This document shows positions 1-56,106 of a stretch of DNA of 56,106 bases, piece by piece; the stretch's first letter is position 1; every line of letters begins with the position of its first letter. Where the stretch lies: positions 1 to 56,106 of the forward strand of contig CANQIO010000008.1 in NCBI GenBank assembly GCA_947624065.1. The letters run 5' to 3'. Under the pieces are notes generated by a model. That model was given only the letters and a program-made list of their open reading frames with translations. It had not been told where the DNA came from and did no database searches. Origin of the DNA: an uncultured Oscillospiraceae bacterium. Its GTDB lineage: Bacteria; Bacillota; Clostridia; Oscillospirales; Oscillospiraceae. Both the position numbers and the translations under genes were made by a program.

Positions 1-2942
1 CGGCCGGTGACCGCCGGTGCCTGGGGCAGCTCCGCCGCCTCGGCGTCGGCCCCGCCGGGCGCCGCCTCCCGGACCGACGTGGCCGTGAGCTTGGAGGGCA
101 GAACCACCGCCGCCTCATAGGGATAGGTCCACGCCAGCCGCCGGTCCAGCGCCTCGGTCAGCGCCGGGTCCGCCGCGGGCCGCTCCGGGGCATCCCCCGC
201 CGGCGCGCCGCCGGCCTCCGCAGGCGCGGCCAGCGCCATGTCCAGCGTCCGGCCCCCGTCCGCCGCCCCGGCCCGGATGAGCCAAAAAGCGGTGTTGGGC
301 GCGCCGGCCAGCACCCGGGGGCTGATGGGCCCCTCCGGCGGTACGTCCAGCGCCGCCAGCTTCTCCGCCGCCTTGGGCAGCGTGCATGTCATGATGAGCC
401 GCTCCCGGGCCCGGGTCATGGCCACGTACAGCACCCGCTCCTGCTCGCTCAGCTCCTCCCGCCGGCTCAGCCGGTCGATGGCCCGCCAGGGCAGCGTGGG
501 CCACCGGACGCCCCGGACCGGGTCCGTCATGCGCATGCCCAGACCCAGCCGGCCGTGGCACAGCACATGGCCGCTCTGGCCATGGTTCCAGCCGTGGCCG
601 TTGTCCGCCAGGAACACCACCGGGAACTCCAGGCCCTTGGACTTGTGCACGCTCATGATCTGCACCGCGCCGCCGCTGGCGGGCGCGGGCGGCTCCATGC
701 CCCGGCGCTCCAGCTCCCGCAGCCATCCCACGAACCGGAACAGCCCTCTTCCGCCGTCCTGCTCGAACTTCCGGGCGTATTCATAAAGCTGCATCAGTTC
801 CCCGATCTGCCGGGACGCGTCCGGCATCACGGCGCACACCGTCAAAAGCTCCGTCCGGTCATAGAGCCTTCGGAGCACGCTGTCCGTGGGCTCCTCCCTG
901 GCAAAGCCGCGCAGCTCCTCCACCAGCTCCACGAACCGGCGGCACCGCCCGTCCGTCTCCGCCTTTGCCCGCAGCGCATACCACAGCTCCCCCCTGCCCG
1001 CGGCCCGGACCGCCGCCAGCTCGTCGGGGGTAAAGCCGAAGGGCAGGCCCCGCAGCGCCGCGATCAGCGGCACGTCCTGGAGGGGATTGTCCACCACCGC
1101 CAGCATGGAGATGGCGAAGCTCACCTCCGGCTGGGAGAAGAACGCGCCTCCCTGGCGGGCGTTCACCGGCACGCCGGCCTCGGCCAGGGCCCGGCGGTAA
1201 GCCGCGCCGGAGGTGCCCGGCGTGCGCAGCAGCAGGGCGATGTCCCCGTATCCCACGGGGCGCGTGCCCCCCTGGCCGTCGGAGATGAGCTCCCGGCCCT
1301 CCACCATGGCTCGGATGCGCCCGGCCACATACCGGGCCTCCAGCATCGTCCGGTCGGGGGCGTCCTCTCCCTCGTCCGCCCCAGGCGGCTCCAGGATGCG
1401 CAGCTCCGGCCTCGCCTCCCCCGCGGCGGGATAGTCCGCCCCGGGGATCAGCCGGGCCTCATCGTCATAGGCCACGTCCCCCAGCGCGGGGGACATGATC
1501 CGCTCGAACACGCTGTTGCAGGCGTCCAGCACGCACGCCCGGCTGCGGAAATTCTCCCGCAGCAGCACCCGCCGTCCCGCGCCTCCGTCAGAAAAGGCGG
1601 CGTATTTTTCGTTGAAGATCGCCGGCTCCGCCAGGCGGAACCGGTAGATGGACTGCTTCACGTCCCCCACCATGAACAGGTCCCGTCCCTCGTGGGACAC
1701 CCGCCGGAAGATCAGCTCCTGGACCGCGTTTACGTCCTGGTACTCGTCCACCATCACCTCGGCGAACCGGTCAGACACCGCCGCCGCGAGGGGAGCGGCC
1801 CCGCCGTCCTCCGCGCACAGCAGACGCACGCACATGTGCTCCACGTCCGCGAAATCGCACTGGTCCGCCCGGCGTTTCCGGGCCGTATATTCCTCCTGCA
1901 GCGCCCATACCAGCTCCATCAGCGCCGCGAGGGGGGCCTTGGAACGGGCGATGCCCGCCAAAAGGGCGGCGCTGTCCCCGGCCAGGGCCTTGCGCAGCTT
2001 GGCCGCCGCGTCCTTCCCCGCGTCCCAGACGGCCTTGACATGCTCGCGCACGGCGGGGTCCGCGTCCTTTTTCACCCGGCCCAGCCGGGCGTCGGGCCGC
2101 TCCAGCACCCGGCGCGCCGCCTCCCAGCCCTCGGCAGCCGCCCGGTCCAGGTCCCGGAACCACAGCGCCATCTCATCGAGGGATATCCTGTACCCCTCCA
2201 TGGCCGCGGCGTTCTCCGGCCGGGCCGTCAGGGCGGCGGCCGCTTCCAGCTCGCCGGACCGGTAGGCGGCCTCCGCCGCCGCGTCCTCCAGCAGGTACCG
2301 GCCCCACACCGTCTCGCCGGCGTCGGTCATGCCCGCCGTGTCCAGCATGGCCAGGGCGCCGTCCGCCCATTTTTTCGGATAGGCGTGGCTCTGCATCTGC
2401 CGGTCCAGCTCCAAAATGAGCTCAGCCAGGCGGCTGTCGTCCCGGCCGGCCCCCACGCTGTCCACCAGCGCCCGCAGGCCCTCGTCGGTCTCAATACGCT
2501 CATAGGCCCTGTCCAGCACATCCTCCAGCGCCCGCGCCCGCAGCGCCTGGGCCCGGTCCTCGTCCAGCATAGAAAACCCCGGCGAGACACCCAGCTGGTG
2601 GGCGTTCTCCCGCACCAGGGAGGCGCAGAAACTGTCGATGGTGCCGATCTGGGCCCGGTAGAGCAGCGCGCTCTGCCGCCGCAGCCGCCGGTCCGCCGGC
2701 GACGCGGCCGCCAGGGCGTTCAGCGACGACAGGATCCGGCCCCGCAGCTCCGCCGCCGCGGCGCGGGTGAAGGTGATGACCAAGAACCGGTCGATGTCCT
2801 CCCCGGCCAGCACCCGGGCCATCAGCCGCTCGGTGAGCACGCGGGTCTTGCCGCTGCCCGCCGCGGCGCTGACCAGGATGGGAGCCCCGCCGGGGGCCTG
2901 GACCGCCTGGAGCTGGGAGGGCGTCAGTTTGATGTCACTCAT
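1..2942 (-). CDS. addA: AddA, ATP-dependent helicase/nuclease subunit A (3' part cut off by window edge)
   Basis: Helicase-nuclease subunit that pairs with AddB to resect double-strand breaks and load RecA at Chi-like sites. The in-window part is about 980 codons. It starts at ATG 2942, overlapping the addB stop by 8 bp. A UvrD/SF1A Walker A (AAAGSGKT) lies at residues 26-33. Later helicase motifs include VDEYQDVN, GDVKQSIYRFR, RENFRS, HKSKGLEFPVVF and YVAMTRARERL. AddA proteins are usually about 1,200 residues, so the C-terminal RecB-type nuclease domain should lie left of the window and cannot be checked. Directly downstream of addB, so one operon. Very secure call. Confidence 0.96.
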   Translation of the reverse strand, partial: MSDIKLTPSQLQAVQAPGGAPILVSAAAGSGKTRVLTERLMARVLAGEDIDRFLVITFTRAAAAELRGRILSSLNALAAASPADRRLRRQSALLYRAQIGTIDSFCASLVRENAHQLGVSPGFSMLDEDRAQALRARALEDVLDRAYERIETDEGLRALVDSVGAGRDDSRLAELILELDRQMQSHAYPKKWADGALAMLDTAGMTDAGETVWGRYLLEDAAAEAAYRSGELEAAAALTARPENAAAMEGYRISLDEMALWFRDLDRAAAEGWEAARRVLERPDARLGRVKKDADPAVREHVKAVWDAGKDAAAKLRKALAGDSAALLAGIARSKAPLAALMELVWALQEEYTARKRRADQCDFADVEHMCVRLLCAEDGGAAPLAAAVSDRFAEVMVDEYQDVNAVQELIFRRVSHEGRDLFMVGDVKQSIYRFRLAEPAIFNEKYAAFSDGGAGRRVLLRENFRSRACVLDACNSVFERIMSPALGDVAYDDEARLIPGADYPAAGEARPELRILEPPGADEGEDAPDRTMLEARYVAGRIRAMVEGRELISDGQGGTRPVGYGDIALLLRTPGTSGAAYRRALAEAGVPVNARQGGAFFSQPEVSFAISMLAVVDNPLQDVPLIAALRGLPFGFTPDELAAVRAAGRGELWYALRAKAETDGRCRRFVELVEELRGFAREEPTDSVLRRLYDRTELLTVCAVMPDASRQIGELMQLYEYARKFEQDGGRGLFRFVGWLRELERRGMEPPAPASGGAVQIMSVHKSKGLEFPVVFLADNGHGWNHGQSGHVLCHGRLGLGMRMTDPVRGVRWPTLPWRAIDRLSRREELSEQERVLYVAMTRARERLIMTCTLPKAAEKLAALDVPPEGPISPRVLAGAPNTAFWLIRAGAADGGRTLDMALAAPAEAGGAPAGDAPERPAADPALTEALDRRLAWTYPYEAAVVLPSKLTATSVREAAPGGADAEAAELPQAPAVTG

Positions 2943-5900
2943 GGTTCTCGATCCTCTCCCACGCGTCCTGGGTGGACAGCTTCGTGCGCAGCCGCCAGCC
3001 GTCCCCCGTGCCGTCGAACAGGCACGCCTCTTTGTAGTCGCAGAAGGCGCAGGCGTTGTCCCGGCCGTTCTTGAACCAGGGGTCCGCCGTGACGCTCCCC
3101 GCCTTCAGCTCCGCCGCCAGCTTTTTCAGCGTCCCGTCGATGTACCGGCTCAGGGCGCCGAACTGCTCCAGGGTGGCGAGACTGGCCTCGCTGGCCTTCG
3201 TATAGCCCCCCGCCTTGGCCAGCCGCACCGGCAGAAAGCGCTTGTCCGGTCCGGGCTCCATGGCCTCCAGCACCGCCTCGTCGTTCAGCACCAGGCCGCT
3301 GCGCCGGGCGGTATTGCGCCGCAGAGCGGCCAGCTCCCCGTCCGTGACGTCGCTGTCGGCGCTGACGATGTCGAACCGGGCTGGAGAATAGAGCACCCCC
3401 GCCGGGCGGATGGTCTCCGCGCCGAAATGGGCCGCGCCTCGCTTTTGCAGCGCGAACAGATACAGCAGCATCTGCATGTTCAGCCCCTGGCACACGTCCG
3501 CCAGGTCGAATTTCTTCACGCCGGTCTTGTAATCCGTGATGCGCAAATACAGCGCCCCGTCGTGGACCCAGCCGTCCACCCGGTCCGCCCGGCCCGCCAG
3601 GGGCGTCTCGTCCTCCCCCGGCGCCAGCACGCCCTCCGCCCGCAGATCCAGCTCCAGATCCAGCGGCTGGAACCGGGAGGCCCGCAGCTCCTGCCACATG
3701 TCCTCCGTCACCTGCCGGACCGTGGTCCGCAGCCGGCGGAACAGATAGGCGAACCGGGCGGTCTTGTCGGCGAAGCCGTGCATCTCGTCCCGGATATATT
3801 GATCCACATACTTATCCGCCAGCGCGCCCACCTGCCCGGCGTCCAGCTGGCCGAAGCCGCCGGCGTCCATGGCCTCCCGGGCCACGTTCTCCAGCACATA
3901 GTGCATGAAGGTGCCGTAATCCCGCGGGTCGAACACCGCCTGCTGCCGGGGCCTGGCCTTCATGCCGTACTGCAGAAAATACCCGAACCGGCAGTCGGCG
4001 AACTTCTCCGCGCGGGTGGCGGTCAGCGTGGGCGCGGGGCCGTAGAGGGCACGCACCGCCTCCGGGCCCAGGCTCGTCCGGCTGTCCCTGGCCGCCCCGG
4101 CCAGACGCCCCAGCTCCGCCCCCCGGCCAAGCGCGATGAAATGCTCCCGTGCCGCCAGGCATACCGGCGCGTCGTCCCCGGCCTGCCCCTGCAGGGCCAG
4201 GGCAAAGGCCGGGCCCTCGGCAAAGGTCCGGGCCCGGAGGATGTCCCCCCGCCGGGGCTCAATCCCCAGCAGGGCCTCCGCCCGGCCGATGAGCAGGCTG
4301 GGCCGGCACTCGCCGCCGTCGGGGCCGGTGGCAGGCCAGCTCAGATACAGGCTCTCCGAGGGCAGGGACAGACAGCTGTAGATCCGCCCCAGCTCCCGGC
4401 CCAACTCCTCCTCCGCGCCGCCCAGGTCCAGGCGCATGCCCTCCCCCAGGTCCAGCGCGGCCAGCTCCTCCCTCTCGTCGGCGGTGAACACGCCGCCCCC
4501 CTCGTCCGGGGCGGGGATGCGGCCGTCCGCCGCTCCCAGCACCAGCAGGTGGCGCATGTGCCGCCGGCGCATGCCGTCGATATCTCCCGCGCCCACCCGG
4601 TCCAGGGACACCGGGATCACGCTCACGTCGTATTTGGACAGCATCAGCGAGAACAGCCCCAGAAACTGCTCTCCGTCCATGGCCATGTCCCCCAGCAGGG
4701 CGGCGAACTGCTCCAGCGCCGCGCATGTCACGTCCCACAGCCGGGCGCACTCCGCCGCCGTCTCCTGCCGGCCCATGGCCGCCAGCTCCGCCGATCGCTC
4801 CCGGAGCCGCTCCGCCAGGGAGATGTCCTCCAAAAAGGCCGCCAGGGCCATGGCCTGCTCCGCCGCCGTGGACGCGGCCCGGCTCCCCCGCTCCAGGGCC
4901 TTCAGCGGGCCGATCACGGCCTGCCGGGCCTCATTCAGCGCCGCCAGCGCCGCCTGGGACGCCTCGTCCTGCTCCCGGTTGTAGCCCTCCGGATGCATGG
5001 TCCAGGGCCGGTCCCACTGGCCTCCCCGGATGCCCCACAGCAGCACGTAATTCTCCAGCTTATCCGCCGCCTCCTGGCTCAGAGGCGAGAGGCCCGTCTT
5101 GATATACCCGAACACGGCCTCGTACTCATAGCCGCGAAGCACGGCCTCCAAAGCGGACACGATGGCCAGCGGCACGCTTTTTTGCAGCGTGTCGCTCCGG
5201 CCGGAGAGAAACAGCGGCACCCCGTACCGGGCGCAGGCGCTCTCCAGCGCCGTCCGGTAATCGGCAAAGCCCCGGGCCGCCACGGCCATATCCCGCCATC
5301 GGCACCCGGCCCTGGCCAGCTCCGCCAGCCGGGCCGCCGCCAGCTCGCATTCCTCATAGATATCCGCCGCGTACACCGCCGTCACGCCGCCGCCCGCCGG
5401 CATGGGCCCGGCGGAAAAGTCGAAGAGGCTGTCGCAGTAATAGCCGATGGGACCGGCCTGGTCCTCCGAGCGCTCCAGCCACTGCTCCCGGCAGGGCACG
5501 CCGTACTCCGCCGCCACGGCCTCCAGCCACCGCGCCGTGGCCATGGGCAGCGCGAACACCCCGTCGTCGGCGTCCCGGCCGCAGCTGAGGCACACCGTGA
5601 GGTCCGCCCCAGCCCGGACGATCTGGCGGAGGACGTTTTTCTCCAGGGTGGTGAAATCGGAGAAACCGTCCACATAGAAGATCCCCTCCGACGCCAGGCA
5701 GCTGTCCGCTATCAGGTCCGCCAGCGTAGCCAGACGGTCGGCGCTGTCCGCGCCGCTGCGGCCCAGCACGGCGGTATACGCCTCCAGGAGCAGCGCCAGA
5801 TCCTCCAGCTTGTCCGATAGCGTCCCCTCCGTCCGCTTCGCCGCGGCGGAGAGGGCAGCGGCGGTGACGCCGGCGTTTTTCAGCTCCTCCGCCGCCCGGA

Positions 5901-6258
5901 CCAGGCTGTCCAGCACCCGCGGGTCCCGGCGGCCGCTCCGGTAGGTCCGCAGCCGGTCCCCCACCGTCTGGGCGGCCAGGGCCATGCACAGCAGCCGGCC
6001 GGCGCCGTCTACCACGGGACGCTCGCCGCCCAGCTGCGAGAACACCTTCCGGGCCAGCCCCGTGAAGGACAGCACCTCCCCGTACCGGCTCAGCGCATCC
6101 CCGGCCACGGCGCAGAGCTCCCGCTCCGCCTCATGGCTGTACTGCTCCGGCACCAGCAGGACCAGCTGCCCCCGGCCCTGGCGCACATATTCTCCTATCT
6201 CCCGGAACACCAGGCCCGTCTTTCCGGCCCCGGCCCGGCCCAATATCAACCGTACCAT
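2935..6258 (-). CDS. addB: AddB, ATP-dependent helicase/nuclease subunit B
   Basis: Second subunit of the AddAB recombination nuclease. 1107 residues, normal for the family. The N-terminal Walker A (GRAGAGKT) is at residues 7-14, immediately after the start, which fixes ATG 6258. The C-terminal nuclease domain contains a RADRVDGW and ITDYKTG region. The four cysteines expected for the iron-sulfur staple are C756, C1070, C1073 and C1079. There is no ribosome binding site upstream: the ATG sits six bases after a TATAAT -10 box, so the message is probably leaderless (see findings). Overlaps addA by 8 bp. Confidence 0.97.
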   Translation of the reverse strand: MVRLILGRAGAGKTGLVFREIGEYVRQGRGQLVLLVPEQYSHEAERELCAVAGDALSRYGEVLSFTGLARKVFSQLGGERPVVDGAGRLLCMALAAQTVGDRLRTYRSGRRDPRVLDSLVRAAEELKNAGVTAAALSAAAKRTEGTLSDKLEDLALLLEAYTAVLGRSGADSADRLATLADLIADSCLASEGIFYVDGFSDFTTLEKNVLRQIVRAGADLTVCLSCGRDADDGVFALPMATARWLEAVAAEYGVPCREQWLERSEDQAGPIGYYCDSLFDFSAGPMPAGGGVTAVYAADIYEECELAAARLAELARAGCRWRDMAVAARGFADYRTALESACARYGVPLFLSGRSDTLQKSVPLAIVSALEAVLRGYEYEAVFGYIKTGLSPLSQEAADKLENYVLLWGIRGGQWDRPWTMHPEGYNREQDEASQAALAALNEARQAVIGPLKALERGSRAASTAAEQAMALAAFLEDISLAERLRERSAELAAMGRQETAAECARLWDVTCAALEQFAALLGDMAMDGEQFLGLFSLMLSKYDVSVIPVSLDRVGAGDIDGMRRRHMRHLLVLGAADGRIPAPDEGGGVFTADEREELAALDLGEGMRLDLGGAEEELGRELGRIYSCLSLPSESLYLSWPATGPDGGECRPSLLIGRAEALLGIEPRRGDILRARTFAEGPAFALALQGQAGDDAPVCLAAREHFIALGRGAELGRLAGAARDSRTSLGPEAVRALYGPAPTLTATRAEKFADCRFGYFLQYGMKARPRQQAVFDPRDYGTFMHYVLENVAREAMDAGGFGQLDAGQVGALADKYVDQYIRDEMHGFADKTARFAYLFRRLRTTVRQVTEDMWQELRASRFQPLDLELDLRAEGVLAPGEDETPLAGRADRVDGWVHDGALYLRITDYKTGVKKFDLADVCQGLNMQMLLYLFALQKRGAAHFGAETIRPAGVLYSPARFDIVSADSDVTDGELAALRRNTARRSGLVLNDEAVLEAMEPGPDKRFLPVRLAKAGGYTKASEASLATLEQFGALSRYIDGTLKKLAAELKAGSVTADPWFKNGRDNACAFCDYKEACLFDGTGDGWRLRTKLSTQDAWERIENHE

Positions 6259-6264
6259 GGGGCC

Positions 6265-6293
6265 ATTATACTATAAATCCGTGTCCATGTCAT
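6265..6293 (-). promoter_or_regulatory. addB promoter (ATGACA-17-TATAAT)
   Basis: On the minus strand a -35 ATGACA (6288-6293) and a perfect -10 TATAAT (6265-6270) are 17 bp apart. Only six bases (GGCCCC) separate the -10 box from the addB ATG at 6258, which puts the predicted +1 on the start codon. Confidence 0.75.
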
Positions 6294-6299
6294 GGGTTT

Positions 6300-6328
6300 T
6301 TGACTTTCCCGCCCGGAGGTGCTATACT
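6300..6328 (+). promoter_or_regulatory. MATE gene promoter (TTGACT-17-TATACT)
   Basis: -35 TTGACT at 6300-6305 and -10 TATACT at 6323-6328 with a 17-bp spacer. Divergent from the addB promoter; the two -35 boxes are 6 bp apart. The expected start near 6335 leaves a short leader with a ribosome site before the MATE ATG at 6359. Confidence 0.75.
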
Positions 6329-6358
6329 CTGCCTACTTTCTCGGCTGCGGAGGGGATC

Positions 6359-7711
6359 ATGACCGGAACGAAAAACATGACCGAGGGCCGTCCGGCGCCG
6401 CTCATCCTGTCCTTTGCCCTGCCGCTGATGGCCGGCAGCGTGTTCCAGCAGCTGTATACTGTGGTGGACACCATGGTGGTGGGCCGGTTCCTAGGCGTGG
6501 ACGCGCTGGCGTCGCTGGGGGCGGTGGACTGGCTCAACTGGATGATGCTGGGCGTCATCGAGGGCCTCACCCAGGGCTTCGCCATCCCCATGGCCCAGGC
6601 ATTCGGCGCGCGGGACATGCCCCGGCTGCGCCGGGCGGCGGGCAGCGCGGCCATGCTGTCCCTGGCCCTGGCCCTGGCGCTGACGGGGCTGGGCCAGGCG
6701 GGCATCGCCCCGGCGCTGGAGCTGCTGCACGTACCGGCTGAGATCCGCCCCGGCAGTGCGCTCTATCTGCGGGTGATGTTCTCCGGGCCGATCATCGTGG
6801 CGGCGTATAACCTGCTGGCATGCGTGTTCCGCGCCCTGGGCGACAGCGGCACCCCTCTCCGGGCCATGGTGGCGGCCTCCCTGGCCAACATCGCGCTGGA
6901 CCTGCTGTTCGTGACGGTGTTCCGCTGGGGCATCGGCGGCGCGGCGGCGGCCACGCTCATCGCCCAGGCCCTCTCCTGTCTGTACTGCCTGGCAAAGCTC
7001 CGGAAGCTGGAGTCGCTGCGCCCGGACATCCGGGGCCTTCGCCCGGACAGGGCCCTCTGCCGGCGGCTTCTGGCCCTGGGCTCGCCCATGGCCCTGCAGA
7101 ACTGCGTCATCGCCCTGGGCGGCATGATCCTGACGGCCATCGTAGACCGGTTCGGCGTGCCCTTCATCGCCGGATACACCGCCGCCAACAAGCTGTTCGG
7201 CGTTCTGGAGATGGCCGCTGTCAGCTATGGCTACGCCATGATCACCTATGTGGGCCAGAACCTGGGCGCGGGCCGGACCCGGCGCATCCGCCGGGGCGTG
7301 GGCACGGCGCTCGTCATCTCCCTGGCCACCTCGCTGCTCATCGCCGCGGTGATGCTGCTGGGTGGGCGGGCGTTTTTGGGCGGCTTTCTCTCCGGCGGGC
7401 CGGAGGAGCGGGCCCTGGCCTTGGACGCGGGCTACGACTATCTGGCCTTGATGAGCGTGTGCCTGCCGGCGCTGTACGCGCTGCACGTGATCCGCTCCTC
7501 CCTGCAGGGCATGGGCAACACGGTGATGCCCATGGTGTCGGGCGTCATGGAGTTCTGCATGCGCACAGGCGTGGCCCTGATCCTCTCCAGGGCCATCGGC
7601 GGGCCCGGCGTATTTTACGCCGAGGTGGCCTCCTGGATGGGCGCGGACGCAGTGCTGGCGGCCAGTTATCTCGTCTGCGCAAAGCGCCTGCCGCCGGAGG
7701 GACAGGCGTAA
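6359..7711 (+). CDS. MATE family multidrug/cation antiporter
   Basis: Integral membrane efflux protein of the NorM/DinF superfamily, expected to expel cationic drugs using a Na+ or H+ gradient. 450 residues with about 12 hydrophobic segments and the duplicated MatE architecture. An N-terminal PLILSFALPLMAGSVFQQLY and a VDTMVVGRFLG stretch are typical. The open frame extends further upstream, but ATG 6359 has GGAGGGG five bases ahead and lies just after a good promoter, so it is preferred. Monocistronic by appearance. The substrate cannot be read from the sequence. Confidence 0.9.
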   Translation: MTGTKNMTEGRPAPLILSFALPLMAGSVFQQLYTVVDTMVVGRFLGVDALASLGAVDWLNWMMLGVIEGLTQGFAIPMAQAFGARDMPRLRRAAGSAAMLSLALALALTGLGQAGIAPALELLHVPAEIRPGSALYLRVMFSGPIIVAAYNLLACVFRALGDSGTPLRAMVAASLANIALDLLFVTVFRWGIGGAAAATLIAQALSCLYCLAKLRKLESLRPDIRGLRPDRALCRRLLALGSPMALQNCVIALGGMILTAIVDRFGVPFIAGYTAANKLFGVLEMAAVSYGYAMITYVGQNLGAGRTRRIRRGVGTALVISLATSLLIAAVMLLGGRAFLGGFLSGGPEERALALDAGYDYLALMSVCLPALYALHVIRSSLQGMGNTVMPMVSGVMEFCMRTGVALILSRAIGGPGVFYAEVASWMGADAVLAASYLVCAKRLPPEGQA

Positions 7712-7776
7712 GTCAAATTCATAACATAACCGCTGTTTCCCCAATTTTGCGTCGGGCCATTTGGTCGTTCTGTATA

Positions 7777-7806
7777 TTGACAGAGACGCGGCGACTGCGG
7801 CATTAT
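7777..7806 (+). promoter_or_regulatory. Probable promoter of the lipid-modification operon
   Basis: TTGACA (7777-7782), 18-bp spacer, CATTAT (7801-7806). The -35 is perfect and the -10 is 4/6. It lies 57 bp before the ATG at 7863 in an interval between MATE and the glycosyltransferase that contains no other gene. Confidence 0.45.
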
Positions 7807-7862
7807 TAGGTAACAGCGTCTGTTTTCGAGCATTATCACTACTTATTAAAGGAAACATTTCG

Positions 7863-8999
7863 ATGAAAGTACTGATCCTGACCTGCAACACCGGCGAGGG
7901 CCACAACTCGGTGGCTGCGGCGGTGCGGCAGGTCTTTTCCGCGGCCGGGACGGACTGTGACGTGACGGACGCGCTGGCGTTTTTGTCGGAGTGGGCGTCG
8001 GAGGCCATCGCAGGGTTCCATACGGGACTGTATCGGCATATGCCCGGCGCGTGGAAAAAGAGCTATCAATACCTGGAGCAGCACCCCGCCTCCCTGGAGG
8101 AGGACGGGCTGGTGTTCCGGATACTCACCGCCGGGGCGGAGCGGCTCGGCGAGATCATCGACGCGGAGGGCTATGACTGCCTGATCTGCCCCCATGTCTT
8201 TTCCGCGCTGATGGTGACCCAAATGCGCCGGATGTTCCCGGACATGGACCTGACGGCCGGCTTCATCGCCACGGACTACACCTGCAGCCCCATGGTGAAC
8301 GACTGCGAGATGGACTGGTATTTCGTGCCGTCGGAGGAGACGGCGGCGGAATTCCTGGCGGCCGGCATCCCGGCCGAGCGCATCGCCATGATGCCGGGCA
8401 TCCCGGTGCGGCAGGAGTTCTTCCGGCGGATCGACCGAGCCGAGGCCCGGCGCCGGATGGGCCTGCCCCAGGACGGACCGATGCTGCTGGCCATGTGCGG
8501 CAGCATGGGCTGCGGCCACCTGGACGCCCTGGCGGAGCTGGTGGCGGACCGACTGGCCCCCGGACAGCTGATGACGGTGGTGTGCGGCACCAACGCCCAT
8601 CTGCACAAAAAGCTGGAGCGCATCTTCGCCGACCGGGCGGACGTGCGCATCCTGGGCTACAGCGACCAGGTTTCCCTGCTCATGGACTGCGCCGACCTGT
8701 ATCTGACCAAGCCCGGCGGCATCAGCACCTCCGAGGCGGCCGTGAAGGGCCTGCCCATGGTGCTGGTGGACGCGGTGGCCGGGTGCGAGGAGAGCAATCT
8801 GCGCCACTTCTGCCGCATGGGCGGCGCAGTGACGGCGGACCGGCAGGAGCAGCTGGCCCGGCTGTGCCTGTCCCTGCTGGACGACCCCGGCACGCTGGAG
8901 ACCATGAGCGCGGCCTTCGGCCAGCCGGACAACGCGGCGGAGGTCGTATGCGCCCGCATGGCCGAAAAGCGCCGGGTCGGGAAGGAGCGCTCCGCATGA
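7863..8999 (+). CDS. MGDG-synthase/UgtP-like glycosyltransferase (GT28 type)
   Basis: 378-residue GT-B enzyme resembling processive diacylglycerol glucosyltransferases (UgtP) and MGDG synthase. The N-terminal LTCNTGEGHNSVAAAV and the VLIVxH-type fold match the MGDG_synth domain. The C-terminal half has the GT28 donor-site pattern (GYSDQVSLLMDCADLYLTKPGG followed by STSEAAVKGLPMVLVD). It would transfer a sugar from a nucleotide donor to a membrane lipid at the cytoplasmic face. ATG 7863 follows AAAGGAAA; the frame is open further upstream but without a ribosome site. Its stop overlaps the next start by 4 bp, so it is probably coupled with the acyltransferase. The exact lipid acceptor is unknown. 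Confidence 0.85.
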   Translation: MKVLILTCNTGEGHNSVAAAVRQVFSAAGTDCDVTDALAFLSEWASEAIAGFHTGLYRHMPGAWKKSYQYLEQHPASLEEDGLVFRILTAGAERLGEIIDAEGYDCLICPHVFSALMVTQMRRMFPDMDLTAGFIATDYTCSPMVNDCEMDWYFVPSEETAAEFLAAGIPAERIAMMPGIPVRQEFFRRIDRAEARRRMGLPQDGPMLLAMCGSMGCGHLDALAELVADRLAPGQLMTVVCGTNAHLHKKLERIFADRADVRILGYSDQVSLLMDCADLYLTKPGGISTSEAAVKGLPMVLVDAVAGCEESNLRHFCRMGGAVTADRQEQLARLCLSLLDDPGTLETMSAAFGQPDNAAEVVCARMAEKRRVGKERSA

Positions 9000-9475
9000 G
9001 GCGGTTTTGGCGCAGCATCCTGTATCTGGCGGCGGTCAGCCTGCTGTCCAACGTGGCGGCGGCCTTCGTGCGCCGGGACTTCCATATGGATACGTTTCCC
9101 TTCCGGCCCTTCGCCTTTGAGCGTCAGGGCCGGTTCTATGAAAAACTGGGCATCCGCAAGTGGAAGGACCGGGTTCCGGACATGAGCAGGCTGCTCCGGA
9201 CCCTGCCCCGAAAGAAGCTGGAGGTCCCCTCGGCGGAACAGGCCCGGCTGCTGGCCCAGGAGACATGCGTGGCGGAGCTGGTCCACGCGTCGCTGATGGT
9301 GTTGGCGCTGCCGGTGCTTTTTCTCTGGCCCGGCTGGAAGGGCGCTGTGCTGGCAGCGGTATACGCGGCGGGGAACGTGCCGTTCATCATGATCCAGCGG
9401 TATAACCGGCCCCGGCTGCTACGCCTGGCCAAGACGCTGGACCGCGTAAAGGAGAGAGCCGTTGAACGCGCCTGA
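8996..9475 (+). CDS. CrtO-like glycosyl-carotenoid acyltransferase family protein
   Basis: 159-residue small membrane protein that matches, from memory, staphylococcal CrtO (glycosyl-4,4'-diaponeurosporenoate acyltransferase). Shared features are an aromatic FERQGRFYEK-like block, an RKWKD motif, an AELVH motif and a conserved NVPFIMIQRYNRPRL block near the C terminus. It has an N-terminal hydrophobic anchor and a second hydrophobic pair around residues 95-130. CrtO esterifies a glycosylated lipid. Here no carotenoid synthesis genes are nearby, so the natural substrate is probably the glycolipid made by the upstream glycosyltransferase (inference). Starts inside the upstream gene (ATGA overlap). 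Confidence 0.75.
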   Translation: MRRFWRSILYLAAVSLLSNVAAAFVRRDFHMDTFPFRPFAFERQGRFYEKLGIRKWKDRVPDMSRLLRTLPRKKLEVPSAEQARLLAQETCVAELVHASLMVLALPVLFLWPGWKGAVLAAVYAAGNVPFIMIQRYNRPRLLRLAKTLDRVKERAVERA

Positions 9476-10142
9476 GCTTTATGATTACCGCGCCCTGCGT
9501 CCGGGGAACGTGACGGGCCCCGCCTACCGGCATGTGCTGCTGCTCTTGTACTGGCCGGTCTACGGGCTGCTGTTCTGGGGCGTGGAGCGGCTGTGGCCCG
9601 TGGGCGGCTATACGCCGGTGCGCTGCGCGCTGGACGGGCTGATCCCTTTTAATGAGTGGTTTTTTCTGCCCTATCTGTTCTGGTTCCTCTATCTCGTCGG
9701 CGCGGTGGCCTATACGTTCTTCTTCGACGTGCCCGCCTTCCGGCGTCTGATGGTATTCATCATGGTCACCTACACCGTCACCATCGGCATCTACCTGGTC
9801 TGGCCCACCTGCCAGCAGCTCCGGCCGGACACCTTCCCCAGGGACAACCTGCTCACCCGGGCCGTCCGGGCGTTTTACAAGTTCGACACCAACACCAACG
9901 TCTGCCCCTCCATCCACGTGCTGGGGGCCGTGGCGGTGTCGGCGGCGGCATGGGACGTGCCCCGGTTCCGCACGGTCCCGTGGCAGGCGGCGTTCACCGC
10001 CATGACCGTCCTCATCTGCCTGTCCACCCTGTTCATCAAGCAGCACTCCGTGCTGGACGTGCTGGCGGCGCTGCCGCTTTGCGCCCTGGGCCGGTTCGCC
10101 GCGTGCCGGGCGTTCCCCTGCCGCGGACCGCGAAGCCCCTGA
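9462..10142 (+). CDS. PAP2-superfamily membrane phosphatase
   Basis: 226-residue membrane protein with about six hydrophobic segments. The PAP2 signature is visible as a CPSIHV motif after a DTNTN stretch and a KQHSVLDVLAALP motif carrying the second catalytic His. Family members dephosphorylate lipid phosphates such as phosphatidate or undecaprenyl diphosphate, or act as inositol-phosphoceramide-synthase-like transferases. The start is TTG 9462 with GGAGAG in front, overlapping the acyltransferase stop by 14 bp. Third gene of the lipid operon; a strong terminator follows. Confidence 0.85.
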   Translation: MNAPELYDYRALRPGNVTGPAYRHVLLLLYWPVYGLLFWGVERLWPVGGYTPVRCALDGLIPFNEWFFLPYLFWFLYLVGAVAYTFFFDVPAFRRLMVFIMVTYTVTIGIYLVWPTCQQLRPDTFPRDNLLTRAVRAFYKFDTNTNVCPSIHVLGAVAVSAAAWDVPRFRTVPWQAAFTAMTVLICLSTLFIKQHSVLDVLAALPLCALGRFAACRAFPCRGPRSP

Positions 10143-10160
10143 CGCCCCAACGATCACGAT

Positions 10161-10190
10161 CCCGCAGACCGATGGTCTGCGGGTCTTTTC
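10161..10190 (+). terminator. Rho-independent terminator after the PAP2 gene
   Basis: Perfect 10-bp stem CCCGCAGACC / GGTCTGCGGG with a 3-base loop followed by TCTTTTC. Eighteen bases after the PAP2 stop codon. Confidence 0.9.
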
Positions 10191-10198
10191 ATATGTCC

Positions 10199-10744
10199 CT
10201 AAGAGCTGACCAGGCCCATGGCGCCCAGCAGCAGCTTCAGCCCCAGCAGGCACAGGATGACGCCTCCCGCCGTCCGGGCCGCCCGGCGGCGCCGCCGGCC
10301 GATGTGGCTGCCGAAAAGGCTCCCGGCCAGCGACAGCGTCACCATCACCCCGCCCATGAGCCCCCCGGCCAGCGCCGGGCGCACGTCCAGGATGGCAAGG
10401 GCGGCCCCCACCGTCATGGCGTCCACGCTGGTGGCCAGGGACAGGGCCGCCATGGACCCCAGGCCGCTGCCGCCGCACCGCTCCTCCTGCCCGGCCGTGC
10501 GGACCATATTGGCCCCCATGCCCGCCAGGATCAGGGCGGCCGCCCAGGGATAGGCCGCCGCGAGGCTCTCCGGCAGGCCGGCTCCCAGAGCATAGCCCGT
10601 CAGCAGCATCAGCACATGGAAGCCGCTGACCAGCCCCACGATGGGCCAGATCCGCTTCCCGGCCGCCATGCCCATGCACACGGACGCGGCGAACCCGTCC
10701 ATGGCCAGCCCCAGCACCAGCAGTATCTGATCGAGTATATGCAA
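10199..10744 (-). CDS. mntP: MntP, manganese efflux pump
   Basis: Small manganese exporter of the plasma membrane. 181 residues, six predicted membrane segments and the two internally repeated family motifs, LAMDGFAASVCMG near the N terminus and ATSVDAMTVGAALA in the middle. Starts with TTG 10744, preceded by GGAGGG at a good distance; the open frame reaches further upstream but in low-complexity sequence that lacks membrane segments. The leader holds two hairpins (10761-10779 and 10809-10824). I could not match a yybP-ykoY manganese riboswitch there. Convergent with the PAP2 operon. Confidence 0.92.
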   Translation of the reverse strand: MHILDQILLVLGLAMDGFAASVCMGMAAGKRIWPIVGLVSGFHVLMLLTGYALGAGLPESLAAAYPWAAALILAGMGANMVRTAGQEERCGGSGLGSMAALSLATSVDAMTVGAALAILDVRPALAGGLMGGVMVTLSLAGSLFGSHIGRRRRRAARTAGGVILCLLGLKLLLGAMGLVSS

Positions 10745-10760
10745 GCGCTTCCCTCCAACC

Positions 10761-10824
10761 GGCGGACGCACCGTCCGCCTATGGCAGGATATGCCGGCCC
10801 CCGGCGGCGGGTGAAAAATCACCC
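10761..10824 (-). promoter_or_regulatory. Two hairpins in the mntP 5' leader
   Basis: GGCGGACG / CGTCCGCC (10761-10779, 3-base loop) lies directly before the mntP ribosome site, and GGGTGA / TCACCC (10809-10824, AAAA loop) lies farther upstream. They could influence mntP translation or merely be structured leader. The known manganese riboswitch consensus was not found. Confidence 0.35.
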
Positions 10825-10831
10825 CAGCCGA

Positions 10832-10860
10832 TTGACCCCCTATGCAATTGGTGTTATAAT
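10832..10860 (+). promoter_or_regulatory. Promoter of the RNA methyltransferase/ECF operon (TTGACC-17-TATAAT)
   Basis: TTGACC at 10832-10837 and TATAAT at 10855-10860, 17-bp spacer. The ATG at 10899 follows with a GGGGGA ribosome site in between. Confidence 0.8.
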
Positions 10861-10898
10861 ATGTTGTCAATTTGTAACCTGGGGGATCTTAGAGCGTC

Positions 10899-11759
10899 AT
10901 GTGGATAGCGGACAAATGGCAGGATTACGAGCTCATCGACGCCTCCGGCGGGGAAAAGCTGGAGCGCTGGGGCAGCCGCATCCTGCTGCGGCCGGACCCC
11001 CAGGCCATCTGGGCCACGGAGCGGACCGACCCCCGCTGGCGGCGGCCCGACGCGGTATACCGCCGGTCCAGTTCCGGCGGCGGTGCCTGGGAGAAGAACA
11101 GCCTGCCCGCCAGCTGGAAGATCCGCTATGGGGATCTGACCTTCCAGGTCAAGCCCATGAGCTTCAAGCACACGGGCCTGTTCCCTGAGCAGGCCGCCAA
11201 CTGGGACTGGGCCAGGGAGAAGATCCAGTCAGCCGGGCGTCCCATCCGGGTGCTGAACCTGTTCGCCTATACCGGCGCGGCCACGGTAGCGTGTCTTGCC
11301 GCCGGGGCGGAGGTGTGCCACGTGGACGCGGCCAAGGGCATGGTAGCCTGGGCCAAGGAGAACGCCGCCTGCTCCGGCGTGGCGGACCGGCCGGTCCGCT
11401 GGATCGTGGACGACTGCGCCAAGTTCTGCCAGCGAGAGCTCCGCCGGGGAAAGCGCTACGACGCCATCATCATGGACCCGCCCTCCTACGGCCGGGGGCC
11501 CGGCGGCGAGGTCTGGAAGCTGGAGGACGATCTGTGGCCCTTCGTGAGCGCGGTGGCACCGCTGCTCTCCGACGAGCCGCTGTTCGTGCTCATCAACTCC
11601 TACACCACGGGTCTGAGCCCGTCAGTGCTGACCTATATCGCCGAGAGCCTGTTCACCAAAAAATTTGGCGGCCGCAGCGACGCCCAGGAGCTGGGCCTGC
11701 GGGCCACCGCCTCCGGGCTGGCGCTCCCCTGCGGCGCAAGCTGCAGATGGGAGGTATGA
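10899..11759 (+). CDS. Class I SAM-dependent RNA methyltransferase (RlmI/COG1092-like)
   Basis: 286-residue Rossmann methyltransferase. Motif I is NLFAYTGAATVACLAAGA and the acidic ribose-binding residue follows in VCHVDAAKG. The MDPPSYGRG catalytic loop is typical of the Methyltrans_SAM family that modifies cytosines of 23S rRNA. Shorter than RlmI (about 396 residues) because there is no N-terminal PUA domain, so the RNA target may differ. ATG 10899 sits just below a near-consensus promoter. Separated from ecfA1 by a dispersed repeat. Confidence 0.82.
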   Translation: MWIADKWQDYELIDASGGEKLERWGSRILLRPDPQAIWATERTDPRWRRPDAVYRRSSSGGGAWEKNSLPASWKIRYGDLTFQVKPMSFKHTGLFPEQAANWDWAREKIQSAGRPIRVLNLFAYTGAATVACLAAGAEVCHVDAAKGMVAWAKENAACSGVADRPVRWIVDDCAKFCQRELRRGKRYDAIIMDPPSYGRGPGGEVWKLEDDLWPFVSAVAPLLSDEPLFVLINSYTTGLSPSVLTYIAESLFTKKFGGRSDAQELGLRATASGLALPCGASCRWEV

Positions 11760-11770
11760 CCCCCATACAG

Positions 11771-11875
11771 GGGCGGCTGCGCCCGACAGGGCCCCTCCCC
11801 GCTAAGGTTCGCTCAAGCTCACCGACCGCGGTCCGGGGCACTGCCGGTCCTCGCCGCCTGTCGGGTGGCTGCGCC
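11771..11875. repeat. Dispersed repeat copy A (inverted ends, flanking direct repeats)
   Basis: An inverted pair CCCGACAGG (11782-11790) / CCTGTCGGG (11857-11865) bounds the element. A 13-base direct repeat differing at one base (11771-11783 and 11863-11875) flanks it. The core 11799-11831 is closely related, with a few substitutions and indels, to the reverse complement of 55796-55827, and the similarity extends across the whole unit to the ends. It fills most of the gap between the methyltransferase and ecfA1 and contains no credible gene. Confidence 0.75.
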
Positions 11876-11903
11876 TTCACAAATACTTAGCAAAGGAATC
11901 TCT

Positions 11904-12737
11904 ATGGACCCGATCATCCGCATCAAAAATATATCCTACACCTACCCGGAGGGGTCCCGGCCGGCGCTGGACGGGGTGAGCCTGGACATCATGCCCGGCA
12001 CCTTCACCGCCGTGCTGGGCTCCAACGGCAGCGGCAAATCCACCCTGGCCAAACACCTGAACGCCATTTTGCTCCCCTCCGGCGGCAAGGTGCTGGTGGA
12101 CGGCATGGACACCATCGACGAGGGGAACCTGCTGGCCATCCGCCGCCGGGTGGGGATGGTGTTCCAGAACCCCGACAACCAGATCGTGGCCAACGTGGTG
12201 GAGGACGACGTGGCCTTCGCCCCGGAGAACCTGGGCGTGGAGCCGGCTGAGATCCGCCGGCGGGTGGACGCGGCCTTGCAGCAGGTGGGGATGTACGAGT
12301 TTCGCCTGCACGCGCCGCACCTTCTGTCCGGCGGGCAGAAGCAGCGGGTGGCCATTGCCGGCGTGCTGGCCATGGACCCGGAGGTGCTGGTGCTGGACGA
12401 GCCCACGGCCATGCTGGACCCCCAGGGCCGCCGGGAAGTGCTGCGCACGGTGGAGGACCTGTGCCGCCGCCGGGGCATCACCGTGGTGCTCATCACCCAC
12501 CACATGGACGAGGCCGCGCGGGCGGACCGGGTGCTGGTCATGGACGCCGGCCGCGTGGCGCTGGACGGCGCCCCTCAGGAGATCTTCCCCCAGGCGGACG
12601 CGCTGCGGGCGCTGCGGCTGACCGTGCCGGACACCACGGCGCTGCTGCTGCGGCTGCGGGCGGCGGGCATGCCCGTGCCCGCCGGGGCCCTCACGCCGGA
12701 GGACTGCGCCGCGGCCATATGGGAGGCGCTGGGATGA
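11904..12737 (+). CDS. ecfA1: EcfA1, energy-coupling factor transporter ATPase
   Basis: First ATPase of an ECF vitamin/micronutrient importer. 277 residues: Walker A GSNGSGKS at residues 39-46, Q-loop VFQNPDNQI, signature LSGGQKQR, Walker B VLVLDEPTAMLDP and switch ITHHMDE, the classic EcfA1 pattern. ATG 11904 follows AAAGGA. Overlaps ecfA2 by 4 bp (ATGA). It forms a heterodimer with EcfA2 that drives EcfT. No substrate-binding S component is present in the window, so this is a group II shared module. Confidence 0.95.
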   Translation: MDPIIRIKNISYTYPEGSRPALDGVSLDIMPGTFTAVLGSNGSGKSTLAKHLNAILLPSGGKVLVDGMDTIDEGNLLAIRRRVGMVFQNPDNQIVANVVEDDVAFAPENLGVEPAEIRRRVDAALQQVGMYEFRLHAPHLLSGGQKQRVAIAGVLAMDPEVLVLDEPTAMLDPQGRREVLRTVEDLCRRRGITVVLITHHMDEAARADRVLVMDAGRVALDGAPQEIFPQADALRALRLTVPDTTALLLRLRAAGMPVPAGALTPEDCAAAIWEALG

Positions 12738-13597
12738 GTTTGATCGAGATCCGGGGCCTGACCCATGTGTACAGCCAGGGCACGCCCTTTGAAAAAGCCG
12801 CCGTCCGGGATCTGGACCTGACCCTGGAGCGGGGCGGCACCGTGGGCCTCATCGGCCACACGGGCAGCGGCAAGTCCACCCTTATCAGCCATTTGAACGC
12901 GCTTTTGAAGCCCACAGCCGGCACGGTGCTGCTGGACGGGGAGGACATCTTCGCCTCCAAAGCGTCCATCCGCACCGCCCGGTTCCGGGTGGGCGTGGTG
13001 TTCCAATACCCGGAGTATCAGCTGTTCGAGGAGACCGTCTATGCCGACATCGCCTACGGACCGAAGAACCTGAAGCTGGCCGCGCCGGAGATCGACCGAC
13101 GGGTCCGCGAGGCCGCGGCCTTCGTGGGGCTGGACGAGGGCGCGTTCGACCGCTCGCCCCTGGAGCTGTCCGGCGGACAGAAGCGCCGGGCGGCCATCGC
13201 CGGCGTGCTGGCCATGGAGCCAGAGCTGCTGGTGCTGGACGAGCCCACGGCGGGGCTGGACCCGGCCGGGCGGGAGGACCTGCTGGAAAAGCTCTTCGCC
13301 TGGCGGGAGGCGCGGGACGCCGCGGTGCTGCTGGTGACCCACGACATGGCCATCGCCACCCGGTGCGACCGGCTGGTGGTCATGGCCGAGGGCCGGATCG
13401 TGCTGGACGGCACGCCGGAGGCGGTGTTCGCCCACGGGGACGAGCTGGCATCCATCGGCCTGGAGCTGCCCGAGGCCGCCAACATCGCCCGCCTGCTGCG
13501 GGATAAGGGCGCTGCCCTGCCGTCCTCCCTCTATACCGTGGACGCGCTGGCCCAGGCCATCCTGGCCCTCCGTGGAAAGGGGGACGCGCCATGCTGA
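12734..13597 (+). CDS. ecfA2: EcfA2, energy-coupling factor transporter ATPase
   Basis: Second ECF ATPase, 287 residues. Walker A GHTGSGKS at residues 41-48, Q-loop VFQYPEYQLFEETV (the tyrosine-containing form typical of EcfA2), signature LSGGQKRR, Walker B LLVLDEPTAGLDP and switch VTHDMA. Translationally coupled to both neighbours: ATGA overlap with ecfA1 and a 7-bp overlap with ecfT. Confidence 0.95.
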   Translation: MSLIEIRGLTHVYSQGTPFEKAAVRDLDLTLERGGTVGLIGHTGSGKSTLISHLNALLKPTAGTVLLDGEDIFASKASIRTARFRVGVVFQYPEYQLFEETVYADIAYGPKNLKLAAPEIDRRVREAAAFVGLDEGAFDRSPLELSGGQKRRAAIAGVLAMEPELLVLDEPTAGLDPAGREDLLEKLFAWREARDAAVLLVTHDMAIATRCDRLVVMAEGRIVLDGTPEAVFAHGDELASIGLELPEAANIARLLRDKGAALPSSLYTVDALAQAILALRGKGDAPC

Positions 13598-14397
13598 AGG
13601 ACATCACCCTGGGCCAGTACTTCCCCGGCGACACCGTCGTCCACCGGCTGGACCCCCGGACGAAGCTGCTGCTGACGCTGGTCTATATCGCGGCGCTGTT
13701 CATGGTGGGCTCCTGGGGCGGCTATGCGCTGTGCTTCGCGGCGCTGGCGGCCGTGACGGCCGTGAGCCATATCCGGCCCCGGGCCCTGGTGAAGGGTTTA
13801 AAGCCGCTAGTGTTCATCGTCGTGTTCACGGCGGTGCTGAACCTGTTTTTCACCGGCGGGGACGACATCCTCTTCCGCTGGAAGTTCATCCGCGTCACCT
13901 GGACCGGCCTGGAGCGGGCGGTGTCCATGGCGATCCGCATCCTGCTGCTGGTGTCGGGCACGTTCCTGCTGACCTACACCACCTCGCCGCTGGCCATCAC
14001 CGACGCCCTGGAGCGGCTGCTGTCCCCCTTGAAAAAGCTGCATGTACCGGTGTATGAGCTGAGCCTGATGATGTGCATCGCCCTGCGGTTCATCCCCACC
14101 CTCATCGAGGAGACGGACCGGATCATGTCCGCCCAGAAGGCCCGGGGGGCCGACCTGGAGACGGGCAGTCTGGTGGAGCGGGCCAAGGCCCTGCTGCCGC
14201 TGCTGATCCCCCTGTTCGTGTCCAGCTTCCGGCGGGCCGACGAGCTGGCCCTGGCTATGGAGTGCCGCTGCTACAACGGCGGCGAGGGCCGCACCCGGAT
14301 GAAGCAGCTGCGCATGGCCTGGCAGGACGCCGCGGCCTTCGCGCTGGGCGCGGCGCTGATGGCGGGCGTGCTTCTTTTGCGGAGGCTGGGCATATGA
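13591..14397 (+). CDS. ecfT: EcfT, energy-coupling factor transporter transmembrane protein
   Basis: 268-residue membrane scaffold of the ECF importer that couples ATPase movement to toppling of the S component. Several N-terminal hydrophobic segments are followed by the two cytoplasmic coupling-helix motifs, seen as QKARGADLE and AMECRCYNG (Ala-Arg-Gly class, the second diverged). Starts at ATG 13591 after AAAGGGGG. Ends in an ATGA overlap with truA, the order commonly found in Firmicutes. Confidence 0.93.
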   Translation: MLKDITLGQYFPGDTVVHRLDPRTKLLLTLVYIAALFMVGSWGGYALCFAALAAVTAVSHIRPRALVKGLKPLVFIVVFTAVLNLFFTGGDDILFRWKFIRVTWTGLERAVSMAIRILLLVSGTFLLTYTTSPLAITDALERLLSPLKKLHVPVYELSLMMCIALRFIPTLIEETDRIMSAQKARGADLETGSLVERAKALLPLLIPLFVSSFRRADELALAMECRCYNGGEGRTRMKQLRMAWQDAAAFALGAALMAGVLLLRRLGI

Positions 14398-15188
14398 GGA
14401 ACATCGCCATCCGCCTCGCCTATGACGGCTCGGCCTATCACGGCTGGCAGACCCAGGCGGAGGAGGCCACCGTCCAGCAGACGGTGGAGCGGGCCGTGGA
14501 GAAGGTGATGAAGCACCCCGCCCATGTCACCGGCTGCGGCCGGACCGACGCGGGCGTGCACGCAATACGCTACTGCGCCAATTTCCGCACCGACTGCGCC
14601 ATCCCCGTGGAGCGTATCCCCCTGGCGCTGAACAGCCGTCTGCCGGCGGACATCGCCGTCCAGGCCGCCGTGGAGGCGCCGGAGTATTTCAACGCCATCG
14701 GCTCCTGCCTGCGAAAGGAATACATCTACCGCATCCACAACAGCCGCATCCGGGACCCCTTCTGGGACCGCCGGGCCTGTTTCTGGCCCGCGCCCCTGGA
14801 CGCGGAGACGATGGACGCGGCGGCCGCCGCCTTCGTGGGCACCCACGATTTCGCCGCCGTGCGCAGCGTGGGCACCCAGACCCGGACCACCGTCCGCACC
14901 GTCTACTGGTGCCGGGCGTCGCGGGACGGGGACGTCATCACCGTCGCCGTGTGCGCCAACGGGTTCCTTTACAACATGGTCCGCGCCATCGTGGGCACGC
15001 TGGTATACGCCTCCGACGGGAAGCTCTCCCCGGCGGACATCCCGGCCCTGCTGGAGGCCGGCGACCGGCGGCTCACTGGCCCCACCATGCCCCCCCAGGG
15101 GCTGTATATGCACCGGGTGTGGTATGCCGGCGCCGTGGGACAGATGATGGAAGACTCCGGCATGGACATTTCCGACCGGTTGTGTTAA
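14394..15188 (+). CDS. truA: TruA, tRNA pseudouridine(38-40) synthase
   Basis: Isomerises uridines 38-40 in the anticodon arm of tRNAs. 264 residues, the usual size. The catalytic aspartate is D52 within the GCGRTDAGVHA motif, preceded by YDGSAYHGWQTQ and followed by conserved KEYIYRI, GTHDF and FLYNMVR blocks. Overlaps ecfT by 4 bp. In many Firmicutes ecfA-ecfA-ecfT-truA lies inside the ribosomal protein cluster (rplQ upstream, rplM-rpsI downstream); those genes are absent here. Confidence 0.96.
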   Translation: MRNIAIRLAYDGSAYHGWQTQAEEATVQQTVERAVEKVMKHPAHVTGCGRTDAGVHAIRYCANFRTDCAIPVERIPLALNSRLPADIAVQAAVEAPEYFNAIGSCLRKEYIYRIHNSRIRDPFWDRRACFWPAPLDAETMDAAAAAFVGTHDFAAVRSVGTQTRTTVRTVYWCRASRDGDVITVAVCANGFLYNMVRAIVGTLVYASDGKLSPADIPALLEAGDRRLTGPTMPPQGLYMHRVWYAGAVGQMMEDSGMDISDRLC

Positions 15189-15191
15189 AAT
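15183..15191 (+). promoter_or_regulatory. Extended -10 promoter before the DUF5711-like gene
   Basis: TGTTAAAAT (TG-N-TAAAAT) overlaps the truA stop codon and lies 30 bp before the ATG at 15222. No clear -35 box. It would allow expression of the next genes independently of truA. Confidence 0.4.
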
Positions 15192-15221
15192 ATATAGTTA
15201 CGAAATACCAAGGGGACGGCC

Positions 15222-16823
15222 ATGGCTAACAAGCACCTGAAAAACGATACCGAGATCCCCCAGGGTGCGCATGCCGCCCCGGAGGGAGCGGACGCCTCCC
15301 CGGAGCAGAAGCCCGCGGCCGGACGGCGGCTGCGCGTGATCCATCCGGAGGAAGAGGAGACCGCCGCCCCCAAGGAAAAGCCCCCAAAAAAGAAAAAATC
15401 TTCCTCCAAGGGGAAGAACAGCGGCCCGGCCAAGCAGTCCGCCCCGGCCGGAGACGGCGCCAAGCACGCCAAGCATGCCGGCGGCCAGGAGGCCAAAGCC
15501 GCCAAGCCGGCCAAGGCCGCGAAAAAGTCCAAGCCGCCCTCCGGCGGGGAGAAGAAGTCCGGCGGCGCCAAGGCCCCCAAGCAGACGGCGCCCGCCCCGG
15601 CCGAGCCCCGCAAGATCCCCAAGGCCAACAAAACCGCCCGGGAAAAGCCCTCCGATGGCGGGATGGCGTTCCGCCGCGAAAAGGCGGAGGAATTCCCCGA
15701 GGACGGCCAGATGAGCCAGCGGGACGCGGTGAGCGCGCTGATCGCGCTGATCGCGGCGCTGGTGCTGCTGGCAGCCACGGTGGTCATTTGGTACTACCGG
15801 GACAGCTTCTCCCCCGACGAGATGATCCTCTCCGCCGACACCGCCGCCGTGGCGCAGGACGAATATGTCTTTGACGCCGGCTCCGGCGAGGCCTTTGCCG
15901 CGGCGGGACGGGGCCTGGCCGTGGCCAACAGCGCGGGTCTGGAGCTGCTGGACGGGAACGGCACCGCCGTCACCAGCAAGCTCATGCAGATGGAGAATCC
16001 CGCCGCCGCGGGCTGCGAGGACTTCGCCGTCTTCTATGATCTGGGCGGCACCCGGCTGGCGGTGGCCTATTTCGACGGCAGCGTGCTGGAGCTGTCCGTG
16101 CCGGGAGATATCCTGTCGGTCACCGTGTCTCCGGGCGGCTACATCGCCGTCACCACCGAGGACACCGGTTACCGGGCGCTGGTCACCGTGTATGACCCGG
16201 ATCTGAACGAGATCTATCTCTGGTATTCCTCCTCCGCGTGGGTGATCAGCGGCGCCGTCTCCCCGGACGGGCGGCAGCTGGCCGTGCTCAGCTATACCGC
16301 CAGCGGCAGCGAGGTGCGGTTCTTCGACCTCTCCCAGAGCGGAGAGGAGCCCAAGGCGGCCTTCGCCGTGGACAACACCATCCTCCTGGATGTGCACTGG
16401 TTCTCCTCGGACCGGCTGTGCGCCCTCTCCAGCGAACAGATGTTCTTCTTCGACTCCGACGGCCAGTGGCAGAACACCTACGCCTTTGCCGGGCAGTACC
16501 TGATCGGCTACACCTTCGACGGCGCCAACTGCGCCGCGCTGGCCCTGAGCCCCTATCGGACCGGCACCACCGCGACGCTGGTCAGCCTGGACCCCGCCGG
16601 CACCGAGCTGGGCACCGCCGCGCTGGACAGCGGGCTGGTGTGCCTGACGGCGTCGGACCTGGAGATCATGGCTCTGTGCTCCGACGGCGCCATCCTTTAC
16701 AACAGCTCCCTCGTGGAGAAGGGCCGCCTCGACGGCCTGCCAGGCTTCAAATACGCCCTGCTCCGCTCCCGGGGCGAGGCGCTGCTCATCGCCCCCAACT
16801 ACGCCGAAGTATACGCCTTCTGA
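15222..16823 (+). CDS. DUF5711-like membrane-anchored beta-propeller protein
   Basis: 533 residues in three parts. Residues 1 to about 165 are a hydrophilic tail rich in Lys, Pro, Ala and Gly with runs of lysine. A single membrane helix of roughly 20 residues follows (ALIALIAALVLLAATVVIW). The remainder is extracytoplasmic, with repeated short blades (SPGGYIAVTTED, SPDGRQLAVLSYT, DGANCAALALS) suggesting a WD40-like propeller. This organisation is that of DUF5711 proteins of Clostridia, function unknown. The charged tail could bind nucleic acid or acidic surfaces. ATG 15222 follows AAGGGGA. Probably co-transcribed with the CvpA and ClpE-like genes. Confidence 0.7.
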   Translation: MANKHLKNDTEIPQGAHAAPEGADASPEQKPAAGRRLRVIHPEEEETAAPKEKPPKKKKSSSKGKNSGPAKQSAPAGDGAKHAKHAGGQEAKAAKPAKAAKKSKPPSGGEKKSGGAKAPKQTAPAPAEPRKIPKANKTAREKPSDGGMAFRREKAEEFPEDGQMSQRDAVSALIALIAALVLLAATVVIWYYRDSFSPDEMILSADTAAVAQDEYVFDAGSGEAFAAAGRGLAVANSAGLELLDGNGTAVTSKLMQMENPAAAGCEDFAVFYDLGGTRLAVAYFDGSVLELSVPGDILSVTVSPGGYIAVTTEDTGYRALVTVYDPDLNEIYLWYSSSAWVISGAVSPDGRQLAVLSYTASGSEVRFFDLSQSGEEPKAAFAVDNTILLDVHWFSSDRLCALSSEQMFFFDSDGQWQNTYAFAGQYLIGYTFDGANCAALALSPYRTGTTATLVSLDPAGTELGTAALDSGLVCLTASDLEIMALCSDGAILYNSSLVEKGRLDGLPGFKYALLRSRGEALLIAPNYAEVYAF

Positions 16824-16875
16824 CCGGCAGTACACCACCCACCATCCGGAACACTATTGCGAGAGGTAGCCTCAT

Positions 16876-17631
16876 ATGACTATGACGACCGTCTATTCCA
16901 TCATCAACATCGTCCTGCTGGCCATCCTTGTCATCTGCGCCTGGCAGGGTTATAAAAAGGGCATCATCATGGGAATTATCCAGGTGCTGGTGATAATACT
17001 ATCTCTGTATGGCGCCCAGGTGCTGAGCGACACCTACTCCTTTGAGGTGATCCCGGTGCTCAAGCCCTTCGTCAGCGGCTATATGGAGACGCTGGTGGAG
17101 GATAACACTTACCAGGCCTTCGGCTATGAGCCCGACGAGCAGACGGGTCAGTACGACGCGCCCTATTCCACCACGGACCTGCTCAGCAACAGCCCGGACA
17201 TGCGCCAGACCGTTGCGCTGCGGACCTATCAGAGCCTGGGGCTGTATGACGGCATGGCCCAGACTCTGGCCGACCGGACCATTGCCTATGCCCAGGAGAA
17301 CAACGCCTCCCTCACCTCCTCCGTGGTGTCCATCGCCTGTCAGTCCGTCACCTGGTACGCCGGGTTCCTGCTGGCGTTCATCATCCTGTTCGCCATTTTG
17401 ACTGTGATCGTCAACCTGCCCAATCTGAGCTTCAAAATACCATACATCGGCATCGTCAACGACCTGGGCGGACTGGCCATCGGCCTGTTCGTGGGCGCCC
17501 TGTTCTGCTCGGTGATCGTTTGGGTGTTCCAATTCGCCGGCCTTGTTCTGCCGGAGGAGTCCATCCGGGCCACCGGCCTGGCCGGGTTCTTCCTGGACAA
17601 AAACCTGCTGGCCAGCTACATAACGCTCTGA
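16876..17631 (+). CDS. CvpA family membrane protein
   Basis: 251-residue protein with hydrophobic segments at the N terminus (residues about 5-45) and two or three more after residue 155. A GYKKGIIMGIIQVLVIILSLYGA opening, split by a glycine, is typical of the CvpA/colicin V production family. A hydrophilic insertion of about 100 residues separates the halves. The cellular role of CvpA proteins is poorly defined. ATG 16876 is preceded by GAGAGG. Placed between the DUF5711-like gene and the ClpE-like gene with short gaps, suggesting one transcript. Confidence 0.85.
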   Translation: MTMTTVYSIINIVLLAILVICAWQGYKKGIIMGIIQVLVIILSLYGAQVLSDTYSFEVIPVLKPFVSGYMETLVEDNTYQAFGYEPDEQTGQYDAPYSTTDLLSNSPDMRQTVALRTYQSLGLYDGMAQTLADRTIAYAQENNASLTSSVVSIACQSVTWYAGFLLAFIILFAILTVIVNLPNLSFKIPYIGIVNDLGGLAIGLFVGALFCSVIVWVFQFAGLVLPEESIRATGLAGFFLDKNLLASYITL

Positions 17632-17658
17632 CCGGCCCTACCTCATAAGGAGACCTCC

Positions 17659-19974
<2,316 letters not shown>

Positions 19975-19989
19975 TGACCGATACAGACC

Positions 19990-20018
19990 GCGGGCCGGGA
20001 AAACCCGGCCCGCATTTT
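19990..20018 (+). terminator. Terminator after the ClpE-like gene
   Basis: Perfect 10-bp stem GCGGGCCGGG / CCCGGCCCGC, AAAA loop, followed by ATTTTAT. Fifteen bases after the stop codon. Confidence 0.9.
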
Positions 20019-20044
20019 ATACGATAAGGGGCTGTATACATACC

Positions 20045-21793
20045 ATGAAAGAGAAAGACTTTTCCTCCCATCCCCTGCGGCTGTTCGCCAGCTACTATAA
20101 GCCCCACATCCGGCTGTTCCTGCTGGATATGGGCTGCGCGCTGGTGGCGTGCCTGGCGGACCTCATCTTCCCCTATGCCACCCGCTATACCCTCAACACC
20201 CTCCTGCCGGACCGGCTGTTCGGGCTGTTTTTCGCCGTCATGGCCATCCTGGCGGGGGCCTACGTCATCAAAGCCGTCTGCAAGTACATCATCACCTACC
20301 TGGGCCATCTCATGGGCGTGCGGCTGGAGGCGGACATGCGCACCGATATCCTCACCCACATCCAGACCCTGTCCTTCTCCTTCTTCGACCACAACCGCAC
20401 CGGCGTGCTCATGAGCCGCATCACCAACGACCTGTTCTCCATCACGGAGCTGAGCCACCACGGGCCGGAGAACCTGATGACCAGCCTGGTGACCATCCTG
20501 GGCGCCTTCGCCATATTGTGCACCATATGCTGGCCCCTGGCCCTCATCATCCTGGCGGTGGTGCCGCTTTTCATCCTCTTCACCGTCCACTGGAACGGCC
20601 GCATGGACGAGGCCAACGCGGAGGTGAAGAAGAACCTGGCGGAGATCAACGCCTCCATCGAGTCGGGCATCTCCGGCATCCGCACCGCCAAGGCCTTCGC
20701 CAACGAGGACGCCGAGGCCGACAAGTTCCGCTCTGCCAACGACGCCTTCAAGGAGTCCAAGAAGAAGTGGTACAAGACCATGGGCATCTACCACTCCGGC
20801 ATCGAGTCCACCATGAGCCTGATGCAGGTGCTGACCATCGCCATGGGCGGGTTCTTCATCATGATGGGGAAGATGGATTATGTCGACCTAATCACCTTCT
20901 CCCTGTACGTGTCCACCTTCACCCGGCCCGTGACTCAGCTGGCAGACTTCATCGAGACCTTCACCGACGGCATGACCGGGTTCAAGCGGTTCCTGGAGAT
21001 CATGAACACCCATCCGGATATACAGGATAAGCCCGGAGCAGAGGACTTGCGGGATGTGACCGGGGATGTGGAGTACAGAGACGTGTCCTTCTCCTACGCC
21101 GAGGGCGACCCGGTCCTGGAGCACGTCAGCTTCACCCTGCCCCACGGGAAGTGTCTGGCGGTGGTGGGCCCCTCCGGCGGCGGCAAGACAACATTATGTC
21201 AACTTCTCCCCCGGTTCTACGACGTCACCGGCGGGTCGGTGACCATCGACGGCCGGGACGTGCGGGACGTGACCCAGCACAGCCTGCGCCAGGCCATCGG
21301 CATCATCCAGCAGGACGTGTTCGTCTTTGCTGACACCATCCGGGAGAACATCCGCTACGGCCGGCCGGACGCCACCGACGCGGAGATCGTGGCCGCCGCC
21401 GTCCGGGCGGAGATCCACGAGGAGATCATGGCCATGCCCGACGGATATGACACCTTTGTGGGGGAGCGAGGCGTGATGCTCTCCGGCGGGCAGAAGCAGC
21501 GGCTCTCCATCGCCCGTGTGTTCCTCAAGAACCCGCCGGTGCTCATCCTGGACGAGGCCACATCCGCCCTGGACAGCGTCACCGAGCAGCGCATCCAGGC
21601 CTCCCTGGACGAGCTGGCCAAGGGCCGCACCAGCATCATCATCGCCCACCGGCTGAGCACCGTGAAGAACGCGGACCTGGTGGCCGTGGTGGAGGACGAG
21701 CGCATCGTGGAGCTGGGCCCCCGGGAGGAGCTGCTGGCCAAAAACGGGGCCTTTGCCCGGCTGTGGGCGGCCCAAAACCTGAGCATGAAGTGA
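20045..21793 (+). CDS. ABC exporter, fused permease-ATPase (MdlB/MsbA-like half transporter)
   Basis: 582-residue half transporter. The N-terminal ABC_membrane domain has six hydrophobic segments (about 20-300). The C-terminal ATPase has Walker A GPSGGGKT, Q-loop IIQQDVFVF, signature LSGGQKQR, Walker B VLILDEATSALDS and switch IIAHRLSTV. It exports lipids or drugs as a homodimer or with a partner not present here. The ATG has only an AAGGGG 13 bases upstream, a loose ribosome site. Starts an operon with the DHH phosphoesterase and the methyltransferase. Substrate not predictable. Confidence 0.9.
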   Translation: MKEKDFSSHPLRLFASYYKPHIRLFLLDMGCALVACLADLIFPYATRYTLNTLLPDRLFGLFFAVMAILAGAYVIKAVCKYIITYLGHLMGVRLEADMRTDILTHIQTLSFSFFDHNRTGVLMSRITNDLFSITELSHHGPENLMTSLVTILGAFAILCTICWPLALIILAVVPLFILFTVHWNGRMDEANAEVKKNLAEINASIESGISGIRTAKAFANEDAEADKFRSANDAFKESKKKWYKTMGIYHSGIESTMSLMQVLTIAMGGFFIMMGKMDYVDLITFSLYVSTFTRPVTQLADFIETFTDGMTGFKRFLEIMNTHPDIQDKPGAEDLRDVTGDVEYRDVSFSYAEGDPVLEHVSFTLPHGKCLAVVGPSGGGKTTLCQLLPRFYDVTGGSVTIDGRDVRDVTQHSLRQAIGIIQQDVFVFADTIRENIRYGRPDATDAEIVAAAVRAEIHEEIMAMPDGYDTFVGERGVMLSGGQKQRLSIARVFLKNPPVLILDEATSALDSVTEQRIQASLDELAKGRTSIIIAHRLSTVKNADLVAVVEDERIVELGPREELLAKNGAFARLWAAQNLSMK

Positions 21794-21803
21794 GGAATCG
21801 GCC

Positions 21804-22763
21804 ATGGAACGGATCGATGCGATACGCGCCGCGGCGCTGCTGGCGGCGGCGGACGACGTGCTCATCGTCACCCACGTGCGGCCGGACGGGGATACCGCCG
21901 GCAGCGGTTGCGCCCTGTGCCTGGGGCTGCGGGCCCTGGGCAAGACGGCGTATCTGGCGCCCAACCCGCCCAGCATGGCCCGGTATGAGCGATACATGAC
22001 GCCCTATTTCGCCCCGGCGGGCTTCGTCCCCGGCTTCATCGCCGCGGTGGACACGCCCGGTCCGGGCCAATTCCCGCCGGGAGTGGAGTCCCTGGCGGAG
22101 CGGACCGACCTGGCCATCGACCACCACGGCACCAACAGCGGCTACGCCCGTTTCACCTATCTGGAGCCGGACAGCGCCGCCACGGGGGAACTGGTCTATC
22201 TGACGCTGCGCCAGCTGGGCGTCGGACTCACCCCCGCCATGGCCGAGGCGCTGTATGCCGCCCTGGCCACCGACACCAACGGCTTTCGCACGCCGGGCAC
22301 CACTGCCCGCACGCTGCGCGTCGCCGCGGCGCTGCGGGACACCGGCTATGACCCCGCCGAGCTGATGCGCCGGCTGTTCGAGACAAAGACCGCCGCCCGG
22401 CTCCGGCTGGAGAGCGCCCTTTTCCGCTCCATGCGCTTCCCCCGGCCGGGGGTATGCGTCATGACGCTGCCGGCGGACGCCATCGCCGACGCCGGCGCCG
22501 GGGAGGACGATATGGACAAGCTCTCCACTCTGGCCATGGTCCCGGAGGGGACGTGGGCAGGGCTGATGCTGCGGCAGCTGCCGGACGGGCGCTGGAAGGT
22601 ATCCCTGCGCACCGACGGGCGCGTCCGCGCGGGAGAGATCATGCACGCGCTCAGCCCCGCGGGGGGCGGCCACGCCGATGCGGCCGGCGCCGTGCTGGCC
22701 GGTCCGCCGGAGGCCATCGAGGCGGCCGTACTGGCCGCGCTGAAGAGGGAGCGCCCCGCATGA
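21804..22763 (+). CDS. DHH/DHHA1 phosphoesterase, NrnA-like oligoribonuclease/pAp phosphatase
   Basis: 319 residues. The DHH superfamily metal site is seen as VTHVRPDGDTAGS, a VDTPG aspartate, the AIDHHGTN core and a later ATDTNGFR motif. The C-terminal DHHA1 domain ends with GGGHADAAG. This layout fits NrnA, which degrades nanoRNAs and dephosphorylates 3'-phosphoadenosine 5'-phosphate, or the related c-di-AMP/pApA hydrolases. The membrane domain of GdpP is absent, so a soluble NrnA-type role is favoured. Ten bases after the ABC gene; ATGA overlap with the next gene. Confidence 0.85.
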   Translation: MERIDAIRAAALLAAADDVLIVTHVRPDGDTAGSGCALCLGLRALGKTAYLAPNPPSMARYERYMTPYFAPAGFVPGFIAAVDTPGPGQFPPGVESLAERTDLAIDHHGTNSGYARFTYLEPDSAATGELVYLTLRQLGVGLTPAMAEALYAALATDTNGFRTPGTTARTLRVAAALRDTGYDPAELMRRLFETKTAARLRLESALFRSMRFPRPGVCVMTLPADAIADAGAGEDDMDKLSTLAMVPEGTWAGLMLRQLPDGRWKVSLRTDGRVRAGEIMHALSPAGGGHADAAGAVLAGPPEAIEAAVLAALKRERPA

Positions 22764-23692
22764 GGGCCGCGGAGGCGCTGCTGCTCGGCCTTGACCGCCT
22801 CTTCCGCCGCCCCGTCCACCCCTTCAACCTGCAGAACGACGGCACAAAGACCTACGCCATGTGGCAGTATGAAAAGGGCCGGGACACGGTGCGGTTTTTC
22901 CTGGAACGGTACACCGAGGAGGAGATGTTCCGGGATAAGGCCGTCTGCGACGTGGGCTGCGGCGCCGGCGGCAAAAGCCTCTATTACGCCTCCCTGGGCG
23001 CCGGCCATGTGACGGGCCTGGACGTGCTGGAACAGTACGGCCCCCAGGCGGACGCCCTGGCGGCGCAGCTCGGTCTGGCGGACCGGTTCACCTTCCTCTG
23101 CCGGGACGCGGCGGATACCGGCCTGCCGGCGGAGAGCTTCGACACCGTCATCATGAACGACGCCATGGAGCATGTGGCCGACCCTGCCGCGGTACTGGCT
23201 GAATGCGCCCGGCTCCTCCGGCCCGGCGGGCGGCTGTTCGTCAATTTCCCTCCCTACTACCACCCCTACGGGGCCCATCTGTCCGACAGGATCGCCGTGC
23301 CCTGGGTCCATATGCTGTTCTCCCAGCGGACCCTCATCGCCGTGTATGAACGCCTGTGCCGATCCCTGCCGGACGGGGAAGAGCGCGTCCGCTTCCGCAT
23401 CTCCACGGACAGCGCGGGAAAGAAGTACTTCTCCTATATCAACAGAATGACCCTCCGGCGGTTTCGGGCCCTGCGCCGGGCCTCCCCCCTGACAGTGGAA
23501 TACTACCGGGAGGTGCCTTTGCGCCCGTTTCTGGCCCCGCTGGCCAAGTGCCCCGGACTGCGGGAGATGTTCGTCAAGATGGCTGTCTGCGTGTTTGTGA
23601 AAGGGCCGCCAGGGCCGCCACCGACCGCCTCCGGCCAGGCCGACGCGCCGGCAGGAGCGGACAGCGCGCATAAGACGATCGCAGGCTTTTGA
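22760..23692 (+). CDS. Class I SAM-dependent methyltransferase, substrate unknown
   Basis: 310 residues. Methyltransf_11/25 core with motif I CDVGCGAGGKSLYYA, acidic residue in GLDVLE and the FDTVIMNDAMEHVADP post-motif. An HMLFSQ-containing C-terminal half resembles methyltransferases of surface-sugar loci. The last 30 or so residues are a Pro/Ala-rich tail. ATG 22760 overlaps the DHH gene stop by 4 bp. The substrate cannot be read from the sequence. Confidence 0.8.
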   Translation: MRAAEALLLGLDRLFRRPVHPFNLQNDGTKTYAMWQYEKGRDTVRFFLERYTEEEMFRDKAVCDVGCGAGGKSLYYASLGAGHVTGLDVLEQYGPQADALAAQLGLADRFTFLCRDAADTGLPAESFDTVIMNDAMEHVADPAAVLAECARLLRPGGRLFVNFPPYYHPYGAHLSDRIAVPWVHMLFSQRTLIAVYERLCRSLPDGEERVRFRISTDSAGKKYFSYINRMTLRRFRALRRASPLTVEYYREVPLRPFLAPLAKCPGLREMFVKMAVCVFVKGPPGPPPTASGQADAPAGADSAHKTIAGF

Positions 23693-23762
23693 GTGTCGCG
23701 CAAAAGGATCGTCCTCCATCGGACGCTCTATAAAAAATTACCAATAAACTGGCAGAAAACTC

Positions 23763-23791
23763 TTGACGAGATGGAAAAAATGTGCTTATAT
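23763..23791 (+). promoter_or_regulatory. Orphan promoter (TTGACG-17-TTATAT)
   Basis: TTGACG at 23763-23768 and TTATAT at 23786-23791 with a 17-bp spacer. No gene on the plus strand follows before the terminator at 23963, so it may serve a small RNA. Confidence 0.5.
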
Positions 23792-23816
23792 AAGGATAGG
23801 ACCTGGAATGGCTCAT

Positions 23817-23906
23817 TCACACCGGTCCGCATGAACCTGCCGCCGGCCACGCCCCTGTAATGGGCCCATTGTGTAACTCCCCTTTCTCCTCTTGATGCTT
23901 TCTCAT
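23817..23906 (-). CDS. Possible 29-residue peptide gene
   Basis: A minus-strand frame of 29 codons starting at ATG 23906, with AAGGAG eight bases upstream. The product starts MRKHQEEKGELHN and ends AGSCGPV; it has no membrane segment or obvious leader. An extended -10-like TGTTATAAA lies about 40 bp upstream. Length and composition alone do not prove coding, and it competes with the small-RNA reading of the same interval. Confidence 0.2.
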   Translation of the reverse strand: MRKHQEEKGELHNGPITGAWPAAGSCGPV

Positions 23907-23962
23907 ACAGGAAACTCCTTTCCATCCTCCAAAGCGCACAGGGGTGTGGCTTTTATAACAGG

Positions 23963-23991
23963 AAAAAAGACCGCGTAGAGCGGTCTTTTTT
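23963..23991. terminator. Bidirectional terminator
   Basis: AAAAAAGACCGC / GCGGTCTTTTTT with a GTAGA loop. A-tract and T-tract on opposite sides make it work for both strands. Confidence 0.85.
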
Positions 23992-24010
23992 CCTTGCCCG
24001 TCATACAAAA

Positions 24011-24039
24011 AGGCGGGGCCGTCCCGGACGGCCCCGCCT
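24011..24039 (-). terminator. Terminator of the PfkB kinase gene
   Basis: AGGCGGGGCCGTC / GACGGCCCCGCCT, a 13-bp stem. On the minus strand it is followed by TTTTTGTAT. Eleven bases past the stop of the kinase gene. Confidence 0.85.
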
Positions 24040-24049
24040 GTATTATTTC

Positions 24050-24955
24050 TCAGCCGTAAGGGCGCAGCACCGCCAGCTCCGTCGTCACAGACCCGGCATG
24101 GGCCACGGTGATGCCCGCGGCGGTGACGCCCAGGGCCACGCACTCGGCAAAGCGCATGCCCGCGGCCACGCCCACGGTCAGAGCGGCCGTGACGCTGTCG
24201 CCGGCGCCCGTGGCGTCCACCACGTCGGTGTGCACGCTCCGGCGGACGAAGATCTCATCCCCCTCGCCGCAGACCACGCCGTCGGGCCCCATGGAGACCA
24301 CCACCTGCTCCACGCCCATCTGCCGCAGGGCGCGGATGCACGCCTCCGGGCCGGTCTGGCCGGTGAGCGTCTCCGCCTCCAGAAGGTTGGCCTTCAAAAT
24401 GCGGAGGCGAGGCAGGATGGGCAGCAGGCGGGCGCACTTGGCCACGGACACGCCGTCCGCCACCAGCGGCGGCGTCAGCCGCTCCCCCAGCCACGCCAGG
24501 GTCGCCCGGGGCAGATTGGCGTCCACCATCACCGCGTCGCAGCCATTCAGCGCCGCGAGGCAAGCCCCGGCATAGGACGCGTCGATCCGCCGGCACAGCT
24601 GCATGTCGTTCACGGCGGCGGCCACGTCCCCGTGCTCGTCGCAGATATAGAGGTAGCGGTTGTTGGGCCCGTCGGTCCACCGGCAGCCGGAGATGTCCAC
24701 GCAGTACCGCTCGCTCTCCGCGCGGATGGCGCTCTCCTGCTCGTCCCGGCCCAGGACGGAGAAAAACGCGGTCTCCGCCCCCAGAAGGGCGCAGTTTCTC
24801 GCCACGTTCCATCCCACGCCGCCCAGGGCGAAGCGGACCTGGCCCATGGTGGAGTCCCCGCGGATCAGGGTGCCGTCCGCCCGGCCGGCGATGTCCACGT
24901 TCAGCGCGCCGATCACTGCCACTTTTCTTTTTTCCCGATCCATGTTATACTGCAT
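24050..24955 (-). CDS. PfkB-family carbohydrate kinase, probably pseudouridine kinase (PsuK-like)
   Basis: 301-residue ribokinase-fold enzyme. The N-terminal GALNVDIAG and the GGVGWNVARNCALLG block resemble pseudouridine kinases. The C-terminal DATGAGDS motif carries the catalytic aspartate and anion hole. Expected reaction: ATP-dependent 5'-phosphorylation of pseudouridine or another nucleoside/sugar; no PsuG glycosidase is adjacent, so specificity is tentative. Start ATG 24955 lies six bases after a TAAAAT -10 box with no ribosome site, suggesting a leaderless message; an in-frame ATG at 24943 also lacks one. Confidence 0.8.
   Translation of the reverse strand: MQYNMDREKRKVAVIGALNVDIAGRADGTLIRGDSTMGQVRFALGGVGWNVARNCALLGAETAFFSVLGRDEQESAIRAESERYCVDISGCRWTDGPNNRYLYICDEHGDVAAAVNDMQLCRRIDASYAGACLAALNGCDAVMVDANLPRATLAWLGERLTPPLVADGVSVAKCARLLPILPRLRILKANLLEAETLTGQTGPEACIRALRQMGVEQVVVSMGPDGVVCGEGDEIFVRRSVHTDVVDATGAGDSVTAALTVGVAAGMRFAECVALGVTAAGITVAHAGSVTTELAVLRPYG
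24943..24951 (+). promoter_or_regulatory. Extended -10 promoter for the ybaK-chromate operon
   Basis: TGTTATACT (TG-N-TATACT) 51 bp before the YbaK ATG; -35 region not conserved. It lies within the first codons of the divergent kinase gene, so the two transcripts overlap at their 5' ends. Confidence 0.45.
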
Positions 24956-24961
24956 GGGCCT

Positions 24962-24990
24962 ATTTTACAGCCGTATTCCATTTTTTTCAA
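24962..24990 (-). promoter_or_regulatory. PfkB kinase promoter (TTGAAA-17-TAAAAT)
   Basis: On the minus strand TTGAAA (24985-24990) and TAAAAT (24962-24967) are 17 bp apart. Six bases (AGGCCC) separate the -10 box from the ATG at 24955, the same geometry as addB. Confidence 0.7.
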
Positions 24991-25001
24991 GGAGTATTTA
25001 C

Positions 25002-25481
25002 ATGACCATCGAAAAAGTGCGGAAATATCTTTCCGACCGGGGCTATTTGGACCGGCTGCATGAGTTTGACGCCTCCACCGCCACCGTGGAGCTGGCCGCG
25101 GAGCAGCTGGGCGTCGACCCGGATCAGATCGCCAAGACCCTGGGCTTCTATCACGGCGAGAGCGCCGTGCTGGTGGTGGCCGCCGGGACGCGGCGGATCG
25201 ACAACCGGAAATTCAAGGATCATTTCGGCTGCAAGGCCCGGATGCTGGCCCGTGAGGATGTGGAGCGCTTCACCGGCAACGCCGCCGGCGGGGTGTGCCC
25301 GTTTTTGGTGCCGGAGGGCGTGGAGCTTTGGATGGACGTGAGTCTGAAGGACCACGACACGGTCTATCCCGCCGCGGGCAGCGCCCACAGCGGCGTGGCC
25401 CTCAGCTGGCAGGAGCTGGAGGCGCTGGCCCCGCCGACGGGCTGGTGCGACGTGTGCAAGACGCGGGAGGCGGAGCCATGA
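25002..25481 (+). CDS. YbaK/EbsC-type aminoacyl-tRNA deacylase
   Basis: 159 residues, a single YbaK/ProX-like editing domain that hydrolyses mischarged tRNA in trans. Features include STATVELAAEQLG near the N terminus, the substrate-pocket lysine in QIAKTL, VVAAGTRRID, and GGVCPFLVPEGV with a conserved Gly-Gly. ATG 25002 is preceded by AAGGAG at seven bases. The stop overlaps the start of the chromate transporter gene, so they are co-translated although no functional link is known. Confidence 0.85.
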   Translation: MTIEKVRKYLSDRGYLDRLHEFDASTATVELAAEQLGVDPDQIAKTLGFYHGESAVLVVAAGTRRIDNRKFKDHFGCKARMLAREDVERFTGNAAGGVCPFLVPEGVELWMDVSLKDHDTVYPAAGSAHSGVALSWQELEALAPPTGWCDVCKTREAEP

Positions 25482-26023
25482 AGATCTACTGGCAGCTGTT
25501 CGTCTCCTTCTTCCGCATGGGCGCCATCACCTTTGGCGGCGGCTACGCCATGCTGCCCCTGCTCCAGCGGGAGATCGTGGAGGGCCGGGGCTGGTGCACC
25601 GACGCGGAGCTGACGGATTATTTCGCCATCGGCCAGTGCACGCCGGGCATCATCGCGGTGAACACCGCCACCTTCATCGGCTATAAGCAAAAGGGCGTCC
25701 CCGGGGCCCTGGTGGCCACCTACAGCCTGGTGCTGCCCAGCTTCCTCATCATCGGGCTCATCGCGGCGCTGCTGCGCAATTTTGCCGACTACGCCCTGGT
25801 GAAAAACGCCTTCGCCGGCATCCGCGTGGCGGTGACCGTGCTCATCCTCAACGCGGTCATCAAGCTGCTCCGATCCTCCGTCACCGACCGGGTCACCGCC
25901 TGCATCTTCGTGGCCGTGGCGGTGCTGGCCTATGTGCTGGACGTGTCCCCGGTGCTGTTCGTGCTGGCCACCGCCGCGCTGGGCATCGCCCTGCGGGTGG
26001 GAAAGGAGGCAAAGGGCAAGTGA
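25478..26023 (+). CDS. Chromate transporter (CHR), N-terminal-type half protein
   Basis: 181-residue short-chain CHR protein with about five hydrophobic segments. The FGGGYAMLPLLQREIV motif and the CTPGIIAVNTATFIGYK motif are family hallmarks. Short-chain CHR proteins work in pairs with opposite topology; the partner follows immediately. Known members export chromate, but in gut anaerobes the physiological anion is unclear. ATG 25478 overlaps the ybaK stop. Confidence 0.9.
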   Translation: MKIYWQLFVSFFRMGAITFGGGYAMLPLLQREIVEGRGWCTDAELTDYFAIGQCTPGIIAVNTATFIGYKQKGVPGALVATYSLVLPSFLIIGLIAALLRNFADYALVKNAFAGIRVAVTVLILNAVIKLLRSSVTDRVTACIFVAVAVLAYVLDVSPVLFVLATAALGIALRVGKEAKGK

Positions 26024-26595
26024 TCTATCTGCTCCTTTTCTGGGAATTCTTCAAGACCGGCCTGTTCGCCGTGGGCGGCGGGCTGGCCACGCTGCCCTTC
26101 CTCTACGAGATGGGCGCGCGCACCGGCTGGTTCACCGCCGCCCAGGTGGCGGACATGCTGGCGGTGAGCGAGTCTACCCCCGGCCCCATCGGCATCAACA
26201 TGGCCGTCTATACCGGCTACACCAGCGCCGGGGTCCTAGGCAGCGTCTGCGCCCTGGTGGGCATCGTCACTCCCAGCATCGTCATCATCATCCTGGTGGC
26301 CGCGGCGCTGAAGGCCTTCCGGGACAACAAATACGTCAACGGCGCCTTTTACGGCATCCGTCCCGCCTCTACGGGCCTGATCGCCGCGGCGGGCGTCACC
26401 GTGGCCATGGGGGCGCTGCTGGACCTGGACGCCTGGACCGGGTGGGACCGGTTCTGGACCGTGCTGGACTGGAAGGCCCTGCTCCTAGCAGCGGTGATCT
26501 TCGCCGTCAGCAAGATGTGCAAGAAGCTCCACCCCGCGTTTTTGATCCTCATCGGCGCGGTGGCCGGCGCGGTGTTCCGCTTTGCCGGCGCCTGA
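26020..26595 (+). CDS. Chromate transporter (CHR), C-terminal-type half protein
   Basis: 191-residue partner of the preceding CHR protein. GGGLATLPFLYEMG and STPGPIGINMAVYTGY are the matching family motifs. The start is GTG 26020 with AAAGGAGG upstream, overlapping the previous stop by 4 bp. Together the two make a split CHR transporter equivalent to the fused long-chain ChrA. Confidence 0.9.
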   Translation: MIYLLLFWEFFKTGLFAVGGGLATLPFLYEMGARTGWFTAAQVADMLAVSESTPGPIGINMAVYTGYTSAGVLGSVCALVGIVTPSIVIIILVAAALKAFRDNKYVNGAFYGIRPASTGLIAAAGVTVAMGALLDLDAWTGWDRFWTVLDWKALLLAAVIFAVSKMCKKLHPAFLILIGAVAGAVFRFAGA

Positions 26596-26611
26596 CCTTT
26601 GCCGGCAAACG

Positions 26612-26656
26612 CTCCCGGAAGCGCAGCCTTTCCTGGGTTGCCTTTCCGGGAGTTTG
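26612..26656 (+). terminator. Probable terminator after the chromate transporter genes
   Basis: CTCCCGGAA (26612-26620) / TTCCGGGAG (26644-26652), 23-base loop, followed by TTTG. The long loop makes it weaker than the others. Confidence 0.5.
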
Positions 26657-26665
26657 TGCTATAAT
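26657..26665 (+). promoter_or_regulatory. Promoter of the first yfhO-like gene (extended -10)
   Basis: TGCTATAAT, a perfect -10 with the TG extension; a weak -35 TTGCCT lies 16 bp upstream of the hexamer. Predicted start near 26672, 41 bp before the ATG. Confidence 0.65.
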
Positions 26666-26712
26666 ACGATATTGGATGTTCATAATTATAGTAAGGTGAT
26701 ATTCGTATCCCT

Positions 26713-29451
26713 ATGAGGTCGCCCATGGGTCTTTCCTCTTCCCGAAAAAACCGCATATCGTCCGTCCTGGGGGTCTGTCTGGCCGCCTGCGGCCTGACGC
26801 TGGCGCTGCTGGCGGGGGTATACGCCCTGCGGGGCGTGTGGCCCTTCGGCGCGGACAATGTGGCCTATGTGGATGCCGCCCAGTTCTATGTCCCCCCTCT
26901 CTATAAGCTGTGGGACGTGCTCCACGGCGAGATGTCCATGGCCGTGGACTGGTCCGCCGGCCTGGCGGAGAACGCCGGCGCCACCTGGCGGTCGGTGCTG
27001 AGCCCCTCCAGCTGGGTGTTCCTGTTGGTGAGCCGGGACCACGTGCTGGAGGGCCTGAGCCTGTATCTGGCCGTGAAGATGGCCTTCATCTCCCTGGCGG
27101 CGGCGCTGGCGCTTTGCCTGCGCTTCCCGGCGCTCAGCGGCCGCTGGAAGGCGCTGCTGGCGGTGGTCTACACCTATTCCGGCTTTGTGCTGCAGTATTA
27201 TTCCAACTTCTCCTGGCTCACGGTGGCGGCGGCGTTCCCGCTGCTGCTGTACGGTCTGGAGCTGCTGCTGCGGGAGGGCCGGTGCGCGCCCTATGTGCTG
27301 GCCTACGGCTATTTTCTCTACTGCGGCACCTACTACGCTTACATGGCGGTCATATACATACTGCTGTTCTCCGCCGGATATATCTGCCTGCTGCTGCCCA
27401 GGGAAGAGCGGGGCGACCGGGCCCTCCGTCTCGGGGCCGGCACCCTGGCAGCCCTGGGGCTGACCGCCTGCTTCTGGGTGGCGTCCGCCTCGGGCATCGC
27501 CGTCTCCTCCCGGTTCCAGAGCAACATGGACTCGGGCCTCTACTCCGGCGCCACCACCTGGAGCCTGCCCAACATCCGCCATACCGCGCTGATGCTGCTG
27601 GGCATGAGCCCGGTGATGGCCATCCTTCTGCGGGCGCTGGGCGCCCAGCGGCGGCTGCCCAAGGCCGAGCGCCCCGCCCGGCGGCGGGTGATCTGGTTCT
27701 TCCTCTACATGCTGGCGGTGTTCGCCATCCCCATGGTATTCACCAACATCGACACGGTGTGGCATTTCGGCCAGTACAACTTCTTCCCCATGCGCTACGG
27801 CTACATGCTCCCGGCCACCCTCATCGCCGGAGCGGCGCTGGCGCTGGATGAGCCCCGCCGCGACACGGCGGGCAAGTCCCCCCAGCGGTGGCTGCTCCTG
27901 GTCCCGGTCCTGGCCTGGCTCCTGTCCCGGTTCCTGCCCATCCTGACGGCGGCCTACCAGGAATACGGCTCCGTGTTCCTCCCGGCCATGGGCGGCAACG
28001 CCATGCTCGGCTGGGCCGCCGCCTATATCCTGACGGGCGTCGCCTTTACGGCGCTGTACCATATCCTGCTGCGGCAGAACGCCAGGATCGCCGTCCTGAC
28101 CATGGGGGCGGTGATGCTCCTGCAGGTGGGCGTGGACGCTCTCGGCTTCATCGCGCCTGACGACGACCACACCTATACCCACGAATACGATCCCGCCTAC
28201 ATCGAGACGGCGGACCAGCTCTACGGATATTTCTCCGGCCAGGACATCGCCCCCCTGTCCCGGACCAAGAACGTGGACGGCAGTCTGAGCGCCGGCTATC
28301 CCGACCTGGCGGGCGTCAGCGCGGTGTCCAGCGTGGACTCCGGCAACTCCGCGGCCCGGCTGGGGATCTACCGGGAGCTGGGCTATACGGTGAACTATTT
28401 CCGCATCCTGGACACCGGCGGCACGGTCTTTTCCGACATGCTGCTGGGCGTGGACCGGGTGCTGAGCACGCTTCCGGTGGACGAGGATCTCTACGCGCCC
28501 GTGGACACCGCCGCGGGTCTGACCGTGGCCGCCTGCCGCTATCCGGGGGTCCTGGGCCTGCAATATCCAGCCGGCGCCCTGGATCTGGAGGACTACCTCA
28601 GTTATGACAGTCTGGCGGACCGGCTCAACTGCCTTTACCGGGCCTTTACCGGCACGGACGGCGCCGTCGCCCGAACCCTGTCGCCGGACATGACCGCGGC
28701 CGGGGATGGGATGCAGACCTATCGCCTCACCTGTACGCTGGAGGGGCCGGCCTTCCTCTATCTCGCCGCCGATGGGGTGCTCATGGACATCACCGCCGGG
28801 GGCCGGGATATAGCCGTGCCCACCTACCTGAACCTGCAAAACACCGTCTATCCGGCGGCCTTCAACTCCAACCTGCTCTCTCTGGGCCTGTTCCCGGCGG
28901 GAGAGGCAGAGATCACCTTTTCCTCGGCGCAGGATATGACCGGCAAGGTGACCCTGCTGGCGCTGGACAAGGCCGCCCTGGACGGCTTTGCCGCCGCCGC
29001 GCGGCGGGCCGGGAGCATAGCCGTGGCCTATGAGGACGACGGCCTGACCCTCACCGTCACGGCGGACGGCCCCGGCCAGATCCTGTTCCTGCCCGTCACC
29101 GCCAATGGCTGGCAGTGCACGGTGAACGGGGAGCGGACCGCCCTCGAGTATCCCCTCGCCACCTTCCTCGGCGTGCCCCTGCAGGAGGGGGAGAACACCG
29201 TGCGCATCTGGCGGCCCGTCCGGGCCGTGCGGACCGGCATAGGGCTCTGGATCACCCTGCTCTCCCTGGCGCTGTGCGCTGGGTGGCTCCTGCTCCGCCG
29301 GCGGACCGGCGGCCGGCCCATGGTCCTGCCCCGGCCGGTATATGCCGTCGCGCTGGCACTGTTTTACGCCGCAGCGGCAGTCTGCGTCGGCCTTGTCTAT
29401 ATCGCCCCAGCGGTGATGCTCATCACCCGCGGCACCGTCGTCGGCTTCTGA
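26713..29451 (+). CDS. YfhO-family membrane glycosyltransferase-like protein (first copy)
   Basis: 912-residue polytopic protein. An N-terminal helix is followed by a loop with acidic residues (FGADNVAYVDAAQFYVP), then about ten more helices up to residue 490. A large extracellular domain (about 490-850) and two C-terminal helices complete it. This is the GT-C-like YfhO layout; in Bacillus subtilis YfhO completes lipoteichoic-acid glycosylation with CsbB and GtcA. ATG 26713 is listed; ATG 26725 with GAGG seven bases upstream is an equally good start. It leads the surface-polymer arm and pairs conceptually with the GtrB/CsbB-type enzymes downstream. Confidence 0.8.
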   Translation: MRSPMGLSSSRKNRISSVLGVCLAACGLTLALLAGVYALRGVWPFGADNVAYVDAAQFYVPPLYKLWDVLHGEMSMAVDWSAGLAENAGATWRSVLSPSSWVFLLVSRDHVLEGLSLYLAVKMAFISLAAALALCLRFPALSGRWKALLAVVYTYSGFVLQYYSNFSWLTVAAAFPLLLYGLELLLREGRCAPYVLAYGYFLYCGTYYAYMAVIYILLFSAGYICLLLPREERGDRALRLGAGTLAALGLTACFWVASASGIAVSSRFQSNMDSGLYSGATTWSLPNIRHTALMLLGMSPVMAILLRALGAQRRLPKAERPARRRVIWFFLYMLAVFAIPMVFTNIDTVWHFGQYNFFPMRYGYMLPATLIAGAALALDEPRRDTAGKSPQRWLLLVPVLAWLLSRFLPILTAAYQEYGSVFLPAMGGNAMLGWAAAYILTGVAFTALYHILLRQNARIAVLTMGAVMLLQVGVDALGFIAPDDDHTYTHEYDPAYIETADQLYGYFSGQDIAPLSRTKNVDGSLSAGYPDLAGVSAVSSVDSGNSAARLGIYRELGYTVNYFRILDTGGTVFSDMLLGVDRVLSTLPVDEDLYAPVDTAAGLTVAACRYPGVLGLQYPAGALDLEDYLSYDSLADRLNCLYRAFTGTDGAVARTLSPDMTAAGDGMQTYRLTCTLEGPAFLYLAADGVLMDITAGGRDIAVPTYLNLQNTVYPAAFNSNLLSLGLFPAGEAEITFSSAQDMTGKVTLLALDKAALDGFAAAARRAGSIAVAYEDDGLTLTVTADGPGQILFLPVTANGWQCTVNGERTALEYPLATFLGVPLQEGENTVRIWRPVRAVRTGIGLWITLLSLALCAGWLLLRRRTGGRPMVLPRPVYAVALALFYAAAAVCVGLVYIAPAVMLITRGTVVGF

Positions 29452-29487
29452 CCGGGCCGGCGGACCCTTTTTTCGGAGGAACGACTT

Positions 29488-30627
29488 ATGACCACCATTC
29501 CGTTCAACACGCCCCCTTACTGCGGCCGGGAGGACGCCTATGTGCTGGAGGCCATCCACTCCCACAAGATCTGCGGCGACGGGGCCTTCTCAAAGAAATG
29601 CCACGCCTGGCTGGAGGAGCGCACCGGCGCCGCCAGGGCTTTCCTCACCACCAGCGGCACCCACGCTCTGGATATGGCGGCGCTGCTGTGCGAGCTGAAA
29701 GCTGGCGACGAGGTGATCCTGCCCTCCTTCACCTTCTCCTCCACGGCCAACGCCTTCGTGCTGGCCGGGGCCACCCCCGTGTTCGTGGACATCCGGCCAG
29801 ACACCATGAACATCGACGAAAACTGCATCGAGGACGCCATCACCGACCGGACAAGGGTCATCTGCGTGATGCACTATGCCGGGGTAGCCTGCGAGATGGA
29901 TACCATTCTGGACATCGCCCGGCGGCACAGTCTGCTGGTGGTGGAGGACGCCGCCCAGGCCGTCATGGCCACCTATAAGGGCCGCCCTCTGGGGAACGTG
30001 GGCGACTATGGCTGCTACAGCTTCCATGAGACGAAAAACTACTCCATGGGCGAGGGCGGCGCCATCCTGCTGCACCGGGACAACCCCCGGGCGGAGATCA
30101 TCCGGGAGAAGGGCACCAACCGGGCCCGTCTGCTCCGCGGCCAGGTGGACAAGTACACCTGGGAGGACCTGGGCTCCAGCTATCTGCCCAGCGAGCTGAA
30201 CGCGGCCTACCTCTGGGGACAGCTGGAGATGGCGGACGAGATCAATGCCGCCCGGCTGCACAGCTGGCAGCTCTACCGGGAGGGCCTCGCGCCCCTGAAG
30301 GAGGAGGGACTCATCGACTGGCAGGCCATCCCCGACGGCTGCGTCCACAACGGCCATATGTTTTATATCAAGGCGCGGGACGTCGCCGAGCGTACCGCCC
30401 TGATCGCCCATCTGCGCGCCCAGGGGGTGCAGTCCGTGTTCCACTATGTGCCCCTTCATTCCGCCGGCGCCGGTCTGCGCTTTGGCCGGTTCCACGGCGA
30501 GGACCGCTATACCACCCGGGAGAGCGAGCGGCTGCTCCGTCTGCCCATGTATTACGGGCTGACGGACAGCGCGGTGGAACAGGCCGTGGACGCGGTCACC
30601 TCCTTCTACCGGGGAGGCCGTCCATGA
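29488..30627 (+). CDS. wecE: dTDP-4-amino-4,6-dideoxy-sugar transaminase, WecE/RffA type
   Basis: 379-residue PLP-dependent DegT/DnrJ/EryC1/StrS aminotransferase. Recognisably close to enterobacterial WecE along its whole length: the GDEVILPSFTFSSTANAFVL block, the PDTMNIDE and HYAGVACEMDTI stretches, VVEDAAQAVM, and the PLP lysine K183 in FHETKNYS. WecE converts dTDP-4-keto-6-deoxyglucose to dTDP-4-amino-4,6-dideoxygalactose using glutamate. The keto-sugar suppliers RmlA/RmlB are not in the window. ATG 29488 follows GGAGGA. Overlaps the next gene by 4 bp. Confidence 0.92.
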   Translation: MTTIPFNTPPYCGREDAYVLEAIHSHKICGDGAFSKKCHAWLEERTGAARAFLTTSGTHALDMAALLCELKAGDEVILPSFTFSSTANAFVLAGATPVFVDIRPDTMNIDENCIEDAITDRTRVICVMHYAGVACEMDTILDIARRHSLLVVEDAAQAVMATYKGRPLGNVGDYGCYSFHETKNYSMGEGGAILLHRDNPRAEIIREKGTNRARLLRGQVDKYTWEDLGSSYLPSELNAAYLWGQLEMADEINAARLHSWQLYREGLAPLKEEGLIDWQAIPDGCVHNGHMFYIKARDVAERTALIAHLRAQGVQSVFHYVPLHSAGAGLRFGRFHGEDRYTTRESERLLRLPMYYGLTDSAVEQAVDAVTSFYRGGRP

Positions 30628-31967
30628 GCGAAGCGTCCTCCGCCCGCTCCTTCCTGCGCCGCAAGGGGCTCGCGCTGCTCTCGGCGGCGGTGCTCTTCGC
30701 GCTGACATACTGGGTCGTGTTCAACTTCCGGTCCGGGAGCAGCGACTACCTTGAGCACCTGGTGTGGGCCACGCTCATGACCGGTCAGGACATGGTCGCC
30801 GCTTTCCGCACCGGGCAGGAGCGGCTGTGGCATATCTGCGTGCAGCTGGTGCTCATGCTGGGGGTGGACAACATCTGGTCGGCCGCCGCCCTGGTGACCG
30901 CCGCCGCCAACGCCGCCGCCTATCTGCTGGTCTTTCTCTGCTGGGACAAGGCCCTGCCGAAGTCGACGCCCCGGTGGCTTTTGGCCGCGCTCATGCTGGC
31001 GGTCTTTCTGGCCGGGAGCCTCACCCTTCCGGGGCACAGCTTTTACGCGGACCGGGACACGGTGAACACCTGGCACAACCCCACCAACATCATGGTGCGG
31101 CCCTTTGCCGCGGCGGTATTCTATATGACCGTGCGCATCTACGGCCGCCGCCGGGACCGGCGCGCGCTCTCCCCCGATCCGGCGGGAGCCGGCAGCGGAG
31201 GCTTTGCTTTCTCCGGCGGCTTTTGGCATCAGTTCCGCGAGCCGGTGTTCACCCGGTCGGAGCTGATCCTCTATCCGCTGTGCCTCTTTCTGGGCGTGTA
31301 TGCCAAGCCCTCGTTCCTGCAGTTTTTCGCTCCGGCCATCTTCCTGTTCCTGCTGGCGGACGTGTTCCGGACCAGGGGGATGCTGCTGCCCTTCTGCGTC
31401 AAGCTGGCGCTGGCGTTCCTCCCGGCGGTCGTCGTTCTTTCGCTCCAGTACTACCGGTTTTTCGGGGCCAGGATCGGCCTGGCTGCGGCCTCCACGGCGG
31501 TCACGGCGGCCGCGGGAGAGGAAGCCGCCCGGTCCGGTCTGGTCGCTTACTTCATCGCCCCCTCCTTCTCCGGTGTCGGCGATTTTCTCGCGCAGCTGGC
31601 CAAGTCCCTCATCCGGGTCCTCTATCCCTGCGCCTTCCCGCTGTTCGTCCTGTTCGCCGCGCCGCCCCGCCTGCGCAGCGCGTCCGCCCGGCTGGGCTTT
31701 CTCTGTATGGCGGCGGGCCGGCTGGAGCAGATGTGTCTGCATGAGACCGGCTCCCGCGCCTCCCACGGCAACCTCGCCTGGGGATACTATCTGTCGATAT
31801 GGCTTCTGTGGACCGTCGCCATGGGAAAATTCGTCCAGCTGCTGCGGGACAAGAGCCGCGCCGGAGCACTGGTCCGCTGGGGCGGCGGCGCGCTGCTGGC
31901 GTGGCATCTGGTCTGCGGCGTGTGCTATCTTGTCCGCATCCTGCAAACAGCGCAGTTTTATTTCTGA
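30624..31967 (+). CDS. Polytopic membrane protein of unknown family, possible polymerase or GT-C enzyme
   Basis: 447 residues, about ten hydrophobic segments. I do not recognise the family. A short N-terminal cytoplasmic part and helix are followed by an extracellular loop with SSDYLEHLVWA, reminiscent of the acidic first loop of GT-C enzymes, and a later HSFYADRDTVNTWHNPTNIMVRP block with many polar residues. A hydrophilic loop of about 45 residues near 170-215 is cytoplasmic by charge. Embedded between the transaminase (ATGA overlap) and the ATP-grasp genes, where a Wzy-like polymerase or a sugar transferase would be expected. Confidence 0.6.
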   Translation: MSEASSARSFLRRKGLALLSAAVLFALTYWVVFNFRSGSSDYLEHLVWATLMTGQDMVAAFRTGQERLWHICVQLVLMLGVDNIWSAAALVTAAANAAAYLLVFLCWDKALPKSTPRWLLAALMLAVFLAGSLTLPGHSFYADRDTVNTWHNPTNIMVRPFAAAVFYMTVRIYGRRRDRRALSPDPAGAGSGGFAFSGGFWHQFREPVFTRSELILYPLCLFLGVYAKPSFLQFFAPAIFLFLLADVFRTRGMLLPFCVKLALAFLPAVVVLSLQYYRFFGARIGLAAASTAVTAAAGEEAARSGLVAYFIAPSFSGVGDFLAQLAKSLIRVLYPCAFPLFVLFAAPPRLRSASARLGFLCMAAGRLEQMCLHETGSRASHGNLAWGYYLSIWLLWTVAMGKFVQLLRDKSRAGALVRWGGGALLAWHLVCGVCYLVRILQTAQFYF

Positions 31968-31979
31968 CCGGGAGACATC

Positions 31980-33092
31980 ATGAAAAAGATCGCGATCATC
32001 GGCGCCAACGCCTTTCAGGACCCCCTCATCCGCAAAGCGAAGGACATGGGCTTTGAGACCCACGTGTTCGCCTGGGAGGCGAGGGACGTGGGAGAGCGCA
32101 CCGCCGACGTGTTCCACCCCATCAGCATCACGGAAAAAGAGGCCATCTGGGACGTGTGCCGCCGGGAGGGCGTGACCGCCTGCTGCTCCATCGGCTCGGA
32201 TCTGGCGGTGCATACCGTCAACTATGTCCAGCGGCGGCTGGGCAACCCCTGCAACAGCGAGCGCACCGACCTCATCGCCACCAACAAATTCGCCATGCGC
32301 CAGGCTCTGCGGGAAGCGGGCGTGGACTGCCCCGCCTTTCTCCGCGTGGACGCCGTGCCCGCGCCGGAGGCTCTGGCCGGCATGACCTGGCCGCTGATCG
32401 TCAAGCCCACGGACCGCTCCGGCAGCCGGGGCATCTTCAAGGTGGAGAGCTATGACGCCCTGGCCGCCGCCGTGCCCCAGGCCATGGCCCAATCCTTCGA
32501 GAAGCGGGCCATCATCGAGGAGTTCATCGACGGGCCTGAGTACAGCTGCGAGAGCATCTCCTTTGCCGGGGAGCACCACATCCTGGCTCTGACGAAGAAA
32601 TACACCACCGGCGCGCCCCACTTCATCGAGACCGGCCACACCGAGCCCTCGGACATCCCCGCGGACCGGGTCCCGGCCGTCTCCGGGCAGGTCAAGGCCG
32701 CTCTGGACGCGCTGCTCATCCGCTGCGGCGCCAGCCACGCGGAGTTCCGGCTCGCCCCCGACGGCCGGGCCCACATCATCGAGGTGGGCGCCCGGATGGG
32801 CGGGGACTGCATCGGCTCGGACCTGGTGTATCTGTCCACCGGCATGGACTATATGGCCATGGTCATCGACACGGCCTGCGGCAAGGCGCCGGATCTGACC
32901 GTGAAGCGGCCGCCCTGCCGGGCGGATATCCGCTTCATCTTCACGGAGGCGGACCTGGCCGCCATGGAACAGGCAAAGCGCGCCGCGCCGGACAGCGTCT
33001 GGCGCTGGGACTACGACGGCCATGCCGGCGGCGGCGTCACCGACAGCGCCAGCCGCCACGGTTACTGGATCACAAAAGGAGCACCCCTATGA
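31980..33092 (+). CDS. ATP-grasp ligase 1 of the surface-polymer locus
   Basis: 370-residue stand-alone ATP-grasp enzyme. An N-terminal Rossmann-like preATP-grasp domain (KKIAIIGANAFQDPLI) precedes the ATP-binding lysine in PLIVKPTDRSGSRGI and the EEFIDGPEYSCES loop. Metal ligands occur in HAEFRLAPDGRAHIIEVGARMGG. The family forms amide or peptide bonds through acyl-phosphates. In this context it most plausibly attaches an amino acid to a sugar amine or carboxyl (inference). Overlaps the second ATP-grasp gene by 4 bp. Confidence 0.82.
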   Translation: MKKIAIIGANAFQDPLIRKAKDMGFETHVFAWEARDVGERTADVFHPISITEKEAIWDVCRREGVTACCSIGSDLAVHTVNYVQRRLGNPCNSERTDLIATNKFAMRQALREAGVDCPAFLRVDAVPAPEALAGMTWPLIVKPTDRSGSRGIFKVESYDALAAAVPQAMAQSFEKRAIIEEFIDGPEYSCESISFAGEHHILALTKKYTTGAPHFIETGHTEPSDIPADRVPAVSGQVKAALDALLIRCGASHAEFRLAPDGRAHIIEVGARMGGDCIGSDLVYLSTGMDYMAMVIDTACGKAPDLTVKRPPCRADIRFIFTEADLAAMEQAKRAAPDSVWRWDYDGHAGGGVTDSASRHGYWITKGAPL

Positions 33093-34348
33093 GTCTTGAC
33101 GGAAAACGGCTGCTGCTGCTGGGCGGCTCCAACAGCACGGCGGACATCGTCCGCTTCGCCCGGGAGAACGGCGTCACCCTGATCGCCACCGCCCCGGCCC
33201 GGTTCGGCAAAACGCCACTGAAGGAGATCGCGGACGAGAGCTATGACGCGGACGCGGTGGACGAGCAGGCGCTGGCCCGGCTCATCCGGGAAAAGCGCGT
33301 CGACGGCATTTTCCCCGGCAACAACGAGGACGTGATGCCCCACGCCATCGCCGCGGCGGAGCTGGCCGGCCTGCCCATCTATTGCAGCGGCCCCATGTGG
33401 GACGCCTGCGCCAACAAGGCCAAGTTCAAGCAGATGTGCCGCCAGGCGGGCATCCCCGTGGCGGGGACCTATGATCTGGCCGTCACCGCCCCGGAGGACA
33501 TCCCCTATCCGGTGGTCGTGAAACCCGCGGATAGCTGCGGCAGCCAGGGCTTCTCCATCTGCCGGGACGCGGCGGCCCTGCTGCCGGCGGTGGACCGGGC
33601 GCTGCCCTTCTCCCGCACCGGCACCGTGCTCATCGAGGACTATATCCCCTACGACTCCTCCATCATCCACTATACCCTGTCCGGGGGGGAGGCCCTGTTC
33701 TGCGGCATCTCCGACAAGCGCTCCATGCTCCTGGGCGCGGACAGCGGCTCCGTCATGGCCCTGCAGCAGTTCCCCTCGGCCAGCACGGAGACATACCTGG
33801 CCTCTCTGGACGAAAAGGTCCGGGCCATGTTCCGCCAAAACGGCATGCATGACGGTCCGGTGTGGATCGAGGCCTTCAACGACCGCGGCCGGTTCATCTT
33901 CAACGAGATGGGCTACCGCTTCGGCGGGTCCATGACCTATCATCCCGTCCGGTATTTTTACGGGGTGGACCAGCTGGAGTGCATGCTCCGCTATGCCCTG
34001 GGAGAGCATCCCGGTCTGCGGGAGCACACCGGCCTCATCCGCCGGGACCGGCGGCCCGGCCGGCGGTACGCGATCCTGCCGCTGCACATCCGCCCCGGCG
34101 TCATCACGGCCATCCGGGGGCAGGACGCGGTGGAGCGGATGGAGGACGTCTACGCCTATGTGCCCATCCACCGGGTCGGCGACACCATCCGGGCCACCGG
34201 CACGGTGAGCCAGGTATTCTGCTATCTGCACCTGCTGTACGACGACATGGCCGGCCTGGCCGCCGCGGTGGACCGGATCGGCCGGACCCTTCACGCCGAG
34301 GACACGGCTGGGGATCAGATGATCTTCCAGCTGTACCGTTTTGCCTGA
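33089..34348 (+). CDS. ATP-grasp ligase 2 of the surface-polymer locus
   Basis: 419 residues, longer than the preceding ligase and only distantly similar. preATP-grasp start KRLLLLGGSNSTADIV, ATP-grasp lysine in PVVVKPADSCGSQGF, IEDYIPYDSS loop, metal ligand region WIEAFNDRGRFIFNEMGYRFGG (broken here at its centre by a short hairpin). The C-terminal 100 residues form an additional domain. Same expected chemistry as ligase 1; two consecutive ligases would suit a two-step acylation or dipeptide. ATG 33089 is preceded by AAAAGGAG. Confidence 0.82.
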   Translation: MSLDGKRLLLLGGSNSTADIVRFARENGVTLIATAPARFGKTPLKEIADESYDADAVDEQALARLIREKRVDGIFPGNNEDVMPHAIAAAELAGLPIYCSGPMWDACANKAKFKQMCRQAGIPVAGTYDLAVTAPEDIPYPVVVKPADSCGSQGFSICRDAAALLPAVDRALPFSRTGTVLIEDYIPYDSSIIHYTLSGGEALFCGISDKRSMLLGADSGSVMALQQFPSASTETYLASLDEKVRAMFRQNGMHDGPVWIEAFNDRGRFIFNEMGYRFGGSMTYHPVRYFYGVDQLECMLRYALGEHPGLREHTGLIRRDRRPGRRYAILPLHIRPGVITAIRGQDAVERMEDVYAYVPIHRVGDTIRATGTVSQVFCYLHLLYDDMAGLAAAVDRIGRTLHAEDTAGDQMIFQLYRFA

Positions 34349-34362
34349 AAAGGAGCGTTGAC

Positions 34363-35436
34363 ATGACAAACGAGATGTACATCAAATACCTGTCCCAGGA
34401 GGACCAGCTCCGGGCCGGATGCTTTGACATCCCCCGCGCCATGGACGTGGTGGAGAAGGTGCTGGCGGCTTACGCCAACGGCCGGGTGCTCTATCCCGAC
34501 AAGACCGTCCAGATCTTCGACGAGGCCATCCAGAGCCGCATCAACATCCTGCCGGCCACGCTGCTGGACGAGCAGGTCTGCGGCGCCAAGTGGATCTCCG
34601 TGTTCCCGGCCAACCCCCAGCGGTTCGGCCTGCAGAATCAATCGGCAGTCATCCTGCTCAGCAGCCTGCGGACCGGCCACCCCATCGCCCTGATCGAGGC
34701 CATGCTCTGCTCCAGCATCCGCACGGCCTGCGTCAGCGCCGTGGCGGCCAAATATCTGGCCCGGCCGGACAGCGCCGAGATCGGCCTGCTGGGCGCCGGC
34801 GAGATGGCCCGGATGCACTTTGTGGCCCTCAAAAGCGCGCTGCCCCAGCTGCGTGTCTGCCGGGTGGCGTCCCGGACCGACGCCACGGAACAGGCTTTCC
34901 TGGACCACATCGCGCCGCTTTATCCCGACGTGCAGTTCGTTCCCTGCCACGGGGATTATGAGAGGGCGGCCGTGGGCGCGGACGTGCTGGTCACGGCCAT
35001 CAGCGGCCAGGACCCGGTGCTGCGGGGCGCCTGGTGCAAGAAGGGCGCTTTCTACACCCACGTGGGCGGCCGGGAGGACGACGACGAGACCGTCTTTCGG
35101 GCGGACAAGATCGTCTGCGACAACTGGTACCACCTTAAGCACCGGGGCAGCCCCACCCTCACCCGCCTGTACCAGGCCGGCAGGCTCCAGGACGGGGACA
35201 TCTACGGCGATCTGGCGGACATCGTGACCGGGAAGCTGCCGGGCCGGCAGAGCCCGGAGGAGTTCATCTATTTCAACGCGGTGGGCCTGTCCTATGTGGA
35301 CGTGGCCATGGGCTGGGACTTTTTCCAGCGGGCGGAGAAATACGCCGCGGTGCTGCCCCTGCAGCGGGCGGGCATCTTTGACCACGCGCTGGAGAGCGCC
35401 GGCACGCCCGGCGTGTTCCGGCTGAAAGAGTCCTGA
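34363..35436 (+). CDS. Ornithine cyclodeaminase/mu-crystallin family dehydrogenase, SbnB-like
   Basis: 357 residues. The NAD(P) site G144-A-G146 in LLGAGEMARMHF and the substrate-side ALIEAMLCSSIRTA stretch mark the family. N-terminal features (KWISVFPANPQ, ILLSSLRTGHP) resemble SbnB, which oxidatively cleaves N-(2-amino-2-carboxyethyl)-glutamate to give 2,3-diaminopropionate. No SbnA partner is present, so ornithine cyclodeaminase, an imino-acid reductase or an amino-acid dehydrogenase remain possible. It lies between ATP-grasp and glycosyltransferase genes, which suggests it supplies the amino acid that is ligated. ATG 34363 follows AAGGAG. Confidence 0.8.
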   Translation: MTNEMYIKYLSQEDQLRAGCFDIPRAMDVVEKVLAAYANGRVLYPDKTVQIFDEAIQSRINILPATLLDEQVCGAKWISVFPANPQRFGLQNQSAVILLSSLRTGHPIALIEAMLCSSIRTACVSAVAAKYLARPDSAEIGLLGAGEMARMHFVALKSALPQLRVCRVASRTDATEQAFLDHIAPLYPDVQFVPCHGDYERAAVGADVLVTAISGQDPVLRGAWCKKGAFYTHVGGREDDDETVFRADKIVCDNWYHLKHRGSPTLTRLYQAGRLQDGDIYGDLADIVTGKLPGRQSPEEFIYFNAVGLSYVDVAMGWDFFQRAEKYAAVLPLQRAGIFDHALESAGTPGVFRLKES

Positions 35437-35451
35437 GCGGGAGGTAGACCT

Positions 35452-36399
35452 ATGCTCGTATCCATCTGCATCCCCTGCTACCGCAGCGCCAAGACCCTCC
35501 CCTCGGTGGTGGAGGAGATCCGGCGGGAATTCGCGGCGCGGGAGGGCTATGACTATCAGCTCGTGCTGGTGAACGACGGCTCCCCGGACGACACCTACGA
35601 CGTCATCATGGAGCTGTGCCGGGAGGACCGGAACATCATCGGCGTGGATCTTTCCCGCAACTACGGCCAGGCGTCCGCCAAGATGGCCGCCCTGGCCTAT
35701 GCCGACGGCGACGCGGTCGTCTACATGGACGACGACGGCCAGCATCCCGCCGCGGGCATCTTCCCCATGCTGGACAAGCTGGCGGAGGGATATGACATCG
35801 TATACGCCCGCTTCCCCGCCAAGCATCACTCCTGGTTCAAGCGCTTCACCAGCAAGCTCTACCAGAAGGTCTCCGAGTGGATCGGCAACAAGCCCAAGGG
35901 CATCTCCGTGTCCTCCTTCACCGCCTGGAGCCGGATGGCGGCGGACGCCGTGCGGCGGTATAAGAGCCCCTTCCCCGCGGCGGGGCTGTACCTGAACAAG
36001 ATCACCGGCCGGGTGGCCAACGTGGACATGGAGCACCGGGACCGGCTGGCCGGCGAGAGCGGCTATACCCTCGGAAAGCTCATCGGCCTGACCATGACGG
36101 CCCTGACCAACTTCTCCATCATCCCCCTTCGCCTGGCCTCCGTGGTCGGGGTCGCGACTGCCGTGGTCGGCTTCGTCACGGCCGTGGTCATGGTCATCCG
36201 GAAGCTGATCCACCCCAACATCGCCGCGGGCTTCACCACCAGCATCGCCACCCAGCTGTTCATCGGCGGCGTCATCATGACGATCCTGGGCATTCTGGGC
36301 GAGTATGTGGGCCGCATCTATATGACCGTCAGCGACCTGCCCCAGTACACTGTCCGCCGGACGGAAAACGTCCCTGAGAAAAAGGAGAAGCAGCCATGA
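35452..36399 (+). CDS. GT2 polyprenyl-phosphate glycosyltransferase, GtrB/CsbB/ArnC-like (plus arm)
   Basis: 315 residues. Cytoplasmic GT2 catalytic domain with VNDGSPDDT and the metal-binding D93-D95 in YMDDDGQHP, then two C-terminal membrane helices (about 225-245 and 260-285). This is the DPM1/GtrB type that loads a sugar on undecaprenyl phosphate for use outside the membrane. CsbB of Bacillus, a partner of YfhO, has the same layout. Starts after GGGAGG; ATGA overlap with the sugar-transfer ATP-grasp gene. Confidence 0.88.
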   Translation: MLVSICIPCYRSAKTLPSVVEEIRREFAAREGYDYQLVLVNDGSPDDTYDVIMELCREDRNIIGVDLSRNYGQASAKMAALAYADGDAVVYMDDDGQHPAAGIFPMLDKLAEGYDIVYARFPAKHHSWFKRFTSKLYQKVSEWIGNKPKGISVSSFTAWSRMAADAVRRYKSPFPAAGLYLNKITGRVANVDMEHRDRLAGESGYTLGKLIGLTMTALTNFSIIPLRLASVVGVATAVVGFVTAVVMVIRKLIHPNIAAGFTTSIATQLFIGGVIMTILGILGEYVGRIYMTVSDLPQYTVRRTENVPEKKEKQP

Positions 36400-37376
36400 A
36401 AGACATATTCCGGGAGGCCACGCTGAAAGGGCTCTTTGCCAGCTCCTTCGGCTTTTTCCGGGAGCAGATGCGCCGGCAGTACAGCGGTCTGCGGCTGGCC
36501 GGCGTGTGGATCAGCATGTTCTGGTGCGTGCTGCGCCACGGCTCCAGCCCCGCCGAGTATGCCCAGCTGAATTTCGACAAAAAAAGCGACCGGGAGCGGG
36601 CCCGGTACTTCACCATGTTCCGCTTCGAGCGGTTCATCAAAAAGGCCAACACTGGCGACAAGCAGCTGTTCATCAACAAAGCCGCCTTCAACGAGCGCTT
36701 CGCTTCCTATCTGAACCGGGATTGGCTGGACGTGTCCAAGGCCACCCTGGAGCAGTTCACCGACTTCATCCGCGCCCACGGCCAGGTGATGATCAAGGCA
36801 CCCGATCTCTCCTGCGGCAAGGGCATCTCCCGCTACACCTACGACGCGGCGGACGACATGGCCGCCCTGTACGAGAACAGCCGGGACATGCTTCTTGAGC
36901 AGGTGGTGGCCCAGCACGCGGAGCTGGCTGCCTTCAACCCCGGCAGCACCAACGTGCCCCGGCTGAACACCATGGTGGACAGCCAGGGCCAGGTACACGT
37001 TTTCTCCGCCTTCCTGCGCACCGGCGCGGGCCAGGCCGTGGTGGACAACATGGGCGCCGGCGGCATGGCCGCCCACATCGACGTGGACACCGGCGTCGTC
37101 ACCACCCCCGCCATCGACATGGACCGGCGGGAGTACATCGCCCACCCCGTCACAGGCAAGGTCTTTCTGGGCTTCACCGTCCCCCACTGGGAGCAGGCCA
37201 AGGCCGCGGTCATCGCCGCCGCCAAGGAGGTCCCCGGCATGCGGTACATCGGCTGGGACGTGGCCGTGACGGACGACGGCGTGTGCCTTATCGAGGGCAA
37301 CGACCGGGCGGACATCTGCGTGCGCCAGTTTGTGGACCGCCGCGGCTGGTACAAAGAGCTGACGGAGATGCTGTGA
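36396..37376 (+). CDS. Sugar-transfer-associated ATP-grasp protein (third ATP-grasp)
   Basis: 326 residues. ATPgrasp_ST-type (hexapeptide/sugar-transfer-associated) protein: basic N-terminal region, ATP-binding VMIKAPDLSCGKGI, EQVVAQHAELAAFNPGSTNVPR with a strongly conserved-looking Pro-Gly-Ser-Thr-Asn-Val core, then GMRYIGWDVAVTDDGVCLIEGND with the metal ligands. These are common in exopolysaccharide loci; the reaction is not established. Coupled to the upstream GtrB-like gene. Confidence 0.82.
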   Translation: MKDIFREATLKGLFASSFGFFREQMRRQYSGLRLAGVWISMFWCVLRHGSSPAEYAQLNFDKKSDRERARYFTMFRFERFIKKANTGDKQLFINKAAFNERFASYLNRDWLDVSKATLEQFTDFIRAHGQVMIKAPDLSCGKGISRYTYDAADDMAALYENSRDMLLEQVVAQHAELAAFNPGSTNVPRLNTMVDSQGQVHVFSAFLRTGAGQAVVDNMGAGGMAAHIDVDTGVVTTPAIDMDRREYIAHPVTGKVFLGFTVPHWEQAKAAVIAAAKEVPGMRYIGWDVAVTDDGVCLIEGNDRADICVRQFVDRRGWYKELTEML

Positions 37377-37434
37377 GCCGCCCTCTCCCCATCCTCCCCA
37401 GCGCTGAAAACTTTGACCGCGAGGACCACCGGCT

Positions 37435-39006
37435 ATGACGCGCGCACAGAATTCCTTCTTCAACTTCATATCCAGCGTGGGAGCGTCGATCCTGATGATC
37501 GTGCTGAATTTCATCACCCGCGCTGTGTTCATCCGGGTCCTGGACGTGAGCTACCAGGGCCTGGAAGGGCTGTTCTCCAGCATCCTGTCGGTGCTGAGCC
37601 TGACGGAGCTGGGCTTTGGCTCCGCCATTACTTTCAAGCTCTACCGGCCCATCGAGGAGGACGACCGGCCCCGGCTGCGGGTGTTGATGAAGCTGTACCG
37701 GCAGGTGTATTTCGTCATCGGCTGCGTCATCGCGGCGCTGGGCCTGGCGCTGATCCCTTTTTTGCCCAAGCTGGTGAAAAACTACGGCCGCCTGGCCGAG
37801 CTGCACCTCAACGGCGGGCTCATCTTCCTGATCTACCTGGCCAACAGCGTCTCCTCCTATTGGTTCTTCGCCTATAAAAACGCCTTCGTCGGCGCCACCC
37901 AGAAGAGCTATGTGCTCACCGTCTCCGGCTATCTGGTCTCCCTGGCCAACAGCGTCACCCAGATCTGCGTGCTGGTTTTCACCCGCGATTTCGTGCTGTA
38001 TATCGCCATACAGGTGATCTTCACCATCCTGCGGAACATCCTTTACGCCGTCATCTGCGACCGGCGGCACCCCTATTTGAAGGAAAAGACCACCGAGCGT
38101 GTCTCCCGGGAGGAGCTGCGGGGCTTTTTCTCCGACTGTTCGGCCCTGCTCCTGTACCGCATCGCCAACGTGGCCCTGGACGGCTCCGACAACATCGTCC
38201 TGTCCACCATGCTGGGGCTGGAGAGCAACGGGCTCTATTACAGCTATCTGACCGTCAAGACCTCCATCCGCACGCTTCTCAACAGCTTCTTCAACTCCCT
38301 GCAGGCGTCCCTGGGAAGTCTGTATACCACGGGCAACCTGGACTGGTCCCGGCTGATGTTCCGGGTGGTGAATCTGGCCACGGTGTGCCTGTACGGCGTG
38401 TTCTCCATCGGCATCGCCGTGTTGCTGGACGACTTTGTGGCCATCGTCTGGGGCCCGGACATGGTGGTCACCAGCTGGACCGTGGCCGGACGGACGGTGG
38501 CGACGCCGCTGGCCCTCTTCATCGGCATCGAGTTTTACGTCACCGGCCGGGCCTATTTTCTCAGCACCTTCCGCACCGCCATGGGCCTGTTCCGCCAGAT
38601 GCGCTTCCGCCCGGTCATCAACGTGACCGTGAATCTGGCGGTGTCGGTCCTGATGGTGCCCCGGATGGGCATCGCCGGGTGCGTGGTGGGCACCATCGCG
38701 GCGTATCTGAGCTCCAACCTGCTGTTCGACCCGCCGCTGATCTATAAAAAAGTGCTGGGCCTGCCTCTTCGCCGGTATTTTCTCACCAACCTCGCCTACG
38801 ACGCCGTCACCGCCGGGGCCCTGGCGGCCAGCTGGTGGCTGTGCTCCCTCATCGCCCTGGGGGGCTGGCTGGGCTTTCTCGTCCACGGGTGCGTATGCGT
38901 GGGCGTGACCGGCGGGATATTCCTGCTGTGCTACTGCCGGACGGAGGAGCTGCGCTACATCCTCCAGGCCGGGAAACAGCTGCTCCGCCGGAGCGGCCGG
39001 AAATGA
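37435..39006 (+). CDS. Wzx-like lipid-linked oligosaccharide flippase
   Basis: 523 residues with about 12-14 hydrophobic segments, MOP superfamily (polysaccharide synthase/MATE-like). The start NSFFNFISSVGASILMIVLN and the block LDVSYQGLEGLFSSILSVLSLTELGFGSAI are typical of Firmicutes flippases in glycan loci. It should translocate the undecaprenyl-linked repeat unit. ATG 37435 has GAGGA nine bases ahead; a 58-bp gap separates it from the ATP-grasp gene. Confidence 0.87.
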   Translation: MTRAQNSFFNFISSVGASILMIVLNFITRAVFIRVLDVSYQGLEGLFSSILSVLSLTELGFGSAITFKLYRPIEEDDRPRLRVLMKLYRQVYFVIGCVIAALGLALIPFLPKLVKNYGRLAELHLNGGLIFLIYLANSVSSYWFFAYKNAFVGATQKSYVLTVSGYLVSLANSVTQICVLVFTRDFVLYIAIQVIFTILRNILYAVICDRRHPYLKEKTTERVSREELRGFFSDCSALLLYRIANVALDGSDNIVLSTMLGLESNGLYYSYLTVKTSIRTLLNSFFNSLQASLGSLYTTGNLDWSRLMFRVVNLATVCLYGVFSIGIAVLLDDFVAIVWGPDMVVTSWTVAGRTVATPLALFIGIEFYVTGRAYFLSTFRTAMGLFRQMRFRPVINVTVNLAVSVLMVPRMGIAGCVVGTIAAYLSSNLLFDPPLIYKKVLGLPLRRYFLTNLAYDAVTAGALAASWWLCSLIALGGWLGFLVHGCVCVGVTGGIFLLCYCRTEELRYILQAGKQLLRRSGRK

Positions 39007-39025
39007 GTTTTCGGGAGAGTGACCC

Positions 39026-40048
39026 ATGACGCCTTTTTTCTCCATCGTCATCCCCATCTATAAAGCCGAGACCTATCTGCGCCAGTGCGTGGACAGCATC
39101 CTCACCCAGAGCTGCGGGGACTTTGAGCTGATCCTGGTGGAGGACGGCTCCCCGGACAGCTCCGGGGCCATCTGCGACGAATACGCCGCCCGGGACAGCC
39201 GGGTGCTCGCCGTCCATCAGGCCAACGCCGGCCCCACTCCCGCCCGCCGCAACGGTCTGGGCCGTGCCCGGGGGCAGTATGTGTGCTTCGCGGACGCGGA
39301 CGACTGGGTAGTGCCCCAATGGCTGGAGACGCTCCGGGACCACATCCGCGGAAACGGCGAGCCGGACATGGTGCTGTTCGACTTCTTCCAGGTGGAGGGA
39401 GACGAGCATCTGCCGCCGCTGGCCGCCCCGGAGGGATACTACGACAAGGCCCGCCTGGAGCGGGAGATGTACCCCCGGATGCTCTGCGATACCTCCCGCC
39501 AGCCCTTCGGCAGCGCCCAGCTGGTGCCGGGCTACCTGTGGTCCAAAGCGTTCCGGCGGGAGCTGGTGGCGGACCATTTTCTCGCCGACGACCGGATCAC
39601 CGTGTTCGAGGACGTGGCCATGGTCTACGAGTGCCTGTATCACGCTGATTCAGCCTATGTGACCCACCAGCGGCTGTACGCCTACCGGTACCTCCCCCAG
39701 TCCAATCTGCGCCATTACCGGCCGGGATATTTCCGGGAGATGACCGCCCTGGCAGACTATCTCAACGCCCGTCTGACGGCGGCGGACCCGGTCTTTGCCC
39801 CACAGGTGAACGCCTTTTGCGTCCGGCGGCTGATCAACGGCATCGCCGGGGAGCTGGCCGAGCGCGGCTCCGTCGCCGCCGCGGCCAAAAACGCGGCCGC
39901 CGTGCTGGACGAGACCGGTTACGCCCGGCGGCTCTCCCCCCGCGGGATGCCCGCCGCCATGGGGCTGTTCCTGCAGATGGTAAAGCTGCGGCTGTACCGG
40001 ACCGCCACCGCTTTCGTCAAGCTGCGGATGGGCCCGGATAACGTCTGA
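39026..40048 (+). CDS. GT2 glycosyltransferase A (EpsJ/CpsJ-like)
   Basis: 340 residues. N-terminal GT-A domain with SIVIPIYKAE, LVEDGSPDSSG, the second motif FADADDWV (metal ligands) and KAFRREL. The C-terminal 130 residues are helical and unique. Lacks membrane helices, so a peripheral cytoplasmic enzyme that adds a sugar to the lipid-linked unit. Notably RRN replaces the more common SARN in the NAGPTPARRNG stretch. ATG 39026 follows GGGAGAG. Confidence 0.85.
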   Translation: MTPFFSIVIPIYKAETYLRQCVDSILTQSCGDFELILVEDGSPDSSGAICDEYAARDSRVLAVHQANAGPTPARRNGLGRARGQYVCFADADDWVVPQWLETLRDHIRGNGEPDMVLFDFFQVEGDEHLPPLAAPEGYYDKARLEREMYPRMLCDTSRQPFGSAQLVPGYLWSKAFRRELVADHFLADDRITVFEDVAMVYECLYHADSAYVTHQRLYAYRYLPQSNLRHYRPGYFREMTALADYLNARLTAADPVFAPQVNAFCVRRLINGIAGELAERGSVAAAAKNAAAVLDETGYARRLSPRGMPAAMGLFLQMVKLRLYRTATAFVKLRMGPDNV

Positions 40049-40064
40049 TGAGGGGGAGCGCGCC

Positions 40065-41102
40065 ATGAGACCTGTCATATCCGTCGTGATCCCCGTGTAT
40101 CAGGTGGAGCCCTATCTGCGCCAGTGTCTGGACAGCGTGCTCCGCCAGACGTTCCGGGACCTGGAGATCATCGCCGTGGACGACGGCTCGCCAGACAGCT
40201 GCGGCGCCATCTGCGAGGAATACGCCGCCCGGGACGATCGTGTCCGCGTCATCCATAAGCCCAACGGCGGCCTGGTCTCCGCCTGGAAAGCGGGCGTGGA
40301 GGCGTCCACCGCCCCCTATATCGGCTTCGTGGACGGGGACGACTGGCTGGACCCAGGTTTTTACCAGGACCTCTACGCCGCCCTCACCGCCTCCGGCGCG
40401 GATGTGGTGGTGGGCGAGCGCAGCGAGGACCGGGAGGGCTATCCCCCCGTGGTATCCCGCCGGGAAGAGACCGTGACCTATGAGGGACCGGAGGGCATCC
40501 GGCAGCTGCTGGAGAAGTTTTACACCGCCTTCCTCCACACCGACCGGGCCACCCTCCCCATGACCTACAGCCGGTGCGACAAGCTCTACCGCCGGGAGCT
40601 GATCCTGGCCAACTGGAAGTATTACAACGAGAACGTATCCCTGGACGAGGACCGGATCGACAACAGCGCCATCCTGGCCGACTGCAAAAAGGTCCTGGTG
40701 CTCAGCGGCACCGGCAAGTACCACTATCGCATCGCCGGCGGCACCATGAGCCATGTCTATGACGAGCGGCAGGTCAACACCCTGGCGCAGCTGCATGCCT
40801 CCCTGGTCGCCGTGGCCCGTGACAAGGGCATCGACATGGACCTGGTGCTCATCTATACCGGCGGGGCCGCCTACCGGCGCGTCTACGCCACCGCCCGGCA
40901 GAGGGGCGTCCCCCTCTCCACCCGCCGGGACCGGGTGCGGCATATCCTGTCCATGACGCCCGCCGGGGCACTGGGGCGCTATGCCGCCGCCAGGGGCGGG
41001 ATGTTCGCCAAGACGTTCTGCGCCATGCTGGAGCGCGGCTGGGTCATGCCCTGCGTGCTCCTGGTGGCCGCCCACAGCCTGACCCAGCGCGAGGCCCTGT
41101 GA
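40065..41102 (+). CDS. GT2 glycosyltransferase B
   Basis: 345 residues, paralogue of the preceding gene: SVVIPVYQVEPYLRQCLDSVL, VDDGSPDSCG, KPNGGLVSAWKAG, FVDGDDWLDP, CDKLYRRE and the general-base-like LDEDRI. The C-terminal region differs. Last gene of the plus arm; a strong terminator follows. Sugar specificity is unknown. Confidence 0.85.
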   Translation: MRPVISVVIPVYQVEPYLRQCLDSVLRQTFRDLEIIAVDDGSPDSCGAICEEYAARDDRVRVIHKPNGGLVSAWKAGVEASTAPYIGFVDGDDWLDPGFYQDLYAALTASGADVVVGERSEDREGYPPVVSRREETVTYEGPEGIRQLLEKFYTAFLHTDRATLPMTYSRCDKLYRRELILANWKYYNENVSLDEDRIDNSAILADCKKVLVLSGTGKYHYRIAGGTMSHVYDERQVNTLAQLHASLVAVARDKGIDMDLVLIYTGGAAYRRVYATARQRGVPLSTRRDRVRHILSMTPAGALGRYAAARGGMFAKTFCAMLERGWVMPCVLLVAAHSLTQREAL

Positions 41103-41122
41103 ATCGGCCCGCCAAAAAAGCC

Positions 41123-41166
41123 AAAGTCCGCACACCTTCCACCCGGAAGATGTGCGGACTTTTTTC
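41123..41166. terminator. Bidirectional terminator between the converging arms
   Basis: AAAGTCCGCACA / TGTGCGGACTTT with an inner CTTCC / GGAAG hairpin, flanked by A-tract and T-tract, so it can end both the plus arm and the minus arm. Confidence 0.9.
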
Positions 41167-41186
41167 TTCGCTTGCGGCTCTTGCCC

Positions 41187-42026
41187 TTATGCTTTCTCCC
41201 ACCAGCGGTCGCGGTAGGACTTTTCCATGCTGAACCAGGCCACCGGATGGCCGGGATTGCGCTTGTCCTCCGGGGGCAGCTGCATATAGTCCCCGTACAG
41301 CGCCCGCAGGTACTCGTCGGTCCCCGCCGGACAGGGGATCATGATGTCCTCGAAGGGCAGGAGCATCGTGCCCCGCAGACACCCGCTGGGATAGATCACC
41401 CAGCCAAAGCACTCGTTGGCCCAGGGCTGCTCGTCGAACCGATACCCGCGGAACAGCTCCTCCTGGCACATGGACGCCCAGTTGTAGCGCAAAAACAGCC
41501 GGACCGGCGACAGCAGGATCTGCCGCAGCTTCTCCCCCGCCGTGCGGGTATCGGCCCAGGTGCCCCGCAGAAAGCGGTTGATCTGCACGAACCGGGCGCG
41601 CTTGCGCTCCAGGGCGTCCCGCTCCGGGCCCGGCGCCGGATAGCCGTCATAGGCGAAGATGTCGATATACACCCCCGTGTACGCCTCAGGGTGGTCCTCC
41701 AGCCCGTTCTCGATGAAGGTGGTGCGCACATCGTGGACCTTCAGGATGGAGTGGACGGCGTGGCGGGTCTGCTCATAGTCCTGCAGGGCCAGCCAGTCCG
41801 GCAGCTCCTTGGGGGCAATGGCGCGGAACTTGTCGAAATCCTCCCGGGGCATGCCGATGTCCACATCGTCGTCCCAGGGGATGAAGCCCTTGTGGCGCAC
41901 GGCCCCCAGGCAGGTGCCGCTGTCGGCCCACCAGCGCAGACCGTGGCGGTCCAGGATCACCATGACCGCTTTCAGGATCTCCAGCTCCCGCTGCTGGGCA
42001 GCCTTCACATCGATCTCCATGGACAT
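41187..42026 (-). CDS. LicD-family phosphotransferase/nucleotidyltransferase
   Basis: 279 residues. LicD domain: LDRHGLRWWADSGTCLGAVR leads (split by a few residues) to the D52-D56 metal site in FIPWDDDVDIGMPR. LicD proteins attach phosphocholine or other phospho-groups (ribitol, glycerol, mannose phosphate) to glycans. ATG 42026 follows GGAGGGACGGAGC; the frame is open further upstream but overlaps the conserved C terminus of the next gene. End of the minus arm, thirteen bases after the GT32-TagF fusion gene. Confidence 0.87.
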   Translation of the reverse strand: MSMEIDVKAAQQRELEILKAVMVILDRHGLRWWADSGTCLGAVRHKGFIPWDDDVDIGMPREDFDKFRAIAPKELPDWLALQDYEQTRHAVHSILKVHDVRTTFIENGLEDHPEAYTGVYIDIFAYDGYPAPGPERDALERKRARFVQINRFLRGTWADTRTAGEKLRQILLSPVRLFLRYNWASMCQEELFRGYRFDEQPWANECFGWVIYPSGCLRGTMLLPFEDIMIPCPAGTDEYLRALYGDYMQLPPEDKRNPGHPVAWFSMEKSYRDRWWEKA

Positions 42027-42039
42027 GCTCCGTCCCTCC

Positions 42040-43920
42040 TCACAGCTTGAAATACTCCACGATCCGGCGGCAGTTGTTCCCGTCCCGGTGATCGTCGATG
42101 CGTTCCAGCACCTTCCGCCGGTCGGGGCCATAGCTGTCGCGTCCGGCCGCCAGATCGTCCAGGAACGCCTCCAGCCCCGCCAGATCGGCGATCTTCTCCC
42201 CCGGCATCCAGTCCAGCGGATCGTCCATGATGAACCCGCGGGTATACTGATCCATGTCGCCGACGTAAAAACCGATGGGCCTGTCCAGCAGCAGATAGTC
42301 ATAATACACGGAGGAATAGTCCGTCAGCAGGCAGTCCGCCCGGCCCACTAGCTCATACAGCTGCACATCCGCCGCCGCCAGGTCCTCGTCCTTCAGATAG
42401 AGGATGTTGGACAGACTGGTCTGCTCCAAAAAGTCCGTCTTTTGCAGGTGATGGATCTTGCACACCACCAGCATCCGCCGCCGCCGCAGCGCCTCGTTCA
42501 GCTCACCGAGCTGCTCCAGAGTCTGGACCGGGTTGATGGAAAAGGCGTTGGTGAAGGCCCCGTCGGTCCAGCGGGCGGTCTGGCGGAAGGTGGGCATGGA
42601 GAGGATGAGCTTGTCATAGTCCCGTCCCGCCTGCCGGCCGCCCAGGAGCGCCGACACATCCCGCGTCCGGTACAGCAGGTCCAGCCGGGGCTGGCCCAGG
42701 GGCAGCACCTGGCTCTCGTCCACGCCCAGGAACCGGTCGTAGAGCCAGGCAGCCTTGGCCGAGGAGATGCACAGATAGTCATACACCCTGCGCATATCCT
42801 TGCCGCTGGTCCCCTTCAGGGGCACCCCGTGCCACATGTTCACCACCGTCTGCCCCTTGCGCCAATGGCGCAGCCAGTAGGGGTGGGTGAAGAAAAACAG
42901 TTTTGCACGGCTGATATAGTATTTGGCCGCCAGGCTGTCCCGGCGCAGGAAGCGGACATGCTCCCGCCGGTGGGCGGCCAGCTTTTCCGGCTCCTGGACC
43001 AGCCAGACCAGCGTATATTTCCGATCCAGGCCCTGCTCCAGCATGTACTCATACAGCGCCCGGCCGTTGTCGCAGAAATCCCCCTCCGTCTCGAACACCA
43101 GGATATCCCCCAGGGGCATATGCTCAAAGGCCTTTACCAGCGGCAGGCGCAGATAGTACGCCACCCCCTGGGAAAAGCTGCCGTCCCGGCGGCGGAGGGC
43201 ATTGATCGCGTTGGAGGCCCGCTCCCCCAGCCCCGCGCCCAGCAGACGGATGCAGGCATAGCGGGTGTCCCGCTCCCGGAGCCACTGCTCGTCGTGCCAG
43301 GAGGCCACGAAGTGGTGGATGGCGCAGGTGTTCTCCGTGGGCCGGCCCTGGCCGGTATAAAAGGTCAGGGGACTGAACCAGTCCTGGGGATAGACCGTCA
43401 CCAGGCCCTCCGCCTTTTGGGCCAGGCCGTTCATCACGATCCCGCACCGGTCCCGGGCGATGGCGGACACCACCTGCACGTTGGTGGTCTCGTCCGGCGT
43501 GCCGTCGGGGCGGAGAAAGCGCCGGTCCTTATAGTCCTCCAGCAGCATCCGCACCCACCGGCCATGGGGCTCCGTGCCGATGACGGCCGTGGACAGCTGC
43601 TGCTCGTGCTCAAAGCCGCAGAAGGCAGGCTCAGATAGAAAGCCGTCCAAGGGCTTTATGAGCTCCACATCCGTGTCCATGTAGATGCCGCCGTACTGCT
43701 CCAGGGCCCACAGACGCACATAATCGGAGAGGAAGGCCCACTTCCCCGCCTCATAGGCCTCCCTGGTGTAGTCGCAGCAGTTGACGTCGAAGCTGCTCTC
43801 ATCCCAGCGCCTGATCTCATAATCCGGGCAGCAGGCGCGCCAGGTGGCCATATACCGCTCCGCTTCCCGGCTCAGGGGAGCGCCCCCGAACCAGCAGTAA
43901 TGAATGATCCTCGGGATCAT
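42040..43920 (-). CDS. GT32 glycosyltransferase fused to TagF/TagB-type glycerophosphotransferase
   Basis: 626-residue two-domain enzyme. Residues 1-250: GT32 (Gly_transf_sug) with IPRIIHYCWFGG, KWAFLSDYVRLWAL and the DTD metal motif at 82-84. Residues about 265-626: CDP-glycerol glycerophosphotransferase fold with WHGVPLKGTSGKDM, LPLGQPRLDLL and LLTDYSSVYYDYLLLDRPIGFY. It could add a sugar and then a polyol-phosphate to the same acceptor. ATG 43920 is chosen because it begins the GT32 motif and has AAGGAGG; the frame extends upstream over the neighbouring gene. 4-bp overlap with the GT2 gene. Confidence 0.85.
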   Translation of the reverse strand: MIPRIIHYCWFGGAPLSREAERYMATWRACCPDYEIRRWDESSFDVNCCDYTREAYEAGKWAFLSDYVRLWALEQYGGIYMDTDVELIKPLDGFLSEPAFCGFEHEQQLSTAVIGTEPHGRWVRMLLEDYKDRRFLRPDGTPDETTNVQVVSAIARDRCGIVMNGLAQKAEGLVTVYPQDWFSPLTFYTGQGRPTENTCAIHHFVASWHDEQWLRERDTRYACIRLLGAGLGERASNAINALRRRDGSFSQGVAYYLRLPLVKAFEHMPLGDILVFETEGDFCDNGRALYEYMLEQGLDRKYTLVWLVQEPEKLAAHRREHVRFLRRDSLAAKYYISRAKLFFFTHPYWLRHWRKGQTVVNMWHGVPLKGTSGKDMRRVYDYLCISSAKAAWLYDRFLGVDESQVLPLGQPRLDLLYRTRDVSALLGGRQAGRDYDKLILSMPTFRQTARWTDGAFTNAFSINPVQTLEQLGELNEALRRRRMLVVCKIHHLQKTDFLEQTSLSNILYLKDEDLAAADVQLYELVGRADCLLTDYSSVYYDYLLLDRPIGFYVGDMDQYTRGFIMDDPLDWMPGEKIADLAGLEAFLDDLAAGRDSYGPDRRKVLERIDDHRDGNNCRRIVEYFKL

Positions 43921-44861
43921 GCCCGTCCTCCTTTTCCGCGCCGGGAATGGCCGGCATACCACAGCCACAGCCACGCCCCCCGGAGATCGGCGCTTCTGAG
44001 CATCGCCCCGGCCGTCCGGCGGACCGCCTGCCGCAGCGCAGAGGCATTTTCGCCCACATCCACGGCCCGCAGGACCGTCCACACCCGGTCATAGGCCCGG
44101 CCCAGCGCCACCCGCGCCAGGTCGTTCCACCCCTTTGACCGGTAAAACCGGGCCCGCTCCAGATAACCTTCCACCGCGTCCAGCCGCCGCATGGCGGCCG
44201 AGCCGGTCATGATGCTGCCCGGACGGCCCACGTCCCAGTAGAGCACGTCGGAGATGGCCGCGACAGACCGGCAGCGGGCATAGATGGGCACCACGGACAG
44301 CTCGTCCTCGTGGATCTTTCCCTCCTGGAACCGCAGCCCGTCAAAGACCGCCCGGCGGTACAGCCTGTTCCAGGCGGTCACATAGCGCCAGCCGTCCTCG
44401 GCCAACTCCACCCGCCGCCACGCCTGCTCCGGCGAGAGCACCTCCTCCGCCATGGGCGGGATGGGCGGCCCCTTCAGGGCCCCCTGCTCGTCCACATAGA
44501 CCACGTCGCAGACGCATACGTCCGCGCCGGTGCGCACCAGCGCGGCATGGAGCTTCTCATACATGGCCGGGTCGATATAGTCGTCGCTGTCCACAAACCC
44601 CACATAGGCCCCCGCGGCGATGTCCAGCCCCGCGTTCCGGGCAGAGGACAGGCCGCCGTTGGGCTTATGGATGACCCTGACCCGGCTGTCGCGGGCGGCA
44701 TAGCCGTCGCAGATGGCGCCGCAGCCGTCCGGGGAGCCGTCGTCCACCAGGATGATCTCCAGGTCGCCATATGTCTGGGCCAGCACGCTGTCCACGCACT
44801 TGGCCAGGTATTTTTCCACCTTATAAACGGGAATGATGACGCTGATCTTTTCCGATTCCAT
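43917..44861 (-). CDS. GT2 glycosyltransferase C (EpsJ-like)
   Basis: 314 residues. ISVIIPVYKVEKYLAKCVDS, VDDGSPDGCG, HKPNGGLSSARNAG and FVDSDDYIDP with metal ligands, then AWNRLYRRA and HEDEL. Peripheral cytoplasmic enzyme. ATG 44861 with AAAGGGG upstream is preferred over further upstream in-frame starts that overlap the deacetylase gene. Confidence 0.86.
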   Translation of the reverse strand: MESEKISVIIPVYKVEKYLAKCVDSVLAQTYGDLEIILVDDGSPDGCGAICDGYAARDSRVRVIHKPNGGLSSARNAGLDIAAGAYVGFVDSDDYIDPAMYEKLHAALVRTGADVCVCDVVYVDEQGALKGPPIPPMAEEVLSPEQAWRRVELAEDGWRYVTAWNRLYRRAVFDGLRFQEGKIHEDELSVVPIYARCRSVAAISDVLYWDVGRPGSIMTGSAAMRRLDAVEGYLERARFYRSKGWNDLARVALGRAYDRVWTVLRAVDVGENASALRQAVRRTAGAMLRSADLRGAWLWLWYAGHSRRGKGGRA

Positions 44862-44871
44862 GGGACCCCTT

Positions 44872-45723
44872 TCAAAGCTGCCGGAGGCAGTCGTATTCCT
44901 GTTTCCGGCCGGGGGACAGCGCGAACGCCTCAAATGGCCCGCCGGGCACATCCAGCCCTTCGCCGGGGCCGATCCCCCAGCCGGGGTGCATCACCAGCTC
45001 CAGGTCCGCGCCCCGCTTCGCCGCCGCCCGCTCCATATCCGGCAGCAGCGCCCGCACCGGCTCCAGCGCCATGTTCCCCGACAGGACCAGTCCCATGACC
45101 GCGTGTTTTTCGAGGCCCATGGCCTTCATATACCGCCCGTCCCACAGGGCGAAGGCGTTGAGCACCAGGTTTTTCAGGATGTTGTCCAGCCGATAGGTCC
45201 GCCACAGCTCCCGGTGGCGCAGATAGGGCCCCAGGGGCTCCCGGGAATAGCGCAGATACGCCGCCTGCAGCCCCTCCGACGCCAGGGTGTCCCGGATCGC
45301 GGCCATGACCGCGGGGATCATCTGCACATGCTGATGGCCGTCCAGCCGCAAAGGCCGGCCCTCCAGCATGGGCAGGCACCGGCGCAGCTGGGCGGTGAAT
45401 TCCCGGACGATCTGACGGCGCACAGCGCGGGGATGGCGCAGCGAGACGAGAAACAGTCCCAAAAAACTCCGGCGGAACCGCCCGTCCGGCCCCGCCAGAA
45501 GAGGGATCTGCTCCGGTTCGGACAGGCATATCCCCTCTGTCAAATTGAGGTGCACCGCCACATGAAGGCCGTCGTCCCCTTTCAGCCGCGCGGCGGCCTG
45601 CTCCAAACACGGGCTGTTTGGCATCAGGCTCACGCCGGTCAGGCGCCCCTCCCGGCGGCAGTCCAGGATGTGCTCCGCCTGGGTCAGGGTGATGCCGTAG
45701 TCATCGGCGTTAAAGAGCGTCAT
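44872..45723 (-). CDS. ChbG/YdjC-family carbohydrate deacetylase
   Basis: 283 residues. Metal site NADDYG at the N terminus and DGHQHVQMIP in the middle, with HLNLTEG and MHPGWG; the YdjC/ChbG/HpnK fold removes N-acetyl groups from amino sugars. In this operon it probably deacetylates a GlcNAc-type residue of the polymer or its lipid-linked precursor, creating a free amine. ATG 45723 overlaps the upstream gene's stop by 14 bp. Confidence 0.86.
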   Translation of the reverse strand: MTLFNADDYGITLTQAEHILDCRREGRLTGVSLMPNSPCLEQAAARLKGDDGLHVAVHLNLTEGICLSEPEQIPLLAGPDGRFRRSFLGLFLVSLRHPRAVRRQIVREFTAQLRRCLPMLEGRPLRLDGHQHVQMIPAVMAAIRDTLASEGLQAAYLRYSREPLGPYLRHRELWRTYRLDNILKNLVLNAFALWDGRYMKAMGLEKHAVMGLVLSGNMALEPVRALLPDMERAAAKRGADLELVMHPGWGIGPGEGLDVPGGPFEAFALSPGRKQEYDCLRQL

Positions 45724-46675
45724 CGTCCCGCTCCCCCCGGATGGGCATGCCGATGGTCTGGGCCACGATGAACCGGTGGCGGCCCTTCACTTCCTCGTAT
45801 ATCTTGGCAATGTATCCGCCGATGATGCCCAAGCTCAGCATGACGATGGAGCCGGTGATCAGCTGGATCAGGATCACCGTGGTGAAGCCCTCTACCGCCC
45901 GGTGGGTGATATAGGTGACCAGGCATTCGATCCCCTGGACCACCGACAGGATCAGGAACAGCACGCCCATCGCCGTCACCAGGTGCAGGGGCTTGGTGGT
46001 GAAGGAGACGATGCTGTTCAAGGCGTATTTGATGAGGCTCCAGGTGGTCCATTTGCTCTCTCCGCGGACCCGCTCCTGAACGCGATAGCCCACCGTGCAG
46101 CTCTTATAGCCGACCCAGCCGGACAGAGCCCGGAAAAAGGTGCTGCGCTCCGGCAGGGAGACCAGCGCGTCCACCGCCTTGCGGTCCAGCAGCTTAAAGT
46201 CCGAGGTCTGGCGCATGTCCATCTTCACCGCCGCGCTCATCAGCCTGTAGAACAGCGCCGACATGCCCTTATGAAAAACGCTCTCCCGGCCCCGGTCCTC
46301 CTTGACGCCTTCGATGACCTCATAGCCGCTCTCCCACAGCCTGTACATCTCCACCAGCGTCTCTATCGGGTGCTGCATGTCGCCGTCCATCACCGCGCAG
46401 CAATCCCCTGCGGCGGTCTGCAGGCCGGCAAAAATGGCCGCCTCCTTGCCAAAATTGCGGGAGAAACGGATGCCCCGGACCATATCCCACTCCGCCGCGG
46501 CCGCGCCGATCTCCGCCCAGGTGCCGTCCGAGGAGCCATCGTCCACAAAATAGACCGCCGCGCGGATCTTCTCCCGCTCCAGCGTCTGGCGCAGCGCCTG
46601 AGCCATGGGCCGCACATTGGCCGCTTCGTTGTAAGCGGGAATGACGACGGAAAGGCTCTCCTTTTCTGTACTCAT
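45710..46675 (-). CDS. GT2 polyprenyl-phosphate glycosyltransferase, GtrB/CsbB-like (minus arm)
   Basis: 321 residues. SVVIPAYNEAANV, VDDGSSDGT, VMDGDMQHP with metal ligands, KEDRGRES and the DFKLLDRKAVDAL block; two C-terminal membrane helices (about 235-260 and 270-300). Loads a sugar onto undecaprenyl phosphate for transfer outside the cell. First gene of the minus arm, directly under a perfect promoter. ATG 46675 follows GGGAGGAA. Confidence 0.9.
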   Translation of the reverse strand: MSTEKESLSVVIPAYNEAANVRPMAQALRQTLEREKIRAAVYFVDDGSSDGTWAEIGAAAAEWDMVRGIRFSRNFGKEAAIFAGLQTAAGDCCAVMDGDMQHPIETLVEMYRLWESGYEVIEGVKEDRGRESVFHKGMSALFYRLMSAAVKMDMRQTSDFKLLDRKAVDALVSLPERSTFFRALSGWVGYKSCTVGYRVQERVRGESKWTTWSLIKYALNSIVSFTTKPLHLVTAMGVLFLILSVVQGIECLVTYITHRAVEGFTTVILIQLITGSIVMLSLGIIGGYIAKIYEEVKGRHRFIVAQTIGMPIRGERDDDAL

Positions 46676-46708
46676 GCTCGTTCCTCCCGGACTGGTTTGC
46701 TTCTCCAC

Positions 46709-46737
46709 ATTATAATTCGTATGGGAAAGGCTGTCAA
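46709..46737 (-). promoter_or_regulatory. Perfect consensus promoter of the minus arm
   Basis: Minus strand TTGACA (46732-46737), 17-bp spacer, TATAAT (46709-46714). Thirty-three bases upstream of the GT2 ATG. Confidence 0.9.
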
Positions 46738-46748
46738 GAAAGTCGAAA

Positions 46749-46772
46749 GCGGCGCCGCAAACGCGGCGCCGC
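46749..46772 (-). terminator. Terminator of the lipoprotein gene
   Basis: Two copies of the self-complementary GCGGCGCCGC separated by AAAC; on the minus strand followed by TTTCGACTTTCTT. The promoter of the next operon begins eleven bases beyond the hairpin. Confidence 0.7.
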
Positions 46773-46787
46773 AGGCGGTTATGTGGT

Positions 46788-47225
46788 TCAGAACGCGCCC
46801 ATGACGATCTCTTTGCCGTCCGGATAGCGGAGGGTGGAGACGACGAAGCCGTCATAGTACAGCATGCCGTCCTCTGCGCCGGAGTCAGGCGCGATGCAGC
46901 TGGCGGTATACTCGGAGCTCTTGGGCTCCCCAATGGCCTTGATGAGTTCGGAGACGTCCTTGCCCTGCAGCTCGAGGGCCTTCTTGGCCTCCTCGCTGTC
47001 CAGATTGGACGCGCCCACGCTCAGATCGGCATTGGGGGCGTTATTCTCATCGGCGGTGAGCATCCCGTTTTCGTCATCCTCCCCGGCGGGGGGCGCCGTC
47101 ACGGTGGGCAGCTCCGTGGTCTGGGGCTCCTCGGTGGGCTGGGCGGCTTCCTGCTTCCCGCCGCCGCAGGCGGCCAGCGTCAGCAGCATGCAGCATATCA
47201 ACGCCATGATCCACGTTTTCTTCAT
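46788..47225 (-). CDS. Small secreted lipoprotein, function unknown
   Basis: 145 residues. Lipoprotein signal: MKKTW start, hydrophobic core and LAAC lipobox with the lipidated Cys near residue 20. Then an acidic Thr/Glu/Pro-rich linker, and a domain of about 80 residues (DVSELIKAIGEPKSSEY through the C terminus) with one Cys and a YYDGFVV stretch, which recalls small bacterial BLIP/SmpA-like folds but is not assignable. ATG 47225 is favoured by GGAG at eight bases; a TTG two codons upstream lacks spacing. Own promoter and terminator. Confidence 0.8.
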   Translation of the reverse strand: MKKTWIMALICCMLLTLAACGGGKQEAAQPTEEPQTTELPTVTAPPAGEDDENGMLTADENNAPNADLSVGASNLDSEEAKKALELQGKDVSELIKAIGEPKSSEYTASCIAPDSGAEDGMLYYDGFVVSTLRYPDGKEIVMGAF

Positions 47226-47275
47226 GGTCAAATCTCCTTTGCATAGTAAAATCGCGGTTTAAAAACGCTTTTCGT

Positions 47276-47304
47276 ATTATACCCGATAAGACATAGTGTG
47301 TCAA
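47276..47304 (-). promoter_or_regulatory. Perfect consensus promoter of the lipoprotein gene
   Basis: Minus strand TTGACA (47299-47304), 17-bp spacer, TATAAT (47276-47281). Predicts very strong transcription of the small lipoprotein. Confidence 0.9.
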
Positions 47305-47340
47305 GTTTCCCGCCCCTTATACCGCCGGGGCACATATGAC

Positions 47341-47369
47341 TTGTTCTGCGGGGGCAACTCTGCTATAAT
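47341..47369 (+). promoter_or_regulatory. Promoter of the second yfhO-like gene
   Basis: TTGTTC (47341-47346), 17-bp spacer ending in TGC, TATAAT (47364-47369). Divergent from the lipoprotein promoter. Confidence 0.8.
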
Positions 47370-47416
47370 TATTAACTACCATAATAATCTACATCACCGC
47401 ATCTCAGGGGGCGCCT

Positions 47417-49978
47417 ATGGACCGCAGGCCGAAAAAAAGCCTCATATTGCTCTGCTCGTTCCTGCTGCCGGCGGGGACGATGGCTCTGGTGTTCCTGCTG
47501 GACGGCATCTGCCCCTTCGGCAGCCGGAGCCTGGGCATGCTGGACATGTCCCATCAGTACGCCGCCATTTTGAGCTCCCTTCGGGACCTGATCTCCGGCA
47601 AGGCCAGCCCCCTGTATCTGCCCAGCATGGTCCTGGGCGGGAACATGATGGGCGTGCTCGCCTACTATCTCATGAGCCCGCTGAACCTGGTGACGTGCCT
47701 GTTCCCCCGGGAGGGCCTGCTGACGGCGGTGAGCCTGCTGTACATCCTGCGGGTGGGACTGTGCGGGCTGACCATGGCGGTCTACTGCGGACGGCGCCGG
47801 GGCTACGGCTGGCGGATACTGGTCCCCGCGGCGGCCTACGGCCTGATGGCCTATATGACCGCCTACGCCATCGGCTATCTGTGGCAGGACTGCGTGATCC
47901 TGCTTCCCCTGGCCGCGCTGGGCATCGCCCGTCTGGCGGAGGGGCGCGGCCGGTGGCTGTATGTGCTGAGTCTGGCGGGCGCGCTGGCGATAAACTTCTA
48001 TATCGGCTATATCCTGTGCCTGTTCGCGGTGCTGTTTTTCCTCTTTGAGCTGTTCTCCGTTCCCGGCCGGAAATGGCTGCGGCGGATGGCGGAGTTCGCT
48101 CTGTCCAGCCTGGCGGCAGGCGCGCTGGCGGCGGTGGTGCTGCTGCCAGCGGTCATGTCCTTGGCGGGCGGCAAGGCCGGCGTGGCCACCCAGGCGCTGA
48201 CGCTGACGGCCAAGTTCCCGCTGCCGGAGCTCTTCTCCAAGCTCTTTGCCGGCGCTTTTGATTACGAGGAGCTGACCCCGCTGGGCCTGCCCAACATCTT
48301 CTGCGGAACGGTGACGCTGTGCCTGGCGGTGCTGTATCTTCTCAGCGCCTGCGCATCCCGCCGGCGGCGGTCCATGGGGGCGGGGCTCGTCCTGATCCTG
48401 GTGCTGTCCTTCTGGCTGTCGGCGCCGGATCTGGTCTGGCACGGGATGAACGTGCCCTCCTGGTATAACTACCGCTACAGCTTCCTACTCAGCTTCCTGC
48501 TCGCCGCCGGGGCCGACGCCGTTCTGGCGGACCTGCGGCAGGGCACGCGCGCATGGCACCTGTTCGTCCCCCCGGCGGTGGTCGCGCTGTTCGCCGCTCT
48601 GGCTTTCCTGGGCAGGAGCTACCGGTTCATCGACGGCTCCGCCGCCTGGGAGGGGATCGCCACGGCGGCTGCCTGCAGCGGGGCGCTCCTGCTGCTCCTG
48701 CGCCCGGCGGAGAAGCGCCGGGGTCTTGCCGCCATGGCGGCGGCGCTGCTGCTGACGCTGCACATGGCAGAGCTGGGCCAGAACGCCGTCATCACCCTCT
48801 CCGAGCTGACGGCCACCTCCTGCGACCCGGCCCAGTGGGCCCAGTACGTCTCCCAGAAGGAGGCGGCCCTGGCCCTGGCCGATACGGGCGATACGTTCCG
48901 GCGGGTGGAGAGCCCGGACAGCTTCTCCATGGACCGGTGCGAGCCCATGCTGTTCGGCTATGACGGCATCAGCCACTACAGCTCCAACATCTCCCAAAAG
49001 AGCCTGGACTTTCTGGAAAAGCTGGGCCTGACCCGGTATACGGACCTGTTCGCCCTGTATGACAGCGGTGTCACCGCCGCGGCGGACAGCCTGCTGGCCG
49101 TCCGGTATGTGGCAGCGTCCAAGCTGCCCAAGGCGTACGTCCCCGTCGGGTCCGGCGGGACCTACTCCGTCTGGGAGGACCCGTACGCCCTGCCCATGGG
49201 CTGGACGGCGGACGGCGCTTTTGCCGCCCCGGCGCAGGAGGCCGACTGCTTTGGCTACCTCCAGACCCTGTATGCCGCTGCTGCGCCGGAGGTGGGGCAG
49301 GCGCTCTATATCCCCGCGGCGGTGGACGATACCGCCCTGGAGGGCATGACCGCCGGACCTGACGGCGTCCTCACCGGCGAGGGCTCCGTCACCTATACCC
49401 TGACCGCCCAGGCGGACGGCCCCCTCTACGGCCAGATCCGGGTCCAGGGCTTTCCCGGCCTGATGGTTTTCGTGAACGGCCAATACAGCGACTATCAGGC
49501 CTATTACGCCACCGCCCAGATGAACGGCAGCCTCTATCTGGGCTCCTTCTCCGCCGGCGAGACCGTGACCGTCCAGGTCCAGGCCCACTCCGACGTGACC
49601 ATCGACGCTGCCGCCTTCGTCACAGAAAGCATGGCCGCCCTGGCGGCCTATCACGACGCGCTGGCCGCGGGCGGCTGCGAGCTGACGAAGCTCTCCGGCT
49701 CCCGCTTTGCCGGCTCCTTCACCACCGGCGAAGGGGACTCCCTGCTGGTGCTGACGCTGCCCTATGACGACGCCTGGCGCGTCACGCTGGACGGCGCGCC
49801 GGTCCTGCCCATAGAGGTCCAGGGCTGCCTGATGGCCATTCCCGTGGCGGCCGGGAGCCATACGCTGCAGATGCGCTATATCCCCGCGGGGCTCATCCCC
49901 GGCGCGGTCATCAGCGCGGCGGCGGCCGCGGCCTGTGTCACGGCGGCGCTGCTCCAGCGGCGGAAGAGAAAAGCATAA
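47417..49978 (+). CDS. YfhO-family membrane glycosyltransferase-like protein (second copy)
   Basis: 853 residues with the same architecture as the 26713 gene: N-terminal helix, acidic extracellular loop (LGMLDMSHQYAA), about a dozen helices to residue 460, a large extracellular region to about 810 and a final helix followed by a Lys/Arg-rich tail. Sequence similarity to the first copy is limited to the family core, so they are not a recent duplication. Likely to transfer a polyprenyl-phosphate-linked sugar to an extracellular polymer. ATG 47417; own promoter and terminator. Confidence 0.8.
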   Translation: MDRRPKKSLILLCSFLLPAGTMALVFLLDGICPFGSRSLGMLDMSHQYAAILSSLRDLISGKASPLYLPSMVLGGNMMGVLAYYLMSPLNLVTCLFPREGLLTAVSLLYILRVGLCGLTMAVYCGRRRGYGWRILVPAAAYGLMAYMTAYAIGYLWQDCVILLPLAALGIARLAEGRGRWLYVLSLAGALAINFYIGYILCLFAVLFFLFELFSVPGRKWLRRMAEFALSSLAAGALAAVVLLPAVMSLAGGKAGVATQALTLTAKFPLPELFSKLFAGAFDYEELTPLGLPNIFCGTVTLCLAVLYLLSACASRRRRSMGAGLVLILVLSFWLSAPDLVWHGMNVPSWYNYRYSFLLSFLLAAGADAVLADLRQGTRAWHLFVPPAVVALFAALAFLGRSYRFIDGSAAWEGIATAAACSGALLLLLRPAEKRRGLAAMAAALLLTLHMAELGQNAVITLSELTATSCDPAQWAQYVSQKEAALALADTGDTFRRVESPDSFSMDRCEPMLFGYDGISHYSSNISQKSLDFLEKLGLTRYTDLFALYDSGVTAAADSLLAVRYVAASKLPKAYVPVGSGGTYSVWEDPYALPMGWTADGAFAAPAQEADCFGYLQTLYAAAAPEVGQALYIPAAVDDTALEGMTAGPDGVLTGEGSVTYTLTAQADGPLYGQIRVQGFPGLMVFVNGQYSDYQAYYATAQMNGSLYLGSFSAGETVTVQVQAHSDVTIDAAAFVTESMAALAAYHDALAAGGCELTKLSGSRFAGSFTTGEGDSLLVLTLPYDDAWRVTLDGAPVLPIEVQGCLMAIPVAAGSHTLQMRYIPAGLIPGAVISAAAAAACVTAALLQRRKRKA

Positions 49979-50014
49979 AAAGGGCCCGGACGGTTTTCGC
50001 CGTCCGGGCTTTGC
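49978..50014. terminator. Bidirectional terminator between yfhO-like gene 2 and the sortase gene
   Basis: GCCCGGACGG / CCGTCCGGGC, TTTTCG loop; A-tract on the left, so on the minus strand it ends in TTTTT, and CTTTG on the right. Confidence 0.85.
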
Positions 50015-50023
50015 GCGTCAAGT

Positions 50024-51322
50024 TCAGTCGATGGGGACCAGCATCCCGTGGACCAGGAACCGGGGGTCGTTGTAGTTGGCCGAGTAGTCGCAGGTGGACA
50101 TGGTGATCAGCTGGTAAGATGTGGAGACCGACGCCTTCGTCCAGAAGAAGGAGCTGGACGTGATCTGGTTGAGATAGTTCGAGTAGTCGGTGTCGTTGGC
50201 AAAATACCCCGGGAAGTTGGACCACGTAGACTCCACGATGTGGGCCGCGATCAGGTCGATCCGGTAATTCTGGGTGGGCGTCATATAGTACATCACCGGG
50301 TGCTGCTCATAATAGGACTGGTCCACGTATTTTTGCAGGCAGGCAAACATGGAGCCGTCCTTCATGTTATGCCCCCAGATGATGAAGTTGCTGTGGATCA
50401 CGCCCGCGGTGGAGGACGGGTCGGCGAACAGGGACCCGGCGGTGTTGGGCTGTTTGTCCCAGCCGCGGTGGAGGTAAAATTCGTTGTCCGAGGTCTGCAT
50501 CACCGGATAGGAGATGCCGTCCGGATCATAGATCCAGCCGATCACATCGCTGTTCTGGCTCCGGAGCAGGTCCCAGTCCACCTGGAAGGGGACCTCCGAC
50601 TGGACCGTGGTCTGCTGGCCGGCGTTGGGGTCCGGCGTGGCGCCCGGCGGCAGCGTGGCCTCTGGCTCCGCCAGATCCGACAGGGCCTGGTCGGCCAGGG
50701 TGTTATAGGCGGAGCGGTCGCGCTGGTAGTTGAGCATCACGCTCACCAGCTTGCCGCCGGCCACCACCACGCCTACCACCAGCACCACCACCAGGATGAT
50801 CAGCGGCAGGCTCTGCTGCCCGCGGCGGCGACGGCGCTGGTACGCGGGGGGCGCCACCTCCACGCGGCGGGACCGGGGCTGCTGCGGGGGACGGTCGTAG
50901 TAATACTGCTCCTGACGGGATGCGCGGCCATAGCGGGCATCCTGCCGGGGGGCGCGGCCGTAGTCTTGATCGTAATAGGGGTCCTGCTGGGGCGCCCGGT
51001 CATAGCGGGGCGTCCGCTGAGGCACCCGGTCGTAGTCCTGATCGTAATAAGGGTCCTGCTGAGGCGCCCGGTCATAGCGAGGCGCCTGCCGGGACGGGGC
51101 CGGCTGGCGGCGGGGCTGGGAGGGCTCCTCCTCCCAGTCCTGATCATACCGGACGGAACGGGCAGGCTGTGCAGGCTGCTGGCGGGCCGGCTGCGAGCGC
51201 CGGGGCGGGACGTATTCCTCTTCCTCCTCCCACACCGGCTCCTGACGGGCGCTCTGGCGGCGGGCAGGCCGGCCAGACCGCACTTGATCGCTCTTTGGTA
51301 AGTGACGTCCACCTTCCGCCAT
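50024..51322 (-). CDS. srtB: Class B sortase with long tandem-repeat cytoplasmic N-terminal tail
   Basis: 432 residues. The catalytic set of class B sortases is present: H318 in IIWGHNMKDG, C411 in MSTCDYS and R421 in DPRFLVHG. A membrane helix at about 170-195 (LPLIILVVVLVVGVVVAGG) orients the enzyme outward. The preceding 170 residues are unusual: Arg/Gln/Pro/Asp/Tyr-rich with a 24-residue repeat (RYDRAPQQDPYYDQDY unit). Sortase B usually anchors proteins with NPxTN-like signals; none was seen in this window. ATG 51322 follows AAGGAGG. Confidence 0.92.
   Translation of the reverse strand: MAEGGRHLPKSDQVRSGRPARRQSARQEPVWEEEEEYVPPRRSQPARQQPAQPARSVRYDQDWEEEPSQPRRQPAPSRQAPRYDRAPQQDPYYDQDYDRVPQRTPRYDRAPQQDPYYDQDYGRAPRQDARYGRASRQEQYYYDRPPQQPRSRRVEVAPPAYQRRRRRGQQSLPLIILVVVLVVGVVVAGGKLVSVMLNYQRDRSAYNTLADQALSDLAEPEATLPPGATPDPNAGQQTTVQSEVPFQVDWDLLRSQNSDVIGWIYDPDGISYPVMQTSDNEFYLHRGWDKQPNTAGSLFADPSSTAGVIHSNFIIWGHNMKDGSMFACLQKYVDQSYYEQHPVMYYMTPTQNYRIDLIAAHIVESTWSNFPGYFANDTDYSNYLNQITSSSFFWTKASVSTSYQLITMSTCDYSANYNDPRFLVHGMLVPID
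50930..51085 (-). repeat. 72-bp coding tandem repeat in the sortase tail
   Basis: Two near-identical 72-bp units (for example the shared GTCCTGCT at 50981 and 51053) plus partial flanking copies encode the 24-residue Arg-Tyr-Asp-Arg-Ala-Pro repeat. In frame, so length changes would keep the protein intact. Confidence 0.75.
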
Positions 51323-51390
51323 GGCTGCCTCCTTCTCCCCTCCGCGCCGCTTCCCGCGGCGGGACGGTCATCGTTTTATGGATGGAAATC

Positions 51391-51419
51391 ACTATATCAC
51401 ATTTGTAACCGTTTTGCAA
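51391..51419 (-). promoter_or_regulatory. Sortase gene promoter (TTGCAA-17-TATAGT)
   Basis: Minus strand TTGCAA (51414-51419) and TATAGT (51391-51396), 17 bp apart, about 70 bp upstream of the sortase ATG. Confidence 0.65.
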
Positions 51420-51493
51420 TTATTATATGGAAACCTGTCGAAACTTTCGGAGGCAGTTTTTCTCTCCGTCTCCGGCTGCAGGGAGGTCATTCT

Positions 51494-51871
51494 ATGACAG
51501 ACGACGCGATTTTGTTCTTCGCCCAAAAGCCCGCGGCGGCGGCGCTGTATGAGGTCTTTGAGCGCCGGGTCCTGGCGGAGGTGGACGGCGTGCGCATCCG
51601 GGTGCAAAAGACGCAGATCTCCTTCTCCAACCGCCATCTCTTCGCCGCCGTGAGCCTGCTGCCGGTCCGGCCCAAGGCCCGGCGTCCGGATGTGTACATC
51701 ACCGTCACCTTTGGCCTGCGCCGGCGGCTGGACAGCCGGCGGATCGACGCCGTCTCCGAGCCCTATCCGGAGCGGTGGACGCACCATGTGCTCGTCGCCT
51801 CGGCGGAGGAGATCGACGACGAGCTGATGGCCTGGGTCCGGGAGGCCGCCCTGTTCGCGGCCATGAAATGA
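51494..51871 (+). CDS. DUF5655-like small cytoplasmic protein
   Basis: 125 residues, no membrane segment. KPAAAALYEVFERRVL, RVQKTQISFSNRHLFAAVSLLP and ITVTFGLRRRLDS resemble DUF5655 domains, thought to be DNA- or nucleotide-related but uncharacterised. The frame is open upstream; ATG 51494 with GGGAGG is chosen. Ends in a shared terminator. Confidence 0.7.
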   Translation: MTDDAILFFAQKPAAAALYEVFERRVLAEVDGVRIRVQKTQISFSNRHLFAAVSLLPVRPKARRPDVYITVTFGLRRRLDSRRIDAVSEPYPERWTHHVLVASAEEIDDELMAWVREAALFAAMK

Positions 51872-51900
51872 AAAGGGGCACGCTCACGCGCACCCCTTTT
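51871..51900. terminator. Bidirectional terminator
   Basis: AAAAGGGG / CCCCTTTT ends with an inner CGC / GCG pairing; works for the DUF5655-like gene and for the convergent membrane protein. Confidence 0.75.
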
Positions 51901-51915
51901 CACTTGTCTTGCGGA

Positions 51916-52311
51916 TCACTGAGCCTGCGGGCCCTTGAAGGCGCCCCAGACATACAGCACCGGCAGGACCAGCCCGGCAACGGCCGAGACGATGGCGGAG
52001 GTAGTGCCGCCCATGAACAGCGTGACGATCAGGCTGAGGCAGCCGCACACCAGGGAGATGATGCCCAGCACCTTGCAGCCGGTGAACTTCCCCTTCACGC
52101 CCAGGATGCCGGCCACCAGGTTATAGACGCTGCCGGCGATCAGGAGCACGCCCATGACGCCGCCGACAGCCAGGCCCACGCCCAGGCTCTCCGCCGCGCT
52201 GCCCAGCACCGCGCCGCCCAGGATCGAGACCACCAGGCCCAGCACGATGCCGATGACGCTGATCACAATAAGGATGATGCTCACCACATTCAAAAGACCG
52301 TTCGGTTTCAT
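51916..52311 (-). CDS. Small four-helix membrane protein, function unknown
   Basis: 131 residues with four hydrophobic segments (about 8-35, 45-68, 80-100, 103-125) and many glycines. A central KGKFTGCKVLGIISLV loop-helix recalls small DUF-type membrane proteins of Firmicutes, but no family is claimed. ATG 52311 follows AGGAGGAC. A 15-bp palindrome lies 43 bp upstream. Confidence 0.7.
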   Translation of the reverse strand: MKPNGLLNVVSIILIVISVIGIVLGLVVSILGGAVLGSAAESLGVGLAVGGVMGVLLIAGSVYNLVAGILGVKGKFTGCKVLGIISLVCGCLSLIVTLFMGGTTSAIVSAVAGLVLPVLYVWGAFKGPQAQ

Positions 52312-52354
52312 TTTTTGTCCTCCTCATTTCTATCTTGCAGGGACCCGTCAGGTC

Positions 52355-52369
52355 ATTAACGGTGTTAAT
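52355..52369. promoter_or_regulatory. Operator-like palindrome ATTAAC-GGT-GTTAAT
   Basis: Perfect 6-bp inverted repeat with a 3-base centre in the divergent region between the small membrane protein and the flavodiiron gene. AT-rich against a GC-rich background. Confidence 0.4.
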
Positions 52370-52434
52370 GTACCACGTTCAGCCGCAAAAAACAATCCTT
52401 TTACGAAAGAGTTAGGATCGGCCCCGCTCCCCGC

Positions 52435-52463
52435 TTTACAAACCCGGAGCAAAATGCTATATT
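52435..52463 (+). promoter_or_regulatory. Flavodiiron gene promoter (TTTACA-17-TATATT)
   Basis: TTTACA (52435-52440), 17-bp spacer ending TGC, TATATT (52458-52463); start codon at 52501. Confidence 0.65.
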
Positions 52464-52500
52464 TGAACCGAAATCACGCACGGAAGGATGAAAAACCGCT

Positions 52501-53664
52501 ATGGAGCATATCACTGATTCCATCGTCTACGTGGGCGTGGACGACAAGACCATCGACCTCTTCGAGAGCCAGTACCGCGTGCCCAACGGTATGGCTTACA
52601 ACTCCTACATCATCTTTGACGAGAAGATCGCCGTCATGGATACGGTGGACAAGCGGGGCGCCAAGGAGTGGCTGGCCAATGTGACCGAGGCCCTGGCCGG
52701 CAGGAAGCCCGACTATCTGGTCGTCCACCACATGGAGCCGGACCACGCCGGTTCCATCCAGCTGCTGGCCGAGCGCTACCCCGACATGAAGCTGGTGGGC
52801 AACAAAAAGACCTTCGTCATGATGGGCCAATTCTTCCCCTCCCTGCCCCTGGCCGAGGAGCGGCTGGTGACCGTGGGCGAGGAGGACACCCTCAGCCTTG
52901 GCAGCCACACCCTGACCTTCTTCCTGGCCCCCATGGTCCACTGGCCGGAGGCCATGGTGAGCTTTGAGCAGAGCGAGGGCGTGCTCTTCTCCGCGGACGC
53001 CTTCGGCAAGTTCGGCACCCGCGACGCCGACGAGGACTGGACCTGCGAGGCCCGGCGGTATTACTTCAACATCGTGGGCAAGTACGGCGGCCCGGTCCAG
53101 ACTCTTCTCAAGAAGCTCTCCGGCGCGGCGGTAAACGTCATCTGCCCGCTGCACGGGCCCATCCTCACCGAAAACCTGGGGTTTTATATCGGCAAGTACC
53201 AGCTTTGGAGCAGCTACCAGCCCGAGGACGACGGCGTCACCATCGCCTGCGCCTCCATCCACGGCAACACCATGCGCGCCGTGCACGAGCTGGCGGAGAT
53301 CCTCATCAAGAAGGGCGCCAAGAAGATCTCCATCTTCGATCTGAGCCGGGACGACATGGCCGAGGCCGTGGAGGACGCTTTCCGCTACGACAAGCTGATC
53401 CTGGCCGCCTCCAGCTATGACGGAGGCGTGTTCCCGCCCATGGACGATTTTTTGCACCACCTGGCCTCCAAGGCCTACCAGAACCGGAAGGTGGGCTACG
53501 TCCAGAACGGCTCCTGGGCTCCCAGCGCCCTCAAGACCATGAAGGCCGTCACCGCCGGGATGAAGGGACTGACCGAGGTGGAGCCCGCCGTCACCATCAC
53601 CTCCAGCCTCAAGCCGGCGGATATCCCCGCCCTGGAGGCCCTGGCCGACGCCATCCTGGCGTAA
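52501..53664 (+). CDS. FprA-type A flavodiiron protein (O2/NO reductase)
   Basis: 387 residues, the normal two-domain form. The metallo-beta-lactamase domain has the diiron ligands H77-x-E79-x-D81-H82 in HHMEPDHAGS, plus MVHWPEAM, SADAFG and CPLHGPIL. The flavodoxin domain starts near 253 with the FMN loop ASIHGNT. Reduces O2 to water (or NO to N2O) and protects strict anaerobes. ATG 52501 follows GGAAGGATG. Monocistronic with promoter and terminator. Confidence 0.95.
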   Translation: MEHITDSIVYVGVDDKTIDLFESQYRVPNGMAYNSYIIFDEKIAVMDTVDKRGAKEWLANVTEALAGRKPDYLVVHHMEPDHAGSIQLLAERYPDMKLVGNKKTFVMMGQFFPSLPLAEERLVTVGEEDTLSLGSHTLTFFLAPMVHWPEAMVSFEQSEGVLFSADAFGKFGTRDADEDWTCEARRYYFNIVGKYGGPVQTLLKKLSGAAVNVICPLHGPILTENLGFYIGKYQLWSSYQPEDDGVTIACASIHGNTMRAVHELAEILIKKGAKKISIFDLSRDDMAEAVEDAFRYDKLILAASSYDGGVFPPMDDFLHHLASKAYQNRKVGYVQNGSWAPSALKTMKAVTAGMKGLTEVEPAVTITSSLKPADIPALEALADAILA

Positions 53665-53681
53665 AAAAACTGCAGACCGTA

Positions 53682-53711
53682 CCCGCCGTCCATCGGACGG
53701 CGGGATTTTTT
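53682..53711 (+). terminator. Terminator after the flavodiiron gene
   Basis: CCCGCCGTCC / GGACGGCGGG, loop ATC, followed by ATTTTTT. Confidence 0.92.
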
Positions 53712-53722
53712 ATGATCTGCTA

Positions 53723-53763
53723 TTGACAAACTGTCCTTACTGTGTATACTGTATATGAACAGT
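53723..53763 (+). promoter_or_regulatory. Promoter and operator-like repeats of the GntR-ABC operon
   Basis: TTGACA (53723-53728), 16-bp spacer, TATACT (53745-53750). ACTGT occurs at 53730, 53739 and 53748, exactly 9 bp apart, and ACAGT at 53759-53763 forms an inverted pair with the last copy around ATATGA. The array covers the spacer, -10 and start site, as expected of an autoregulatory YtrA-type operator. Confidence 0.65.
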
Positions 53764-53782
53764 TCAAACGCGAGGAATGGCC

Positions 53783-54163
53783 ATGACTATCTTCATCGAC
53801 AACAAGAGCGGCGCGCCCATCTATGAGCAGATCGCCGCCCAGCTGAAGGCGCAGATCATCAGCGGGGAGCTGGGGGAGGACGAGCTTCTGCCCTCCATCC
53901 GGAGCCTGGCCAAGGACCTGCGCATCAGTGTGATCACCACCAAGCGGGCCTACGACGAGCTGGAGCGGGAGGGCTTCCTCTACACCGTGGCCGGCAAGGG
54001 CAGCTTTGTGGCGCCGAAAAACGTGGAGCTTCTGCGGGAGGAAAATCTGAAAAAGCTCGAATCCCTGCTGGCGGAGGTCTCCCATCTGGCCGCGTCCTGC
54101 GGCCTGACGAAACAGGACATATTGGACATGATAGACATCATGGAGGAAGGGGACGACATATGA
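53783..54163 (+). CDS. GntR-family regulator, YtrA subfamily
   Basis: 126 residues: an N-terminal winged helix (APIYEQIAAQLKAQIISGEL, LPSIRSLAKDLRIS, KRAYDELEREGFLYTVAGKGSFV) and a short C-terminal helix of about 50 residues, the YtrA size class that controls its own ABC genes. ATG 53783 is preferred: GAGG is seven bases upstream, whereas an in-frame ATG at 53777 directly abuts it. Overlaps the ATPase gene by 4 bp. Confidence 0.92.
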   Translation: MTIFIDNKSGAPIYEQIAAQLKAQIISGELGEDELLPSIRSLAKDLRISVITTKRAYDELEREGFLYTVAGKGSFVAPKNVELLREENLKKLESLLAEVSHLAASCGLTKQDILDMIDIMEEGDDI

Positions 54164-55005
54164 ACGCCATCGAGACAAAAGGACTGACAAAGCGCTATGA
54201 GGGCTTCACCCTGGACGGGCTGGACCTGACGCTGCCCGCTGGGTGCATCATGGGCCTGGTGGGGGAAAACGGGGCCGGCAAGAGCACCACCATCCGGCTG
54301 CTGCTGGGCCTGACGAAGCCGGACGCCGGCACCGCCGCGGTGCTGGGTGCCCCTGTGGGGCCGGACATGCGCGCGGTGAAGCAGGACATCGGCGTGGTGC
54401 TGGACGACGTGGGCTACCCCGTCAGCCTGCGGGCCGACCAGATCGGGAAGATCATGGCAGCGGCCTATAAAAACTGGGACCAGGGGCTCTTTGAGAAATA
54501 TCTGCGGGACCTGGACATCCCCACAGACAAGAAATTCTCCGCTCTCAGCCGGGGCAACAAGATGAAGCTGGGCATCGCCGCGGCCATGAGCCATGACGCG
54601 AAGCTGCTCATCCTGGACGAACCCACCGGCGGGCTGGACCCGGTGGTCCGGGACGAGGTGGTGGACCTGTTCTCCGACTTCACCCGGGACCCGGCAAAGT
54701 CCATCCTCATCAGCTCCCACATCGTCAGCGACCTGGAGAAGCTCTGCGACTACATCGCGTTCCTCCACAAGGGAAAGCTGCTGCTGTGCGAGGAAAAGGA
54801 CCGGCTGCTGGAGGAATACGGTCTGGTCCAGTGCGCCCAGGAGCAGCTGGCAGAGCTGGCCCCCGGCGCGGTGCTTGGCAGACGGGAGACGCCCTATCAC
54901 ATCGAGGCGCTGGTGCGCCGGGACGCGGTGCCCGCGGGCATGGAGGTGCGCCCGGTGACCATCGAGGAGCTTTTCGTGCTGCTGGTAAAGGAGGACAAAC
55001 AATGA
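54160..55005 (+). CDS. ABC transporter ATPase of the GntR operon
   Basis: 281 residues. Walker A GENGAGKS, signature LSRGNKMKLGIA (the SRGN variant common in YtrB/PmtA/EcsA-like exporters), Walker B LLILDEPTGGLDP and switch ISSHIVSDLE. Works with the following permease; such pairs export antimicrobial peptides, bacitracin-like compounds or toxic peptides. ATGA overlaps on both sides make a tight three-gene operon. Confidence 0.92.
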   Translation: MNAIETKGLTKRYEGFTLDGLDLTLPAGCIMGLVGENGAGKSTTIRLLLGLTKPDAGTAAVLGAPVGPDMRAVKQDIGVVLDDVGYPVSLRADQIGKIMAAAYKNWDQGLFEKYLRDLDIPTDKKFSALSRGNKMKLGIAAAMSHDAKLLILDEPTGGLDPVVRDEVVDLFSDFTRDPAKSILISSHIVSDLEKLCDYIAFLHKGKLLLCEEKDRLLEEYGLVQCAQEQLAELAPGAVLGRRETPYHIEALVRRDAVPAGMEVRPVTIEELFVLLVKEDKQ

Positions 55006-55649
55006 AGGCGCTGCTTTTGGCCGATCTCTATCAGACGTGGATCAACTGCAAGTTCTATCTGCTGTTCGTGGCGGTAGCCGCCGTGATCACAGTGGCCACC
55101 GGCGGGTCGGAAGAGGGGAACATGAGCTCGTTCATGTCCGTGTATTCCATGGTCATGTGCTCCATGATGGGCATGAGCCTGGTGCAGCTGGACGAGGCCA
55201 GCCACTGGAACATCTACGCCCAGGCCCTGCCCGCCACCCGGCGCGACCAGGTGAGCAGCAAATACGCCATTACCCTCATCTGCTTTGGCGTGGTGCTGGT
55301 CCTGTTCGCGGTGATATTCGTGATCCTGGCTCTGCTGGGCCGGATGCCCTGGGTCATGGCGGGAGCTCAGCTGGCGATCCTGGCGGTACTGGGCCTGCTG
55401 GCCCCGGCCTTCAGCATGCCGGCCATGTTCCGCTGGGGCAGCAACAAGGGCCGGGTCATCTTCCTGGCCGTGATCGTCGCCGCGGGCTTCGGCGCGGGCG
55501 CTCTCTTCAGCACCGTCTCCTTCGACTCGTTCAGCCTGCCCCACATCCCCGGCCCGGTACTGATCGCGCTGCTGGCGCTCATCACCGTGGCCCTGTTCGT
55601 GGGAAGCTGGTTTTTGGCCGTGCGCTGGTATGAAAAGCGGGAGCTGTAA
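55002..55649 (+). CDS. ABC-2 type permease of the GntR operon
   Basis: 215 residues, six hydrophobic segments, ABC2_membrane_5-type (phenol-soluble-modulin exporter PmtB-like). Starts KALLLADLYQTWINCK; PATRRDQVSSKYAITLIC between helices 2 and 3 is the family's conserved cytoplasmic loop. ATG 55002 follows AAAGGAGG and overlaps the ATPase stop. No clear terminator follows. Confidence 0.87.
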   Translation: MKALLLADLYQTWINCKFYLLFVAVAAVITVATGGSEEGNMSSFMSVYSMVMCSMMGMSLVQLDEASHWNIYAQALPATRRDQVSSKYAITLICFGVVLVLFAVIFVILALLGRMPWVMAGAQLAILAVLGLLAPAFSMPAMFRWGSNKGRVIFLAVIVAAGFGAGALFSTVSFDSFSLPHIPGPVLIALLALITVALFVGSWFLAVRWYEKREL

Positions 55650-55758
55650 GTGACGGGCGCGCTTTGTTCGTCCCGTCCCGGCCTGTACCTCCGGTCACAC
55701 CGTTTCGCCCCGCTCAACAACGTGTTCCCTGCGGCACAGTCCGGCGCCGGTCCTCGCC

Positions 55759-55846
55759 GGTCCGACATGCGGCTGGGACCGGCAGTGTCCCAGACCCGCG
55801 GTTGGTGAGCGCAGCGAACTTTAGCGGGCCGGGATACTGTCGGACC
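55759..55846. repeat. Dispersed repeat copy B
   Basis: Inverted ends GGTCCGACA (55759-55767) / TGTCGGACC (55838-55846). The reverse complement aligns with 11782-11865 through the conserved core (55796-55827), the CACTGCCGGTCC segment and the CGACA ends. 88 bp against 84 bp in copy A. Confidence 0.75.
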
Positions 55847-55878
55847 AGGCCGCGCATAGGATAGGCGCTGCTGCCAAC

Positions 55879-55966
55879 GGCGCTCCAAGGAGGCAGTGTC
55901 CCCGAGCAAATATTGCTCCGCGAAGCGGAGACGTTTGCCGGGGCCACTGTCGACGCAGGGAGCGCC
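55879..55966. repeat. Long nested hairpin element
   Basis: Successive complementary blocks: GGCGCTCC (55879-55886)/GGAGCGCC (55959-55966), CAGTG (55894-55898)/CACTG (55945-55949), CCCCG (55900-55904)/CGGGG (55939-55943), GCAAA (55906-55910)/TTTGC (55934-55938), CTCCGC (55916-55921)/GCGGAG (55925-55930) around a GAA loop. Shares the GGCAGTG-x-CCC motif with the neighbouring dispersed repeat. Confidence 0.75.
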
Positions 55967-56036
55967 ATTGCGGCCCAGGACCGACTCAACACGCGGCCGT
56001 CGGCGAGAGCCCGCCCCCTGCCCTTATCGCAGTGAC

Positions 56037-56106
56037 TTGTCAAACTAAGTGCAACAGTGAGAGAGCTCAAGTTCCCACAGATCATGGGGAGAACGGAAGT
56101 TAAGAA
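56037..56106 (+). mobile_element. Possible left end of an IS30-like element (truncated by window)
   Basis: The segment TTGTCAAACTAAGTGCAACAG (56037-56057, written here with one base over the repeat core; its reverse complement resembles IS30-family ends from memory) is followed by a frame opening at ATG 56084 that runs off the edge (M-G-R-T-E-V-K). The last 70 bp are visibly less GC-rich than the rest. Only a suggestion; too little sequence remains to confirm a transposase. Confidence 0.25.

What the first reader, a model, noticed from the sequence alone, without database searches (positions are those of the whole stretch)
29488..37376. Candidate undescribed pathway: amino-acid-decorated amino-sugar glycan made by tandem ATP-grasp ligases
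A WecE-type transaminase creates a sugar amine. Next to it are two different ATP-grasp ligases, an SbnB/ornithine-cyclodeaminase-like dehydrogenase that could supply an unusual amino acid (diaminopropionate, proline or similar), a polyprenyl-phosphate glycosyltransferase and a third, sugar-transfer-associated ATP-grasp. All are tightly spaced and co-directional. The parsimonious reading is a repeat unit whose 4-amino-6-deoxy sugar is acylated by one or two amino acids. I know of no described system with this exact gene set.
Basis: inference. Interest (0 to 1): 0.8.

Follow-up and report, generated by a model that had tools for sequence, protein, structure and literature searches.

The report
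Swappable amino-acid cassettes decorating an aminosugar
A gut bacterium carries a gene cluster that probably hangs amino acids on an amino sugar of its surface coat, and its relatives swap the genes thought to attach them like interchangeable parts, which would give strains different coats.

Summary
In detail: WecE, two different ATP-grasp ligases, an SbnB-like dehydrogenase, an ArnC/PgfS-like glycosyltransferase and an ATPgrasp_ST protein lie co-directionally at 29488-37376. A 447-aa membrane protein between wecE and the first ligase was left out. Comparison across the genus (35 genomes) supports amino-acylation of a 4-amino-4,6-dideoxy sugar and adds something new. Among the families searched for, all 23 complete loci have one slot-1 gene (ATP-grasp grasp1 in 17, WbqC in 6) and one slot-2 set (grasp2+dehydrogenase 8, another ATP-grasp+hexapeptide protein 4, another ATP-grasp 11) between wecE and the glycosyltransferase; five of six combinations occur. 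Against a close relative the window is about 90% identical on both sides of a clean replacement of grasp2-dehydrogenase-glycosyltransferase-ATPgrasp_ST, so the 'six-gene' set is at least two separately exchanged units. The chemistry has a precedent: in C. difficile type B flagellin an ATP-grasp and an ornithine-cyclodeaminase-like protein are needed for a peptidyl-Fuc3N cap (published). The window's enzymes are only distantly related to those, and no flagellin gene was found in the 8 genomes with its module. Verdict: new variant of a known kind; the two-slot layout is the new part. Substrates are inferred.

The parts
26713..29451 (+). yfhO1: YfhO-type GT-C membrane protein, candidate for transferring the lipid-linked sugar outside the cell
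   Evidence: PF09586 1.6e-53; seen in 17 of 23 loci of the genus within the stretches fetched (row count)
29488..30627 (+). wecE: dTDP-4-amino-4,6-dideoxygalactose (Fuc4N) transaminase
   Evidence: TIGR02379 and NF008687 above cut-off; 61% identical to an E. coli rffA product
30624..31967 (+).
   Evidence: about 9 hydrophobic segments, no Pfam or NCBIfam hit
31980..33092 (+). grasp1: slot-1 ATP-grasp ligase, L-amino acid ligase type
   Evidence: PF13535 1.8e-21; LAL BL00235 (3vot) 2.4e-26; absent with WbqC in its place in 6 of 23 loci
33089..34348 (+). grasp2: slot-2 ATP-grasp ligase
34363..35436 (+). ocd: SbnB/alanine-dehydrogenase-like oxidoreductase, candidate supplier of the slot-2 acyl group
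   Evidence: PF02423 1.7e-51; 4m54 (SbnB by recall) 6.7e-39; with grasp2 in 8 of 8 loci of the genus that have either
35452..36399 (+). gt2A: ArnC/PgfS-like polyprenyl-phosphate glycosyltransferase
   Evidence: PF00535, NF047588 169 bits and NF007986 166 bits, both below cut-off; two C-terminal hydrophobic segments
36396..37376 (+). ATPgrasp_ST: sugar-transfer-associated ATP-grasp, role unknown
   Evidence: PF14397 2.3e-43; no match in the PDB by sequence
33074..37420 (+). exchanged cassette (grasp2-ocd-gt2A-ATPgrasp_ST), replaced as a block in genome G026
   Evidence: blastn: flanks 26697-33073 at 90.1% and 37421-43306 at 88.8%, with only a 71% match inside gt2A (35469-36347) between them
37435..39006 (+). 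523-aa membrane protein, Wzx-flippase-like by appearance (recalled, no Pfam hit)
   Evidence: about 9 hydrophobic segments; 95% identical in G026 just outside the exchanged block
39026..41102 (+). two GT2 glycosyltransferases (39026-40048 and 40065-41102) that may build the glycan
   Evidence: PF00535 1.4e-30 and 5.4e-38

Best explanation
RmlA and RmlB (on another contig of this genome) and WecE make dTDP-4-amino-4,6-dideoxygalactose. Its free 4-amine is then acylated in two steps. Slot 1 (grasp1 here, WbqC in some relatives) attaches the first residue. Slot 2 (grasp2 here) attaches a second, terminal residue that the SbnB-like dehydrogenase supplies, perhaps an unusual or N-carboxyalkylated (opine-like) amino acid. 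The ArnC/PgfS-like GT2 (gt2A) loads the finished aminoacyl sugar onto undecaprenyl phosphate, much as ArnC takes an N-formylated amino sugar (recalled). The lipid-linked sugar is flipped, and a GT-C membrane protein (YfhO1 in this genome) puts it on a surface glycan. Relatives exchange slot 1 and slot 2 separately while the sugar-making and loading functions stay, so the cap would vary between strains. Shown: gene content, order, homology, co-occurrence and exchange. Inferred: substrates, order of acylation, loading after acylation, nature of the cap. The role of ATPgrasp_ST is not explained.
For: WecE far above family cut-offs; rmlB beside wecE in 13 of 23 loci of the genus, rmlA and rmlB together on contig C52 of this genome. 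grasp1 is closest to an L-amino acid ligase by sequence, grasp2 by phmmer and by predicted fold. 23 of 23 complete loci hold one slot-1 and one slot-2 set, of the families I searched for, between wecE and gt2A (of the 26 wecE genomes, three were dropped: G019 and G008 run off contigs, G023 is another place). Clean slot-2 exchange, window against G026; slot-1 exchanges, G010/G002 and G001/G003. gt2A of the 8 dehydrogenase loci is one clade with support 100, whereas the wecE tree of the same 23 loci scatters them (minimum slot-2 changes 4 against 7). Operons with a wecE-like gene, a gt2A-like gene and an ATP-grasp in that order in L043, L120 and L122 (names). Mutants of the C. difficile ATP-grasp and OCD genes lose the peptidyl-Fuc3N cap (PMC5207246, passages; structure in PMC5207245, abstract and passages).
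Against: No substrate is shown for any enzyme. A profile of grasp2 and its relatives ranks a phosphoribosylglycinamide-synthetase-like protein (4dim) and carbamoyl-phosphate synthase above the L-amino acid ligase, and below the first row of the fold list the rows are ATP-grasp carboxylases and purine enzymes within 4 Z units. The dehydrogenase scores below every NCBIfam cut-off listed, so its product is unknown. gt2A lies next to slot 2, so their shared history may be linkage; moreover the four graspXa loci are not one clade on the gt2A tree. The trees were the quick method, no shuffled-label control was run, and chrA1, grasp1 and yfhO1 have fewer rows (19, 17, 17), so their counts (7, 6, 5) do not compare strictly. 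The dehydrogenase is only 23% identical to its counterpart in the C. difficile-like locus. gt2A is below the ArnC and PgfS cut-offs. WbqC as a substitute for grasp1 rests on exchange alone, and the exchanged pieces with WbqC are longer than WbqC and hold further sequence; across the class 5 of 16 WbqC places, two of them in one genome, had a DegT gene in the 1.5-kb flanks. ATPgrasp_ST was not seen in 4 of 23 loci (G034, G009, G012, G010; L196 ends soon after gt2A), and its model was too poor to use.
Confidence: 0.6

Rival explanations
1. The ligases act on another site: they amidate a carboxyl group of the glycan (a uronic acid) or add hydroxy or keto acids, and WecE merely makes a free or acetylated Fuc4N for the same polymer.
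For: ATP-grasp_4 proteins have broad substrates and neither ligase reaches a curated equivalog cut-off. Hexapeptide proteins, possible acetyltransferases, accompany one slot-2 type.
Against: In 23 of 23 loci slot genes lie between wecE and gt2A. Other operons pair a WecE-like gene with an ATP-grasp. No acetyltransferase family was hit by the + strand ORFs scanned between 24660 and 41102.
Confidence: 0.17
2. Polysaccharide-locus shuffling: ATP-grasp, aminotransferase and dehydrogenase genes are common in such loci and sit together without one shared pathway.
For: DegT and ATP-grasp genes co-occur in many surface loci (15 of 20 that I fetched), and these loci recombine often.
Against: One set per slot in 23 of 23, exchange borders at gene ends, dehydrogenase-type gt2A co-inherited with slot 2; the same DegT-grasp-grasp-OCD order in another phylum.
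Confidence: 0.12
3. The cluster makes a small diffusible peptide or siderophore (an SbnB-like enzyme supplies diaminopropionate; ligases join amino acids) rather than a glycan.
For: Closest solved relatives are 4m54 (SbnB by recall) and stand-alone L-amino acid ligases.
Against: No SbnA-type partner was hit among the module proteins scanned; the genes are embedded among WecE, a lipid-carrier-type GT2, YfhO and GT2s, with LicD and a CDP-glycerol-phosphotransferase-like gene on the other strand.
Confidence: 0.06

Closest known systems
C. difficile type B flagellin modification locus (CDR20291_0240-0247)
   Same: A sugar aminotransferase, an ATP-grasp and an OCD-family dehydrogenase together; published mutants of the latter two lose an amino-acid cap on a dideoxy-amino sugar (PMC5207245, PMC5207246; passages)
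   Different: Fuc3N, flagellin, one ATP-grasp plus a FemAB protein; in a locus that I take for its counterpart the dehydrogenase is 23% identical and the ATP-grasp is nearer to other subfamilies; no flagellin found in 8 of 8 genomes with the window module
ArnC/PgfS polyprenyl-phosphate sugar loading with GT-C transfer (Arn, Pgf, CsbB-YfhO; recalled)
   Same: GT2 with two C-terminal hydrophobic segments plus a YfhO-type protein; an N-acylated amino sugar is the ArnC substrate (recalled)
   Different: gt2A is below both equivalog cut-offs, and the amine is predicted to carry amino acids, not formate
L-amino acid ligases (BL00235, BacD, RizA)
   Same: Best solved relatives of grasp1 by sequence and of grasp2 by phmmer and fold
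   Different: Those join free amino acids (recalled); here an amino sugar is the predicted first acceptor, and a profile search of grasp2 ranks other ATP-grasp enzymes first
Enterobacterial common antigen WecE pathway
   Same: WecE 61% identical to an E. coli rffA product; RmlA and RmlB present
   Different: No WecD-type acetyltransferase hit in the module; ligases would take its place
SbnA/SbnB diaminopropionate pathway
   Same: Dehydrogenase closest to 4m54 (SbnB by recall); aligns without the loop insertion that AlaDH, P2CR and 7rbp have
   Different: Below the SbnB cut-off (179 of 326.9 bits); no SbnA partner hit

Membership tests
WecE / RffA transaminase | Score above curated cut-offs of TIGR02379 and NF008687 | tested here: met
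   581.7 (434.85) and 586.6 (375) bits
WecE / RffA transaminase | RmlA and RmlB in the genome to supply dTDP-4-keto-6-deoxyglucose | tested here: met
   both above cut-off on G000:C52
L-amino acid ligase (ATP-grasp) | ATP-grasp_4 domain with an L-amino acid ligase as closest solved relative (grasp1) | tested here: met
   PF13535; 2.4e-26 to 3vot, first of 26
L-amino acid ligase (ATP-grasp) | The same for grasp2 | tested here: inconclusive
L-amino acid ligase (ATP-grasp) | Ligates an amino-acid carboxylate to an amine | not testable with these tools
   needs an enzyme assay
SbnB | Score above TIGR03944 cut-off (326.9) | tested here: not met
   179.2 bits: SbnB-like, not an SbnB
PgfS / ArnC polyprenyl-phosphate glycosyltransferase | Score above NF047588 (500) or NF007986 (529) | tested here: not met
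   169.1 and 165.8 bits
PgfS / ArnC polyprenyl-phosphate glycosyltransferase | GT2 domain with two C-terminal membrane segments | tested here: met
   PF00535; hydrophobic segments 221-255 and 261-279 (hydropathy only)
C. difficile type B flagellin peptidyl-glycan system | ATP-grasp, OCD-family protein and DegT aminotransferase in one locus | tested here: met
   window; counterpart loci
C. difficile type B flagellin peptidyl-glycan system | Linked to flagellin | tested here: not met
   PF00669 not found in 8 of 8 genomes with the module (73-96% complete, so absence is not certain)
C. difficile type B flagellin peptidyl-glycan system | FemAB acyltransferase beside the ATP-grasp | tested here: not met
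   no FemAB hit among the window module proteins scanned; present in L177

The most novel reading that the evidence does not exclude
A combinatorial two-residue amino-acid 'code' on one constant sugar: relatives keep the Fuc4N-making and lipid-loading functions and swap, independently, the gene that writes the first residue and the ligase plus supplier that write the second, giving strain-specific peptidyl-sugar caps on a surface glycan. WbqC would then be a functional equivalent of an amino-acid ligase, and the SbnB-like enzyme an opine-type dehydrogenase that supplies the terminal residue, as the N-alkylated alanine of the C. difficile cap suggests.
Probability: 0.4. Interest if true: 0.78.

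Novelty: new variant of a known kind. Interest (0 to 1): 0.62.

Why it matters
In 2016 the authors of PMC5207245 called a peptidyl cap on a bacterial glycan unique (passage), and the roles of its ATP-grasp and OCD-like enzymes were left open (PMC5207246, passage). Here nature has run an exchange experiment: 23 loci with five slot combinations on a constant sugar suggest which gene writes which residue, so each step can be tested one enzyme at a time. It also offers a testable role for WbqC. Strain-specific peptide-like caps on gut commensals would bear on phage, antibody and lectin recognition (inference).

Tried and rejected
Rejected: SbnB proper (179 of 326.9 bits), so no claim that diaminopropionate is made. 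Rejected: flagellin glycosylation for this genus. Rejected: direct orthology with the C. difficile-like enzymes (dehydrogenase 23%; ATP-grasp best matched by those of L120, L043 and L122).

Led nowhere: dehydrogenases 46-50% identical in other Clostridia stand beside genes that look, unscanned, like peptide transporters and unrelated enzymes; no ATP-grasp was hit in the neighbourhoods printed, so they give no substrate. The Acaryochloris plasmid hit has no annotated ligase nearby. ATPgrasp_ST: no PDB relative by sequence and a model with mean pLDDT 42, which I did not search. WbqC across the class: 14 of 391 genomes, 16 places, 5 of the 16 with a DegT gene in the short flanks, two of those in one genome: inconclusive. 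Paper searches listed no paper that I recognised, from titles and abstract starts, as describing this gene set (two listed none at all; 46 and 73 show only the first 15 of 39 and 5 of 507); two searches gave the C. difficile precedent; (WbqC) listed two papers, neither opened. Only open-licence papers are held.

Strand corrections: the + ORFs at 41172, 42442, 44310, 44833 and 45776 are read as shadows of - strand genes (LicD by homology with L017, CDP-glycerol-phosphotransferase-like, GT2, YdjC, GT2), so the + operon seems to end near 41102.
Full report
WHAT IS THERE. The window is contig C8 (56,106 bases) of an incomplete genome (1.92 Mb, 75% complete). The nearest named records found are 'Lapin' (rabbit, my reading) Oscillospiraceae MAGs. 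Seven genes run on the + strand from 29488 to 37376: wecE, a 447-aa membrane protein, grasp1, grasp2, an SbnB/OCD-like dehydrogenase, an ArnC/PgfS-like GT2 (gt2A) and an ATPgrasp_ST protein. Upstream lies a YfhO-type protein, downstream a 523-aa membrane protein and two GT2 genes; beyond 41.1 kb a convergent - strand group holds GT2 genes, a CDP-glycerol-phosphotransferase-like gene and, by homology with L017, LicD.

THE SUGAR. WecE passes both curated cut-offs and is 61% identical to an E. coli rffA product. rmlA and rmlB lie side by side on another contig of this genome, and rmlB was seen beside wecE in 13 of 23 loci of the genus. dTDP-Fuc4N is therefore the expected product.

THE GENUS. wecE at E<=1e-120 is in 26 of 35 genomes of the genus; nine have none at that level. 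I compared these loci (fetched) and dropped three before counting: G019 and G008 run off their contigs, G023 is a different place. In the remaining 23 (tblastn with a set of chosen proteins, so a family not in the set would not show) there is one slot-1 gene (grasp1 17, WbqC PF08889 6) and one slot-2 set (grasp2+dehydrogenase 8; graspXa+hexapeptide protein 4; graspXb 11) between wecE and gt2A. Combinations: grasp1+grasp2/dehydrogenase 8, grasp1+Xa 2, grasp1+Xb 7, WbqC+Xa 2, WbqC+Xb 4, WbqC+grasp2/dehydrogenase 0. ATPgrasp_ST was seen after gt2A in 19 of 23 (not in G034, G009, G012, G010). A chromate-transporter flank seen in 19 of 23 (chrA1 row count) shows that most are the same chromosomal site.

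THE EXCHANGE. Against G026 the window is 90.1% identical from 26697 to 33073 and 88.8% from 37421 to 43306; the block between, grasp2-dehydrogenase-gt2A-ATPgrasp_ST, is replaced by graspXa-hexapeptide protein-another gt2A-two ATPgrasp_ST genes. Slot 1 is exchanged in a similar way: G010 and G002 are collinear on both sides of grasp1/WbqC (78.5% and 85.7%), and so are G001 and G003 (80.2% and 77.9%); the pieces with WbqC are longer than WbqC alone (about 2.4 and 2.9 kb) and, in G003, hold a membrane protein too. In trees (quick method, no shuffled-label control), gt2A of the 8 dehydrogenase loci forms one clade with support 100, while the four graspXa loci are spread; the minimum number of slot-2 changes is 4 on gt2A and 7 on wecE (23 rows each), 7 on chrA1 (19), 6 on grasp1 (17) and 5 on yfhO1 (17). 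This fits a loading enzyme tuned to the dehydrogenase-type cap, but gt2A is also a neighbour of slot 2, so linkage alone could give it.

BEYOND THE GENUS. A Paludibacteraceae MAG has RmlB, a DegT whose best model is DesI (below cut-off), two ATP-grasps and a dehydrogenase 49% identical to the window's. B. finegoldii has DegT-ATP-grasp-ATP-grasp-epimerase. Of 20 Clostridia loci that I picked, mostly the strongest, 15 hold a DegT gene and 9 hold two ATP-grasp ORFs of at least 50 bits. L043, L120 and L122 hold a WecE-like gene, a gt2A-like GT2 and an ATP-grasp in that order; the last two are among those 20.

KNOWN PRECEDENT. In C. difficile type B flagellin the glycan ends in Fuc3N acylated by Gly-Ala-taurine, the alanine nitrogen being alkylated (PMC5207245, abstract and passages); mutants in the ATP-grasp (0245) and OCD-like (0246) genes keep only the core trisaccharide (PMC5207246, passages). 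I found what looks like this locus in an unnamed genus (L177-L179; ATP-grasp hit in 4 of 8 of its genomes). The alanine-taurine unit is chemically tauropine-like (my reading), which would suit an OCD-family enzyme acting as an opine-type dehydrogenase; the five rows shown do not contain the word tauropine. The window's enzymes are distant relatives, flagellin was not found in 8 of 8 genomes tested, and the sugar differs. So it works like that system, with a different gene set, sugar and target.

MECHANISM. Shown: genes, homology, order, co-occurrence, exchange. Inferred: WecE product; slot 1 acylates N-4; slot 2 adds a terminal residue supplied by the dehydrogenase; gt2A loads the decorated sugar on undecaprenyl phosphate; a GT-C protein transfers it to a surface glycan. 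Unexplained: ATPgrasp_ST, present once here, several times in some loci and unseen in four, and the 447-aa membrane protein.

VERDICT. The two-slot exchange is what makes it worth a specialist's time.

Noticed in passing
   Followed up: partly
L043, L120 (and L122 by ORF layout): Operons with a WecE-like gene, gt2A-like GT2 and ATP-grasp are followed by an NMT1-type protein (L120 above cut-off, L043 just below; nitrate/taurine-type family, recalled) and in L043 by an ABC permease, an ATPase and a PMT-type GT-C: perhaps uptake of the cap's building block.
   Followed up: partly
L017:17417-18247 and - strand of the window near 41.2-42.3 kb: A LicD gene (PF04991, 8.1e-39 in L017; tblastn hit in the window) sits beside the locus, and several 720-800-aa membrane proteins upstream in relatives have weak choline-binding-repeat hits below cut-off: the polymer may also carry phosphocholine.
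   Followed up: no
L184:12025-12735, L181:9794-10504: WbqC (PF08889) stands where others have an ATP-grasp in 6 of 23 loci, which suggests an acylation role for this family.
   Followed up: partly
L022 (G086): A tandem ATP-grasp pair in the same family, beside an ORF that looks (unscanned) like a LysR regulator, without DegT or dehydrogenase hit in the fetched stretch.
   Followed up: no
window 50024-51322 (-): Sortase-domain protein downstream of the second YfhO gene (PF04203, 9.4e-08).
   Followed up: no
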